This document shows positions 1-64,000 of a stretch of 64,000 bases of DNA, piece after piece. The translations under genes were made by a program, and so were the position numbers. Origin of the DNA: Unio delphinus (Eukaryota > Mollusca > Bivalvia > Unionida > Unionidae); contig JAQISU010000210.1 of NCBI GenBank assembly GCA_029339505.1, positions 14,607,501 to 14,671,500 on the forward strand. Direction: 5' to 3'. Under the pieces are notes generated by a model that was given only the letters and a program-made list of their open reading frames with translations, made no database searches and had not been told where the DNA came from. How positions within the stretch are numbered: position 1 is the first letter of the stretch; each line of letters opens with the position of its first letter.

Positions 1-41
<41 letters not shown>

Positions 42-94
42 GGATGGATGGATGGATGGATGGATGGATGGATGGATGGATGGATGGATGGATG

Positions 95-158
<64 letters not shown>

Positions 159-182
159 TAAAGATAGATAGATATAAAGATA
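1..182. repeat. (GATA)n/(GGAT)n microsatellite
   Basis: A tetranucleotide array that switches from GATA units to GGAT units and back, then fades into TATAAAGATAGA. It carries no coding signal. Confidence 0.97.
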
Positions 183-207
183 GATAGATATGTCTCCTCG
201 TTACGTG

Positions 208-208
<1 letters not shown>

Positions 209-250
<42 letters not shown>
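209..250. repeat. (TA)n microsatellite
   Basis: An almost pure TA run of about 40 bp. Confidence 0.95.
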
Positions 251-251
<1 letters not shown>

Positions 252-718
252 TATATATTGATATATCTTGCGTGTATTCTTCTATATATTTTATATGTGA
301 GATACGAATTAAGTCTGAGTACTACGCTTTTCAAGTAGACGTTATGTCTGACATGGTTTGTATGTGTACATGTGTCTACATATATGAGAGACGTTATATG
401 TATATAATTATATGAAACAACACTAGTATATCCGTTTAATACAAGCGATTGAAGTTGTTAAATTAGACGTCTTGCAATATAATCGTATACTGTTTAATGT
501 TGGTGAATCTATTTTCCCATCTTTCAGATGATCTCTAGCAAATCCAAATGGAATGAACTTCTCGTTATCGAGCTCATAACAGCAGGCAAACAAATAACAA
601 AACAGTATTAATCAAGTATGCGCTTGCACTCGACTGTCCGGTACGCCAACACAATCTGATTAACTTCCATCTTCTCCAAATTGACCGCTTTGGACAATAA
701 ACAGCAGACATATCCGAA

Positions 719-720
<2 letters not shown>

Positions 721-778
<58 letters not shown>
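721..778. repeat. (TC)n microsatellite
   Basis: A pure TC array. The Arg-Glu repeat ORF on the minus strand is an artefact of this array. Confidence 0.97.
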
Positions 779-781
<3 letters not shown>

Positions 782-827
782 GTCAACTGTAATTTAGTTG
801 AACCCTCTCTGATTTCTCTGTATAGGG

Positions 828-828
<1 letters not shown>

Positions 829-901
<73 letters not shown>
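829..901. repeat. (TA)n microsatellite
   Basis: A pure TA array of about 70 bp. Confidence 0.97.
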
Positions 902-904
<3 letters not shown>

Positions 905-2626
905 CACTGAAAATACCTAAACAGGCAACCTAAATCTTTTGTCCTGTTTCATCTTTATATTAATTTACCACGGTTTCCCATAAATGATGAATTTATGTTG
1001 GACAATTATATGCAAGCGAAGTATCAAACTCCTTTGTGGCAATCAACCATTCGAAAATTTTAATTGGGTATTCAGCTTTTCACAGATTTAATGTCAGCAT
1101 ACACGTGTATAGATAAGATGACTATTATTATTGTCTAATACAATTATTTCGTTACCCTGAATTTACCCCATACACATAGCAATACAATGGTTAAGGTGTG
1201 ATGATCGGCATTACATTATCGTTTGGATGTAGTAAGTTTTCAATTAATATACTATACTTCCGTTTAATGTTTAACAAATTCGAAGGATGCTTGCTATTAT
1301 ATGTACTGATTGAGGAGATACTTAGCTGAAGAATTGGCTGTTTGCGACCTTTAATATTATAATACGATATAAGAATGGGGTAGGATGTTGTTGACACTAA
1401 AAGTTTTAAACCCATATACGATTAAAATCCCATTATCGCATTAACTAATTAAATAAATGTAACAAAAGCAATATAATCTTTACCTTATGATAGAAACGTG
1501 GAGTCCACATAGCCAAATAATTTCAGGATGTGGCGGCTGGCTCGAGATACTTATTTTCTTTACTGTATGGATAACTAAGTAAAACTAATTCCAATTACCT
1601 GAAATCGCTCTCTTCTTTCGTGTCATTTTCCCTTTATATAAAGCCATTTATTACTTTATATCAAGCATACATTACTTATGTAGTATATTCTACATAAATG
1701 GCAAAACACCCGTACTCCGCAATGAATTTCCAATTTCAGCGAATGTTTTTGTTTCGTAACATGTATATAAACATAGCACTCCATTGGCATAGCTTTATCC
1801 AGTATGTTTCGGATTGTTTAGTGACGAAATTAATCTCCGAGGAATGTGATTCTGTAAGTATGCATGTGTTTTCTTTTAAAAGTTTAAACAATACTATATC
1901 TGCAACTAGGAAGGTGATTTGAGCTAAATATTTTATTATCTAAGTTTTCATTAATAAACTTCTATTATACAACTATCTCAAATGTATGAAAATGTGTGTT
2001 ACTATACAGCTGGTTTCACTCAAATGGCATTTGTATTGCAGGTCTGAGGATGAATTTTCCAAAGTCTCTCTTAACCCCCACTATCCCCTTTAATTTTCAC
2101 CGACACATGAAAACAAGTGAATTCATTCTTTTGCTCTAGCGTTACCAGGAAAGTACATAAGCATATTAAAATCAGCCTTACTCAACGAGACGTTGTGAAG
2201 CGATATGCATGGACTTAGACACGAGAGAAACATTATTCTTCAATGTTTAATAGTTCTGGATACGTTTGTGATATTGAAAGGGAAGTAGGTGTGCCACAAT
2301 GTTTTTAAGGCTATTCGTAACGCAAGGATCTCAAATGTTATTCTCAAACTTCTTTATTTGGACATTTGTCAATGAAACCATGCCTGATACACATAACTAT
2401 TGGGTAATTATCTGATTCTAGAGGAGAGTCAATATTTGTCTCCACTCCTCATTTACTGGTCAGTCCCATATGACACACTTTACATCATCAATATAAGCTG
2501 TGTTTACTTCATTCTCGGCAAGCTAGAAACCTGTGCAGTGTTAATGAAACCTAATGCAGTTGCCAATATTGGGTTATGCTTAATAGTCTACCATAATACC
2601 ATTTAGGTGCTAGTAAATAGGTTACG
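902..2626. other. noncoding upstream flank of the BMP-like gene
   Basis: AT-rich DNA without a supported gene. From about 2000 onward it has a diverged paralogue at 33440-34104, so the duplicated unit begins before the first coding exon. It presumably holds the promoter and 5' UTR, but no specific element stands out. Confidence 0.5.
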
Positions 2627-2855
2627 ATGCATAAGGTCGGATATCTAACGTGGAGATTTCTCTTTAGTCTGACGTTAATGTCACACATGTACAAAGAGTT
2701 TTCCTGTGTATCGATAGTTCGCGAACTTGGCAAAGGACTAGAAAAGTTATTAAATGAAAAGCAACTACAAGACATGACAACAGAACATTCTGAGCAAGAA
2801 CGATTGATTCATCTAGGGCGAAGCCAAAGACCATTTTCCAAAGAGTTCATTCCTT
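2627..2855 (+). CDS. BMP/TGF-beta-like ligand, exon 1 (signal peptide and start of prodomain)
   Basis: The exon opens at an ATG, runs 76 codons plus one base, and ends at a consensus donor GTGAGT (2856). Residues about 8-26 form a hydrophobic signal-peptide-like stretch (FLFSLTLMSHMYKEFSC). Near the end, GRSQRPFSKEFIP resembles the RRPxPSxxxxIPxYM segment conserved early in BMP prodomains (family knowledge). The leftover base T pairs in phase with the exon at 4916, where it would give Tyr after Ile-Pro. A paralogous exon of identical length lies at 34105-34333. Reading on through the donor gives a 110-residue ORF, which I take to be intron read-through. The ligand identity rests mainly on the 3' exons at 8971 and 9637; the link to this exon is inferred from order, phase and co-duplication. 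Confidence 0.65.
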
Positions 2856-4915
2856 GTGAGTATAAGATTTGTACATCAAACCATTCTTCCAGCGAAAAGA
2901 TAAATTATCATAACAAGTTTTCATTTAGTAGTGTCGTAGTCTCATTGTATTATTGGTAATATTATTTTGTTTCAAAACCTTTACCAACTTTCACATTTAC
3001 CTTCATAAACAGTTATTCAAGTAATGTATGAATTCAATATTCTCATCAGCGTGTCGGATTCTTTAGTTTCCACCCTGTACCATAACTAATTATCTGTACA
3101 TAGAACCAATATTATACCTAATTGCCATTTCATAGGCATTTATTGTATGCTGTCGGCAAAGCTTTCCATTCGTGTCCTTACCTATACCATTTTAGTCTTT
3201 ACCTCTAAATCATTGAAACACCACCTCTGCATGGATAGATAACACGATTAAATCAGCTAGTCAAACAATAGGTATTTTTATCCTCTGCACACTTAATACA
3301 TTGGTCAACTAGTTGAAAAGCCCTGAATCCATCCCTATCCTATATAATGACTTAACCCATGGCTATTCATCTAGTTTAAACTGTGGATCCCTACCTATCT
3401 TTTAATGAGTTATCCCACGGCTATTCTTCTAGTCTATATCCTTCATCCATTACTATCCTCTACATAAATATCTCTAGGTAAGGCGACTGCTCGAAACATA
3501 TGTTCAATGACTATCGAATAATGCCTTGCCCCTAAGTTATAACTATGATGCTGTTGATACCTTTGCTTCTCGTGTTTGCAAATCTTAGTATCTGTGGAAT
3601 CCTGACTTAACTTTGTATTAACTTGAACAGTTATCATTTCAACCTTCATTTATACCTAACTCATCTAACGTCTCCCCATCCTGGTAATTAGTATGTATGT
3701 GTGCTACTGGGTCTCTAGAACTAACGGCAATTGCTAAAAGGTTAAAATACAGTTCATGCAACATAAGATATTCTGGTTGTAGTCATTAACAAATCAGTCA
3801 AGTTGGTCTGGCATAATGCATTTCTTCATGTATCTCCCTTCTTTTCTCGATTATAAGAAGGAGAATACTTTTATTTAATGGCCACAATTTCCCAGCTTAG
3901 TCCACAATATTTTTTTCTGATTTATATTGCTTAGGTAAGTATAATTCAGCACGGTTAAAATGTATAATTTGTTTCGTCTGTTAATTAATCTCCTCCAATA
4001 AGAGTTGCACAGATATGACAATACTCTCGTTTTAAACGTGTATGAAAGAGCATTGTAGTGTGTATGTATGCAATTCTTGAACCATTGTGTGACATTATAT
4101 TTGATTTTGGTATGATAATGTGTGTGTGTCTATTTTGTCTTCCTTTTTTATACCTTACTGAGTCTTGTGTGATGCCGTGTTTGCACTATAACATGGAAGG
4201 GTTACGTGTATAAACTTTCCGAATTTTTCGCTGAATATTAGAGATGTTAGTATTTGGAATTTAATCAAAACGTAGATGTGTTTTGGTCTATTGTACATTA
4301 AAATTGAACCTATGTATCCAGGCAGATTATGTCACGTTACATATCTATGTAAGATTTGGGAGAAGTTAAATGCACTGTTAATTTCCCGTAATACCCCAGA
4401 TTGTCGCATACCATGTTAATTTTCATTGATATGTTAGACATGCCTCTTCCAAGGTTAAATGGATTTATGAGTGAGTCTTTCTTATCCTGTATTGAATGCT
4501 AGTTATAACCCCAAATGGCTATTTTACCAGACTATTACAAAATTAGCACAATATACGTGATATATATTTTGGAAGTTGGTGTATCTAAGGTATTATTTCA
4601 ATACCAGGTCAGCTTGCTTAGTGAAATGATCAAGTGCAATGTAAAGGTTGGATGAATTGAGAACTGTTTTATCTTCATCAATATTTAAAACCAGTGTTTA
4701 TTTTACAATTCGTACTGAACCATTATTATCACATTCTTTTATTTGTGCATGTTTGCTAAGAAATGCTTAGTCTCTTGAAATTATTCAAGGATAATACAGT
4801 ATGTTATTCAAGTATATATATATACAGAGAGAGAGAGACGTTTTTTGTATTTCCCGGTAAGATTGACTTAAACTTACAAAGAATTTACTTGTATCTGATG
4901 TATCACCTACTACAG
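2856..4915 (+). other. probable intron 1 of the BMP-like gene
   Basis: It starts with GTGAGT and ends at a pyrimidine-containing stretch followed by ACTACAG. No coding signal is seen. Its 3' part (about 4000-4850) has diverged paralogues at 32150-33110 and 36000-36930, where short TA runs have become long arrays. Confidence 0.5.
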
Positions 4916-5050
4916 ATCAAAAGACTATTCCCGGAAAATCCGAACATGATGGAGATGATGGTCCTGAAAGAAAGTCACAGTCCATTATGAATGTCTTGTT
5001 TCAGATGTCAACAAAAGAGCTCCTAAGGGATGCACCTTCCGAACGAAAAC
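4916..5050 (+). CDS. candidate prodomain exon 2 of the BMP-like gene
   Basis: A 135-bp stretch flanked by a good acceptor (CTACTACAG) and donor (GTGAGATTAG). Two bases complete the codon left by exon 1, 44 codons are open, and one base is left over. The hydrophilic peptide includes SIMNVLFQMSTKELLRDA. I know no diagnostic motif for it; support is splice sites, phase and position. It is absent from the third locus copy, where sequence jumps from the paralogue of about 4850 to that of about 5541. Confidence 0.45.
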
Positions 5051-8000
5051 GTGAGATTAGTTTTTCTATGTTTTTGCGTTCATCCCTTTTTCCTGTTATA
5101 TATTAATACTTATTATTGCTTCGGCACAAAATAAGTACATCATTGTCTTTTTCAAGCTTGATTCATTCTACATTCATTGTAATATTCTCACAAGGTCTGG
5201 GCAATGGGGCACCAAGATAATCAACGTCTTAGTTGACATTAGCGTGTCATACCTTCGAGATTTAATCAAATAAATAATATTTTACTGTAAGAAGTATTTC
5301 CATAAATTAAATAATGTCCGAAATGACAGCTGTATATTTAGTGTTTTAAGCAATTTTCACGAAAGACTTCTTATAGTAAATGTAGCGGCATAAAGATTTA
5401 TATAAATCATCAATCTTCAGAAGCATGGCGTGTCATGTTTGCTGAAAGAGTTGTTTTTTTTAAAATTTTGTCTTCATGAGTGATGTTGCTCACTAAAGAA
5501 ACTATTGTTAAAGATGTTACTCAGATATAGTTTAGAACATCTGTATCGTAATAACATGAGCTGAGATTTATAAATCATACCTAACCACCCGAAGTAATCC
5601 ACATAAATGTTGTAAATGGTTGTGGTCTTGAATCTCCAATAGCATCAAGCAATATTAAACGTTCGTTCGTTGTGTCTTTAGCAAGTGGGGATAAGATACA
5701 TTCTCTAGCTCAAACTCCGAACCAAAATGTTTATCATACCAAGTAAATATAACTTGATTTATCAACATATCTTATGACGTACCATCTGGCTATGTTTCTC
5801 AAAAGCATACGTTCCGATTTATTCGCCCATCTCCATTGGCTAAATCCTGATGTATAATAACACAATCAAATTTATATTTTCCTTTCTTAATTTCATTTCA
5901 TTCTTTGAATTTTTGCAAACAACAAATGATCATTTTTACAGCATTAAAGTCCGCAAAGGTGTGCAGACAGGTCGAATAATAATTTTACCGTGATTAAAAA
6001 TACGATAATGAGTATTTAAACAAGGACAGCAACGGTATATACCTTTTGATTGATCAGCGACAGGATCATTAACGACATTATCAATACCTGTGTTGGCAAA
6101 TGAAATGTTTGGTGATCAAGATAATTCGCAGGTGCTATTTTTCCATAACTCTAGTAACAGAAGAAGCTGGATTTCATTTTCAAAAGAATCCAATTTTTGA
6201 TCCAAAATATAACGTTCCCACCAATCAACTAATACCTTCAGTGGCCTAAAATTAAATGGCCCTTAAACTAAGTAGGGTATTTAAGCAACATGACGCAGAG
6301 AAATTTGAATAAAACAGTAGTCACTGACTGAACATCCAATGTTCCTAAAACATTGATTACATTAGGCTGGATAAACTCTTGTATCAGATAATATTTTTGT
6401 TTAAAAGGGATTTGGTTTGGTCGAATCAAGATAAATTTCTTAAATTTCTTCGACATAATTGCTTCATAATTGTTTACATCACGTTCCAGATTGTATTAAA
6501 CATAGCTGTTAGGTCGAAAACTTTATTATAATTCTTTCAAACATTTGCAATTGCATCTATTTTACTCATTCATGTTCAGTTACATTTAAGTTTCTTTTCC
6601 AATCTCTCTTTCTCTCTATCCATCTTCGTTCTGTAATTGCATTAGATTTGAAGCAAAAGTTTCTTAGCACTATTTAATTCTTCTATTTTAATTTCAATTC
6701 CGTAACTTGTATGAAGATTCGGTTTTCGACTTTTTAATAACCAACACATATCTGTTCATAATGTTTTTAATGTCAAATATGTAATCAATGTATATTTATT
6801 ATATTAATAAATATTAATTTCTTATTCTGAAATATCAATTAAACTGAAACTTTGGAGTAATTCACCCGTTCTTAGTGGATTAATTTTAAAATAAAGTTTA
6901 CCACCTTTTGGACATTGTGACTGTTTGCTGGTTTCACTGTATCAAATGAAAAAGGTCGACCGTATATTATATCACGCAAATGTATACTTAACCATTTCTT
7001 ACTTCTGCAGGTGGAATAAGACAGTTAGTAATATTTGGTGAAACTATATATTTAGTTTATATACTAAAGTTTGTTAAAATAACTCCATTCTCGAGATTTG
7101 TTCAAAACAAAACGCCATTACATTTTATGTTCCTTATACAACCATTCACTTTAAGCTTAAAATTAATTTTACTTTATTTTATTTCCTTCTTTGTTTTTTG
7201 TTTCATCTATCTTCTCATATGTACAGCTGCTAATAATGCGAGTATGATCCAAGTCCCAACATAAAACGATGCACAAGAGCTTTAAAAGATTCCTAACAAT
7301 GATACAAAATAAACTTTGGATTTCTTTAAAGCAGATAAAAACACAGTTATGCCTCAAAGCTGGTGAATATCAAAGTCTAAAAATATGGACAAATATGATG
7401 CAGGCTTTACCTCATATTTTGTACGCGGATCGCCTTGTACATTCTGCTTTCAGATCAACATCTGCCTTACTTTTCTGATCACTGTACATGCATTATATAT
7501 ATATATATATATATCTATATATATATATATATATATGCCGTGCTATTCTTGTTAGCGTAAACACTTATTTCATATCAATTTTAATGCCGATTTATGCATA
7601 TGCATTATATTCATTTAACTATTTGCCATTTCTATACTGATCACTGTAAATTATTGTAATGGGTTGCCTTATGTATACAATACTTACGTGTAAAGCAATT
7701 TTAAGTGTATCTCTCTTCCTGCACATCTACTGTTTCGTGTAAATGGGAAGGTCTCATCAGATGTCACTTATATAATGGGCACTAAATTATTTGAAGTATT
7801 AAAGCATCCCGTCAAGTCATGACAAGGACTTATAAAATGGCACTAATTGCTGCCCAGCTTGCCACAGCATTAAAAGGTTAGTGTTGGGACTGATCGTCCT
7901 CAAGACACAAGATGTTTGATAGATGCCCTATTGATATCTATCACCATAACCAGCAACACTGGAGACATTTCAATGAAATGACTGAACATTTGTTAAAACT

Positions 8001-8970
8001 AATTTAAAAATCCACATAACACACACACTTTGATATAAATAGTTGCCTTTCAATGACGATCAGTGCACATACATATAGAAATGAGAGATAATAAATACAG
8101 GTTTATAATAGATACAAAAAATAAATAAAAATATATAAAAATGCATCAAAAAATAAATAATGAAATAATAAAATACAGTTACACAATGTGTAGGAGATGT
8201 ATTTCCATCTCTACAGTGGCACGTCGGGCAAGTATTAATATAGATATTTATAATATTTCGTATTATTGTCCGTTTATATTCCGATCGCTGAATATGCACA
8301 GAACAACCAAAATTTAATATAGAAGGTATTATACTAATTTAAACAACATAAGGTAATGAAGTATCATTAGTCGTGTGTGTAGATCGATGGGTATCTACGC
8401 GGCAACAAATTCAGATTACTTGTCTTATAAAATGACTATCGGAATCTCATTTTCATCATTGAAAAAATTTCCTACTGGGTGCAAACAAAATCTTTGCAAG
8501 CGTGTAAAGTATATTGTACCAGAAATGTATAGTAATTTAGCCTTACATTTATATTGCGGTACATAATAATTTTGTTAGCTGTATGACGGCATATGTAGTT
8601 AGTAGTATATGAAACTGCTTCACTAAGTAAAGTAAGGCAATACACTTAACACAAGTGAACGCGGGCCAGCACAACATAACGCCATATCTAACATGCTCTA
8701 TTTATATAAGCCCACCAAATACATCACATACCAAATTGATTATCTCGTCATATGCACTATTAACCCAAGACATAGACACAGTTATCTCAGATTGAAAATG
8801 TGTAATAACGAATTTGGGAATTACGAGTTCAAGACTGCAGAGATGGAATAGTATATAATGTATATTCAAATGATACGTTTAGTTTATATTTGTTCTTTCG
8901 TGTTTCGCTTTCTTTTTCGTAATTTTTATTATTGACGAATCATACGTTTCGGAACATATTACATTTACAG
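5051..8970 (+). other. intronic region of the BMP-like gene, missing prodomain exons not located
   Basis: AT-rich, with a (TA)n run at 7493-7536. Pieces are paralogous to 36950-39120 (5541-7700) and to 20330-22094 (6960-8970). Further prodomain exons and the furin site must lie here if the gene is complete, but I could not assign them. One phase-compatible acceptor, CTGCAG before GTGGAATAAGA at about 7010, is conserved in the third copy. Confidence 0.4.
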
Positions 8971-9056
8971 GTAGATATTCGGCTGGCCAGCAGCCAGCAG
9001 GGTCGGAATGCCAAAGACACAATATGTATGTGGATTTCACAAAGCTAGGATGGAAT
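8971..9056 (+). CDS. BMP/TGF-beta-like ligand, first exon of the mature domain
   Basis: An 86-bp exon between acceptor TTTACAG and donor GTAAGT. In frame it ends with CQRHNMYVDFTKLGWN, which matches the start of a TGF-beta cystine-knot domain: first Cys, Arg-His, Leu/Met-Tyr-Val-x-Phe, Gly-Trp. It ends on a codon boundary and continues directly into the exon at 9637. The furin site is not in this exon. A copy of exactly the same length lies at 22095-22180. Confidence 0.85.
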
Positions 9057-9129
9057 GTAAGTGTTTGTATTTCTACTTATTAGTTCATTTAATTACCAGG
9101 AATTTATATATTGATTATTGCTTTTTGCA

Positions 9130-9215
<86 letters not shown>
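9130..9215. repeat. (TA)n microsatellite in the last intron
   Basis: A pure TA array inside the intron between the two mature-domain exons. The paralogous intron at 22276-22343 also carries one. Confidence 0.97.
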
Positions 9216-9216
<1 letters not shown>

Positions 9217-9636
9217 TTTGTCATACTCACAGTTCAGCTATATATGATTGCATTATATACGTTGTAAAGAGTCTTGTTAATAGAATATACTTCATTAAAA
9301 CTTAATAAGGAGACGTGTTTGGAATCCACTTGTCTCTAAATGACGATGTGCTTTTGTTTCAAATCGACAAGCTACAACATATATAGATTTGACGTTACAG
9401 TAAAATAATTCAACCATTCCTTGAATTACCCAAATATCGTACACAGTACCATATATTTGCTCATGCACAAGCACGTACGTGGTGACAAATCAACATAACG
9501 CTGTTTTCATTTGGATTTACGTGATTCATTGATATCTACATTAACCATGACCCGAGTTTCAAATGCGTACTTTATATAGTTTCTTATATACAAAAATGGT
9601 GACTGCAGTTAATACACGTCTATTTATATATTTCAG

Positions 9637-9888
9637 TCATGGATTGTCGCCCCACCTGGATATAATGCATATTATTGTGCTGGGGAATGTTCGTTGGTGC
9701 AAATGATGCTGAATTCTACATATCATGGTTATTTTCAGGGAATTATGAACGGATATAATTCTCAGATCCCTAAACCTTGCTGTGTTCCAACAAAACTCTC
9801 CTCATTACAATTGTTATATAATGTTAATTCAAGTATTTACAATGAGCTTTGGAACGATATGATAGTGGAAGCTTGCGGATGTCTCTGA
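9637..9888 (+). CDS. BMP/TGF-beta-like ligand, terminal exon
   Basis: After the acceptor TATTTCAG, 83 codons run to TGA. Visible motifs are SWIVAPPGYNAYYCAGEC, IPKPCCVPTKLSSLQLLY and the terminal ACGCL. With the Cys in the 8971 exon these make the seven cysteines of a BMP-class cystine knot, including the CC pair containing the inter-chain cysteine. The product would be a secreted dimeric ligand for Ser/Thr-kinase receptors. The Ala-Pro-Pro-Gly-Tyr segment and the spacing are BMP-like rather than activin-like. I do not assign an orthologue. A truncated pseudo-exon lies at 22740. Confidence 0.92.
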   Translation, partial: SWIVAPPGYNAYYCAGECSLVQMMLNSTYHGYFQGIMNGYNSQIPKPCCVPTKLSSLQLLYNVNSSIYNELWNDMIVEACGCL

Positions 9889-10909
9889 TACTAGCAGATT
9901 ATCCTTGAACCAAGTGTATCGGGTAAAAAATCATCATTTCTAAAACATTCAAGCTATCTCCGTAATTTAACTTATATGTGTAAGAAATACACTTCTGTGT
10001 AAATACCCTACTGTAAAAAATTATATTTAATACAACAACTTAAATAACGTTTTCAGTATAACAGGTGCTGTCTGACGCAATACAGTCTTTCAAAAATACT
10101 GTTCTACATAAGTTCTTTTAAATAAGGTGAAACATTCACCGTACATATTGTTATCATAAAGACATATCTGTTACGCTCATGTAAAGCAAAACAATCTGAA
10201 TACACTGTATACATCATATAAATTAATATTCTCATATAAACACTGGTGTTATTATTGATGGAATAGCTGTCATCAGTACGTTTCCTAAGTTATCATACAT
10301 ACATACATACATACATACATACATACATACATACATACATTTACATCCATCCATCCATCCATGCGTGCGTGCGTGCGTACATACATACATGCATACATGC
10401 ATACATACGTACATACATACATACATACATACGTTATGTATAATTTCATCTATTTTCGGATGCAACAGTTTGTTTTACAATTTTGTGTAAATGATCTTGT
10501 TCATCAGTATTATTAACAAGTGTCCCTTAAACGCCATGATGTCCAAGCCGTTAATTTATACGTATGCCTAACTATTCTTCATTTTACCAATTAGAGACGA
10601 GCAGTTGTAGTACCTAAATAGTATAAAACAACACATCACATATTTTGTACGAATTATGTCCTCCACAGTACTGCATATTTCCCTATTTTATCTAACATGG
10701 AATGCACCGAACCTTACAAGGCTGAACTCCCACTATATGATGAATTTCCTTTTAGATTCAATATAATGGTAACGTTGTTAAATCGACTTGTTTTTATATA
10801 CTGTATCCATTTGTTTTAATGTATCAATCATTTTGGTGATCCTCTATCTGCCTGGGCTGAAATTACATATGTTTCAAAATATTTGACAATGTGCTGAAGT
10901 TATAAACCG

Positions 10910-10950
<41 letters not shown>
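9889..10950. other. 3' flank of the BMP-like gene, noncoding
   Basis: Probable 3' UTR and intergenic DNA; no further gene supported. It contains the compound microsatellite at 10294-10432 and a (TA)n run at 10911-10946. Confidence 0.5.
10294..10432. repeat. CATA/CATC/CGTG compound microsatellite
   Basis: Tetranucleotide units change from CATA to CATC to CGTG and back. The Met-Tyr-Val-Cys repeat ORF on the minus strand is an artefact. Confidence 0.97.
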
Positions 10951-10952
<2 letters not shown>

Positions 10953-11100
10953 AGCAGATAATGTGAATCAGAGAACTTTATAGAGACGTCTGTTTGGTAA
11001 ACAAAGGCCTCCCACGAAACCGAACAAAAAGTAACGTAAAAAAAGAACTAAGGCTCTGACCAACCGAGACGCATATTTGATGTCACACCCTCGCTGCTGC
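10951..11100. repeat. terminal region of Polinton-like fragment C
   Basis: It begins with AGCAGATAATGTGAATCAG and ends with CCCTCGCTGCTGC. Both resemble the AGCAGCAGAGGG tip and its inverted partner in elements A and outer. Inside, ACAAAGGCCTCCCACGAAAC matches 17505-17530 and 24173-24240. I read it as a decayed element end; immediately right of it starts a family coding remnant. Confidence 0.55.
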
Positions 11101-11129
11101 AATTAATTGAATCATAAAATATAACAGTA

Positions 11130-11500
11130 ATGGTAGAAAAATCATTAGCAACTAGATTGTCTCGAGTAAAACCAGCGGCAATTAGGAAATTCATACCGGT
11201 GCGTGATTCTGTCAGACAAAAATTACAACAACGACAGGTATCTCAAGTTGATTTTGGTGCTGAACTATTATTCAACCTCATTATTACAACCACTTACTAA
11301 ATTATATATGGAAAGATAGAAGAGGAGAAAAAATAATGACAGTTGTTCTTCCTTAACTTAAAAAAATCACGTAGAGAACTGTAGAAACATCTAGATTCTT
11401 GCTAAATCTGCAATCTGATATAACCGCTTCACAACCACAACCATAAGCATCCGCTGCTGACCATACCAGAGAAGAAACACATAAAGAAAGAGAATCGTAA
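11130..11500 (+). pseudogene. Polinton-like conserved unknown protein, 5' part (fragment C)
   Basis: It opens with an ATG and 56 open codons containing ATRLSRVKPAAIRKFIPVRD, which match the N terminus of the unknown protein in A (starts 31165) and the inner element (about 48990). It then frameshifts, and later fragments still match. The LTR element at 11505 cuts it; sequence of the same gene resumes after 16182. Function is unknown. Confidence 0.7.
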
Positions 11501-11504
11501 GAAG

Positions 11505-12732
11505 TGTTATGAATGTTTTTGCTTGTTATATGTTGTGATTAGCTTTTCATAACCTTCTTCTCATTTCTTGCTATGAGAAGGAATTACTCGTAAGTTAAGG
11601 AGCGTCATTATCCATGGTGAGAGAGAGAGAGAGAGAAGAAGAAAGAATTCAGGCTCTCTTAAAGGGAGCGCCGCCGCGATGATAGACAGCTACATCTGAA
11701 ATTAAGAGTCAAACATTCATTTTCTACTGACATGGAGAACTTTATTTAAATAATCAACACACATATATATTACTACATTCTAGAAACACATCTAAAAGCT
11801 TTATAATAAAAGTTCATGAAATACATATTACATTTTCCTTATTAAGCTTTCCAACTTCATTTACCCGTATAACTTCTGCACCTTAGAATATTATACAATA
11901 GTTAATTCTCAATCAATTTCAAGATAACCGAAGTATGAAATATAATAACTGTAATTAATGCAACAATTAATTTAAAGAATACATTTCACTTATCTTAAAG
12001 TAGAATATTGATTTAGAATCTCAAGCATTAAAAATACTTATTTCTTAAAATAGGTATAAAACATGTACAGTGTCCTTACCTGAAATTAAGAGTCAAACAT
12101 TCATTTTCTACTGACATGGAGAACTAATCTGACCTGATCGCGCATCTGTATTTATAGTGTTAGGGTCAGAGAAGGTCATACCCTCCATGCATCAGTCAGA
12201 AAAGATGCTGACTTACTTTCAGGCATAAACCAGTTTCGACCGGCAGAAACCAACTTATCTTACGTCATAAGACCTACTCTATAGTTTATTTATATTCGTT
12301 TCATATCGTCACACCAAATATGGTTAGCTGTTAGTTGGAAGCCATCTTGTTTCTGTATCGTCTAGAGAAATCTTACTTCAGCTTCATTAACTGAATTGAA
12401 CTCATGCAAACACTAGGTCAGGAACATATTCTTACTAATGTAGCTTAGAACTATAGCTGAGCAGGCAAAATTCATGTATAATGTTTTTCGTATACAATCT
12501 CACACAACATTGTATATTGGCAATGTTCTTAGCTACTTTTACTTGAGTTATAGTGTGGTTATATACATTGCCCTTTTTTACTTGCTCAACAACCATTTCT
12601 ATTCTATATAGTTGTGTTACAAAAACAAATGAAATTACCTTTAATATCTTTTAACAAATAAAACATTACTTTAATTCAATTCAAAAGAAAATATCAATCT
12701 TATTAATTTTTTCTACAAATTCAATCCTAACA
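11505..12732. repeat. LTR, left copy
   Basis: Nearly identical to the right copy from about 11740 to 12732. The first roughly 200 bp differ. A 40-bp block found once near 15530 in the right copy occurs twice here (about 11696 and 12080), suggesting local gene conversion or duplication. Confidence 0.8.
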
Positions 12733-15036
12733 ATACCCTCTAGTCTATTTGAGCCGAGTCCTCGAGGCTCGAAAAGAAAAATCAATTTTATTCATCAAAA
12801 CAAGATAAAAGATGAAAGGTAAAAAATACAATGGTAAAAAAAACATTGCGAGACATTTTCGCAAAGTTTAAAGATACAATGTAAAACACTGCAAAATACA
12901 TTGCAAAATACCAAGTCAAATACAATAAAAAAAATTACAATAAGAAGTACATTGCAAATACTCAATCAATTTAAAAAAGTACAATGAGTAAAAGTAATGT
13001 TTTATGCAAAATATTTGATAAAATTCCCAAAACACAATGGGAAGTGTATTGCACAAATCTCAGTCAAATTCTCAAAAAATACAATAAAGAGTACAATGCA
13101 AAATTCGTGAAAAGGATTCACCAAAAAATACAATGGGAATAAAACTTCACAGCATTGAATACTTTGATAAGATATATATATTTATTAAACACATAATTCT
13201 ACAAAACCTACCTCTAGACTAGGCTTATCAGACGATTGTAAAACAAAATAATAGCATACAGTTCTTGTTATCTTTATTTTTCTTTTTCTATTTTAGTGTA
13301 ATCTTCCTTTGTGTCCTTTTTCTGCATTTCTTTTTCTCTTTTATATGTTATTCGTATAACATTAGCAGAACATATTTATGGGTGAATACTTATTATATCG
13401 AGAGTTTGGAACTGACAATTTAATGTTGCACTAGCCTTAATAACCATGACGTATGTTCACTTGCAATCAACTTTGACCTGTGCGTGTATGAATATGTAAC
13501 GCCTTTGAATTAACCTAAGAACAATAAGTGAATATTATTTAATTGTTTTGTACCTATGCTCTAGTGCAGCTTTAAAATGTACGTGTTTTAACGTTATCTG
13601 TGACGATGTAAAGAGAATGTATTGCCTTATCGTTTTGAACTAATTTGACTCAGAAGCTGGCCGTATATAGACCAATAGCTGCTCATATCGTGAGAGCTAT
13701 GCATTACGTTAACTCGGATTCGAGTAATCGCTATGACACTTTGACTATTTTATATCATTTCTACATACGTTTAAGTCAACATCAATGGATGTTGCAGGAC
13801 CAGTGAAGGAAATCACCTCTTCTAACTGGCTGATAGGTAGGCATTATAACCGTTCCTATTGTACGTACCATAAGGTACAGACATTCATTCAATGGTATGA
13901 TAATTGTGAGAGAAAAACCTCTAAACATTGTCAAACCATTTGGCTGACAAACAAAAAACATCTGAAGTCAATAAGTTTGAGACGGCTAGGCGAATTACAA
14001 TTCTCGCTCAGATAGGTAAATACGGTAATACTATGTTAGATGTGCTGTCAGCGTAACATGTATACGATAGTTTCAGATTTCAGTACGAACAGATTTTGTA
14101 TAGCTTATGCGAAGTATCGTCAGCTGGCTCTCATTAAGGCTCTATAGGCAGAAAATTACACTGTGATGAATATTTATGAAGTAGATATAGATAATAAGAA
14201 TGCTACTAAATAAGAAATACAGCAAAAAAAAATTAGATCATTTGTTTAACGCATTAACCTTATAATATTTGTATTATAAGAAACAAAATAAGATAGAGCA
14301 AAAAACATACCTGTGTGTGTGTGTGAATTACTACAGTCCAGAAATATTATTCCTATGAATGAATGGTATATTAAGGAATAGTAAACAATGCACGTATTGT
14401 CTGTAATAATGAAATAGTTCAAATTGTAAAAAGTTCAAGTCACTGTCAATGCGGCTGTCGTTGAGTCTGGGTCTGGCGGAGATGTTGCTGTTATTTCAAT
14501 GGAAATCCTGGTCTATGGTAGAGGTACATCTCAGTCTGGGTTGCGGTAGCTTGATTTCAGCACTGGACTAGGTATATATACGTTCGACATGTGGGATGTT
14601 TCAAACGATACTGTGGGAAGAATACTCATCAGCGATGTAATGCATAATATACTGGCAGCCTATCAGTCTGCACTTGTTCGTTTATTCCCATGGTGTGATG
14701 ATATTGATGCTGAGGTTTTAGAACTGACCCTTCGTGTGGGCGAACAAATACGAAAATCACAGAAGAGTTGTTCTGTCATTCCTGAATTCACGTAGTGTAG
14801 CTGACGGCGTGATATCTGATGATAGCAAAGATGTTGGTGCGAGTCTCTCCCATGGATCATAGTTATACGTGTGATGGCTTTATTCATGATGTTTGTCCAC
14901 AGTCATTTTTTTTCTTCAAGAATCTTCTCCATAACTTATCAAAAGAAATAATCACTCGAAACGGTGTAGATAGTCTACATCTTGGGGACATTGGCTCTGC
15001 GAGAGGTTCCAGAGATCTTTAATGTTCTCCATCACT
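12733..15036. other. interior of the LTR element, no gene recognised
   Basis: About 12790-13140 is built from degenerate repeats around ACAATG and CATTGCAAA. ORFs at 13785-14015 and 14589-14795 (plus) and 14663-14887 (minus) have no motif I can name. They overlap each other or are short, so none is called as a gene. Confidence 0.5.
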
Positions 15037-16178
15037 TGTTATGAAAAAAAAAGTCGTTGTTGGTAATCACAAGGGAGAGAGAGAAGGAGAAAGAGAAGAA
15101 CTCTCTTAAAAGAGTGTCGCCGCGATGATAGACAGCTACATCTGTAATTGAAGAGTGAACGTCAGTTTTCTGCTAATGCGTTATAACTTTATTTAAATAA
15201 TCAACACACATATATATTACTACATTCTAGAAACACATCTAAAAGCTTTATAATAAAAGTTCATGAAATACATATTACATTTTCCTTATTAAGCTTTCCA
15301 ACTTCATTTACCCGTATAACTTCTGCACCTTAGACTATTATACAATAGTTAATTCTCAATCAATTTCAAGATAACCGAAGTATGAAATATAATAACTGTA
15401 AATAATGCAACAATTAATTTAAAGAATACATTTCACTTATCTTAAAGTAGAATATTGATTTAGAATCTCAAGCATTAAAAATACTTATTTCTTAAAATAG
15501 GTATAAAACATGTACAGTGTCCTTACCTGAAATTAAGAGTCAAACATTCATTTTCTACTGACATGGAAAACTAATCTGACCTGATCGCGCATCTGTATTT
15601 ATAGTGTTAGGGTCAGAGAAGGTCATACCCTCCATGCATCAGTCAGAAAAGATGCTGACTTACTTTCAGGCATAAACCAGTTTCGACCGGCAGAAACCAA
15701 CTTATCTTACGTCATAAGACCTACTCTATAGTTTATTTATATTCGTTTCATATCGTCACACCAAATATGGTTAGCTGTTAGTTGGAAGCCATCTTGTTTC
15801 TGTATCGTCTAGAGAAATCTTACTTCAGCTTCATTAACTGAATTGAACTCATGCCAACACTAGGTCAGAAACATATTCTTACTAATGTAGCTTAGAACTA
15901 TAGCTGAGCAGGCAAAATTCATGTATAATGTTTTTCGTATACAATCTCACACAACATTGTATATTGGCAATGTTCTTAGCTACTTTTACTTGAGTTATAG
16001 TGTGGTTATATACATTGCCCTTTTTTACTTGCTCAACAACCATTTCTATTCTATATAGTTGTGTTACAAAAACTAATTAAATTACCTTTAATATCTTTTA
16101 ACAAATAAAACATTACTTTAATTCAATTCAAAAGAAAATATCAATCTTATTAATTTTTCTACAAATTCAATCCTAACA
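15037..16178. repeat. LTR, right copy
   Basis: Shares the TGTTATGAA start and CCTAACA end with the left copy. It is followed by the GAAG target duplication. Confidence 0.8.
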
Positions 16179-16371
16179 GAAGTTATACAATATACAACAA
16201 TGTACTGATGACGCGATTAAAGCGATTAAAAAATTGATCTAGCTGGTTTCATGTAAGTAGGTCTTAGTCAGAAATAAAGATATTTAAAACGCGAACATGA
16301 TAAATTTGAAGATAGAAAGAAAAGGTATAATTGGGTACATCGCATAACATATGAAAAAGTGTCAACTAAAG

Positions 16372-16375
<4 letters not shown>

Positions 16376-16427
<52 letters not shown>
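16376..16427. repeat. (TA)n microsatellite
   Basis: A pure TA run inside the remnant of the Polinton-like fragment. Confidence 0.95.
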
Positions 16428-16431
<4 letters not shown>

Positions 16432-16432
16432 T

Positions 16433-16740
16433 AAATGAAATAAAAGATTTTGACATATGTGTTCAAAGTGAGCAACAACGCGATTCGCAACCTTCTCCTC
16501 ATCCACCGACATATAAAGAATCTACTCAACCGCAGCATAAAAAAAACAAAGATCTTCTACATATGCCCTAATAACATTCTTTCCGACATAGCACGATTAG
16601 AAATTCTCATAGGAGGTAAACGAGCTGGAATTAACTCACGGGAAATAATTAATGAAGCCGCTGCTATTTTTATCTCAAGATTGTATCAGGTATATTAGAG
16701 TATATCTGAATTTTTTGACGAACTCGTTGATAGTTATCAC
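16433..16740 (+). pseudogene. Polinton-like conserved unknown protein, 3' part (fragment C)
   Basis: Continues the gene cut at 11500. A hydrophilic Pro/Gln/Lys-rich stretch is followed, after a frame change, by NNILSDIARLEILIGGKRAG and a helical tail. This matches 30276-30566 (A) and 48057-48341 (inner). The continuity across the LTR insertion supports a single ancestral gene. Confidence 0.7.
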
Positions 16741-16800
16741 AGTGACTGATCTTCATCAGTGACTAATTGTCACCACGATTAGATATAACGATCATAAATA

Positions 16801-17190
16801 AGATTATCATACACTATCACAAATATAAATCAGACGTTGTCAGAGTATTAAACTCGCGATTACCCGTTTATAGAACGATTTACGGAGTTGGTCTTGGAAA
16901 CGTTATTTAAGGGAAATATGCATCGAAGGCTCCCAAAATAGCACGATTTGCAAGACAAATATCGATGAAAGCTATTAATGTTATAGGGGAAAAAGCAACT
17001 GGTGCTGCTGGTAATATTGCCCATAAGGCGTTTTTGCAGCAAAAGAAAGACTAACACGATTAATACAACGAAAAGTATTCCTGCGAATGTCAGTTATAAT
17101 AAACCGAGCAGCGTATAAAAAAGCTGCCTTTATGAAGCAAGGATCTGAACAATTACACAGAAATATTACTGCAAATTGAAAAGCGGGAGG
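16801..17190 (+). pseudogene. pX-like basic protein remnant (fragment C)
   Basis: In one frame it matches the intact protein of A (29786-30229): an IIxHYxxxK start, VYRTIYGVGLGNVI, then KAPKIARFARQISMKAINVI. The start codon appears lost and a TAA interrupts after GLGNVI, with a later frame change. Confidence 0.65.
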
Positions 17191-17231
17191 CGGTTTTAGG
17201 TTACGATTTAGATTGAAAAATATATAACAAA

Positions 17232-17345
17232 ATGTTCAAATATTCACCCAACCGAGAATTTGATATAGACGCATGGGTGCTCAAGTATGAATCTGTAAGC
17301 GATTATCCGTTTTATTCCTAAACTGCAGTAGTAGAGTGGGTGAAT
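17232..17345 (+). pseudogene. major capsid protein N-terminal stub (fragment C)
   Basis: The ATG is followed by MFKYSPNREFDIDAW, which corresponds to the capsid protein starts at 29748 (A) and 47439 (inner). It hits a stop after SDYPFYS and the similarity ends near 17345. Element end sequences of a different insertion follow. Confidence 0.65.
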
Positions 17346-17457
17346 CGGACAAGAATTTAGGCAGGTAGTTTTTAATGTTTTTAGTCAAATATTTGTCACC
17401 TAGGGTTTCCTTCACGACCCCCCCCCCACACACACACACAAATGCACAAAGACATGT

Positions 17458-17610
17458 AGACAGGGGTGGGGAGAATCAGATAACTTGTGTATGTGTCTAT
17501 TTTGCAAGACAAGGCCTCCTACGAACCGAGAAAAAAGTGTCAAAACACAGAAAGATCGCCTCTAACTTTCGAGACACATATTAGATGTCGCTATCTCTAT
17601 GCTGTTATGC
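17458..17610. repeat. terminal region of Polinton-like fragment C2
   Basis: GAGAATCAGATAAC, AAGGCCTCCTACGAACCGAG and a decayed CTCTATGCTGTTATGCTGC parallel the ends at 10951-11100 and 24088-24317 in the same order. An ATPase tail follows, as at the outer element's left end. Confidence 0.5.
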
Positions 17611-17620
17611 TGCAAACGGA

Positions 17621-17708
17621 ATATTTTATCAAGTCAATTACGATATTTTATCAAGTCAATTACGATATTTTATCAAGTCAATTACGATATTTTATCAAGT
17701 CAATTACG
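17621..17708. repeat. 22-bp tandem repeat, four copies
   Basis: The unit ATATTTTATCAAGTCAATTA plus CG occurs four times. It corresponds to the 3' end of the packaging ATPase gene as seen at about 39408-39430, so it is an amplification of the last coding bases. Confidence 0.9.
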
Positions 17709-17810
17709 ATATTTTTATATGGGGTCGTGTACATTTGTTGTTATAAATCCACGTGGGATTGAGATAGCATGACTACATAATTTTTTGAAAAGATTATAAT
17801 TCGCATCGCC
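17621..17810 (-). pseudogene. packaging ATPase 3' end (fragment C2)
   Basis: After the 22-bp repeats, the minus strand reads a decayed version of the ATPase tail, with I-Y-N-N-K in place of the family's FITIN segment followed by H/T-x-R-x-R. It contains several stops. Upstream of about 17810 the match fades. Confidence 0.5.
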
Positions 17811-18041
17811 GCTGTACCGGGTCTGATGATTATTTCAAAGTGCATGTATTTAAACTCCTCTAAATCTGAACCTCAAGAATGATCTGTAGAAAACAAATAG
17901 AATCGTTCGTTTAATGTTCTTTTAACAGCGTTTTCCTTCTTTTACATCATCGTAAAAAGATAATTTTGCTGGCAAGATCAAGCCATGGACATAGTGGGAC
18001 CCATCATGTCATCGTGTAAACGATGCAAAACTTTGTAAACT

Positions 18042-20300
<2,259 letters not shown>

Positions 20301-20595
20301 TTCAAATAATTTCAAATATGTAAGAAAAAACGTAAATCATTTCTTTATTATATATAATTACATCAGTTTAGCTTAATATATACTTTGCCTAGTAGCATTT
20401 ATTGTCACACTGAAATTACAAACATGAATCAAATGACTGTTAAAGGAAATGTACCAGAGATTTTCACGCTTGCACAATTAATGAAAAATGTCTCAAAAGC
20501 TATTTCGGTCGAACATTATATCATCACAAATGCATACTTAACCATTTAGTACATCTGAAGGTGGAATAAGATGATTTACAATAACTAACGGTTGG

Positions 20596-20656
<61 letters not shown>

Positions 20657-22094
20657 TATTTTTTTTAATTGCTTCATTTTCCACATTTTTTACAAAATGA
20701 TTAGTACATGTTGTTTTTATCGCCTTTCACTTGTACCTTATGTTCTCTTTCCATAATTTGTTTTTATTTTTCATCTATCTTTTTAAACGTATATAATGCG
20801 AGTTGTTATCCAAGTCCCAACATTGAACGATGCACAAGAACTATAACACATCTATAAGAATGATAACAAATAAACGTTGGAATTCTTTAAAGCAAACAGG
20901 AACCTGGTTATTCCTCAAAGCTGCTACATATTGAAGGCTACACATAAGGAGAAATGGGATACAGGCTTTACTTCATTTTTTATGCCAATCATCTTGCACA
21001 GTCTTCTCTTGACTTTCTTTTCTGATCACTTTGCATGCATTATATTCCTATACACAATTATGCGGAGTTATTCAGGTCTTAATAAACTCTTTTTTGATAT
21101 AAATAATTGCCTTTCAATGCCGATTTATGTATGTGCACTATATTCATTTAACTGTTTGCCCTTTCCATACTGATCATTGCTCATGGATATAAATAAGTGC
21201 CTCTTCATTGCCCATTACTGTATAGTATCTAATTTCATTAACCTATTTGCCTATTCAATGTCTGTTACAATACATTCAATACATTCAAATAATTAATTCC
21301 CTTTTCTATAATGAGCGCTATTCATTGACTATTGTCACATAATCTTTACCCAACCCTGACTCTCTGCAGAAGGAGAGACAACTCCTATATATTGCAATAC
21401 CCAATATTCATGTGGAGTAATTACGTTTAAACATTGTGTAGCTTATAGTATTAATATAGGTTGATGTGTCAATGCAATGTGCTCATATTCAGTCCTCGTT
21501 CATTATTACGTTTGTTAGACAAACACATCAATATACTTTTAGAAATGTACTTCCATATACTTACTTGGAGTCAAAGTATTTCTATATATTTTGCTAAAAA
21601 TATAAGCAATCAGCTTTTACAGCTGAATGAATCCTGAAATTTAAAATAAAAGTCTTTACAACGAATACTGCGAGATTAAATTTTCGGCGTAGGTTTTACG
21701 TGAAATAGCTTTTTGATGTCTAATTGTTATTCAAGTACTGTTGTTAGTTTACGCATGCGTCAATTATCTATAATTTAATCCTAGGAACCTGTGTGTACTA
21801 GCATATTAAACACAATAACGAAAGTCTTTAACGAAACGATTAAATAGCTCGTAATATGCACTATTAACCCAAACAATAATCACAGTGTGACTCTTCAGTG
21901 ACTTATCATTTTATGTTTGCGAATATGTTATAACGAATAAGGGAATTCAGACGTTCCTGTCTTCAATTAATACTTCGTGTGTCATGAGTATGATATTAGA
22001 AATTTAGTTTATATTTGTTCTACAATGTTTCAACATATTTTCGTAATTAATTGTTTTGACGAATCACACATTTTCGAACTTTTTAATTTTACAG
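20301..22094 (+). other. intronic DNA of BMP locus copy 2
   Basis: Diverged from the introns of copy 1 (about 6960-8970) and copy 3 (38130-39120). The landmark GGTGGAATAAGA after the third-exon-like acceptor is at about 20560, where the acceptor CAG reads AAG and a TGA follows. Holds a (TA)n array at 20602-20656. Confidence 0.55.
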
Positions 22095-22180
22095 GTAGAC
22101 ATTCGGCTGGACAGCAGACAACAATTTTTAAATATCAAAGATTCCCGATGTATGTGAATTTCACAACAATATGATGGAAT
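22095..22180 (+). pseudogene. BMP-like mature-domain exon, copy 2 (nonsense)
   Basis: Splice sites (TTTACAG, GTAAGT) and the 86-bp length are preserved relative to 8971-9056. The frame carries TGA at 22172-22174 where copy 1 has a Gly codon, and the first cystine-knot Cys is lost. It can no longer encode a ligand. Confidence 0.85.
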
Positions 22181-22273
22181 GTAAGTATTTGCAATTTTAC
22201 TGATTAATCGATTAATTAAATTAAGTAATAGCAATTTATATACTGAAAACTGTTTTTCATGTACGTATTTACA

Positions 22274-22346
<73 letters not shown>

Positions 22347-22739
22347 CATGTGGTCCTTCGCACATGTCAGCTACATCTCTTAGCCTAAGATGCAAGTTAA
22401 CGAGCTCTTGTCAATATATTATGCTTCTTTACAGCTTAATTCAGAAACGTATTGTGAATCCATTTGTTTCTAAATGATGATCTGGTGATATTTTAAGTCG
22501 ATATCCTCCAGCATTGGTCTGTCATGATGTTACATTAAAACAATCCAACCTTTCCTTGATGTACCCGAATACCATACCCAGTATCGTACGCTGTGTTCTC
22601 ATGGTTATATCAGTTTCATATATACCTACATTAGCTTTGAACTTTACGTTACGATTTTCAAATTCATACTTCATCTATATATTTCCTAAAGTACAAAAAT
22701 GGTGACAGTTGTTAAAACACGTCTGTTAATATATTTCAG

Positions 22740-23030
<291 letters not shown>

Positions 23031-23479
23031 TGCGTGTGTACGTGTGTATTGTGTGCATATATTACATTTCCTAAACTTTCTTTGTTTACAGTTTAGTTAG
23101 TTTTCCATTTTCGTTATTTCAGCTTTTTTCTGTCTGACAAATGTTACAGTATTAGAATTGTATCGACTATTGATTCCTCTGTACTTAGAGGCACTCATAA
23201 TTTCACCCATGCAAGATATATTGTTCCCAGTTGCATATATCGAACTTCTACAAAGATACCTAACGCTATAGATATGTAATGTCATGATTAAAATTAGAAA
23301 CTTAAAACGAAATACATAGTCAGACTTAAAATCAATCTAGACAGTGAAAAAGAAGTGTTTAAATATATATTTTTACCAGAGTGACACTATGAAATGGTGT
23401 GCTTTTTGACTGGAATGTTGGAATTACTGTTTGATATCAGTATATCTTTCCATGCACGTTCTTACGTACACCCTCTGCA

Positions 23480-23482
<3 letters not shown>
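23031..23482. other. noncoding stretch, nothing recognised
   Basis: Between the compound microsatellite and the next TA/GATA arrays I see no coding or element signature. Confidence 0.4.
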
Positions 23483-23705
<223 letters not shown>

Positions 23706-23706
<1 letters not shown>

Positions 23707-23899
23707 GCACTTGATTCAACATTGAGGGAGTTTACAAAATTAATCAGATTACAACCGAATAAAATACAATGTAAGTTTATGCGTAATATAATATCAGATA
23801 CCTCTTTGAACGACTTTGGGATACGTGGAGACCAAATGATCTGATATTTGCAAATAGAAAGCTAGTTCGTAACAGACTTCAACAAAGATTATTTCTGCT
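23706..23899 (+). pseudogene. Polinton-like helicase fragment between two GATA arrays
   Basis: The plus strand encodes [19 protein letters not shown] and then, after one frameshift, a Trp-x-x-Trp-Arg-Pro-Asn-Asp-Leu-Ile stretch. Both match the helicase segment just after motif III in the outer (about 42237-42400) and inner (about 51000-51180) elements. Both ends run straight into tetranucleotide arrays. It is an orphan piece of the SF1 helicase. Confidence 0.75.
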
Positions 23900-24317
<418 letters not shown>

Positions 24318-24399
24318 ATGGGTTAACAATTCTTTTACGATGAAAATCACTACGATGAAAATCATTTAGGACTTCACAAACAGACTAATTTGTAAAACC

Positions 24400-25892
24400 T
24401 CGCCTTGTAAATCAATTGGATTATTGGACTGGTCAGTGAGTTTAAAATGAATTATCGTTAGTGAATCATTATGACATCGCATATACACTGGATTAGTTGG
24501 ATACTCAACGATTAGAAATCCTGGAGGAGCTGTTGGTGCAAATGAATATAAAATATATTCCTGCTGAGCTTGATTTCATCGCTCGAGATTTATTTGATAG
24601 CTACCTTCGATAACATCACATACTAAATTCAATGCTATCACTGAGGTTATATTCACATTTTGAGGAGCGATATGCCTGCCGCCTCCATCTGGGTCATTAT
24701 TATGTTTGAGGATTGTTGTTTGTGGTTGTGTTGCTGTTTTTTTCCAAGCGTCATGGATTTTTTGGAAACCTGCATCAATGGCATCATTGAGAGATTTTTG
24801 TAGTTCTGAGATATTATATCCGTTTAGTTTGAATGTGGGAATATCTTTTATGGTATATTATTTTCTATCGCAAACAACGTTCTCGTTTTAGGATTATCGT
24901 CACCTAATATCTCTTGAATAATTTGCAAATGAAATATTTTTATGTCATTGATGATTTTGTTACATGTTTGTATGACGCTGATAAATTCATCTCGGGTGAG
25001 AGTACCGGATTTAAGAGATATTAACAATATCGAAATATCGTCATTGAATAATGTGAAATTTTCAGTGATTTTATCCTGATAAGTTAAGTAATATATTTGT
25101 TCGCTCTCTTCTATTACTTTAATGAAAAAATACAGCTTATCGCAATCTCTATAGTTTTTTACTGGATTACCGGGTTTTATCCTGTCTGTGATATAATCAG
25201 AGTTTTGTGGTTCGGGTGGTAAATTAACGCTTTTCCTCCGATTTGGGTTTTCAGGCCAACCCAGTATTGTTCTTATAGAGCTCTGATAGATGTCTACAGA
25301 ATACTCGGGTGAGTTTATCTCGATCGCGGATGATAACGTCGGCTCATGAACCGTTATAGCGATTTTCGATTCTTCTGTTCCAGTAATTGATTTTATTCTA
25401 CGCTGGAATTCAGCATTGATTTTTTCGATTTGGTATGACCCAGATGGTATCGAAACAACATTCCAGTCTGGAGTCCCGTCTTCGGGATTCTTATTTGCAA
25501 ATGCTAAGCTGTTATTCTGTTGTTGACCGCCAAATGCTACCGACCTAATATTAGGCCAACTGTGATACATTCGTAGTTTCGCTAACGCGATTTTCTTCAC
25601 GGGGATTGGGATAGGGAAATTTACACTGAATTCAGGATTCGTTGATGCTATTGAGATCATGCTGGTTTTCGGGTTTGTCTTCTCCACTGTCCGGGCTGTG
25701 TTCTACGCTATTTGTTGAAGTAGTTCTTGCGGTGTTGTCATTGTTATTATACTTATGTTGCATTTCTAATTTTGTACTTACCATCACTGAGAACTCACTA
25801 TCTGATATCTTTGAGGTTTTTGAGATCATGCTGGTTTTCGGGTTTGTGTTCTCCACTATTTGTTGAAGTAATTCCTGAGGTGTTGTCATTGT
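24400..25892 (-). pseudogene. penton/minor-capsid-like protein (element A)
   Basis: The N terminus MTTPQELLQQIV lies near 25890. A long open stretch (24848-25687) holds PEFSVNFPIPIPVKKIALAK, a SIPSGSYQIEKIN segment and DIYQSSIRTILGWPE. The last third to about 24400 continues in other frames, with a DVIEGSYQINL segment and a final NP-x-x-L-like beta-rich tail. I recognise the pattern as the widespread partner of Polinton capsid proteins, probably the penton-like vertex protein. Frameshifts and a 147-bp direct duplication near the 5' end break it. Confidence 0.65.
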
Positions 25893-27346
25893 TATTATAT
25901 TCATGTTGTATTTATAATTTTGACATCACGGAATCATAAATACTTACCATCACTGAGAATTCACTATCTTATATAAATGTATCATCGAGCGACGACGATA
26001 TCAACGAGGATAATTGCGAGTACGCGGTTGATACAACATGAAATTTAATTGAATAATCTTGCAGTTTACGCTGGCTGCATGATGATATTTTTTTCTTATT
26101 ATTGAAATTATTTCCGCGATTGTTGTCGCAGCGGATATAGAAATCGGAACAGCTATCGGGGCAATCAATGTCACCGAGGATAGTAAAATTCCGGCTCCGG
26201 CGATTACACCACTCACCGAGTACACGGTAACATCAATTGCGGTGATTCTTCGTCGGTATTTGTTTTAATTTTTATTCGATACTCCTCAGTGAGGGTTTTG
26301 AGTCTAGTTTGAAATTCTTTGACTTGTTCATAGCGGTATTTGAGATACTGAAGGTACCGTTGATGACGACATTTTATTTCCAAATCAGTTTCAATTGAAA
26401 CCGCTGGTGAAATTGCTTTGCAATTTCCAATCGAAGATTTTCAGTTTAATTGTTTACCTAAATCCGCTATGAATTCCACATACCATGATACCGAAACCCT
26501 AGCAAAATTTTTATCAGTGGATGCTATCGTGAACTGTTCAGTTGTATCCTTGTCGATGATCGTTGATATCGTATTGTTGTCCCCAGATGAACTCGACGAT
26601 GATATATTAAATTGAGTTGGCGTCACTAGTGTTAATCAATAAATACCTTTGACGGTTGCAGTGATATCTAATTTGTTTTTTGTGGGTGACCACGCAAATG
26701 ATCAGTGTTGAATCGTGTGTACTACGTTGCTGGTTTTTGCATGAGGGATTTTTGTTTTTTCAACGATTGTTATCATCCTCGTTGCATCCTTCCTGATTGC
26801 CTCGATTGTGTTTTTCATTTCTTCGATGGATTTTTTAATATCAAGAAGTTTCATATCAATTTTATCCAGCGTGGTTGCAAAGAATTTCTCGATGATATTG
26901 TTACGAAATGATGCAAACTTTTCAACGTGATCTGCATATTTACTTTGAAGTGTTGCTAGTTCCAACATAGAATCTTTTATCGTTGTGAGCTTTGGTGTGG
27001 TCACCGGTGGATATCCAAGGAAATCTAATAACGGTTTGTCAATATTGTTAATTCGTTCCAAGATAGTTGATACGAGTACACCAAGTTTGAGTTTACGCTG
27101 ATCGGAAAACAACGCGATAGTGCCTTCGGGTACGCCGCTTTGTTTAACTAAAATATCATCTAGGGAAACATTACTAGATTTCAATTAACCCTGAAAATCT
27201 TGAAATACAACTATTTCATTGGGATCAACACTTGCTAGGTTCAACGTTTCAGCTATTTCATCTTCGATTATTTTTTTTATATCACCGGTTGCAACGCCAT
27301 CGGGTTTCGTTGACGGTAATAGAGGTCGTCCCCAAATATCAATCAT
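25858..27346 (-). pseudogene. Polinton-like structural protein with central coiled coil and C-terminal hydrophobic segment (element A)
   Basis: It starts MIDIWGRPLLPS (27346). Segments NVSLDDILVKQSG and LKLGVLVSTI are shared with the inner copy (starts 45053). A long Lys/Glu/Ile-rich stretch (LLDIKKSIEEMKNTIEAI) should form a coiled coil. Near the C terminus VIAGAGILLSSVTLIAPIAV is strongly hydrophobic. In-frame stops occur at 27185 and later, and the tail overlaps the penton-like gene start. No function known to me; a virion fibre or membrane-interacting role is only a guess. Confidence 0.55.
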
Positions 27347-27399
27347 GTTATTTTATATAATCTCTCTCTAAAATCTCTTGCAAAATCATCGATGCCGCC

Positions 27400-28273
27400 A
27401 GCGATTACTAGTGTATTCATTTACGACAACATGTGGTGGTTTTCCAGATGTTAAAATAGCGTCAATGACATTTAATACTTCGCTGCCACAAATTGGTAGA
27501 TCATTCATTTGTTGTGTTGGGAACGTGGAATACCAAATCTTCATTTCATGAAAAACTTTTAAGCGGTGTATATAACGATTAAATTCGGCGGTGCTAATCC
27601 ATATGAATCGAAATAAACAATTGCATGTGGATCAATCGCGTTTGCAGCCCAATGGGTTCCGGATTCGGTGCTGTTATCGAGATTAATGATACCGGTTTCA
27701 GCGCTGTTTGGTTGTTCCGGCAACTGCTCTTTCATAAAGACACCTCTGAAGTTATTTATGGCCAATTTTTTAAGCAGCATCGAGTAAATCAAAATTGGAC
27801 ATTGGGGTCAAAGACTCTCCAACTAGTAAACCGGTCCTAGTCTTAGACCTTTTCCGCTGTACCATGAATACGGGGTTCCTGGTAGTCTTAGACCCTTTCC
27901 CTTTTTTATATCCTTTTCCAGTTGCTTTCTTTAGTGCCATTCCTGCCGTGGTACCAACGGCTCCTAACGCTGCCGCTTTAGCCACCGCTGGGGCCGCTGC
28001 CGCAATCAACGCTGTTAACAACGGGAATATACCGCCGGTTTTAATCATGGTTTTGATCACAGCCGCAGAGAGAGTGATCTGAACACCCTTTTTATTTTTG
28101 AATGCATCATTGAAGTGTTTTACTTGACGAGTCGTCAGCGATAATGTATTCGCCCTGCCAATCATCTGATTGGATTTCAGTGTTATTGTGGTTCCGCATG
28201 TTTTAGCCGATTCCGATTGCAATTTCTTGAGTTCACCGGGAGTTAACGTAACACTAATATGACTATATGACAT
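27400..28273 (-). pseudogene. pVI-like domain fused to adenain-type cysteine protease (element A)
   Basis: Residues 1-80 form a domain starting MSYSHISVTLTPGELKKLQ and ending GGIFPLL. An Ala-rich hydrophobic helix, a Lys/Arg-rich linker, and then SNFDLLDAA follow. After a frameshift in an A run, NNFRGVFMKEQLP, GTHWAAN and YFDSYGLAPP carry the protease His and Asp. Another frame change precedes ICGSEVLNVI, which probably holds the catalytic Cys. This is the virion maturation protease of Polinton/adenovirus-type capsids. In the inner copy the linker into the protease is in frame, so the two parts are one gene. Confidence 0.7.
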
Positions 28274-28299
28274 TATACAATAACAGATTGATCTAATTG

Positions 28300-29748
28300 T
28301 TACATATTTTCCACTGGCGCATCTATCACTCTCATTCTTCCACCAATGCCTTCAAGTAACAATGATTTGTCGCTGAGAATGACAGCAACTGCTCTATAAT
28401 TCGGGATAAGAATAACATCACCCGCCGCATTAGTCGGACGCTTTACACGAGCTTTAAAGTGTATATCAACGATAGATTGTCTTGTTAAATCAAGATGTTC
28501 CAGCGAAAAGTAATAGATCGGATACAGATTTTTTAAATCCAATTGTGATATTTGCTAAACAGTATCGACGTTTTGATCGCGAGCCATATATGTCAACAGA
28601 CGGTGATACACGCGTGAAATATAATTGTTGTCGTAATCAAGTTGTATATCCTCGGATGGTTCCTGTTGGCCGTTTATTCTCAGCGAGACTTCTTTAACGC
28701 CTAACTGATCAAATTTCATATGGCTACGTGTTTGATTATTTAATCGCGTTTTATCCTGTAGCGCAACACATATATGACGTGGAGATGAAACACCTTGTCG
28801 CGCTGCCAGATGCCATATAAATGTACCAGTGATATCAGAATCTGTAGTATCCGTGGACACCGATAACCAACTCAACAACGATTTTCCTCCTTGGTCTATA
28901 AATGATAAGAATCGCTCCTCTGTGGTGATTGATGAAATTAACACTGGCATCCACAGTGATAGTTTAAATAATCTAACTTTACCATCACCAACACCAGCAC
29001 CTCGCCAAATTGCATCATCGTCTGTACCCTTTCGCACGAGTACTACCGTATGCTTTGCTCCATAGATGACTTTTCGGACATTTCTGCAGAATCCAAATAT
29101 ATGATGCAGTGGAATCACGCATGAGAATCGTCGACGCTCTCTTTGTACCATTGCTTTGCGTGTTGCATATCCTAGATTGCAATCGGGGTTAGCGCTTCCT
29201 ACAATATCAAACGCAGCTCCTGGTCTAGTTCTGTGTTCATAGGTATTGGGTTGTGGACCAGATGCAGTATCTTGCGGTGTCCGTATTTTAATATACGGAG
29301 AGTGATTAGGGTGATCAGTAATATCCTTAGTGAACATCATAGATGGTCCTGCCGATCTTGTATAATCGTCAGAATATCTTGCTAGCCCTATTATTGTTGT
29401 GGCAACATCAACATTGTTCTCAACGGTTTCAATTTCTTTTCCATCGATGAGATATCTAGCACTAGTAAATAACGCCATGATCCCATTATTGACAAAACCA
29501 ACTCGGATAAGTGGGTCATTTGCATATTCTGTATTAGCTGCGACATTTGTTACGAGTTCTCCATCTACTTCAACAAATGCTTCACACGGTAAAAAGTATT
29601 TACTGGCATCATGAATTTGTAGTTCAATTCTTGATCAAAGATCTGCTTGTATTGCTTGATAAGAATAGAATTGATAATCACGTACAGAATCATCCTTGCG
29701 CACTGGGGTGTCCATGTCAAACGCTGGATCAGGTGACCATTTAAACAT
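28300..29748 (-). pseudogene. major capsid protein, double-jelly-roll-like family (element A)
   Basis: A single 483-codon frame from the ATG at 29748 (preceded by a TATATAAT run) with only two in-frame stops, near 29633 and at 28555-28557. It includes VNNGIMALFTSARYLIDG, ARYSDDYTRSAGPSMMF and IPLHHIFGFCRNVRKVIYGA around residue 215, then FKLSLWMPVLI. I recognise this as the capsid family known as 'double jelly roll-like domain' in invertebrate proteomes. It differs from the other common Polinton capsid type. It would form the pseudohexameric capsomers. It is the best preserved large gene of element A. Confidence 0.75.
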
Positions 29749-29785
29749 TTTATTATATATTCATTTTGATAAATCAGCGTCTAAA

Positions 29786-30229
29786 TTATCGACGTCGTCG
29801 TGGTTTTTTTAAGCTACTTCCCGCTATCATATTTGTGGTTATGTTATCTTGGGAGTTAATCACCAGCGACGCTAGTTTCTGATCCACTGCGTTATTTATA
29901 ATTGTACTAACACTCGCGAGCATTTCCGCTGTAGATGGTAGTGGTCCTAGTTTCCTTCGCCGTCGAACTAGCTTTGTTAGTTTATCCCAAGCGGCTGAAA
30001 ACGCTTTTCCGGCAGCATCTCCAACAGCGCTAATACCCTTATCACGAATAACATCAATGGCTTTCATCGATAACTGTTTTGCTAGCGGCGCTACTTTTGG
30101 AGCAATTCTTGCAAATAACCCTGCAATTGTATTACCGAGACCATCACCATAGTATGTTCCATAAACTGAACGCCGCGAGTTTACTACATAGACACTGGTT
30201 GGTTTATCATGGTTGTAGTGTATGATCAT
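29786..30229 (-). CDS. pX-like basic core/minor capsid protein (element A)
   Basis: An intact 147-codon ORF. MIIHYNHDKP opens it; GLGNTIAGLFARIAPKVAPL and KAIDVIRDKGISAVGDAAGK form a Gly/Ala/Lys amphipathic core like adenovirus pX or pVI-type peptides. Basic clusters (RRRRK, KKPRRRR) suggest DNA or capsid-interior binding. Copies exist at 47519-47970 and 16801-17190. The pX assignment is by composition and motif pattern; the conserved N-terminal strand has no assigned role. Neighbouring genes are broken, so expression today is doubtful. Confidence 0.6.
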   Translation of the reverse strand: MIIHYNHDKPTSVYVVNSRRSVYGTYYGDGLGNTIAGLFARIAPKVAPLAKQLSMKAIDVIRDKGISAVGDAAGKAFSAAWDKLTKLVRRRRKLGPLPSTAEMLASVSTIINNAVDQKLASLVINSQDNITTNMIAGSSLKKPRRRR

Positions 30230-30275
30230 CTTATTTAAATGATATTTATCTAATCAGTGATTCATCACCGATGAT

Positions 30276-31165
30276 TTAGTCGCTGTGGTAACCATCCGTA
30301 GAATTTTCCACTAACTCATCAATGAAATCTCGATATGTTTTGATATCCGTGATGCCACCTTGAAATAACCGCATGCAGATATCAGCTGCTTCATTAATTA
30401 TTTCTGGTGAGTTATTTCTTGCTCGTTTTCTTCCAATGAGAACTTCTAATCGTGCTATATCACCAAGAATATTACCAGGACAACTAACTAAACCACTACC
30501 TGAAAAAAGCCTTTTGATATCTCTTTCCCTTTTTACCAGCTGCACCTTGCTTACCAGATAATTCATACATTGATGTATCCATTTCTTCTAAATTATCATC
30601 ATCCCATTGAGGGTCTTCTTGTCTTTTTTGTCTTGGTGTTTTTTTGAGTTCTCCTTCTTGTTGTTCTTCTCATTAATTTTTTTAAAGGCTTTATATTTCT
30701 TTCTCCTCCTATCTAACTCCCCATTTTTTATTTTATAGAAATCATCAGCCCAGTGATCGAGTGATATTGGCTCATTTTTATACTCGTCTGTTAAGTATTC
30801 ATTTCTTGAATTATAGCTGTCAATAGCAAAATCGCTTAACCAGTATTTCTTTTGTTGTTGTATTAGTGTTATAGCCTCCTCGGTAAATCTACCCACTAAA
30901 GGAGTAATCATTTTTTGTTTTGTTAACAACGCTGATGTTTTTTCAGTTCCTGCTGCTATTTTTTCAAGTTCACCAATAAGAGGCTTTTCTTCTCTTGGTT
31001 TGTCTTTGGGAACATCCCCCCATATAGCTCGCTCAGTAGCTGATATATCTGAAGACTCTGCCGATTTTGTAATTTACCCCTGACAGAATCACGGACAGGT
31101 ATATATTTTTTGATAGCCGACAGTCTCTCTCTCGCTGATCGAGTGGTTAATGCTTCATTTACCAT
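30276..31165 (-). pseudogene. conserved Polinton-like protein of unknown function (element A)
   Basis: The start at 31165 (MVNEALTTRSARERLSAIKK, then YIPVRDSVRGKLQ) is chosen because the copies at 11130 and about 48990 start at the same place. The middle is hydrophilic and coiled-coil-like, with SLDHWADDFYKIKNGELDRR. The C-terminal part has NILGDIARLEVLIGRKRARN and MRLFQGGI. Three frames are used, so frameshifts separate 30956, 30588 and 30276 segments. Its place next to pX and capsid genes suggests a virion or assembly role. Confidence 0.55.
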
Positions 31166-31519
31166 TATTGAAATCATAAACAATCTTCCAATTTGAATCT
31201 CGAAGAGATTTTCATGTAGTGATTTTGTCATCATACATGAAAATCCAAAGAATTTCAAATGAAAAGAGTCTAATTGATTCATTGAAAAAGAATTGACTAC
31301 TTACAAGCATCAATGAAAAATAACAAAAAAAAAACCACCCGCTAAAATGTTTTTCACCATGGCAATTTACTTCAGAGTTGTTTGATCAAGCTGGTATTGA
31401 TTATACGGTTAAACGTGTACATGCCTTTCCATGGCAACATCTGTTCCACTGTATTGCAGTCCATGGTTATTTATAGTACAGATTCTACCTTGCAGTTAAA
31501 AGCTTATAGCGAGAGGTAT

Positions 31520-31879
31520 CTAAAGGGGTTTTTCATTTCTTTGAATTAATGCTCGTATATTTCTTATCTTGAAATTGACCTCCTTTTTCAATTCATAATC
31601 TCGACTCAATTCTTTCCATATATCTTCCACGATAGTAAATAGCGGGACAAATACACTTTCATCGCTACAACACGCAAGAGAATCGCGAATACAATTCTGA
31701 ATTTTGTGTATTAATGCATATTTTTTGGGAATCATGTATTTGTTTTCAATTATACCGTATTCTATATCCTGATAATCAAACATAATTTTGTTAGGGTTCA
31801 AATCGTCAGACAATTTAATCTCTTGTTTTTTCAATTTATAAATCTCGGATATAATCTTATCAATATTTTCAGAGTTCAT
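31520..31879 (-). CDS. unknown 119-residue protein at the edge of element A
   Basis: An intact ORF starting MNSENIDKIISEIYKLKKQE. It is acidic/basic-mixed and helical, with a CCSDES segment. I do not recognise it and see no copy in the inner element. Its start codon lies inside one arm of the inverted repeat at 31871-31945. It could be an accessory gene of element A or chance. Confidence 0.4.
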   Translation of the reverse strand: MNSENIDKIISEIYKLKKQEIKLSDDLNPNKIMFDYQDIEYGIIENKYMIPKKYALIHKIQNCIRDSLACCSDESVFVPLFTIVEDIWKELSRDYELKKEVNFKIRNIRALIQRNEKPL

Positions 31880-31945
31880 TTTTTATAATTATATATATAT
31901 TTCTAATATAAAAAATATATATTTTTTTCAAAAATGAACTCTGTC
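31871..31945. repeat. inverted repeat at the element A/host junction
   Basis: CAGAGTTCATTTTT and its exact reverse complement AAAAATGAACTCTG flank about 46 bp of TA-rich DNA. Each arm contains an ATG, reading outward. It could be a foldback at the element edge or a bidirectional promoter. Confidence 0.75.
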
Positions 31946-32542
31946 CGTGCTAAGATGTTTGGTCACCTTATAACGTCTAGAGAGATATATGTGATGATAT
32001 ATGAATCATGTCCGTGGCAAAGTGTATTATTACATTCTACTCACGTTCAAAGATTAAGTGGTATATATGGACATAGACCACACTTAACTTTACTATTTAT
32101 GTCTATATCTACAACTACACATTATACACAATTACACATTTTTCTGTCTTTTTGAACGTGCATATGCGAAAGTATATAAGTTTGTCTGTAAACAGATCCT
32201 TCACCTGTGAATGACAGTATATTTGCTTTTGGTATGAAACTGTTTTTCGTTCCGTTGTATATTATAGATGTTTGTGTTTGGAAAGTAAACAAAACGTAGA
32301 TGCTAAATGAAATTTGTCTTTATTAAATTAAACTTGACTCGTATGGTCCTTGTAGATCATTTAACCCCTAAGATCTATGTAAGATTGGTGAAATATTAAA
32401 TTCTCTATTAAATTCCCGTTATACTCATGACTGCCGCATACTATGCTAATTTTCATTGACATTTTAGTCCTTGGAAGACCCAGGTTAGATTCCCTTATGC
32501 GTGAGTCTTATCATATATTAAACTTTAGATTAAACCCCCAAT

Positions 32543-32662
<120 letters not shown>

Positions 32663-32889
32663 AGTTTGTGTATTTAAGTGGTTTTTTTTTACTACGTCAG
32701 CCTACATAGTGCATTAATCACCTGCAATGTAACGGTTTAAGGAATATAATATTGTTCGATCTTCATGACTCTTTAGCACAAGGGTTCATTTTAAATTTCG
32801 TCTTCTACCATTATTTTCAAATTCCTTTACTTCTGAATGTTTACAAATAATCGCTTAATCTCTTGAAATTATACAAAGATATATTTGAG

Positions 32890-32892
<3 letters not shown>

Positions 32893-32955
<63 letters not shown>

Positions 32956-32956
32956 G

Positions 32957-33042
<86 letters not shown>
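32893..33042. repeat. (TA)n/(TATG) microsatellite
   Basis: A 150-bp TA array with a few TG interruptions, matching a run of about 12 bp at 4813 in copy 1. Confidence 0.95.
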
Positions 33043-33048
<6 letters not shown>

Positions 33049-34104
33049 GTGAGGGAAAAAATAGAGAGACAGAGGCATGTAGACAGAGGGAGTGTTTTTT
33101 AAGTCTCTCATGAAGATAGACTTAAACTGACAATACGAAGATTGACTGACAAATTAAATTATTTTAATTTATTTTTAATTAGTAGCAGTATGTTTTCAAT
33201 TATAGTTATATATTTGAAATGCAAAGATACATTTCGTATCTGCGAGGCAAATTATTTGTTACAAAATGTCAAGGAACAAAATGTATGTAAAAATTTTAAA
33301 TGTACCATTTTTCTATCATTACTTGAAATAGTTTTCCGAATGATTTATAAATATGCTTTTGTATTATATAGAATAAATCGCATCATTTTGTATATTGATG
33401 GTGACAAATGTAAAAAGAAGTTTTGTTGATGAAATGTGTAGAATGAAATGGCTGGTTTCATCCAAATGATATTTGTTGTGCTGGTCTGAGGATGAATTTT
33501 CCAAAGTCTATCTTATCCCTTACTTTATCCCATTAATATTATCCCATTAATATCATCTGACATATGAAAAGTTAATTCTTAAGGCTCAGAGGCTCTAGTG
33601 TTACCAGGAAAGTACATAAGCAAATCAAAATCGGCTTTTGAATTTGTTTATTCATTACGAGGTGGGAGTAGAATTAATGTTTCATGTTGAATTATCCTAA
33701 GCAATTTTGTAAATTGCAAAATGATGTTTGGTGTATCACAATCTTTCAAAGGCTATTTGTAACGTTTGGTTCTAAAACACTACTTCAAAACTACTTAATT
33801 TAGACATATATACAATCCGGACCTAGCCATACCGAGTACAGAACCTGACAAAAATAACCGTTGAACAATGGTCTGGTTCAACCAGAGAGTCAATCTCCGT
33901 TTCCAATATTCATTTCCTGGTCATTCCCTTGTGATACGCTTTCAAACATCAATATAAATTGAGGTTTCTTCATCCTCGGACAGTTAAAAACCTGAGCAGT
34001 ATTGCAGAAGCCTGACGCAGTTGAAAATAGTAATTTATGTTTAATAGTAATTTATGTTTAATAGTTTATCTTAATTCCAAATAGGTGATAGTAAATAGGT
34101 TACG

Positions 34105-34333
34105 ATGCATACGGTCAAATCTCTAAGGTGGATATTTTTCTTTAGTCTGTTGTTAATGTCACACTTGTACAAAGAGTTTTCGTGTGAATCGGTAGTTCAC
34201 AAAGTTGACAATGGACTGGAAGATATATTTGATGAAAAGCAACTGCCAGATATGACAAAAGATGATTCAAAGCATGAAATATTGAGCCGTCTATGGCTAA
34301 GCCGTGGACCACAGCCCAAAGTTTACATTACTA
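34105..34333 (+). pseudogene. BMP-like ligand exon 1, copy 3
   Basis: The same 229-bp length and frame as 2627-2855, with a hydrophobic signal-like segment (FFFSLLLMSHLYKEFSC) and an LSRGPQPKVYI segment at the prodomain motif. The donor GTGAGT of copy 1 reads ATGAGT here (34334), exon 2 is missing downstream, and the mature domain was cut off by the outer Polinton-like insertion at 39156. The frame itself is open. Confidence 0.65.
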
Positions 34334-39155
<4,822 letters not shown>

Positions 39156-39397
39156 AGCAGCAGAGGGGGAAATCCTACAACTTTTTCCGACAAAATTGAT
39201 TGAGCCCTCAAAACATAAAATAGAGCCCTCCTGCGAATCTCATGTTTTAACCAAAAAAAAATAAAGTCTCCATTTGGTAAACGGAGACTTATTGATTTCT
39301 TGCTCAAAACATGAGTTTGCGCGGGTGATACTCTATTCGCGTTTTCGTTGCTTACCATAACACGTCGCAACGGTGCTGTCATCGCTCCTCTGCTGCT
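39156..39397. repeat. palindromic terminal region of the outer element
   Basis: Outer arms AGCAGCAGAGG and CCTCTGCTGCT; inside them CTCATGTTTT and AAAACATGAG; inside those AAGTCTCC and GGAGACTT around an 11-base loop. The nested arms make a large foldback. ATGGGTTAAC follows, as at 24318. Confidence 0.75.
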
Positions 39398-39402
39398 ATG
39401 GG

Positions 39403-40061
39403 TTAACCGAATATTTGATCAAGTCCGATACGATATCGTGTTCGGGGATCATGTAAATTTATTGTTATAAATCCGTGTGAGGCTGACTGCGCGTTACTAA
39501 AGAAATTTCTAAATTGATTGAAGTCCATATCATAGCAACATGTCTGCCAAATATTTCGTAACGTATGTGTATCAAAGCCGTTAAACACAGCAAGAATATT
39601 ACAGTTATCTCTGATCACTTTTGAAATCTGAGTGTATCGTTAAGTGACATATATCACGTCGGTGTTTTTATGCCTGCCTCGGGAAAATATTCTAGCTGGG
39701 TTTTCTTATTGTCTAACATCACATCTTCGTATACGACTAATATGTTAATGCTTCCATCAAGGTCATCCACGGATGGTTCCTCGTCAATATCAGTTATAAA
39801 ATCAACGACGTTCTCACCATTAATTTCTGATGCATTCTCGTTACAATCCTTTAACACTTCATAGCATCGTTGATCATCTACGCTAAGAGCAACTAAATAC
39901 ATCTTATCCCACTTCATCCATCTCATTATTTAATTGAGCAACAATTGCGTTTTACCGGATCCAGATGGCCCGATTATAATTGCGCGGATAGAGTTTGGTA
40001 GCGCTGCATGATGCTTAACTGGTTATCTTGTTTTAGTCGCTGAAGAATCAATTATATTCAT
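39403..40061 (-). pseudogene. FtsK/A32-type packaging ATPase (outer element)
   Basis: Walker A GPSGSGKT lies near 39960, followed by a stop right after the P-loop helix and another before it. The rest continues as DFITDIDEEPSVDDLDGS, a hydrophobic strand ending in VYEDVMLD (Walker B-like), and FITINLHDPRTRYRIGLDQI. The family pumps DNA into the capsid. The divergent PLA2 gene starts only 17 bp away. Stops and a frame change at about 39640 inactivate it. Confidence 0.75.
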
Positions 40062-40078
40062 ATCTCTATACATAAATT

Positions 40079-40602
40079 ATGGATCAATATTGTGTGAAGT
40101 GTAAAACGCGTACTAGCACAAATGATGTGACGACGATAACAACTAGCGATAACAGATCAGCACTAACTGGTTGATGTGCAACATGTGGTATAAAAAAGTT
40201 TAGGTTTGTTTCTATGAAATCCGGAGATGTTTTAAAAAAAACCCAGGAGGTGATACCGAAGCAAAATTGGCAAAACTCCCTGGAACCCCATGGGCAAAGT
40301 ATCCCGGAGAAAAGCACCTTCCTGGATATAGCTACTGTGGCCCCGGAACACGATTAGATATCAGACTTGATGATCAAAATCAACCCCGATCCGGCGAAAA
40401 TCCGATAACCGCCACTGATAAGGCGTGTCATGCTCATGATGTTGCATATAAAAGTAGCAATTTGCAACACAGGCAACTCGCTTATGTGAAATTAATTCAT
40501 GCGTTAAATGCTATTCCTGATAAATCTTTCAAAGACAAGTTGGCTTCGTGGTTGGTAAAATCAGGTATGAAAGGCAAATTGATGATGGGCTCTGGTAATT
40601 AA
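40079..40602 (+). pseudogene. zinc-ribbon plus phospholipase A2-like capsid protein (outer element)
   Basis: MDQYCVKCKTR and a second Cys pair (CATCG) form an N-terminal ribbon. LPGYSYCGPGTRLDIRL is the PLA2 calcium loop and AHDVAYKS carries the His-Asp catalytic pair. Such domains in parvovirus VP1 and adinto-type virions breach membranes during entry (family knowledge). A TGA near 40172 and a frameshift before 40260 separate ribbon from enzyme. It is followed by the integrase after 4 bp. Confidence 0.75.
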
Positions 40603-40606
40603 TAAT

Positions 40607-41546
40607 ATGGAATCTATTTATTATTCTCCGAGGGGATACTGGAGGGGTAACGCTGCAATCAGTAAACTCACCAATGCCGCAAAAGTGAGAAAGGCCACTG
40701 CGGCTAATTGGTTATCCAAACAGGCTATATGGCAAATTTATCTGCCGCGTTCTAAACAAATCAATGTCTCGCATTTTGATGTTACCGGACCCAATGAAGT
40801 TCATCAAGCTGATTTTTTTTTTACAACATGACAACGGTTACAAATACGCGCTAACCGTAGTTGATGTTGCGAGTCGATACAAACAAGCAGAACCGCTAAA
40901 AAAAAAATCATCACCTAAAGCTGCTTCTGCATTTGAAAAGATTTATCGACGAGGCCCAGTACGCTGGCCAAATTGGTTACAAGTTGATCCCGGCAAGGAA
41001 TTTCAGGGTGTGGTTGCATCTACAATGAAACATCACAATGTCACCATCAGATGGGGGCATCCTGCATTACATCGCGATCAGGCAATTGTAGAACGATTTA
41101 ATCGGACTCTTGCTGAGCGGTTATTTGAATATCAATACGCAAAAGAATTCATCCAAGAAAAGCGATCCCGTTAATGGGTCAAAAGGTTACCAGGGGTAGT
41201 TGCAGCGCTAAATAACGAGATTACCAGAACAATCAATATAAAACCTAACAACGCAATATAAAAAGTATATACCAAAACCACAGCGGAATAGCGTTTCTCA
41301 GCCAATTCTCAGCAATGTCACCGTGATATATTTATATGAACCAGAAGAACTTGAAGGTGGCACAAAAAGGGGCCACTCATCCTATTTGGAGTGTCACTAC
41401 GCATAGCATATATACTATAACACAATCAACTGGTAGACCTCCAATCTATAAATTGGATTCAACTGCCACTCAGCGGGGTTTTTACACGCGAACAACTACA
41501 AGTGATTCCTGACGATATTCAATTGCCGCCGCATGGTCTTAACTAG
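40607..41546 (+). pseudogene. retroviral-type (rve) integrase of the Polinton class (outer element)
   Basis: MESIYYSPRGYWRGNAAISK opens an N-terminal domain. The core shows ALTVVDVASRYKQAEPL, LQVDPGKEFQG and AIVERFNRTLAERL, giving D, D and E with 34 residues between the last two. A C-terminal stretch ends LPPHGLN. A frameshift in a T run near 40815 and stops after 41172 break it. Its stop overlaps the convergent replicase end by a few bases. Confidence 0.82.
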
Positions 41547-42539
41547 CACCGTTTCGTTTGTTGCACTCAAAACAAGTCAACATGACATTGTTTCTGACAA
41601 GACCGAGACTGTTATTTTTTCTGTCTACGGTAAATTGGTGAGGATCTTTATCCGAATAACGAAAACGCATTGTACAATTGCAACAAGCGCAGTGATTATT
41701 CTGTTGTTGTCGTAACTCGATTATTAATTCGGCATCAATATCAAATTGTCGTTGTTTTTTTTTTCTTGTTGTTTGTAACCGGAGAGTTTTTTTTATTAAT
41801 GATGCTAATATCAATATCATCCATTCCGGTGTCGTCGTCGAAAACAATTCTTCGAAGTTGATTTATTCGCCGTACTTTATACACTGCAAGATAGACTAAA
41901 TTTGACCACTCAATGCGATTATCATCTATCCAAACAATTGTATCCGTGATGGTTAATCCCTGCGAGAAATGTATCGTCGTTACATAACCCAGTGTCCATG
42001 GCAATTTATCAGCACGCAATGCATTTTCGACAACACTGATATCAACCATCACACTATCATTTAACACTAGTGTTTGTCTTTCGATTCCTGACGAAGTCAC
42101 ACGTCCTGGAATTTCAACTTCAATATTCTGCCGCCGTGTATCATAGGGTCTATAACACAGCGGCACTGGACGCGTTGGTAATTTTTCTTTGTGAAGCTCA
42201 AACAACTTTATCTGAAGTGTGTATCTGACTATCTTTCTACTTGCCACTACAAAATCGTTTTGGTCTCCATGCTTCCCAAAATTCCTCCATGGGAGTTTGA
42301 GGAATTATGTCTCTGATTATTTCACATTGAATTCTATCCGGTTGTAATCTAATTAATTTCTTGACCTCGCGTAATTGTTCATCAAGTGCCCTATAGTCAG
42401 TATCGATTTTTTCATAATAGTCAACAAACCATTTTAACCAATCATGTGGACCCGCGCCGACAAATGTTTGTGGTTGGCCATGATCTCCACACATTATTAC
42501 CGCTGTATTCTTTTGCAGCAACCAATCAAGAAACATTTT
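41539..42539 (-). pseudogene. replicase 3' piece: SF1 helicase C-terminal half plus HNH-like zinc domain (outer element)
   Basis: Begins exactly at the inner element's tip. MCGDHGQPQTF is helicase motif III; LIRLQPDRIQCEII follows. TTIHFSQGLTITDTIVW and LVYLAVYKVRRINQLRRI are motifs V and VI of the UvrD/RecD-type C-terminal domain. After a frameshift in a T run near 41760, CACCNC, FTVDRKNN and CFECNKRNG form a CxxC/CxxC HNH-like end. The upstream part of the same gene lies at 53927-54545 and 61172-62986. Confidence 0.8.
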
Positions 42540-42801
42540 AGGAGCAGGAAGGGTTAACCCTAGATTCGTCTGGATTATATAGTAGTTGGATCATAACACG
42601 TTTTGAGTTTTTTTTCATAACAGTAGCATGGTCAGATCACTCATTCTTCGCCGTGGTGATATTGTCGGTCATTTTTAACTACTCGGAGACATAGTTAATA
42701 CAAATTATAAATAATTTCTTTTTGAGAATCATAAATGATTTTTTATTGCATAATATATAATAAAATGTAGTGTTTCATCTTGTAGATCAATTAAATTATT
42801 G
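42540..42801. repeat. left terminal inverted repeat of the inner element
   Basis: Matches the reverse complement of 53643-53926 with scattered differences and indels. It includes GGTTAACCCTAGATTCGTCT and the last roughly 25 codons of the penton-like gene. Confidence 0.88.
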
Positions 42802-43982
42802 GATTGATCAACAAGTCTAAAATTTATTCTTGTTAACGATTTATTATGGCATTGCATATATGCAAGATTAACCGGATTCTCAATTATTAACCATCTAGGT
42901 TGAACTGTTGGAGCGAATGCATATAAAATATAACCTTGCTGAGCTTGATTTGATTCTTCGAGATTTATTTGATAACTTCCCTCGATAACATCACATACTA
43001 AATTTAACGCGATCACCGTATATATATTTACATTATTCGGAGTGAGATGTTTTCCTACGCCTTCTGGATCATTATTATATTTGAGGGTTTTTATTTCTGG
43101 AGATGTTGTTTTTTTTCCATTCATCATGATTTTTTTTAAACCGATATCGATGGTGTCACTAAGAAGTTTTTTTAGTTCTGGTATGTTATATCCAGGTAGT
43201 TTAAATGTTGGTATATCTTCAACGCCGATGTTAAAATTTCTTGCAAAGTGAGTTCTCGTTTCAGGATTTTCTTCTAATATCTTTTTAATAATATCTGAAT
43301 TAAATGATTCCATGTCATTGGTGATTTTATTACACGTTTCTATGACGCTGATAAATTCATCTCGGGTGAGAACACCAGATTCAAGAGATATTAACAATAA
43401 TGAAAAATCATCATTCATCCTTTTAAAGTTCTGCTCAATTACACTTTCGATAATGCCATTATATGTATATATATAACCCCAGGAGTTTTCACTGTCACCC
43501 TCACCGTCCAATCTAATTCATTAAGTATTGTATAACTTTTTATTTCATTATCAGGTTTTATCTTGTCTGTGACATAATCCGATGTTTTTTGGTTCTGGTA
43601 TATTAACGGTTTCTTTCTGTTGAAGTGGTAGTTCAGGCCATCCTAGTACGGTTCTAATAGAACTTTGATAAATATCTACGACATAATCCGGTGATTTTAT
43701 CTCAACCGCAGATGATAAGGTCGGTCCGTGAATCGTTATAGAATTTTTTGGTTGTTGACCACCGAATGGTTTTGATCGTATATTAGGCCAGCTGTGATAT
43801 ACCCGTAAATTTGCTAACGCGATCTCATTCACGGGAACTGGAGCTGGAAAATTTACGCTAAATTCAGGTTTTGTTGATGATATTGATATCATGCTTGTCC
43901 TCGCTGGAGTTGTATTTGTTGCTATTCGTTGAAGCAGTACTTGTGACGATGACGTTGTCATTGCTGTTATTATTATTACCAC
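42729..43982 (-). pseudogene. penton/minor-capsid-like protein (inner element)
   Basis: An N-terminal ORF (43551-43982) holds PEFSVNFPAPVPVNEIALAN and DIYQSSIRTVLGWPE. A 260-codon ORF (42729-43511) holds DVIEGSYQINLEESNQAQQG, then IIENPVNLAYM and LIDLQDETLHF. Compared with element A, about 55 residues are missing in frame between GGQQPKNS and ITIHGP. A frameshift separates the two ORFs near 43530. The last codons lie in the terminal repeat. See the element A copy for the role. Confidence 0.7.
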
Positions 43983-45053
43983 GCTCCAATTTCAATATCG
44001 TTGAATCATACAACCGGACCATCTTCGAAAACTCATCGTCGGATATTATCTGATCGTCGATTGACGATGAAATCAACATTGACAATTGTGAGTATGCTTT
44101 TGACGCGGTAACGAGTTTAATCGTTTAATCGTTTAATTTCTGTTGACTACAATATGATATTTTTTTTGTTATCCCGGTAAACACTCCGGCGATTGTTGCC
44201 GCCTCGGATACACAAATTGGGACAACAACAGGAGCTATCAACGTCACCGAGGATAATATTATTGCAGCGCTTGCAATCACACCAGATATTGAGTATACTG
44301 AAACGTCAATGGCGGTGATTCTACGCTGGTATTTTTTCTTTTTATTTTTATATTCATCAATTAACGTTTCATCATAGTATCATCGATGTATAATGATACT
44401 GTGTTAAGTCCTTCTCCAATTATAAATATTATTTGACCTATTTGGTTTACTGATCTAGCGGTAATATTAAATTTATGATTAGAAATTATTGTAAGTCGAT
44501 AAATACCTTTATCATTTAGGTTATGGATTAAAAGTAATCTACCAGTAATCCAATCAAACACCACTTGCTGAACTACACCTATAACATTATCCGCCCCGCG
44601 AGATGTTTTTAAAAAATCGATTTCCGTTTTAATTTCTGCGAGGAATGGTGTAGTTACAATTGGTGATCCAAAAAACGTATTAATGATATTTCTGCGAAAT
44701 TGATTATAATTTTTCAGATGATCTTCAAATTCTTTATTGTATTCAGTACGTTTATCTGTGATCGTTGAAACAAGCACACCTGGTTTGAGTTTCCCATCAT
44801 TGGAGTATAACGCTATTGTATTTTCCGTTGCACGGCGATTTTTAACTAAAATATCATCTATGGAAATATTGCTCGATTTTAATTTACCTTGACGATTCTC
44901 AAATGTAACTACCTCACCGGTATTAACGCTTTCTAGGTTTAACATATCAGCTATTTCATCTTCGATTATTTTTGTGATCTCATCGGGTTTAGCTTCACCG
45001 ATTTCTAGTGTTTTCGTTTGTTGAGTTGTAGATCTCCCCCAAATTTTAACCAT
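43864..45053 (-). pseudogene. Polinton-like coiled-coil/hydrophobic protein (inner element)
   Basis: A 230-codon ORF (44361-45053) begins MVKIWGRSTTQQ and shares SSNISIDDILVK and LKPGVLVSTI with A. Downstream frames hold the hydrophobic ASAAIILSSVTLIAPVVV and then the tail SMLISSSIDDQIISDDEFSK (44085 to 43864), which overlaps the penton-like start. Function unknown. Confidence 0.55.
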
Positions 45054-45099
45054 TATTTATAATCGTTAACTACTCTCTAAAATTGTAAAATTTCACCAA

Positions 45100-45965
45100 C
45101 GACTGCTAGTATACTCGTTGATAACAACATGCGGTGGTTTCATCGATGATTTTGAAATTCATCAAGAACATACATTTAACACCTCTCTACCGCATATTGG
45201 CGGATCATTTAACGTTTGTGTAGGTAGCGTAGAATACCAAATTGGAATTTTAAATCTACTTACGTATTTATAAAATTCTTAAGGCGGTGATAAACCATAT
45301 GAGTAAAAAAAAAGTAATTCCACGTGGATCAATCATGTAACAGACCCAATGAATACCAGGTCCATCAGAATTATCTAGATTAATAATACCTGTTTGTGGT
45401 ATTTGTGATTGTATCGGTAATTGACAAATACTCCTCGGAAATTTGTTCTTTTTAGTTTTTTAACAGCTTCTAGTAAATCAAAATTTGACAGCGGAAAAAT
45501 ATCTCTCAAGGTAGTCGTATTCCGGATCCTCGGTATACCAAACCCGGAGGTGTTCCCGGTAGTCTTAATCCTCGTCCTTTTTTTACGTGAAATATTTCCA
45601 CCGGTTGCCTTCTTTAACGCCATTTACGCCGCGGTACCGACAGCTACTAATGCCGCCGCCTTGGCCACCGCTAGGGCCGCCGCAGCGATCAATGCTGGAA
45701 TCGCTGCTAACAGTGGAAATATTCCGCCGGTTTTTATCATATTTTTTATCGCAGTTGAAGACAGAGTAATCTGAACTCCTCTTTTTTCTTTTAACGCCTT
45801 ATTAAAACGATTAACCTGAGTTTTCGTTAGCGATAATTTATTTGATCCACCTGTCATCTGTTCTTTTGTATGAGTTATCGCAGTTCCACATTGTTTGGCT
45901 GATCCTGATTGAAGTTTCTTTATCTGACCAGGTGTTAATGTAACATTAATAACACTATATGACAT
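45100..45965 (-). pseudogene. pVI-like domain plus adenain-type protease (inner element)
   Basis: MSYSVINVTLTPGQIKKLQ opens it at 45965, with GGIFPLL and an Ala-rich helix. A stop follows VAVGTAA, then MALKKATGG and a Lys-rich linker lead in frame to SNFDLLEAVKKLKRTNFRGV. The protease His segment survives only as GIHW in another frame near 45350. Clearly inactive. Confidence 0.68.
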
Positions 45966-45979
45966 TTTATATAACATCC

Positions 45980-47439
45980 GATTGATTCAATTACGAAGTA
46001 ATCAATTATAGATTTGAGGAAATTCTTACAGATTTCAACAGGTGCATCTACGATTCTCATTCGTCCTCCATCATCTTCTTGTATCATCAATTTATCGCTT
46101 AGAATAACAGCAACCGCTCTATAATTAGCAATACCACCGGGACAAGTTAAACGAGCTCTACAATGTATGTAGAAGACAGATTGTCTTGTTAGATCAAGAT
46201 GTTCTAATGAAAAATATAATATCGGGTACAAATTTTTGAAATCGAGTTGGGATATTTGTAGATCAGTGTCAACATTTTGATCACGCGCCATAAACGACAA
46301 TAATCTGTGATTTGCTCGTGCAATATGGTTTTGACCATATTCGAGTTGTACTTCTTCAGTCGGCTCTTGTTCGCCGTTTATTCTTAATGATGCCTCCCTA
46401 ACATCGAGTTGATCAAATATCATGTGACTCCGTTCTTGATTACCAACTCGCTCGGTATTTTGTAGCGCTATAAATATATGACGTGGAGCTGAAATGCCTT
46501 GTTTAGATGCCTAATGCCATCTAAATACATCGTTGACGTTATCTTGTTTAACATCTGTAGATACCGACAAACAACTTAGTAATGACTTCCCTCCTTGGTT
46601 CATAAAATCCAATAACCGATTTTCTGAAGTGATTGATGGTGTTAATACTGGCATCCACAGCGTTAATTTTGTCAAATTAACTTTACCAACGGCAACACCA
46701 GCCCCCCTCCAGATTGCATCATCATCCGTACCATTTCGTACAAGCGCTATTGTATGTTTTGCACCGTAAATAACTTTCTGACATTTCTACAGAATCCAAA
46801 TATGTGATGTAGTGGAATAGCACATGAAAACTGTCTGCGCTGCCCCTGTAATGTTGCTACTCGTGTTGCAAATCCTAGATAATAATTAGTAATGTTATTT
46901 ATGACATCAAAAGTATTAGCTGGTCTTACATATCCGGCTGGTGCTGGATCAACTGCAGTAGCTAGTGTTGCTTTTACCCTAGAATATTGAACATGTTCAG
47001 CGTTATCGGTAATATCCTTCGCGAACGTCATAGACGGACCCGCGGATCTTGTATAATCATCAGAATATCTTGCTAACCCGATTATCCCCGTGGCAATATC
47101 AACATCACGCTCTAAAGATTCAATCTCATTTCCGTCGATGATAAATCTAGCGTTTTCGAATAATGCCATAATCCCATTATTGACAATACCAACTCGGATA
47201 GTTGGGTTATTATCATATGGTGTATCAGATGCAACATTTGTTACGAGTTCTCTTTCAACTTCAATGAATGCTTCACATGGTAAAAAGTATTTACTAGTAT
47301 CTTGAACTTGAAGCTCAATTCGTGATCGTATATTAGGTTGTACAGCTTGATAAGAATACAATTGATAATTTTGTATAGAATCATCTTTATGCACTGGGGC
47401 GTCCATGTCAAAAGCTGTATCAGGTGTCCTCTTAAACAT
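45980..47439 (-). pseudogene. major capsid protein, double-jelly-roll-like family (inner element)
   Basis: Starts MFKRTPDTAFDMDAPVHKD at 47439, 21 bp inside a slightly longer ORF. FLPCEAFIEVERELV, VNNGIMALFENARFIIDG, ARYSDDYTRSAGPSM and IPLHHIFGFCRNVRK match element A. A frameshift lies near 46780 and a stop near 46512. The last segment (46423 down) ends around the MRIVDAPVE motif. The ORF past about 45990 is read-through. Confidence 0.75.
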
Positions 47440-47518
47440 TTTTGTATTATTTATAATCATTATGGTCTAAATCGTAAATTCCCGTTGAAAATCCATGAAA
47501 ATATTCGATTTTTCATTT

Positions 47519-47970
47519 TCATCTTCTACGACGAAACCCACTTCCCGCTATCATATTCGCGATTATATTATCCTGTTTACCCTGATTACCAATTTGAAGA
47601 TTTTCCTCTAACGAATCTAATTTTTGTTGCACCGCTTCATTTATTATTTTACTAACTTGCGCTGGCATTACCGCTGTAGATGGTAGCGGTTTCTTTTTCG
47701 GTCTAATTAACAACGTTACCTTATCCTTCGCAAAGGAAAACACTTTCCCGGCAAGATTCCCAACAGCGGAAATACCTTTATCACGAATAACATTGATAGC
47801 CTTCATACACATCTGTTTTACAAACGGCGCTACCTTCGGAGCAATTTTTGAAAAAAAAAACCTAAAATTGTATTACCGAGACCATCCTCGTAATACCCTT
47901 TATAAACAGAATGTCTTGAGTTTACCACATAGACGCTAACTGGTTTATCATGATTGTAGTGTATAATCAG
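47519..47970 (-). pseudogene. pX-like basic protein (inner element)
   Basis: The 5' part near 47970 reads the same IIHYNHDKPVSVYVVNSRHS start as in A. A frameshift in an A run near 47850 follows, then MKAINVIRDKGISAVGNLAG runs to the basic end GSGFRRRR. Confidence 0.65.
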
Positions 47971-47989
47971 TCTTTATACTATTAACTAC

Positions 47990-48990
47990 TAATTAAATCA
48001 AGGATTAAATCGCTGAGATATCCGGGATAATCCTCAACGAGTTCGCTAATAATCTCTCAGTAAGTTGCCATATTCATGATTACACCTTGAAATAACCGTC
48101 TACAAATATCAGCTGTTTCATTAATTAACACCCGAGAATTATTTCCAGCTCGTTTTCCTCCGATGATGATTTCTAATCGTGATATATCACCAAGAACGCT
48201 AATATGACATTGATGAATATCTGAGGTCATCGTGGATCCGTTGAATCCCATTCCGGTTCTTTTTTTTGAATATCCTGGTATTTTTTCTACATCTACTTTT
48301 ACATTTTCCATAAAAGCTATAAACTCGTTTTTGTATATCATTCGTAATTCTTGTTTTATTTTTATATAATAAAAAAAAATTATTTATCCAAACATCTATA
48401 TCTTTCATAATTTTTTTGCTCTTTCATCTTTTAAATAATTATTTCTTGTTTTAAAATTTTCTCTGGTAAATTAATTAATTCAGGATACGATCTAATACTT
48501 TTGATTATATTTAAGGCGTCAATCGTAAATATATTTTCTGGTGAGTAATCTCGTGGAATATTAGCAGTAGCTCCCTGTGGAATTTCTTCTTCCACCGGCT
48601 GAATATCTTCTTCTTGTTGCTCACGTTCTTTTTCTAGTTGTTCTCGTGGCTCTCTTTGTTAGTGAGAGGTTATAATATCACCGGGAAGTGTTCTTAAAAA
48701 TTTTTTTGTTTGTTTAGACCGCGATGCTATTTTTTCAAATACGAGAAGTACATCTTGTCGTTGAGAACCTGTAAGCGATTCCACAGCTGATTTTACATCT
48801 TTGGTCGCACTAGTTATCGGTGTAAATAATTGTTGTGTATCTGTAACAAATTTTGTTTGAAGTTGTTGACGTTGTTGCAAGTTTTCTCTAACAGCATCTC
48901 TCAACGGGATATATGCTTTTATCGCGGATGCTCTCCCTATAGCTAGTCTAGTTGTTTGTGATTCGTTTATCATTATACATATTTTTATTT
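47990..48990 (-). pseudogene. conserved Polinton-like unknown protein (inner element)
   Basis: MINESQTTRLAIGRASAIKA and YIPLRDAVRENLQQRQQLQ start it. TKKFLRTLPGDII is followed by a stop and a Glu/Gln-rich stretch (LEKEREQQEEDIQPVEEEIP). Near 48200, LGDISRLEIIIGGKRAGNNS and RRLFQGVI match the C-terminal part of A. Several frame changes. Confidence 0.55.
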
Positions 48991-48999
48991 TCACAATTG

Positions 49000-49245
49000 A
49001 AAATCGTGAACGAAAATCTTTTGAAAATATTTCAGAATTTCAATTTTCAAGAATTTTCAGGATTTTCAAAGATTTTCCAAAAAAAATTTTTTTTTAAGTT
49101 CCTGGAAATTTTCATATTAACTATAATTTCTGACCGTAATTATCACCACGATTCCCATATTGTTACGATTATTGAGTCAAATTTCTAGATTATAATTTCA
49201 GACTATGATTTTTTGTTCGCGTTTATATAATGCGTTCACAGACAT
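49000..49245. other. AT-rich TTTTCA-rich spacer in the inner element
   Basis: Contains many TTTTCA/GATTTTC units (49010-49090) upstream of both flanking genes. Perhaps promoter sequence; no defined site. Confidence 0.3.
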
Positions 49246-49617
49246 TTAACCCGCGATGACGAGGAGAGAATCCTCGCACTCAGAGGTTTAGAACAACCCG
49301 TAGAAGTATCCAAAGAGTTTAAAATCGGATTAACAAGATTATAAATTATATGGTCGAAAACACCTTATAACGCTACAATCAGCCGGAGTTTTAATTCGTA
49401 TAAAGAGGCACGGCAACGTCAACTAGAACGGCAACGTGAATTCGCTGAGGAAATTTCTGAACTACGTAAGTATACTGCAAATACTGAAGTTGTATTAACT
49501 CAATTAAAAAATATACGAGAATCACACAGACAAGAATATTTCGAAGAAAAGCGGCGATAAAAAGATCTTAAGGGGCACCGAGAACGGCTAAAAAAATATC
49601 GATTTGAGAACTCGTAA
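49246..49617 (+). pseudogene. unknown coiled-coil protein remnant (inner element)
   Basis: One plus frame is open except for single stops: DDEERILALRGLEQPVEVSK, then RQLERQREFAEEISELRKYT and QLKNIRESHRQEYFEEKRR. The heptad-like charged pattern suggests a coiled coil. I know no family for it. It occupies a position where a polymerase part would be expected. Confidence 0.35.
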
Positions 49618-49779
49618 AATCGAAACGCTAACACAAAAGCATAATGAGCTTATTGAACATTATAAAAAAGGTATTATCGGAAAATACTAAAATTCAGGAT
49701 GCTATTGATTATTAATACGCTGTTAGAGCTACACCAATTCCAACTAAAAAAGTAAAACCACTTTAGGGTTCTTCAACGG

Positions 49780-50740
49780 TAAATTGACTAGGGTGGAAAG
49801 TAATAAATTCATTTTTTCAGAATTTGAAATCTTTCACGATGCTAAAATTTCAAGAGATTTATCATATTCTCTCGCCGCGCTGTTAATAAGCTCTTCTTTA
49901 TTAAATACATCTCCGATAGATTTCAGCAACGACTTTAACAATTTAGATATCGTCGCAAACTCCTTAAGGCGATCCGGATTAGATTGCCCGTAGTAGTGTC
50001 TTTATAACACGATATTCTGAGCGATAAGTCGGATATTGTTTATCCTGTGCAGATGATATTTTTTCATACTCATTGTTGATATACTCGGACGTAAACAACT
50101 TAACGCTATGAAATTCACGTAAACGGTCAAGTTCAGTTATTAATTTGTCGATGATTTAGTCGTTGAAACTTGAAGTATTCAATTTTTTATATATAATATT
50201 TTTTTTTAGTTTAATTGTGAAATGAAACTTCGAAGATTTTCATTTACGATTTCATGAAATCCCACGAATTTTTCGTAGGATCTTTACTACATTTTTTACG
50301 TAAAAATCTTCGATGTTTCACGGAAAATCGGGAAAATGGAGAATCTTTTTTGAAATTATTATCGTAATATTCTTTTATTTCAATAATAAATTGTTTAAAA
50401 TGTTGATATCGCTCATCGACAAGATCATTAGTAATACCGTATTAGACAAATCGAGTTACATCACCGTGTCTTAGGTCGGTACAGTAATCGTACAATTCTA
50501 CCTCTGGTTTACCATAATCCGATATATATGTATAAACGAATCAAATATCTCACACTGCATTGGATTATTTTTATGTATATTAGATATTTCACATAGGACA
50601 TAATCGTAAAATCGCTTACTACCGATAATCTCACTAAAGAGATTAATCGCATCGTCATCATGTAAAATTTTTAATCGTGTAATAAATTTATAATTACATA
50701 ACACGTGTGTGAAAAACCAATCTTGGTACATTTCACACAT
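49780..50740 (-). pseudogene. unknown protein remnant(s) (inner element)
   Basis: An 80-codon ORF from 50740 (MCEMYQDWFFTHVLCNYKFI) continues in another frame as KPEVELYDYCTDLRHGDV and LVDERYQHFKQFIIEIKEYY. After the palindrome at 50223, other fragments (TARREYDKSLEILASWKIS) run to about 49780. Possibly two genes. Nothing recognised. Confidence 0.35.
50223..50320. repeat. nested palindrome in the middle of the inner element
   Basis: TGAAACTTCGAAGATTTT and AAAATCTTCGATGTTTCA form the outer arms with one mismatch. CCCACGAA and TTCGTAGG form an inner arm pair. It could be a terminator or a replication structure. Confidence 0.7.
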
Positions 50741-51519
50741 ATTTTTATCTGTGATGTTATTATATTTTTGATATCTTCGAAGGTCGGCGGTGGGAATCGT
50801 GGATATTTTTTTCCACCGGTAATTATTTGGGATGAGGTGTGTACGGTATCATTAAAAAGTTTACAAATATTCCTTGAGTGGCTATCAACGAAAACGATAA
50901 AAAAAAAATTGTGTGGTGATCACGGTCAACCACCACCATTTTTCGGCGATTTTTACGAAGAGATTAATACCGATCACAGATCGCTGGATGAAGCATTACG
51001 TGTATTAAAAGGTTGAATCAGATTACAAACGGATAGAATACAGTGTTAAATAATCAGAGAAGTAATTCCGGAAACTGCGTTCAATGAATTTTGGGAATCG
51101 TGGACTCCAAATGATTTAATAGTCGCAAGTAGAAAATCAATCCAGGATAAACTTCAACAGGAGCTACACCAAATACATAAAAAAAAATTATAGCAATTCC
51201 AGTACCACTTTGCTATAGACCATTAGATACACGACGACAAAATATTGAAATTGATATTCCAGGGGGAAATGAAAAGCAAACATTGGTACTAAATGGTATA
51301 CACGTTGACATTAGCGTCGTTGAAAATGCAATAAACGCTAATAAATCCCCATGGGTATTAGGTTATGCGTGGACGATACACTCCTCACAAGGATTAACCA
51401 TCACAGATACAATCGTTTACATCGTAGATAATCGGATTGATTGGTCAAATGTAGTTTATCTCGCAGTATCACGAGTACGGAGAATAAATCAATTACGAAG
51501 AATTGTTATTGATCTCTAG
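50740..51519 (+). pseudogene. SF1 helicase, 5'-truncated (inner element)
   Basis: FFPPVIIWDEVCTVSLKSL is motif II and KLCGDHGQPPPFFGDF motif III. After stops and frame changes, WTIHSSQGLTITDTIVY and YLAVSRVRRINQLRRI are motifs V and VI. The gene ends there, without the HNH-like domain of the outer copy. Motif I and the whole polymerase are absent. The stop overlaps the convergent integrase end. Confidence 0.75.
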
Positions 51520-52455
51520 TTGAGACCATGCGGTGGTAATTGAGTATCCTCGAGCATTAACTGTAGTTGTTGTCGAGTAAACCCTCGTTGAGTAGCAGTT
51601 GAATCTAGTCTATAAATTGCTGGTGTACCAGTGGACCGTGTTATACTAGATATTTTATGTACGGTAACACTCCAAATAGGATCAGTAGCTCTTTTTTTAA
51701 AACCTTCAAGCTCTCCTGGTTTGTACAATTATCTTACAGTGACATTAGCAAGAATTGGTTCTTTGAAATCTTTTTGTGGTTGCATGGGTATATCTATTTT
51801 TAATCGCGTAGTCAGGTTTCATATTGATTTTTCTAGTAATCTCATTATTGAGCGCAATAATTGCACCTGGTAATCGTTTAACCCATTCACGAGATCGTTC
51901 ACGTTGGATGAATTCCTTCGCGTTTTGATATCCAAATAACCGCTTAGCAAGTGTCCGATTAAATCGTTCAACAATTGCCAGATCGCGATGTAGTGCAGTG
52001 TGTCCTCGTCTGATGGCGACATTATGATGTTTCATCGTAGATGTAACAACACCTTGAAATTCCTTGCCAGGATCAACTTGTAACAGATTTGGCCAGCGCA
52101 GAGGACCTCGTCAATAATTTTTTTCAAATGCAGAAGCTACTTCAGCAGATGGTTTTGTTTATAACGGTTCTGCTTGTTTGTATCGACTTGCAATATCAAC
52201 TACGGTTAACGCGTATTTATAACCGTTGTCATATAGTAGAAATAATATACCAGCTTGATGAACCTCATTAGGAACAGTCACATCGAAATGCGAGTAGTTA
52301 ATTTGTTTAGGCGGCGGTATATAAATTTGCCATATCGCCTGTTAAAATAACCAATCAGCTGCAGTAGTATTTTTTACTTTTGCAGCGCTAGCTAGTTTAC
52401 TGATTGCTGATTTAGCTTTCCAGTATCCTTTCGGAGAAAAATAAATTTTTTCCAT
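51516..52455 (-). pseudogene. Polinton-class rve integrase (inner element)
   Basis: MEKIYFSPKGYWKAKSAISK starts 1 bp after the PLA2 stop. ALTVVDIASRYKQAEPL, LQVDPGKEFQG and AIVERFNRTLAKRL carry the D, D, E residues. The end is LPPHGLN, as in the outer copy. In-frame stops occur near 52340, 52160 and 52110, and a frame change near 51740. Confidence 0.8.
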
Positions 52456-52456
52456 G

Positions 52457-52963
52457 TTATATACTTGCATCAAATAATAATTTACCTTTCATGGCAGATT
52501 TTATCAACCACGAAGCTAATTTTTCCTTGAACGATTTGTCAGGAATGGCATTCAACGCGTGAATCAGTTTTATATCTGCGAGATGGCGCTGTTATAAATC
52601 CCCACTCCGATAAGCTATATCATGTACACGACACGCCTCATCGATAATGTTTATCGTTGATTCTCCCGGGTTAGGATTATTTTGAATATCGAGTCTGATA
52701 TCTAATCGCGTTCCAGGTCCACAATAACTATATCCTGGAAGATGTTTTTCATCTGGATGCTTTAACCACGGTAACCCTGGAAGTTTAGCTAACTTAGCGG
52801 TGATATCTCCTCCTTTTTTATTGAATATTTTTACAAATTTATATTTTTCTATACAACATACCTCACAATTACAAACAACCGCACTTCGATTATTTTTCGT
52901 AGTAGTATTTGTCAGATTTAACGTTGATGTACGCGCTTTACATTTAACACAATATGAATCCAT
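52457..52963 (-). pseudogene. zinc-ribbon plus phospholipase A2-like capsid protein (inner element)
   Basis: 123 open codons then one TAA (52592-52594) interrupt a 168-codon frame. Cys 5 and 8 pair with Cys 31-37 in the ribbon. PGYSYCGPGTRLDIRL (about residue 80) and VHDIAYRS (His 114) are the PLA2 loop and catalytic pair. The tail after the stop keeps the family pattern (LIHALNAIPDKSFKEKLASW). Only one disabling change is visible. Confidence 0.78.
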
Positions 52964-52973
52964 AAATATATTT
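52964..52973. promoter_or_regulatory. 10-bp divergent intergenic gap between PLA2 and ATPase genes
   Basis: The two genes diverge with only ten AT-rich bases between their start codons (17 bp in the outer element). Promoter elements must lie inside the coding sequences or the transcripts must overlap. Confidence 0.4.
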
Positions 52974-53702
52974 ATGTTATATCAACAAATGGAAGTGATT
53001 GATTTCTCAGCGTTGAAAAAGAAACAAACTGTAAAACATCATCCGATGCTACAAGATTCTATAAGGATGATAATCATTGGACCTTCCGGAAGGGGTAAAA
53101 CTCAATTGTTGCTCACGATGATAATAAAATATATAACCTGGAACACATTGTATTTTATCGCTCCAATTGTAGACGATCAGAATTGCTATCAGGTTTTAAA
53201 ATATTACGACGAAACCGTTAAAGAAGAATACGGTGGAAGTGTAATTGAATTTATCACAGATATTGAAGAAGCGCCATCCGTGGAAGACTTTGAGGTATGC
53301 GTTAACAATCTCGTTGAGTACGACGATGTAATGTTGGATCAACAAAAAAATCCAGCTAGGATATTCTCCCGAGGGCGCCACAAAAACTCCGACGTGATAT
53401 ATGTAACTCAACGCTATACACAAATGCAAAAAGTAATCCGGGATAATTGTAATTTGTTATGTGTGTTTAACGGCGTTGACACACATACTCTTATAAATAT
53501 TTGGCAAACTTGGTGTCCCGATATGGACTATAACAAATTTCAAAATTTCTTCAGCGGTGCAAGAGCCACCCCACACGGATTTATAACGATAAATATACAC
53601 GACCCTCGGACACGATATCGAGTTGGATTGGATCGTATTTACGATAATTTTTTTGATCTACAAGATGAAACCCTACAATATAGTCTATATGTGAAATCTT
53701 AA
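52974..53702 (+). CDS. FtsK/A32-type DNA-packaging ATPase with terminal-repeat-encoded C terminus (inner element)
   Basis: An intact 242-codon ORF. Start at 52974 or the Met at 52989; the longer upstream frame is antisense to the PLA2 gene. Walker A GPSGRGKTQ spans about residues 35-43, and NLVEYDDVML at about 111-120 is a Walker B-like strand. FITDIEEAPSVEDFE and FITINIHDPRTRYRVGLDRI are conserved with the outer copy. The last roughly 20 residues (FFDLQDETLQ and on) lie in the terminal repeat and match the end of the penton-like protein, whereas the outer ATPase ends shortly after LDQI. Confidence 0.82.
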   Translation: MLYQQMEVIDFSALKKKQTVKHHPMLQDSIRMIIIGPSGRGKTQLLLTMIIKYITWNTLYFIAPIVDDQNCYQVLKYYDETVKEEYGGSVIEFITDIEEAPSVEDFEVCVNNLVEYDDVMLDQQKNPARIFSRGRHKNSDVIYVTQRYTQMQKVIRDNCNLLCVFNGVDTHTLINIWQTWCPDMDYNKFQNFFSGARATPHGFITINIHDPRTRYRVGLDRIYDNFFDLQDETLQYSLYVKS

Positions 53703-53926
53703 AAGATTTATTTATGAAATAAAAAATCATTTATGATTCTCAAAAAGAAATGATTTATAATTTTTTTTACTATGTCTCCGAGTAGTTAAAAAAATGACCG
53801 ACAATCTAACCACGGCGAAGAATGAGTGATCTAGCCATGCTACTGTCATGAAAAAAACGTCTTAACGTGTTCTGATCCAGCTACAATATAATCCAGACGA
53901 ATCTAGGGTTAACACTTTCTGCTGCT
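53643..53926. repeat. right terminal inverted repeat of the inner element
   Basis: Inverted partner of 42540-42801. It begins inside the ATPase gene and ends at CTTTCTGCTGCT next to the ATTTT target duplication. Confidence 0.88.
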
Positions 53927-54545
53927 ATTTTTAATACGTCTAACGAAACCGTACATATCTCATCCCAAAAAATAATCGCAGGGATGAATTTTTCACCCAT
54001 TCGTTCAGGGGTCCATTTGTCGCCGTTGTATCGAAAAAAAACTGTGATAAGTGCAATCTTCAACGTTTCTTTGTTTTATCTCTCGCGCTAATTTATGGGT
54101 AGGTGTCAGGACAATCATATTTTTCCCACGATATAATTCAAACGCACGAGTCTTTTTTCCCGATCTGCCACAGCCGTTTAAATAAACTGTTTTATATGTA
54201 CAAATTGGATCAGATATCGGTGGTGCATTAGAACGTTCTGATTAATTATCACCGCGTAAGTAATTACTTTTAATTTCAACGTCTGATGATTCAGAATGAT
54301 CACGCAGCATTTCTTTTTTAATTCTCCATGATCCCCAACTTTCATCCGAATTAGTGAATTCAGCACCTGCGCAACTGTACTTGCTGTTAATGTAAAATGA
54401 ATCAACAGCAACTCTAACTGCAGTGTCAGGAAATCTATTTAACATTGAAAAAAAATTAATACAAGCATAACCCAGCATCGACGACCTCAAATGTGTATAC
54501 GGAGAACTGTGTCCATCGTTGTAAGTAACAATTGTACCCAAAATT
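53927..54545 (-). pseudogene. replicase middle piece: polymerase C motif and helicase motifs I-II (outer element)
   Basis: MLGYACINFFSML and PDTAVRVAVDSFYI resemble the B- and C-motif region of a B-family polymerase palm. After a stop near 54242, VYLNGCGRSGKKT is helicase motif I and MIVLTPTHKLAREI motif Ia. A frameshift in a T run near 54030 precedes FIPAIIFWDEICTVS, motif II. Bounded on the right by the Gypsy-type insertion and on the left by the inner element. Confidence 0.72.
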
Positions 54546-56177
54546 TGTAACAGAATTGTTACCGAGAGGAGGGTGGATTAAATGAACAATACAAACACAA
54601 TTTGTGAAAGAAAATATAAATTTATGTAATAAATTATAAATGAAAAAAAATACAGATGTAACAACACAATAATTCATGCACTCAACCCACAATTAAACTC
54701 ACAATCATTCACAATACATGAACAAATTAAATAACAATACAAAAGGAATCACAAATGTAAAGGGATCTCTTGGATTATACACAGATCCAAGAATCCTTTA
54801 CGAAAGTTAAATAAATGCAAGTATGATTTACGAAAAAAATAAACACAAACGACAAACTATCTATCGCACGATGGATTGCGATAACTAGCACGATCATATA
54901 CTTGTATTCAATCAAGTTGCTAGCTTTTATTGATATCTATGTGATCACTTGAAATATTATTGCGATCTGACATAAACATGCAAATACAACAATGTATTAA
55001 ATTATATCACAATTTCAATACACCTATGTGTCTCCCTTGTATAACCGCACGATTCAGCAACAGTTGAATCGTCTCCCAGTTTCCCCGAGAACCGAGGGTT
55101 GACCAATACTATTATCGGACGTTTCCCTACACGGATCCACCACAGTTATACGTTCAGACAGCATACAACATCTACCAGAACCAACGGTTCCTCACTCCCC
55201 TAGATGTCGACCCGAACGTTTTACAACTCTAAGACAGCTCCGACACTCGGACTTCTAGCTTTCCGGATATTTACATGTTACACAGATGTTGACGAACAGA
55301 CAGTTCGACACACAGACAGATACTTCAATTCCGTTTGCACAAATTAACGGCACAAGCACATTCAGATATTTATACAGAGATGTTCCAGAACAAACAATAG
55401 ATGTCCCACAACAAATCAGACGATATCAAAAACGTTTATCAAAAGATGGTATCAGATGTGTTAACAGCTACGGTATCAACGATGTTATTAGCAGCTACGG
55501 TATCAACGATGTTATTAGCAGCTACGGTATCAGATACATTGTAACAACTACGTTAGCAGCTACGGTATCAGAGACGGTATCAACGATGTTATTAGATGCG
55601 CTATCAGTGATGTACTTCTACGGTATCAACGACGGAATCAACGACGGAACCAACGACGGAATCAACTATAATAAACAAAACCAGACTAATAATAGTAGTC
55701 TCAAAAATAATCTAAGCCGTAGATTACGATATTGTATTTAAAGTCTAAAAGTGACTAGTAATTCCAAATATTCCACGTTTAATTGCAATAAAAGCATCAT
55801 TATACGAAATGATAATCTGAATAAAATTCACAATAAAACGAAATGTAAATTTAACACTCACCCCTTTGGCTGGAGATTTGCAAGACGAGGTTATCTATCC
55901 TTCGATTAGATATTTTAGTTCCCGTAAATAATAATGAGAAATCCTTCGCCTTATATACTCTCAATAGGTGAACATAAATCACATCGAGCTTGCCGTGCAC
56001 CACGTAAAACGAGTATTTCGGATTTCATGTAAATTACAAATTGGCACATGCAAATCGTTACACGCCACTTAATCACCCCAGGTAATGCGTGTACGACGAA
56101 ATCAAGAAAATGGTGAGTTTCGTTTGCAATTCAAGTACAACAAAAATCAGTTCAAATTTTCGCCTAATTCTGTGACA
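54546..56177 (-). repeat. 3' LTR of the Gypsy-type element
   Basis: Near-identical to 59535-61166. It contains a plus-strand 151-codon ORF (55286-55741) with an internal 27-bp repeat. Confidence 0.93.
55286..55741 (+). other. antisense ORF inside the left LTR
   Basis: 151 open codons with repeats of SYGINDVIS and of GINDG-type units, caused by 27-bp and shorter tandem repeats in the LTR. It is open in both LTRs because they are nearly identical. Probably not a gene. Confidence 0.3.
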
Positions 56178-56192
56178 ATACCTCCCCCCTAA
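56178..56192 (-). other. polypurine tract
   Basis: On the minus strand AGGGGGGAGGTAT lies directly before the 3' LTR. Confidence 0.75.
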
Positions 56193-56360
56193 GAATAAAA
56201 ATGTACACATTTTTAAAACTAACACAGAATAGAAGAAAAATAACTACTGATGATATCTTACAACATTTACACTGGTTATACTACAAACTGGATTTTATTA
56301 CTGGGCAAATTCATACAAATTTCCCATCATGCCCTACTCAAGTAGTCTGCGCCTATATTT

Positions 56361-59315
56361 TCAACTCCCCTTATTGACATTGTCGCTCTGTCTCTTGATG
56401 TATAACTTGAGCATGTTTGCATGGAATGTCTTTACATTACCGTCCATGTCAATTTTATAGTCCATGTCACCTTTTACTTCTTTAACTTCATATGGACCTT
56501 TCCACTGGACTAATAACTTATTCGAACTCGTTGGAAGAAGCAATAGCACCTGATCTCCCACAAGAAATTTCCTATTACGCGCTCTGCGGTTGTAATACTT
56601 GGCATATCTGCGCCCCGATTTAATCAATTCGTCACGTGCCATCTGGCATGTACTTTCAAGTTTGTTTCTTAGATCTAACACGTACTGGTAAGTCGTTTTT
56701 ATTTCCTCGTTCGCGACATCACCAGTCCATAGTTCGCGTAGTATCCGCATCGGGCCTCGAACTGTTCTACCATACAACAGTTCAAAGGGTGAGAACCCTA
56801 AACTTTCCTGCGGTACTTCACGGTACGCGAACAGAACAGCGTTTAAATAATGGTCCCAGTCTTGCGGACGTTCCGCGCACATCTTTCTCAGCATGCTTTT
56901 CAGGGTACCATTAAACTTCTCTACCAGTCCATTGCACATCGGATGGTATGGGGTAGGGTTTAGCTGTTTGATGGACAACAGCCTACTTATTTCACCCATG
57001 AGGTCAGAGGTGAATTGGGCACCACAATCAGTGAGGATTTCCTCTGGCACCCCTACCCTACTGAAGATATCAATTAATGCTTCAGCTACCCTTTCCGTTT
57101 CAATAGTTGGTAACGCTACGGCTTCGGGGTATCTGGTTGCGTAATCAACCAGAGTAAGTATGTACCGATTCTTTCTTTCGGTAACCGGGTGTATTGGTCC
57201 TACAATATCTACTGCCACTCTTTTAAACGGTGTATCCATTAATGGCATTTGTCCTAAGGGCACCCTTGTGACCCTTCCCTTACAAACGGTTTTCTGACAT
57301 ACGTCGCACGACCTACAGAACCGTGTGACATCGCCATTAACACCGGGCCAGTAGAATTCAGCGACTACCCTGCTAGTGGTCTTAGCCTTACCTAGGTGTC
57401 CTGCCATGCTTGACTCATGCGCCACCCTAAGTACTTGAGATCTATATCTCTGGGGTACGACCACTTGCCAATACTTCTTACCCTCCCGAGCGCTAAACCC
57501 CCTATGAATTAATCCGTTCTTGCGTACGAATCTAGAGCTACCCCCACGCTTGCAATGTTTAATTGCGCCGGACGTGATTTTCTCAACAATTGTTCTGATG
57601 GACTCATCACGTTCTTGCTCTTGTTTGAAATCATCACGGGAAATTCCTGAGATCGATTCAGGGACTATTAATTTATGAAACGCGGATTTCTCTCGCCGTG
57701 TTTGCGCTCGCGTTTCGACTGCCTGGGCCAAAGGTATTTTAAAATCGGCCATGGTTGGAAGACGGGAACCTTCAACATTACCGATCGTCAGATCGTAAAT
57801 AGGATTGTCCATACAAAGGGCATCAACAGTTCCCGTTAAGAAAGGTGTTTTTACTGTGATCTTTGCTACGGGAATGCGACCCATCGTCTGATCAAGTAAC
57901 ATACATGGGGATTCCCACCCGAGCATTTGGTTATCCTGCACAAGACTACGTTTGATCACTACGCCCGTACAACCAGTATCACGCAATACCACGACTTCTC
58001 GACCGTTGACAAACCCTCTCGCGGTTGGTACACGCGCTTCAGGAAATAAACACGTGCCAAGTGAATGAATACAAGGTTCTACATGTACGTTGTTATCAGA
58101 TATACCTTTACTTTGTATAGCCACTGCTACCTTATGTATAAGTGCCTTTCTTTTAGGACAGTCTTTTTGAACATGACCCAATGCATTACACAAGAAACAC
58201 CGCACACGCTGAAAAACTGGATTCCCAACTGACCTTTTTACCTCAGCTGATTTTACAGGCTCCCTAGGCATAGGTCTTACAGACTGGTTTCCAGACTTAA
58301 AATATTTTAAAACCACGTTCTGGGTTCCCCCATGAGCTTCGGCAAATAAATCGGCTTGCTTAGCCATATCTTTTACGTTTGTGAAGACTTTCTCCTTCAG
58401 AAATTGATCTAATTCTCGCCCAACTGTATTAAATAATTGATCTCTGAGCAAGAAATCAGTCAACCCTTCAAACGTTTTCACCGCTTTGTCGCATTCAATC
58501 CACGGCTCAAAATAGTTCGCAATTCTGACGGTGAACTGACCAAAGGTTTCTCCCTTATCGGGCTTGCTATACCTGAACTTTTTTCGAAAACCTTGTTCAG
58601 TGAGCTCGTACCTTTTGAGAAGTGCTTCCTTTAGGACGTCGTACTTAAACACATCGTCCCTAGGAAGTCGCGAGTATACATCCAGTGCTTTACCTTTTAA
58701 TAAAGCACTCAGATGCAGCGCCCAGTCATTTTGACTCCACTTCTGGTTTTTGGCATACCGCTCAAACCGATGAAGATAACTATCTATGTTATCTTTTTCA
58801 TCGTCAAAGGGAGGTAATTTGGGGCCCCTTAATTTGTTAGTGGCAGAATCGTGTTCTCTTCCAGATGTCGCTAATTCTACCTTACGCTCATGATCCCGTT
58901 CTTTTGCTCTTTCTTCTAACTCTAACATTTCTACTTTAGCTAGTTTATCTAACTCTATTCGCTTTTGCTCCGCTTCCATTTCCCATTCTATCCTGTCTTT
59001 TTCGGCCTGCTTCTCTAATCCTATCTTTTCCTTCTCAGCCTGCTTCTCTAATTCTATCTTTTCCCTCTCGGCCTGCTTCTCTAATTCTATCTTTTCCCTC
59101 TCGAATTCTATCTTTTCCCTCTCAAAGGCCCATTTCCTATCTTCGGATTCCCTTTCTAATTCCCGTTTCCTTTCATCAGATTCCCTTTCTAATTCCCTTG
59201 ACCTTGCCCTTTCTTCCCTTTCCCGGGCTTGTTCTTCTTGAATAAATTTCCTTAGACTTTCACCTTCATACCCAAATTCTTTTCCTAAGGCAACCAAGTC
59301 CTTAAGGGATGACAT
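56361..59315 (-). CDS. Gypsy-type gag-protease-integrase polyprotein (984 aa, no RT/RNase H)
   Basis: Residues about 20-150 form an unusually long charged coiled coil (repeated EREKIELEKQAE). Residues about 165-335 are a gag/SCAN-like domain (FEPWIECDKAVKTFEGLTDF). A CCHC zinc knuckle is at 373-386 (CFLCNALGHVQKDC) and the aspartic protease motif DTGC at 446-449. The integrase has an HHCC-type zinc domain at about 633-673 and a catalytic core with D703, D763 and E799 (35 residues between the last two). A chromodomain-like or GPY-type tail (GDQVLLLLPTSSNKLLVQWK) follows. The ORF stops where RT would follow in elements of Gmr1-type domain order (IN before RT; family knowledge). Confidence 0.92.
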   Translation of the reverse strand: MSSLKDLVALGKEFGYEGESLRKFIQEEQAREREERARSRELERESDERKRELERESEDRKWAFEREKIEFEREKIELEKQAEREKIELEKQAEKEKIGLEKQAEKDRIEWEMEAEQKRIELDKLAKVEMLELEERAKERDHERKVELATSGREHDSATNKLRGPKLPPFDDEKDNIDSYLHRFERYAKNQKWSQNDWALHLSALLKGKALDVYSRLPRDDVFKYDVLKEALLKRYELTEQGFRKKFRYSKPDKGETFGQFTVRIANYFEPWIECDKAVKTFEGLTDFLLRDQLFNTVGRELDQFLKEKVFTNVKDMAKQADLFAEAHGGTQNVVLKYFKSGNQSVRPMPREPVKSAEVKRSVGNPVFQRVRCFLCNALGHVQKDCPKRKALIHKVAVAIQSKGISDNNVHVEPCIHSLGTCLFPEARVPTARGFVNGREVVVLRDTGCTGVVIKRSLVQDNQMLGWESPCMLLDQTMGRIPVAKITVKTPFLTGTVDALCMDNPIYDLTIGNVEGSRLPTMADFKIPLAQAVETRAQTRREKSAFHKLIVPESISGISRDDFKQEQERDESIRTIVEKITSGAIKHCKRGGSSRFVRKNGLIHRGFSAREGKKYWQVVVPQRYRSQVLRVAHESSMAGHLGKAKTTSRVVAEFYWPGVNGDVTRFCRSCDVCQKTVCKGRVTRVPLGQMPLMDTPFKRVAVDIVGPIHPVTERKNRYILTLVDYATRYPEAVALPTIETERVAEALIDIFSRVGVPEEILTDCGAQFTSDLMGEISRLLSIKQLNPTPYHPMCNGLVEKFNGTLKSMLRKMCAERPQDWDHYLNAVLFAYREVPQESLGFSPFELLYGRTVRGPMRILRELWTGDVANEEIKTTYQYVLDLRNKLESTCQMARDELIKSGRRYAKYYNRRARNRKFLVGDQVLLLLPTSSNKLLVQWKGPYEVKEVKGDMDYKIDMDGNVKTFHANMLKLYIKRQSDNVNKGS

Positions 59316-59515
59316 GACAATGACAATTGTAATATGAATTTAGATATGTAACCAAACCAATACTTTGAACACGTTTATACTGGACTCACGGACCTAGGTA
59401 AACTAGACAAAAATAAACTCCAACTAGAGTATTATCTTAACAGAAGGTCACGCTCGAATATAAACATTAAATGTATACCTTCACAAAAATGATTGACAGT
59501 TCACTTAATCCAACG

Positions 59516-59533
59516 ATCCCACTTCTGACACCA
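59516..59533 (-). other. primer-binding site
   Basis: On the minus strand TGGTGTCAGAAGTGGGAT starts one base after the 5' LTR. It matches the complement of a tRNA-Leu 3' end as I remember it. Confidence 0.65.
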
Positions 59534-59534
59534 T

Positions 59535-61166
59535 TGTAACAGAATTGTTACCGAGAGGAGGGTGGATTAAATGAACAATACAAACACAATTTGTGAAAGA
59601 AAATATAAATTTATGTAATAAATTATAAATGAAAAAAAATACAGATGTAACAACACAATAATTCATGCACTCAACCCACAATTAAACTCACAATCATTCA
59701 CAATACATGAACAAATTAAATAACAATACAAAAGGAATCACAAATGTAAAGGGATCTCTTGGATTATACACAGATCCAAGAATCCTTTACGAAAGTTAAA
59801 TAAATGCAAGTATGATTTACGAAAAAAATAAACACAAACGACAAACTATCTATCGCACGATAGATTGCGATAACTAGCACGATCATATACTTGTATTCAA
59901 TCAAGTTGCTAGCTTTTATTGATATCTATGTGATCACTTGAAATATTATTGCGATCTGACATAAACATGCAAATACAACAATGTATTAAATTATATCACA
60001 ATTTCAATACACCTATGTGTCTCCCCTGTATAACCGCACGATTCAGCAACAGTTGAATCGTCTCCCAGTTTCCCCGAGAACCGAGGGTTGACCAATACTA
60101 TTATCGGACGTTTCCCTACACGGATCCAACACAGTTATACGTTCAGACAGCATACAACATCTACCAGAACCAACGGTTCCTCACTCCCCTAGATGTCGAC
60201 CCGGACGTTTTACAACTCTAAGACAGCTCCGACACTCGGACTTCTAGCTTTCCGGATATTTACATGTTACACAGATGTTGACGAACAGACAGTTCGACAC
60301 ACAGACAGATACTTCAATTCCGTTTGCACAAATTAACGGCACAAGCACATTCAGATATTTATACAGAGATGTTCCAGAACAAACAATAGATGTCCCACAA
60401 CAAATCAGACGATATCAAAAACGTTTATCAAAAGATGGTATCAGATGTGTTAACAGCTACGGTATCAACGATGTTATTAGCAGCTACGGTATCAACGATG
60501 TTATTAGCAGCTACGGTATCAGATACATTGTAACAACTACGTTAGCAGCTACGGTATCAGAGACGGTATCAACGATGTTATTAGATGCGCTATCAGTGAT
60601 GTACTTCTACGGTATCAACGACGGAATCAACGACGGAATCAACGACGGAATCAACTATAATAAACAAAACCAGACTAATAATAGTTGTCTCAAAAATAAT
60701 CTAAGCCGTAGATTACGATATTGTATTTAAAGTCTAAAAGTGACTAGTAATTCCAAATATTCCACGTTTAATTGCAATAAAAGCATCATTATACGAAATG
60801 ATAATCTGAATAAAATTCACAATAAAACGAAATGTAAATTTAACACTCACCCCTTTGGCTGGAGATTTGCAAGACGAGGTTATCTATCCTTCGATTAGAT
60901 ATTTTAGTTCCCGTAAATAATAATGAGAAATCCTTCGCCTTATATACTCTCAATAGGTGAACATAAATCACATCGAGCTTGCCGTGCACCACGTAAAACG
61001 AGTATTTCGGATTTCATGTAAATTACAAATTGGCACATGCAAATCGTTACACGCCACTTAATCACCCCAGGTAATGCGTGTACGACGAAATCAAGAAAAT
61101 TGTGAGTTTCGTTTGCAATTCAAGTACAACAAAAATCAGTTCAAATTTTCGCCTAATTCTGTGACA
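59535..61166 (-). repeat. 5' LTR of the Gypsy-type element
   Basis: 1632 bp, same ends and length as the other LTR. Differences noted include single bases near 59861, 60026, 60129, 60203, 60643, 60686 and 61101. Confidence 0.93.
60275..60730 (+). other. antisense ORF inside the right LTR
   Basis: Same 151-codon frame as 55286-55741, with two residue differences. Considered a by-product of LTR repeats. Confidence 0.3.
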
Positions 61167-61171
61167 ATATT

Positions 61172-62986
61172 GTTCGATCGGACAAGAAAGCATCCTTACC
61201 ATCAACATATATGATTTTAGATACTGCATCCACGATTACAAAGTCATATTCGGTGCTATATATAATCAACCGTGAAGAATACCTTTTGAAGTAACATTTG
61301 TTACCTCCCTGAGTGAATTTTCTAATTATTCTTCTGCCGAGATCTTTGGCTTCGATGTTTCGTTGATTAAATACCCGTTTGGACCACTCAATGATATATT
61401 TTTCGTCGGCATCAATTTTCTGGATTCGTCAATTATACTATCAAGACGTTCCGGTGTTGGTAACCAGACATTGGTTTGTTTCCGATATGATATAATTGCT
61501 TCACTCACCGTCAGCGAAATTAACATTTTTTTATAAAGCATTAATCGTAATAGCGGTATTGGCAGCCACTTTTTTTCAGACATGTGTCTACCAATCCAAA
61601 TATAACATGCGCGATGAAGTCCTGCTGCGAATTCAAATGATACTACACGAGCGAATCCAGTTAAATCAAAATCAGGCAGCGGCCCATTAATTGCAACACG
61701 AGTCATTTCATGTACGGGGTGTCCACATCGTTTAAAATACTCAATGCACTCTCCATAACCAAGATAACAAGCAGCCATATCAACTGAAATTATATTATCA
61801 CGGTCGTATTAGTTATTCCATAAACCGCTATGATTAAATTCTAAACAACTAGCCTCAATGTCTGGCAAGAATTCAACGCGTGTTGGTTTCCATGCGTTTT
61901 TTGATTCTCGCAAAATAAGCTGCAACCGACGGGATTGTAAAACAGTTTGTCAATAATTGTTCATCGTTGATAATTTCATTATTTATGGCTTCGCCACATG
62001 TAAAAAACCGACTAAATGTTTTTTTTCATTTTGTTTTGAAATGCTTCAGTGCGGTATAATTCATCGTTTGGTCTTACAAACTGATCAAACGTATCCGTGT
62101 CGTTTTCAGTGCTGCGAAGTAACCACACCGACACGGGGTCGTTTTTACTCAAATGTGCAATATCATCGAATAGTTTCTCTTCTACGAGAAAACCATCCCT
62201 GCAGAAATCTTCACCCAGGAATTCGTCAGGTATTTACTTTATTGTTCTGTTTCGTGGAAATATTGTGACCATGGACGTCCATGCGTGTTCGTTATGATCA
62301 ATAATTTTGATTGGAGCTCCCTTTGATTTATATTTTGATTCGTATAAAACTTCTCCGGTTATCGTTGTAACGGTTATTGGAAATCTCAGCGACGTTTCTA
62401 ATTTTGCTATATCGCTAATAGTTGCTCCACTGTCTTTCACCGTTAAACTCCATTGAGCTATTTTGCTGCGCCGTAGATCGGTAAGTCTGTTCCCACGGGA
62501 TGCATTTGTAAAATGCTCTGTTATTCGTTCTGCTACACAATTCAGCGACAAAGTCGCGGGCGACGACTGTTTCATCGGCGCTAGTTTTCCTATATCAGGT
62601 TTTTCATTTAATGGATATATCCCATACACGACTGCTGTTTCAGGATATGCTCGTATGCTAGTATGGTTTGTCAATTCCAGTTAAAAGACCCGCCTTACAA
62701 TCACAGCTAACAACGACTGTTTACTTGTCTTTGAGAATCGGTTCAAATTTATCATGGCTGCGCTGCTGTCGTTCATAGTGGCATCAACAACGCCATCAAT
62801 TTGAAATGTTGACCAGCTATGAGATGCACCGTCGTGCTTGAATTCATTAATGCAATCGCGAATAATTTTATTTATCAGGGCTCTATTAGTTATTGCCCGT
62901 TTTGGCACATCTTTGATGGTTCTATCGAGATTAAATTTAACATTTTTGAAAGGCCTAATTGCTGATAATCTCACGAACTCCTCCAT
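61172..62986 (-). pseudogene. replicase 5' piece: polymerase N-terminal and palm region (outer element)
   Basis: Starts MEEFVRLSAIRPFKNVKFNL at 62986, then ITNRALINKIIRDCINEF and HSWSTFQIDGVVD. After a stop, VVYGIYPLN and CVAERITEHF continue, followed by LRFPITVTTITGEVLYESK. Further frames reach ISVDMAACYLGYGECIEYF, a motif-A-like Asp segment, and FGRH-like then KKWLPIPLLRLML and EAIISYRKQTNVWLP. I read it as a B-family-like polymerase that leads into the helicase. At least four breaks, plus the Gypsy-type insertion at 61166. Confidence 0.68.
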
Positions 62987-63376
62987 GTTATAATTAAAAC
63001 AAGTATTTAAATAGAAAAATATAGTATAATTAATCTCTGTAAGTGGCTTATGATTGGATCAGCGACCCCGTGTAATAAATCATGCAGAAGCGAGTTCGGT
63101 GGGTATCATTTACAAAGCGTGAAAAACGGTTCTTTTGGTCCCCTCCCGTGCCTCCGATGTGGGGTGGGGGTAAGGGGAAAATTGCATCTGTATCTCAGTT
63201 TTGGTGGCAAACGTTACATGAAACTTAAACGCTACTATGACAAACGAATAAAAAATGCAGTCATTGATCCTACTGATGACTCCGTCAGAGAAAAAATCAT
63301 AAAAGCCCCTCAAGATTATATCCAGAGGTTTAAAATTAAAGTAGACATAAATTAGACAAGTATTATTATTATATAA

Positions 63377-63859
63377 ATGAGCCAAGACTTCAGACCACAT
63401 CCAGTGCTTGTTAAGTATAAAGCCTCCAGTGATGGTGTTGTCAGGCAACGCAGACTAAATAAGTCGGTTGGATTTCTCAATAATATGGGATATTTGACGT
63501 TTGGTGCCGGGAAGAAGAAATATTATTGTCATCGATTCGTATACGAATGTCACAACGACATTGATCAAAGATGGCTTTCTGATTGATCACATTGATGGAT
63601 TCCCTCAAAATAAAAAATTGGATAACTAACGAGTTGTTACTCAAACTCAGAATACAAAATTAGGTGGAACCGGTAAACACGCAAACACCCAAAGAGTGCG
63701 AAATCATTTGATACAGAAACTAACGAAAAAAGGGTATTTCAATCAATGTATGCGGCTGGAAAATATTTTGACATTTGTCGGCCTCCAGTACAAAGAGTAG
63801 CAGAAGGAATTTATCAATCAGCCATCTCAAAGAAAAAAAAACACAGGATACAATTTTAA
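63377..63859 (+). pseudogene. HNH endonuclease remnant (outer element)
   Basis: SSDGVVRQRRLNKSVGF, YYCHRFVYECHN and, after a frame change, LIDHIDGFPQNKKLDN followed by a stop and RVVTQTQN carry the H-N-H pattern of phage/giant-virus-type HNH nucleases. FQSMYAAGKYFDI and a final SAISKKKKHRIQF resemble their C-terminal repeat. Diverges from the replicase start across about 390 bp. Perhaps a homing-type passenger. Confidence 0.65.
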
Positions 63860-64000
63860 TATATTAAGGGGTATAAATCGTACAATAATAAAGTCGCGTG
63901 ACAGAGTTACGTCCCTTGAAGTTCAATTACTACTACGATACACACAGTATACAATTTGCATATATCAAGGGAGATAAATCCTTTATGGACAAGTCCGCCT

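What the first reader, a model, noticed from the sequence alone, without database searches (positions are those of the whole stretch)
42535..53931. A complete-ended Polinton-like element sits inside the helicase gene of a second Polinton-like element
Seen: inverted ends about 270 bp long, ATTTT on both sides, and the two helicase halves meeting in the same frame exactly at the insertion point. This gives element boundaries, TSD length and relative age in one locus. Related elements inserting into one another may be how this family piles up in the region.
Basis: seen in the sequence. Interest (0 to 1): 0.8.

Follow-up and report, generated by a model that had tools for sequence, protein, structure and literature searches.

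The report
Virus-like element nested in its kin
In a freshwater mussel genome one virus-like jumping element sits inside the DNA-copying gene of a related one; the nesting looks like chance, because this element family appears to fill roughly a sixth of the genome, which is the surprising part.

Summary
Confirmed: element D (42540-53926, 11,387 bp) has terminal inverted repeats (236 of 267 aligned positions identical) and a 5-bp duplication ATTTT, and splits a gene of an oppositely oriented relative, C; four intact relatives read straight across the insertion point. The interrupted gene is not a stand-alone helicase: uninterrupted relatives carry polymerase-palm motifs plus SF1 helicase, others helicase plus HNH, the plan of Tlr1-type 'pPolB-S1H' proteins (palm by motifs only). 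D lacks 3.3 kb (palm plus helicase N half); none of 39 other scored genome matches spans that junction. A Gypsy-like retrotransposon, younger by divergence, hit the same gene of C. The assembly matches Unio delphinus (contig of 43,585,313 bp). Self-nesting recurs (5 of 21 other ends lie in or against family DNA), but 6 of 30 sampled windows also hold family DNA, so nothing suggests targeted self-insertion. The larger surprise is abundance: about 17% of sampled bases (window-level 95% interval 8-39%), and 149 of the 150 best-scoring packaging-ATPase matches are stop-free. The nest is ordinary; a Tlr1-type family at this load in an animal did not appear in my literature searches.

The parts
42540..53926 (.). 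inner element D, 11,387 bp, opposite orientation to C
   Evidence: TIRs, TSD, alignment to copy E
42540..42799 (+). left terminal inverted repeat of D, tip AGGAGCAG
53644..53926 (-). right terminal inverted repeat of D, tip AGCAGCAG
42535..42539 (+). target-site duplication ATTTT, left copy
53927..53931 (+). target-site duplication ATTTT, right copy
41840..42539 (-). C: SF1 helicase, C-terminal part, starts at the insertion point; contains a frame change
   Evidence: tblastn of P0027, P0034, P0042, P0051
53932..54310 (-). C: SF1 helicase, N-terminal part with the Walker A region, ends at the insertion point; contains a stop and a frame change
   Evidence: tblastn of P0051, P0027
41542..41838 (-). 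C: HNH-type domain, fused C-terminally to the helicase in relatives P0029, P0039, P0050, P0046
   Evidence: Pfam HNH only below cut-off in P0029 and P0046, none in the window piece
54310..54541 (-). C: part of the polymerase palm region with a motif C-like VDS, directly upstream of the helicase
   Evidence: tblastn of copy E's palm-helicase frame; compare P0054/P0055
61171..62674 (-). C: rest of the palm and N-terminal part of the replication gene, beyond the retrotransposon, broken
   Evidence: tblastn of copy E frames
40689..41543 (+). C: retrovirus-type (rve) integrase, broken
   Evidence: Pfam PF00665 E=1.2e-5, 26 bits, below its cut-off of 32.6; copy E integrase 69-84%
40204..40599 (+). 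C: PLA2-like gene
   Evidence: Pfam PF08398 38.2 bits vs cut-off 23.9
39406..40061 (-). C: packaging ATPase, broken
   Evidence: tblastn of copy E ATPase
39156..39163 (+). probable left tip of C (AGCAGCAG), near where similarity to duplicated host sequence ends
52989..53699 (+). D: packaging ATPase, unbroken frame
   Evidence: Pfam Pox_A32 PF04665 40.7 bits vs 22.8; P0001 74% over 68% of the query
52460..52981 (-). D: PLA2-like gene
   Evidence: copy E PLA2 88%
51519..52341 (-). D: rve-type integrase, broken
   Evidence: copy E integrase 86-87%
50807..51513 (+). D: remaining C-terminal part of the helicase, with stops and a frame change
50811..50812 (.). D: internal deletion junction; 3.3 kb present in copy E (L012:720-4026) is missing
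   Evidence: only D spans it among 40 scored matches
46265..47466 (-). D: double-jelly-roll major capsid protein gene, broken
   Evidence: tblastn of the homologue at 28558-29634, which hits PF21738
45210..45584 (-). D: adenain-like protease remnant
   Evidence: tblastn of copy E protease; Pfam PF00770 below cut-off in relatives
42732..43517 (-). D: conserved capsid-side ORF whose 3' end lies in the left TIR
54545..61169 (-). Gypsy-like LTR element inside C's replication gene; LTRs 54545-56180 and 59534-61169, 99.57% identical; 984-aa gag-protease-integrase ORF without a reverse-transcriptase match

Best explanation
D is a polinton-like element that inserted, by integrase strand transfer with a 5-bp staggered cut, into the replication gene (polymerase palm + SF1 helicase + HNH) of an older, related, oppositely oriented element C in the genome of a freshwater mussel. 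Later a Gypsy-like retrotransposon inserted into the palm part of the same gene. D has since lost, or arrived without, 3.3 kb holding the palm and the helicase N half; both D and C are decayed. The target was most likely hit at random: DNA of this family is so common in this genome (about a fifth of sampled windows) that self-nesting is expected. Shown: ends, duplication, interrupted frame, opposite orientation, deletion seen in D only, recurrence of nesting, high background. Inferred: integrase mechanism, palm fold, order of events (from divergence), randomness of target choice.
For: TIRs and TSD; relatives and copy E uninterrupted at the point; same gene order ATPase-PLA2-integrase-helicase in C, D and E with C mirrored to D; palm motifs and Walker A in one unbroken frame in P0054 and P0055; HNH fused to helicase in P0029, P0039, P0046, P0050; K2P: D TIR pair 0.126, copy E TIR pair 0.031, Gypsy LTR pair 0.0043; 5 of 21 other ends nested or abutting against 6 of 30 sampled windows.
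Against: The 5-bp TSD rests on D alone; right ends of other copies were not resolved or lie in microsatellite (copy E). The background sample is small (30 windows, 34 kb, on 31 of 1,246 contigs, most of which I knew because they had yielded matches); two of its six positive windows are short single hits of about 160 bases. A modest bias for or against kin is not excluded. One relative, P0037, does not read across the point. The palm has no profile or structure support.
Confidence: 0.86

Rival explanations
1. Self-targeting: the integrase, or a homing activity such as the HNH domain, steers new copies into kin elements, so nests form more often than by chance.
For: 5 of 21 independent tip-bearing ends lie in or against family DNA; in the C86 copy an ATPase piece lies between two parts of the capsid gene.
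Against: 6 of 30 sampled windows also hold family DNA; Fisher P=0.74. The genes at the tips differ: helicase (D), protease, PLA2-like, polB, a capsid-side gene.
Confidence: 0.08
2. D was already an internally deleted, non-autonomous element that was moved in trans by proteins of complete copies.
For: D has both ends and a TSD but lacks the palm and helicase N half.
Against: No sign of a deletion subfamily: 39 of 40 scored matches cover one side of the junction only, so the loss may postdate insertion. Only 40 of 1,441 first-look candidates were scored.
Confidence: 0.2
3. Recombination between two helicase copies, not integration, put D inside C, and the ATTTT repeat is chance.
For: D and C both carry related helicase sequence, 70.6% alike.
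Against: The junctions are exactly at the TIR tips with an identical 5-bp repeat, and D's own helicase remnant (50807-51513) lies 8.3 kb from the left and 2.4 kb from the right junction.
Confidence: 0.03
4. Assembly artefact joining two loci.
For: Repeats of this kind can be misassembled (general knowledge).
Against: The genome appears to be a PacBio HiFi assembly; the break is exact to the base, with TSD and intact relatives.
Confidence: 0.02

Closest known systems
Tlr1 element of Tetrahymena thermophila and other elements with Tlr1-like helicase (pPolB-S1H)
   Same: [quoted passage not shown] PMC4642659 passages).
   Different: Host is an animal; this family also has a PLA2-like gene and an adenain-like protease remnant, and its genome share is very high.
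Polinton-like viruses in the narrow sense (PMC4642659, passages)
   Same: Capsid and packaging-ATPase module, some with Tlr1-like helicase; lipases are common.
   Different: With one exception those lack the rve integrase, and none has the protease; this family has the integrase and a protease-like gene.
Maverick/Polinton and adintovirus elements of animals
   Same: rve integrase, capsid genes, packaging ATPase, long TIRs, short TSD; PLA2-like gene in some Polintons (PMC4642659, passage).
   Different: Polinton pPolB has TP-vOTU-exonuclease-palm (PMC11071308, section 11); here palm motifs run into SF1 helicase and no polymerase profile matched.
Retrotransposons nested in PLVs and virophages (cryptophyte PLVs; Ngaro in Cafeteria EMALEs)
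   Same: A mobile element disrupting a gene of a polinton-like element (PMC12220804, PMC8547959, passages); matches the Gypsy insertion here.
   Different: In the passages seen the inserts are retrotransposons; here a polinton-like element is itself the insert.
Trichomonas vaginalis Mavericks (recalled, no call)
   Same: Very high genome share.
   Different: Protist host; classical polinton polymerase (recalled).

Membership tests
Polinton/Maverick in the broad sense | long TIRs with short TSD | tested here: met
   5-bp TSD in D only
Polinton/Maverick in the broad sense | retrovirus-type integrase | tested here: met
   PF00665 E=1.2e-5 in C, below the curated cut-off; same gene in D and E, where Pfam gave no hit
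Polinton/Maverick in the broad sense | packaging ATPase and double-jelly-roll MCP | tested here: met
   PF04665 above cut-off in D; PF21738 69.1 bits vs 27 in the neighbouring copy at 28558-29634
Classical Polinton (pPolB with exonuclease) | protein-primed PolB with exonuclease domain and no fused helicase | tested here: not met
   palm motifs run into SF1 helicase in P0054 and P0055; no DNA polymerase B profile in Pfam; an exonuclease too diverged for the profiles is not excluded
Tlr1-type element (pPolB-S1H) | palm and SF1 helicase in one reading frame | tested here: met
   unbroken frames P0054 (561 aa) and P0055 (390 aa), palm by motif only
Tlr1-type element (pPolB-S1H) | protein-primed palm fold with TPR1/TPR2 | tested here: inconclusive
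   motifs A/B/C by eye; AlphaFold model unusable, pLDDT 36; no PDB polymerase hit by profile
Tlr1-type element (pPolB-S1H) | C-terminal GIY-YIG or HNH nuclease | tested here: met
   helicase-HNH in one frame in P0029, P0039, P0046, P0050 by eye; Pfam HNH below cut-off in P0029 and P0046. In D and E the integrase end lies within a few bases of the helicase end, so there is no room for it there
Tlr1-type element (pPolB-S1H) | N-terminal TP and vOTU domains | not tested
   no usable structure
Polinton-like virus in the narrow sense of PMC4642659 | absence of rve integrase and of capsid maturation protease | tested here: not met
   integrase in C, D, E; protease-like gene with PF00770 below cut-off
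Adintovirus | adenovirus-like capsid set with PolB and integrase | tested here: inconclusive
   protease PF00770 below cut-off; polymerase differs; the adintovirus paper was not held

The most novel reading that the evidence does not exclude
A Tlr1-type polinton-like lineage, known to me only from protists and giant-virus satellites, has overrun a bivalve genome: about 0.2-1 Gb of the 2.5 Gb, with many stop-free packaging genes that point to recent or ongoing activity, and it probably accounts for much of the 549 Mb of 'DNA elements' reported for Unio delphinus.
Probability: 0.6. Interest if true: 0.75.

Novelty: new variant of a known kind. Interest (0 to 1): 0.58.

Why it matters
The nest fixes the element's ends, its 5-bp duplication and the order of three insertions at one locus. 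Following it showed that polinton-like elements with a fused polymerase-helicase, a trait that the papers I read describe from protist elements and transpovirons, make up a large share of a mussel genome. If confirmed, this family is a main driver of genome size in that lineage, would explain an odd repeat class in the published annotation, and gives a dense, datable record of an animal-resident polinton-like lineage.

Tried and rejected
Targeted self-insertion was my own leading idea after 5 of 21 other ends proved to lie in or against family DNA; the background sample (3 of 10 windows; 6 of 30 in all; reversed-protein control 0 of 30) removed the excess. The C40 end (L023) first looked like a nest, but its tip lies 93 bp outside the tip of its left neighbour, in a stretch that by eye looks like a tRNA 5' half (not tested with ARAGORN); it is counted as abutting. 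A deletion subfamily like D was looked for and not seen. Structure prediction of P0054 failed (pLDDT 36), so no fold search was run. Profile searches for a polymerase domain found none. IMG/VR scans with the ATPase (single and alignment) and the capsid protein confirmed no relatives; the helicase alignment was not searchable. ARAGORN and Rfam scans of the window were empty. The right end of C was not found in the 20 kb right of the window. For the C86, C100 and C40 copies no clean right end with TSD was found: no TIR match in 18 kb (C86), inner part of the TIR only, followed by DNA of another copy (C100), fetched stretch without element DNA (C40).

Rows dropped before counts: of 38 left ends among the places (D and E included), D was left out of the 21 because it was chosen for being nested; three pairs with the same flank bases were counted once (L013/L034, L025/L026, L035/L036); 13 fetched ends without a usable tip were left out (L015, L016, L019, L027, L028, L030, L032, L033, L040, L041, L045, L047, L049), of which L040 and L045 also had family DNA in the flank. 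L017 and L039 have tips with one mismatch, L021's tip lies unusually far out; all three are kept. L038 (family DNA about 1.8 kb from the tip) is not counted. L013's flank (534 bp) was judged, the script having missed its ORF end.
Full report
Observation. The window is C222:14607501-14671500 of an animal assembly of 2,505,324,503 bases in 1,246 contigs. Its contig C14 is 43,585,313 bases long, the exact length printed for the largest contig of the PacBio HiFi assembly of Unio delphinus, 2,505,989,517 bases in 1,254 contigs (PMC10235117, passages read). A TGF-beta domain above Pfam's cut-off lies at 9613-9885. I take the host to be that freshwater mussel; this is an identification by assembly figures, not by a marker gene.

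The nest. D runs from 42540 to 53926. Its ends align at 236 of 267 positions, and ATTTT stands on both sides. Kept apart, the two flanking gene pieces match relatives that have no interruption: in P0027 residue 23 ends at 53932 and residue 24 starts at 42539; P0034 and P0042 agree, P0051 breaks at 127|128. Of five relatives matching both sides, one (P0037) does not fit, because it lacks the stretch behind the point. D and C share gene order in mirror image: ATPase, PLA2-like gene, integrase, helicase; 39417-41546 matches the reverse of 51516-53634 at 73.6%.

What the target gene is. Copy E on C28 (9431251-9446643, 15.4 kb between tips; TIRs differ at 8 of 260 positions) carries upstream of the helicase C-terminal part a 536-aa and a 327-aa frame. 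Two proteins in single unbroken frames, P0054 (Sinanodonta woodiana) and P0055 (environmental), run from palm-like motifs (P0054: DMIACYPGSF, GRIIIGKF, VATDS) into a Walker A motif. P0055 begins downstream of motif A. Motif names are recalled; the replaced first Asp in motif C fits the description of Tlr1-like proteins in PMC11071308 (sections 10 and 11 read). AAA_19 matches above cut-off in copy E's frame and P0051. HNH follows the helicase in one frame in P0029, P0039, P0046 and P0050 (by eye; Pfam HNH below cut-off in the two scanned). The palm has no profile, PDB or structural support, so it stands on motifs alone.

D is incomplete. Against copy E, D lacks L012:720-4026, 3.3 kb, at 50811/50812, with only a few T bases in common at the join. 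A genome search with the junction scored 40 of 1,441 first-look candidates: only D spans it, 39 match one side only; in C28, C100, C130 and C87 the two sides lie 3.3-3.4 kb apart. The deletion was thus seen in D alone. Whether it came before or after insertion is open.

Order of events. C first, then D inside it, then a Gypsy-like element at 54545-61169 in the palm part of the same gene of C; the place of the Gypsy element after D is inferred from divergence. K2P distances: D's TIR pair 0.126, copy E's 0.031, Gypsy LTR pair 0.0043. No years are given, as I have no rate, and TIR gene conversion could make D look young. C's left tip is probably at 39156, near where similarity to duplicated host sequence (7.4-8.0 kb and 20.9-21.3 kb) fades; its capsid half continues right of the window to about C222:14677500, and its right tip was not found.

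Do these elements seek out each other? One search listed 42 matches, two of them D's own ends. From it I fetched 36 left ends besides E. Of 21 independent tip-bearing ends (E included, D excluded), five lie in or against family DNA on the sampled side: L020 (2 bp from a protease homologue), L029 (21 bp from the start of a PLA2-like gene), L039 (13 bp from polB), L044 (243 bp from a piece of a capsid-side gene), L023 (93 bp from another element's tip). The far side was seen for C100 alone, where family DNA also follows. This looked like self-targeting until I sampled the genome: 10 windows of 2 kb at round positions and 20 of 700 bp drawn at random by length, all on 31 of 1,246 contigs (464 Mb) whose lengths I knew, most of them because they had yielded matches. 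6 of 30 held family coding DNA, 5,701 of 34,000 bases (16.8%); the exact 95% interval for the window fraction is 8-39%; reversed proteins hit 0 of 30; two of the six are short hits of 156 and 162 bases. 5 of 21 against 6 of 30 gives Fisher P=0.74. Random insertion is sufficient.

Abundance. The ATPase of a relative (P0012) gave 47,924 first-look candidates; the best 150 were scored, all matched over residues 1-220, 149 without a stop. These are the best-scoring, so they say that many stop-free copies exist, not what share is stop-free. 15 of them lie on C74 between 1.79 and 2.34 Mb at steps of 34.3 kb, two steps double, which looks like a tandem array. The Unio delphinus paper reports 549 Mb (21.92%) of 'DNA elements', with hAT-Charlie and TcMar-Tigger together 0.71%, and remarks that this differs from earlier mussel assemblies. 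My sample would put about 420 Mb in this family, so much of that class may be it; this is inference. The listing counts the word Maverick 0 times in that paper.

Literature. Searches for polinton-like virus with mollusc (5 papers), Tlr1 with helicase, polinton and animal (9), Maverick with freshwater mussel and transposable element (2), polinton with bivalve and endogenous virus (1), and Maverick with Unio (2), and two broader ones of which I saw 20 of 78 and 15 of 79 papers, listed no title or abstract describing such a family in a mollusc. Only open-licence PMC papers are searchable and two papers I asked for are not held. PMC10294476 (passages) states that Mavericks are present across all analysed genomes, 39 molluscs, without a quantity in the passages seen. 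[quoted passage not shown] PMC4642659 (passages) says that PLVs, with one exception, lack the rve integrase, and that none encodes the protease; by that narrow usage this family is not a PLV, and Tlr1 is the better comparison. PMC12220804 (passages) gives 5-6 bp TSDs for PLVs and reports nested retrotransposons.

Verdict. The family itself, a Tlr1-type replication gene with animal-polinton companions at very high load in an animal, is the interesting result and is a new variant of a known kind.

Noticed in passing
genome-wide, G000: Family DNA in 6 of 30 sampled windows and 149 of the 150 best-scoring ATPase matches stop-free: the element family may fill about a sixth of the genome.
   Followed up: partly
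G000 C74:1790059-2340280: 15 listed ATPase copies at a regular 34.3-kb spacing, which looks like a tandem array carrying the element.
   Followed up: no
window 56361-59315 within 54545-61169: Gypsy-like element with LTRs 99.57% identical and one 984-aa gag-protease-integrase frame but no reverse-transcriptase match in Pfam; looks like a recently moved, RT-less derivative.
   Followed up: partly
L011:1690-1751 and L012:7143-7211: Both ends of copy E carry a duplication of about 68 bp of the terminal unit, and the element borders (GA)n on both sides.
   Followed up: partly
L023 (C40, reverse strand) about 1660-1718: An element tip lies in a stretch that by eye resembles a tRNA gene, 93 bp from the tip of another element.
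   Followed up: no
window 2009-9726, 20295-22829, 32097-39072: Diverged copies of a host segment with a TGF-beta domain at 9613-9885 and, by eye, a partial copy near 22746, next to polinton-like fragments.
   Followed up: no
window 24088-31300 and 11121-17770: Further decayed copies of the family: a capsid half next to a (TAGA)n tract and a helicase scrap (23707-23900), and scattered fragments interrupted by a 1.1-kb repeat pair (11624-12732, 15072-16178).
   Followed up: partly
L050:1990-4015 (C86): An ATPase piece of the family lies between two parts of one capsid gene, perhaps a further nest.
   Followed up: no
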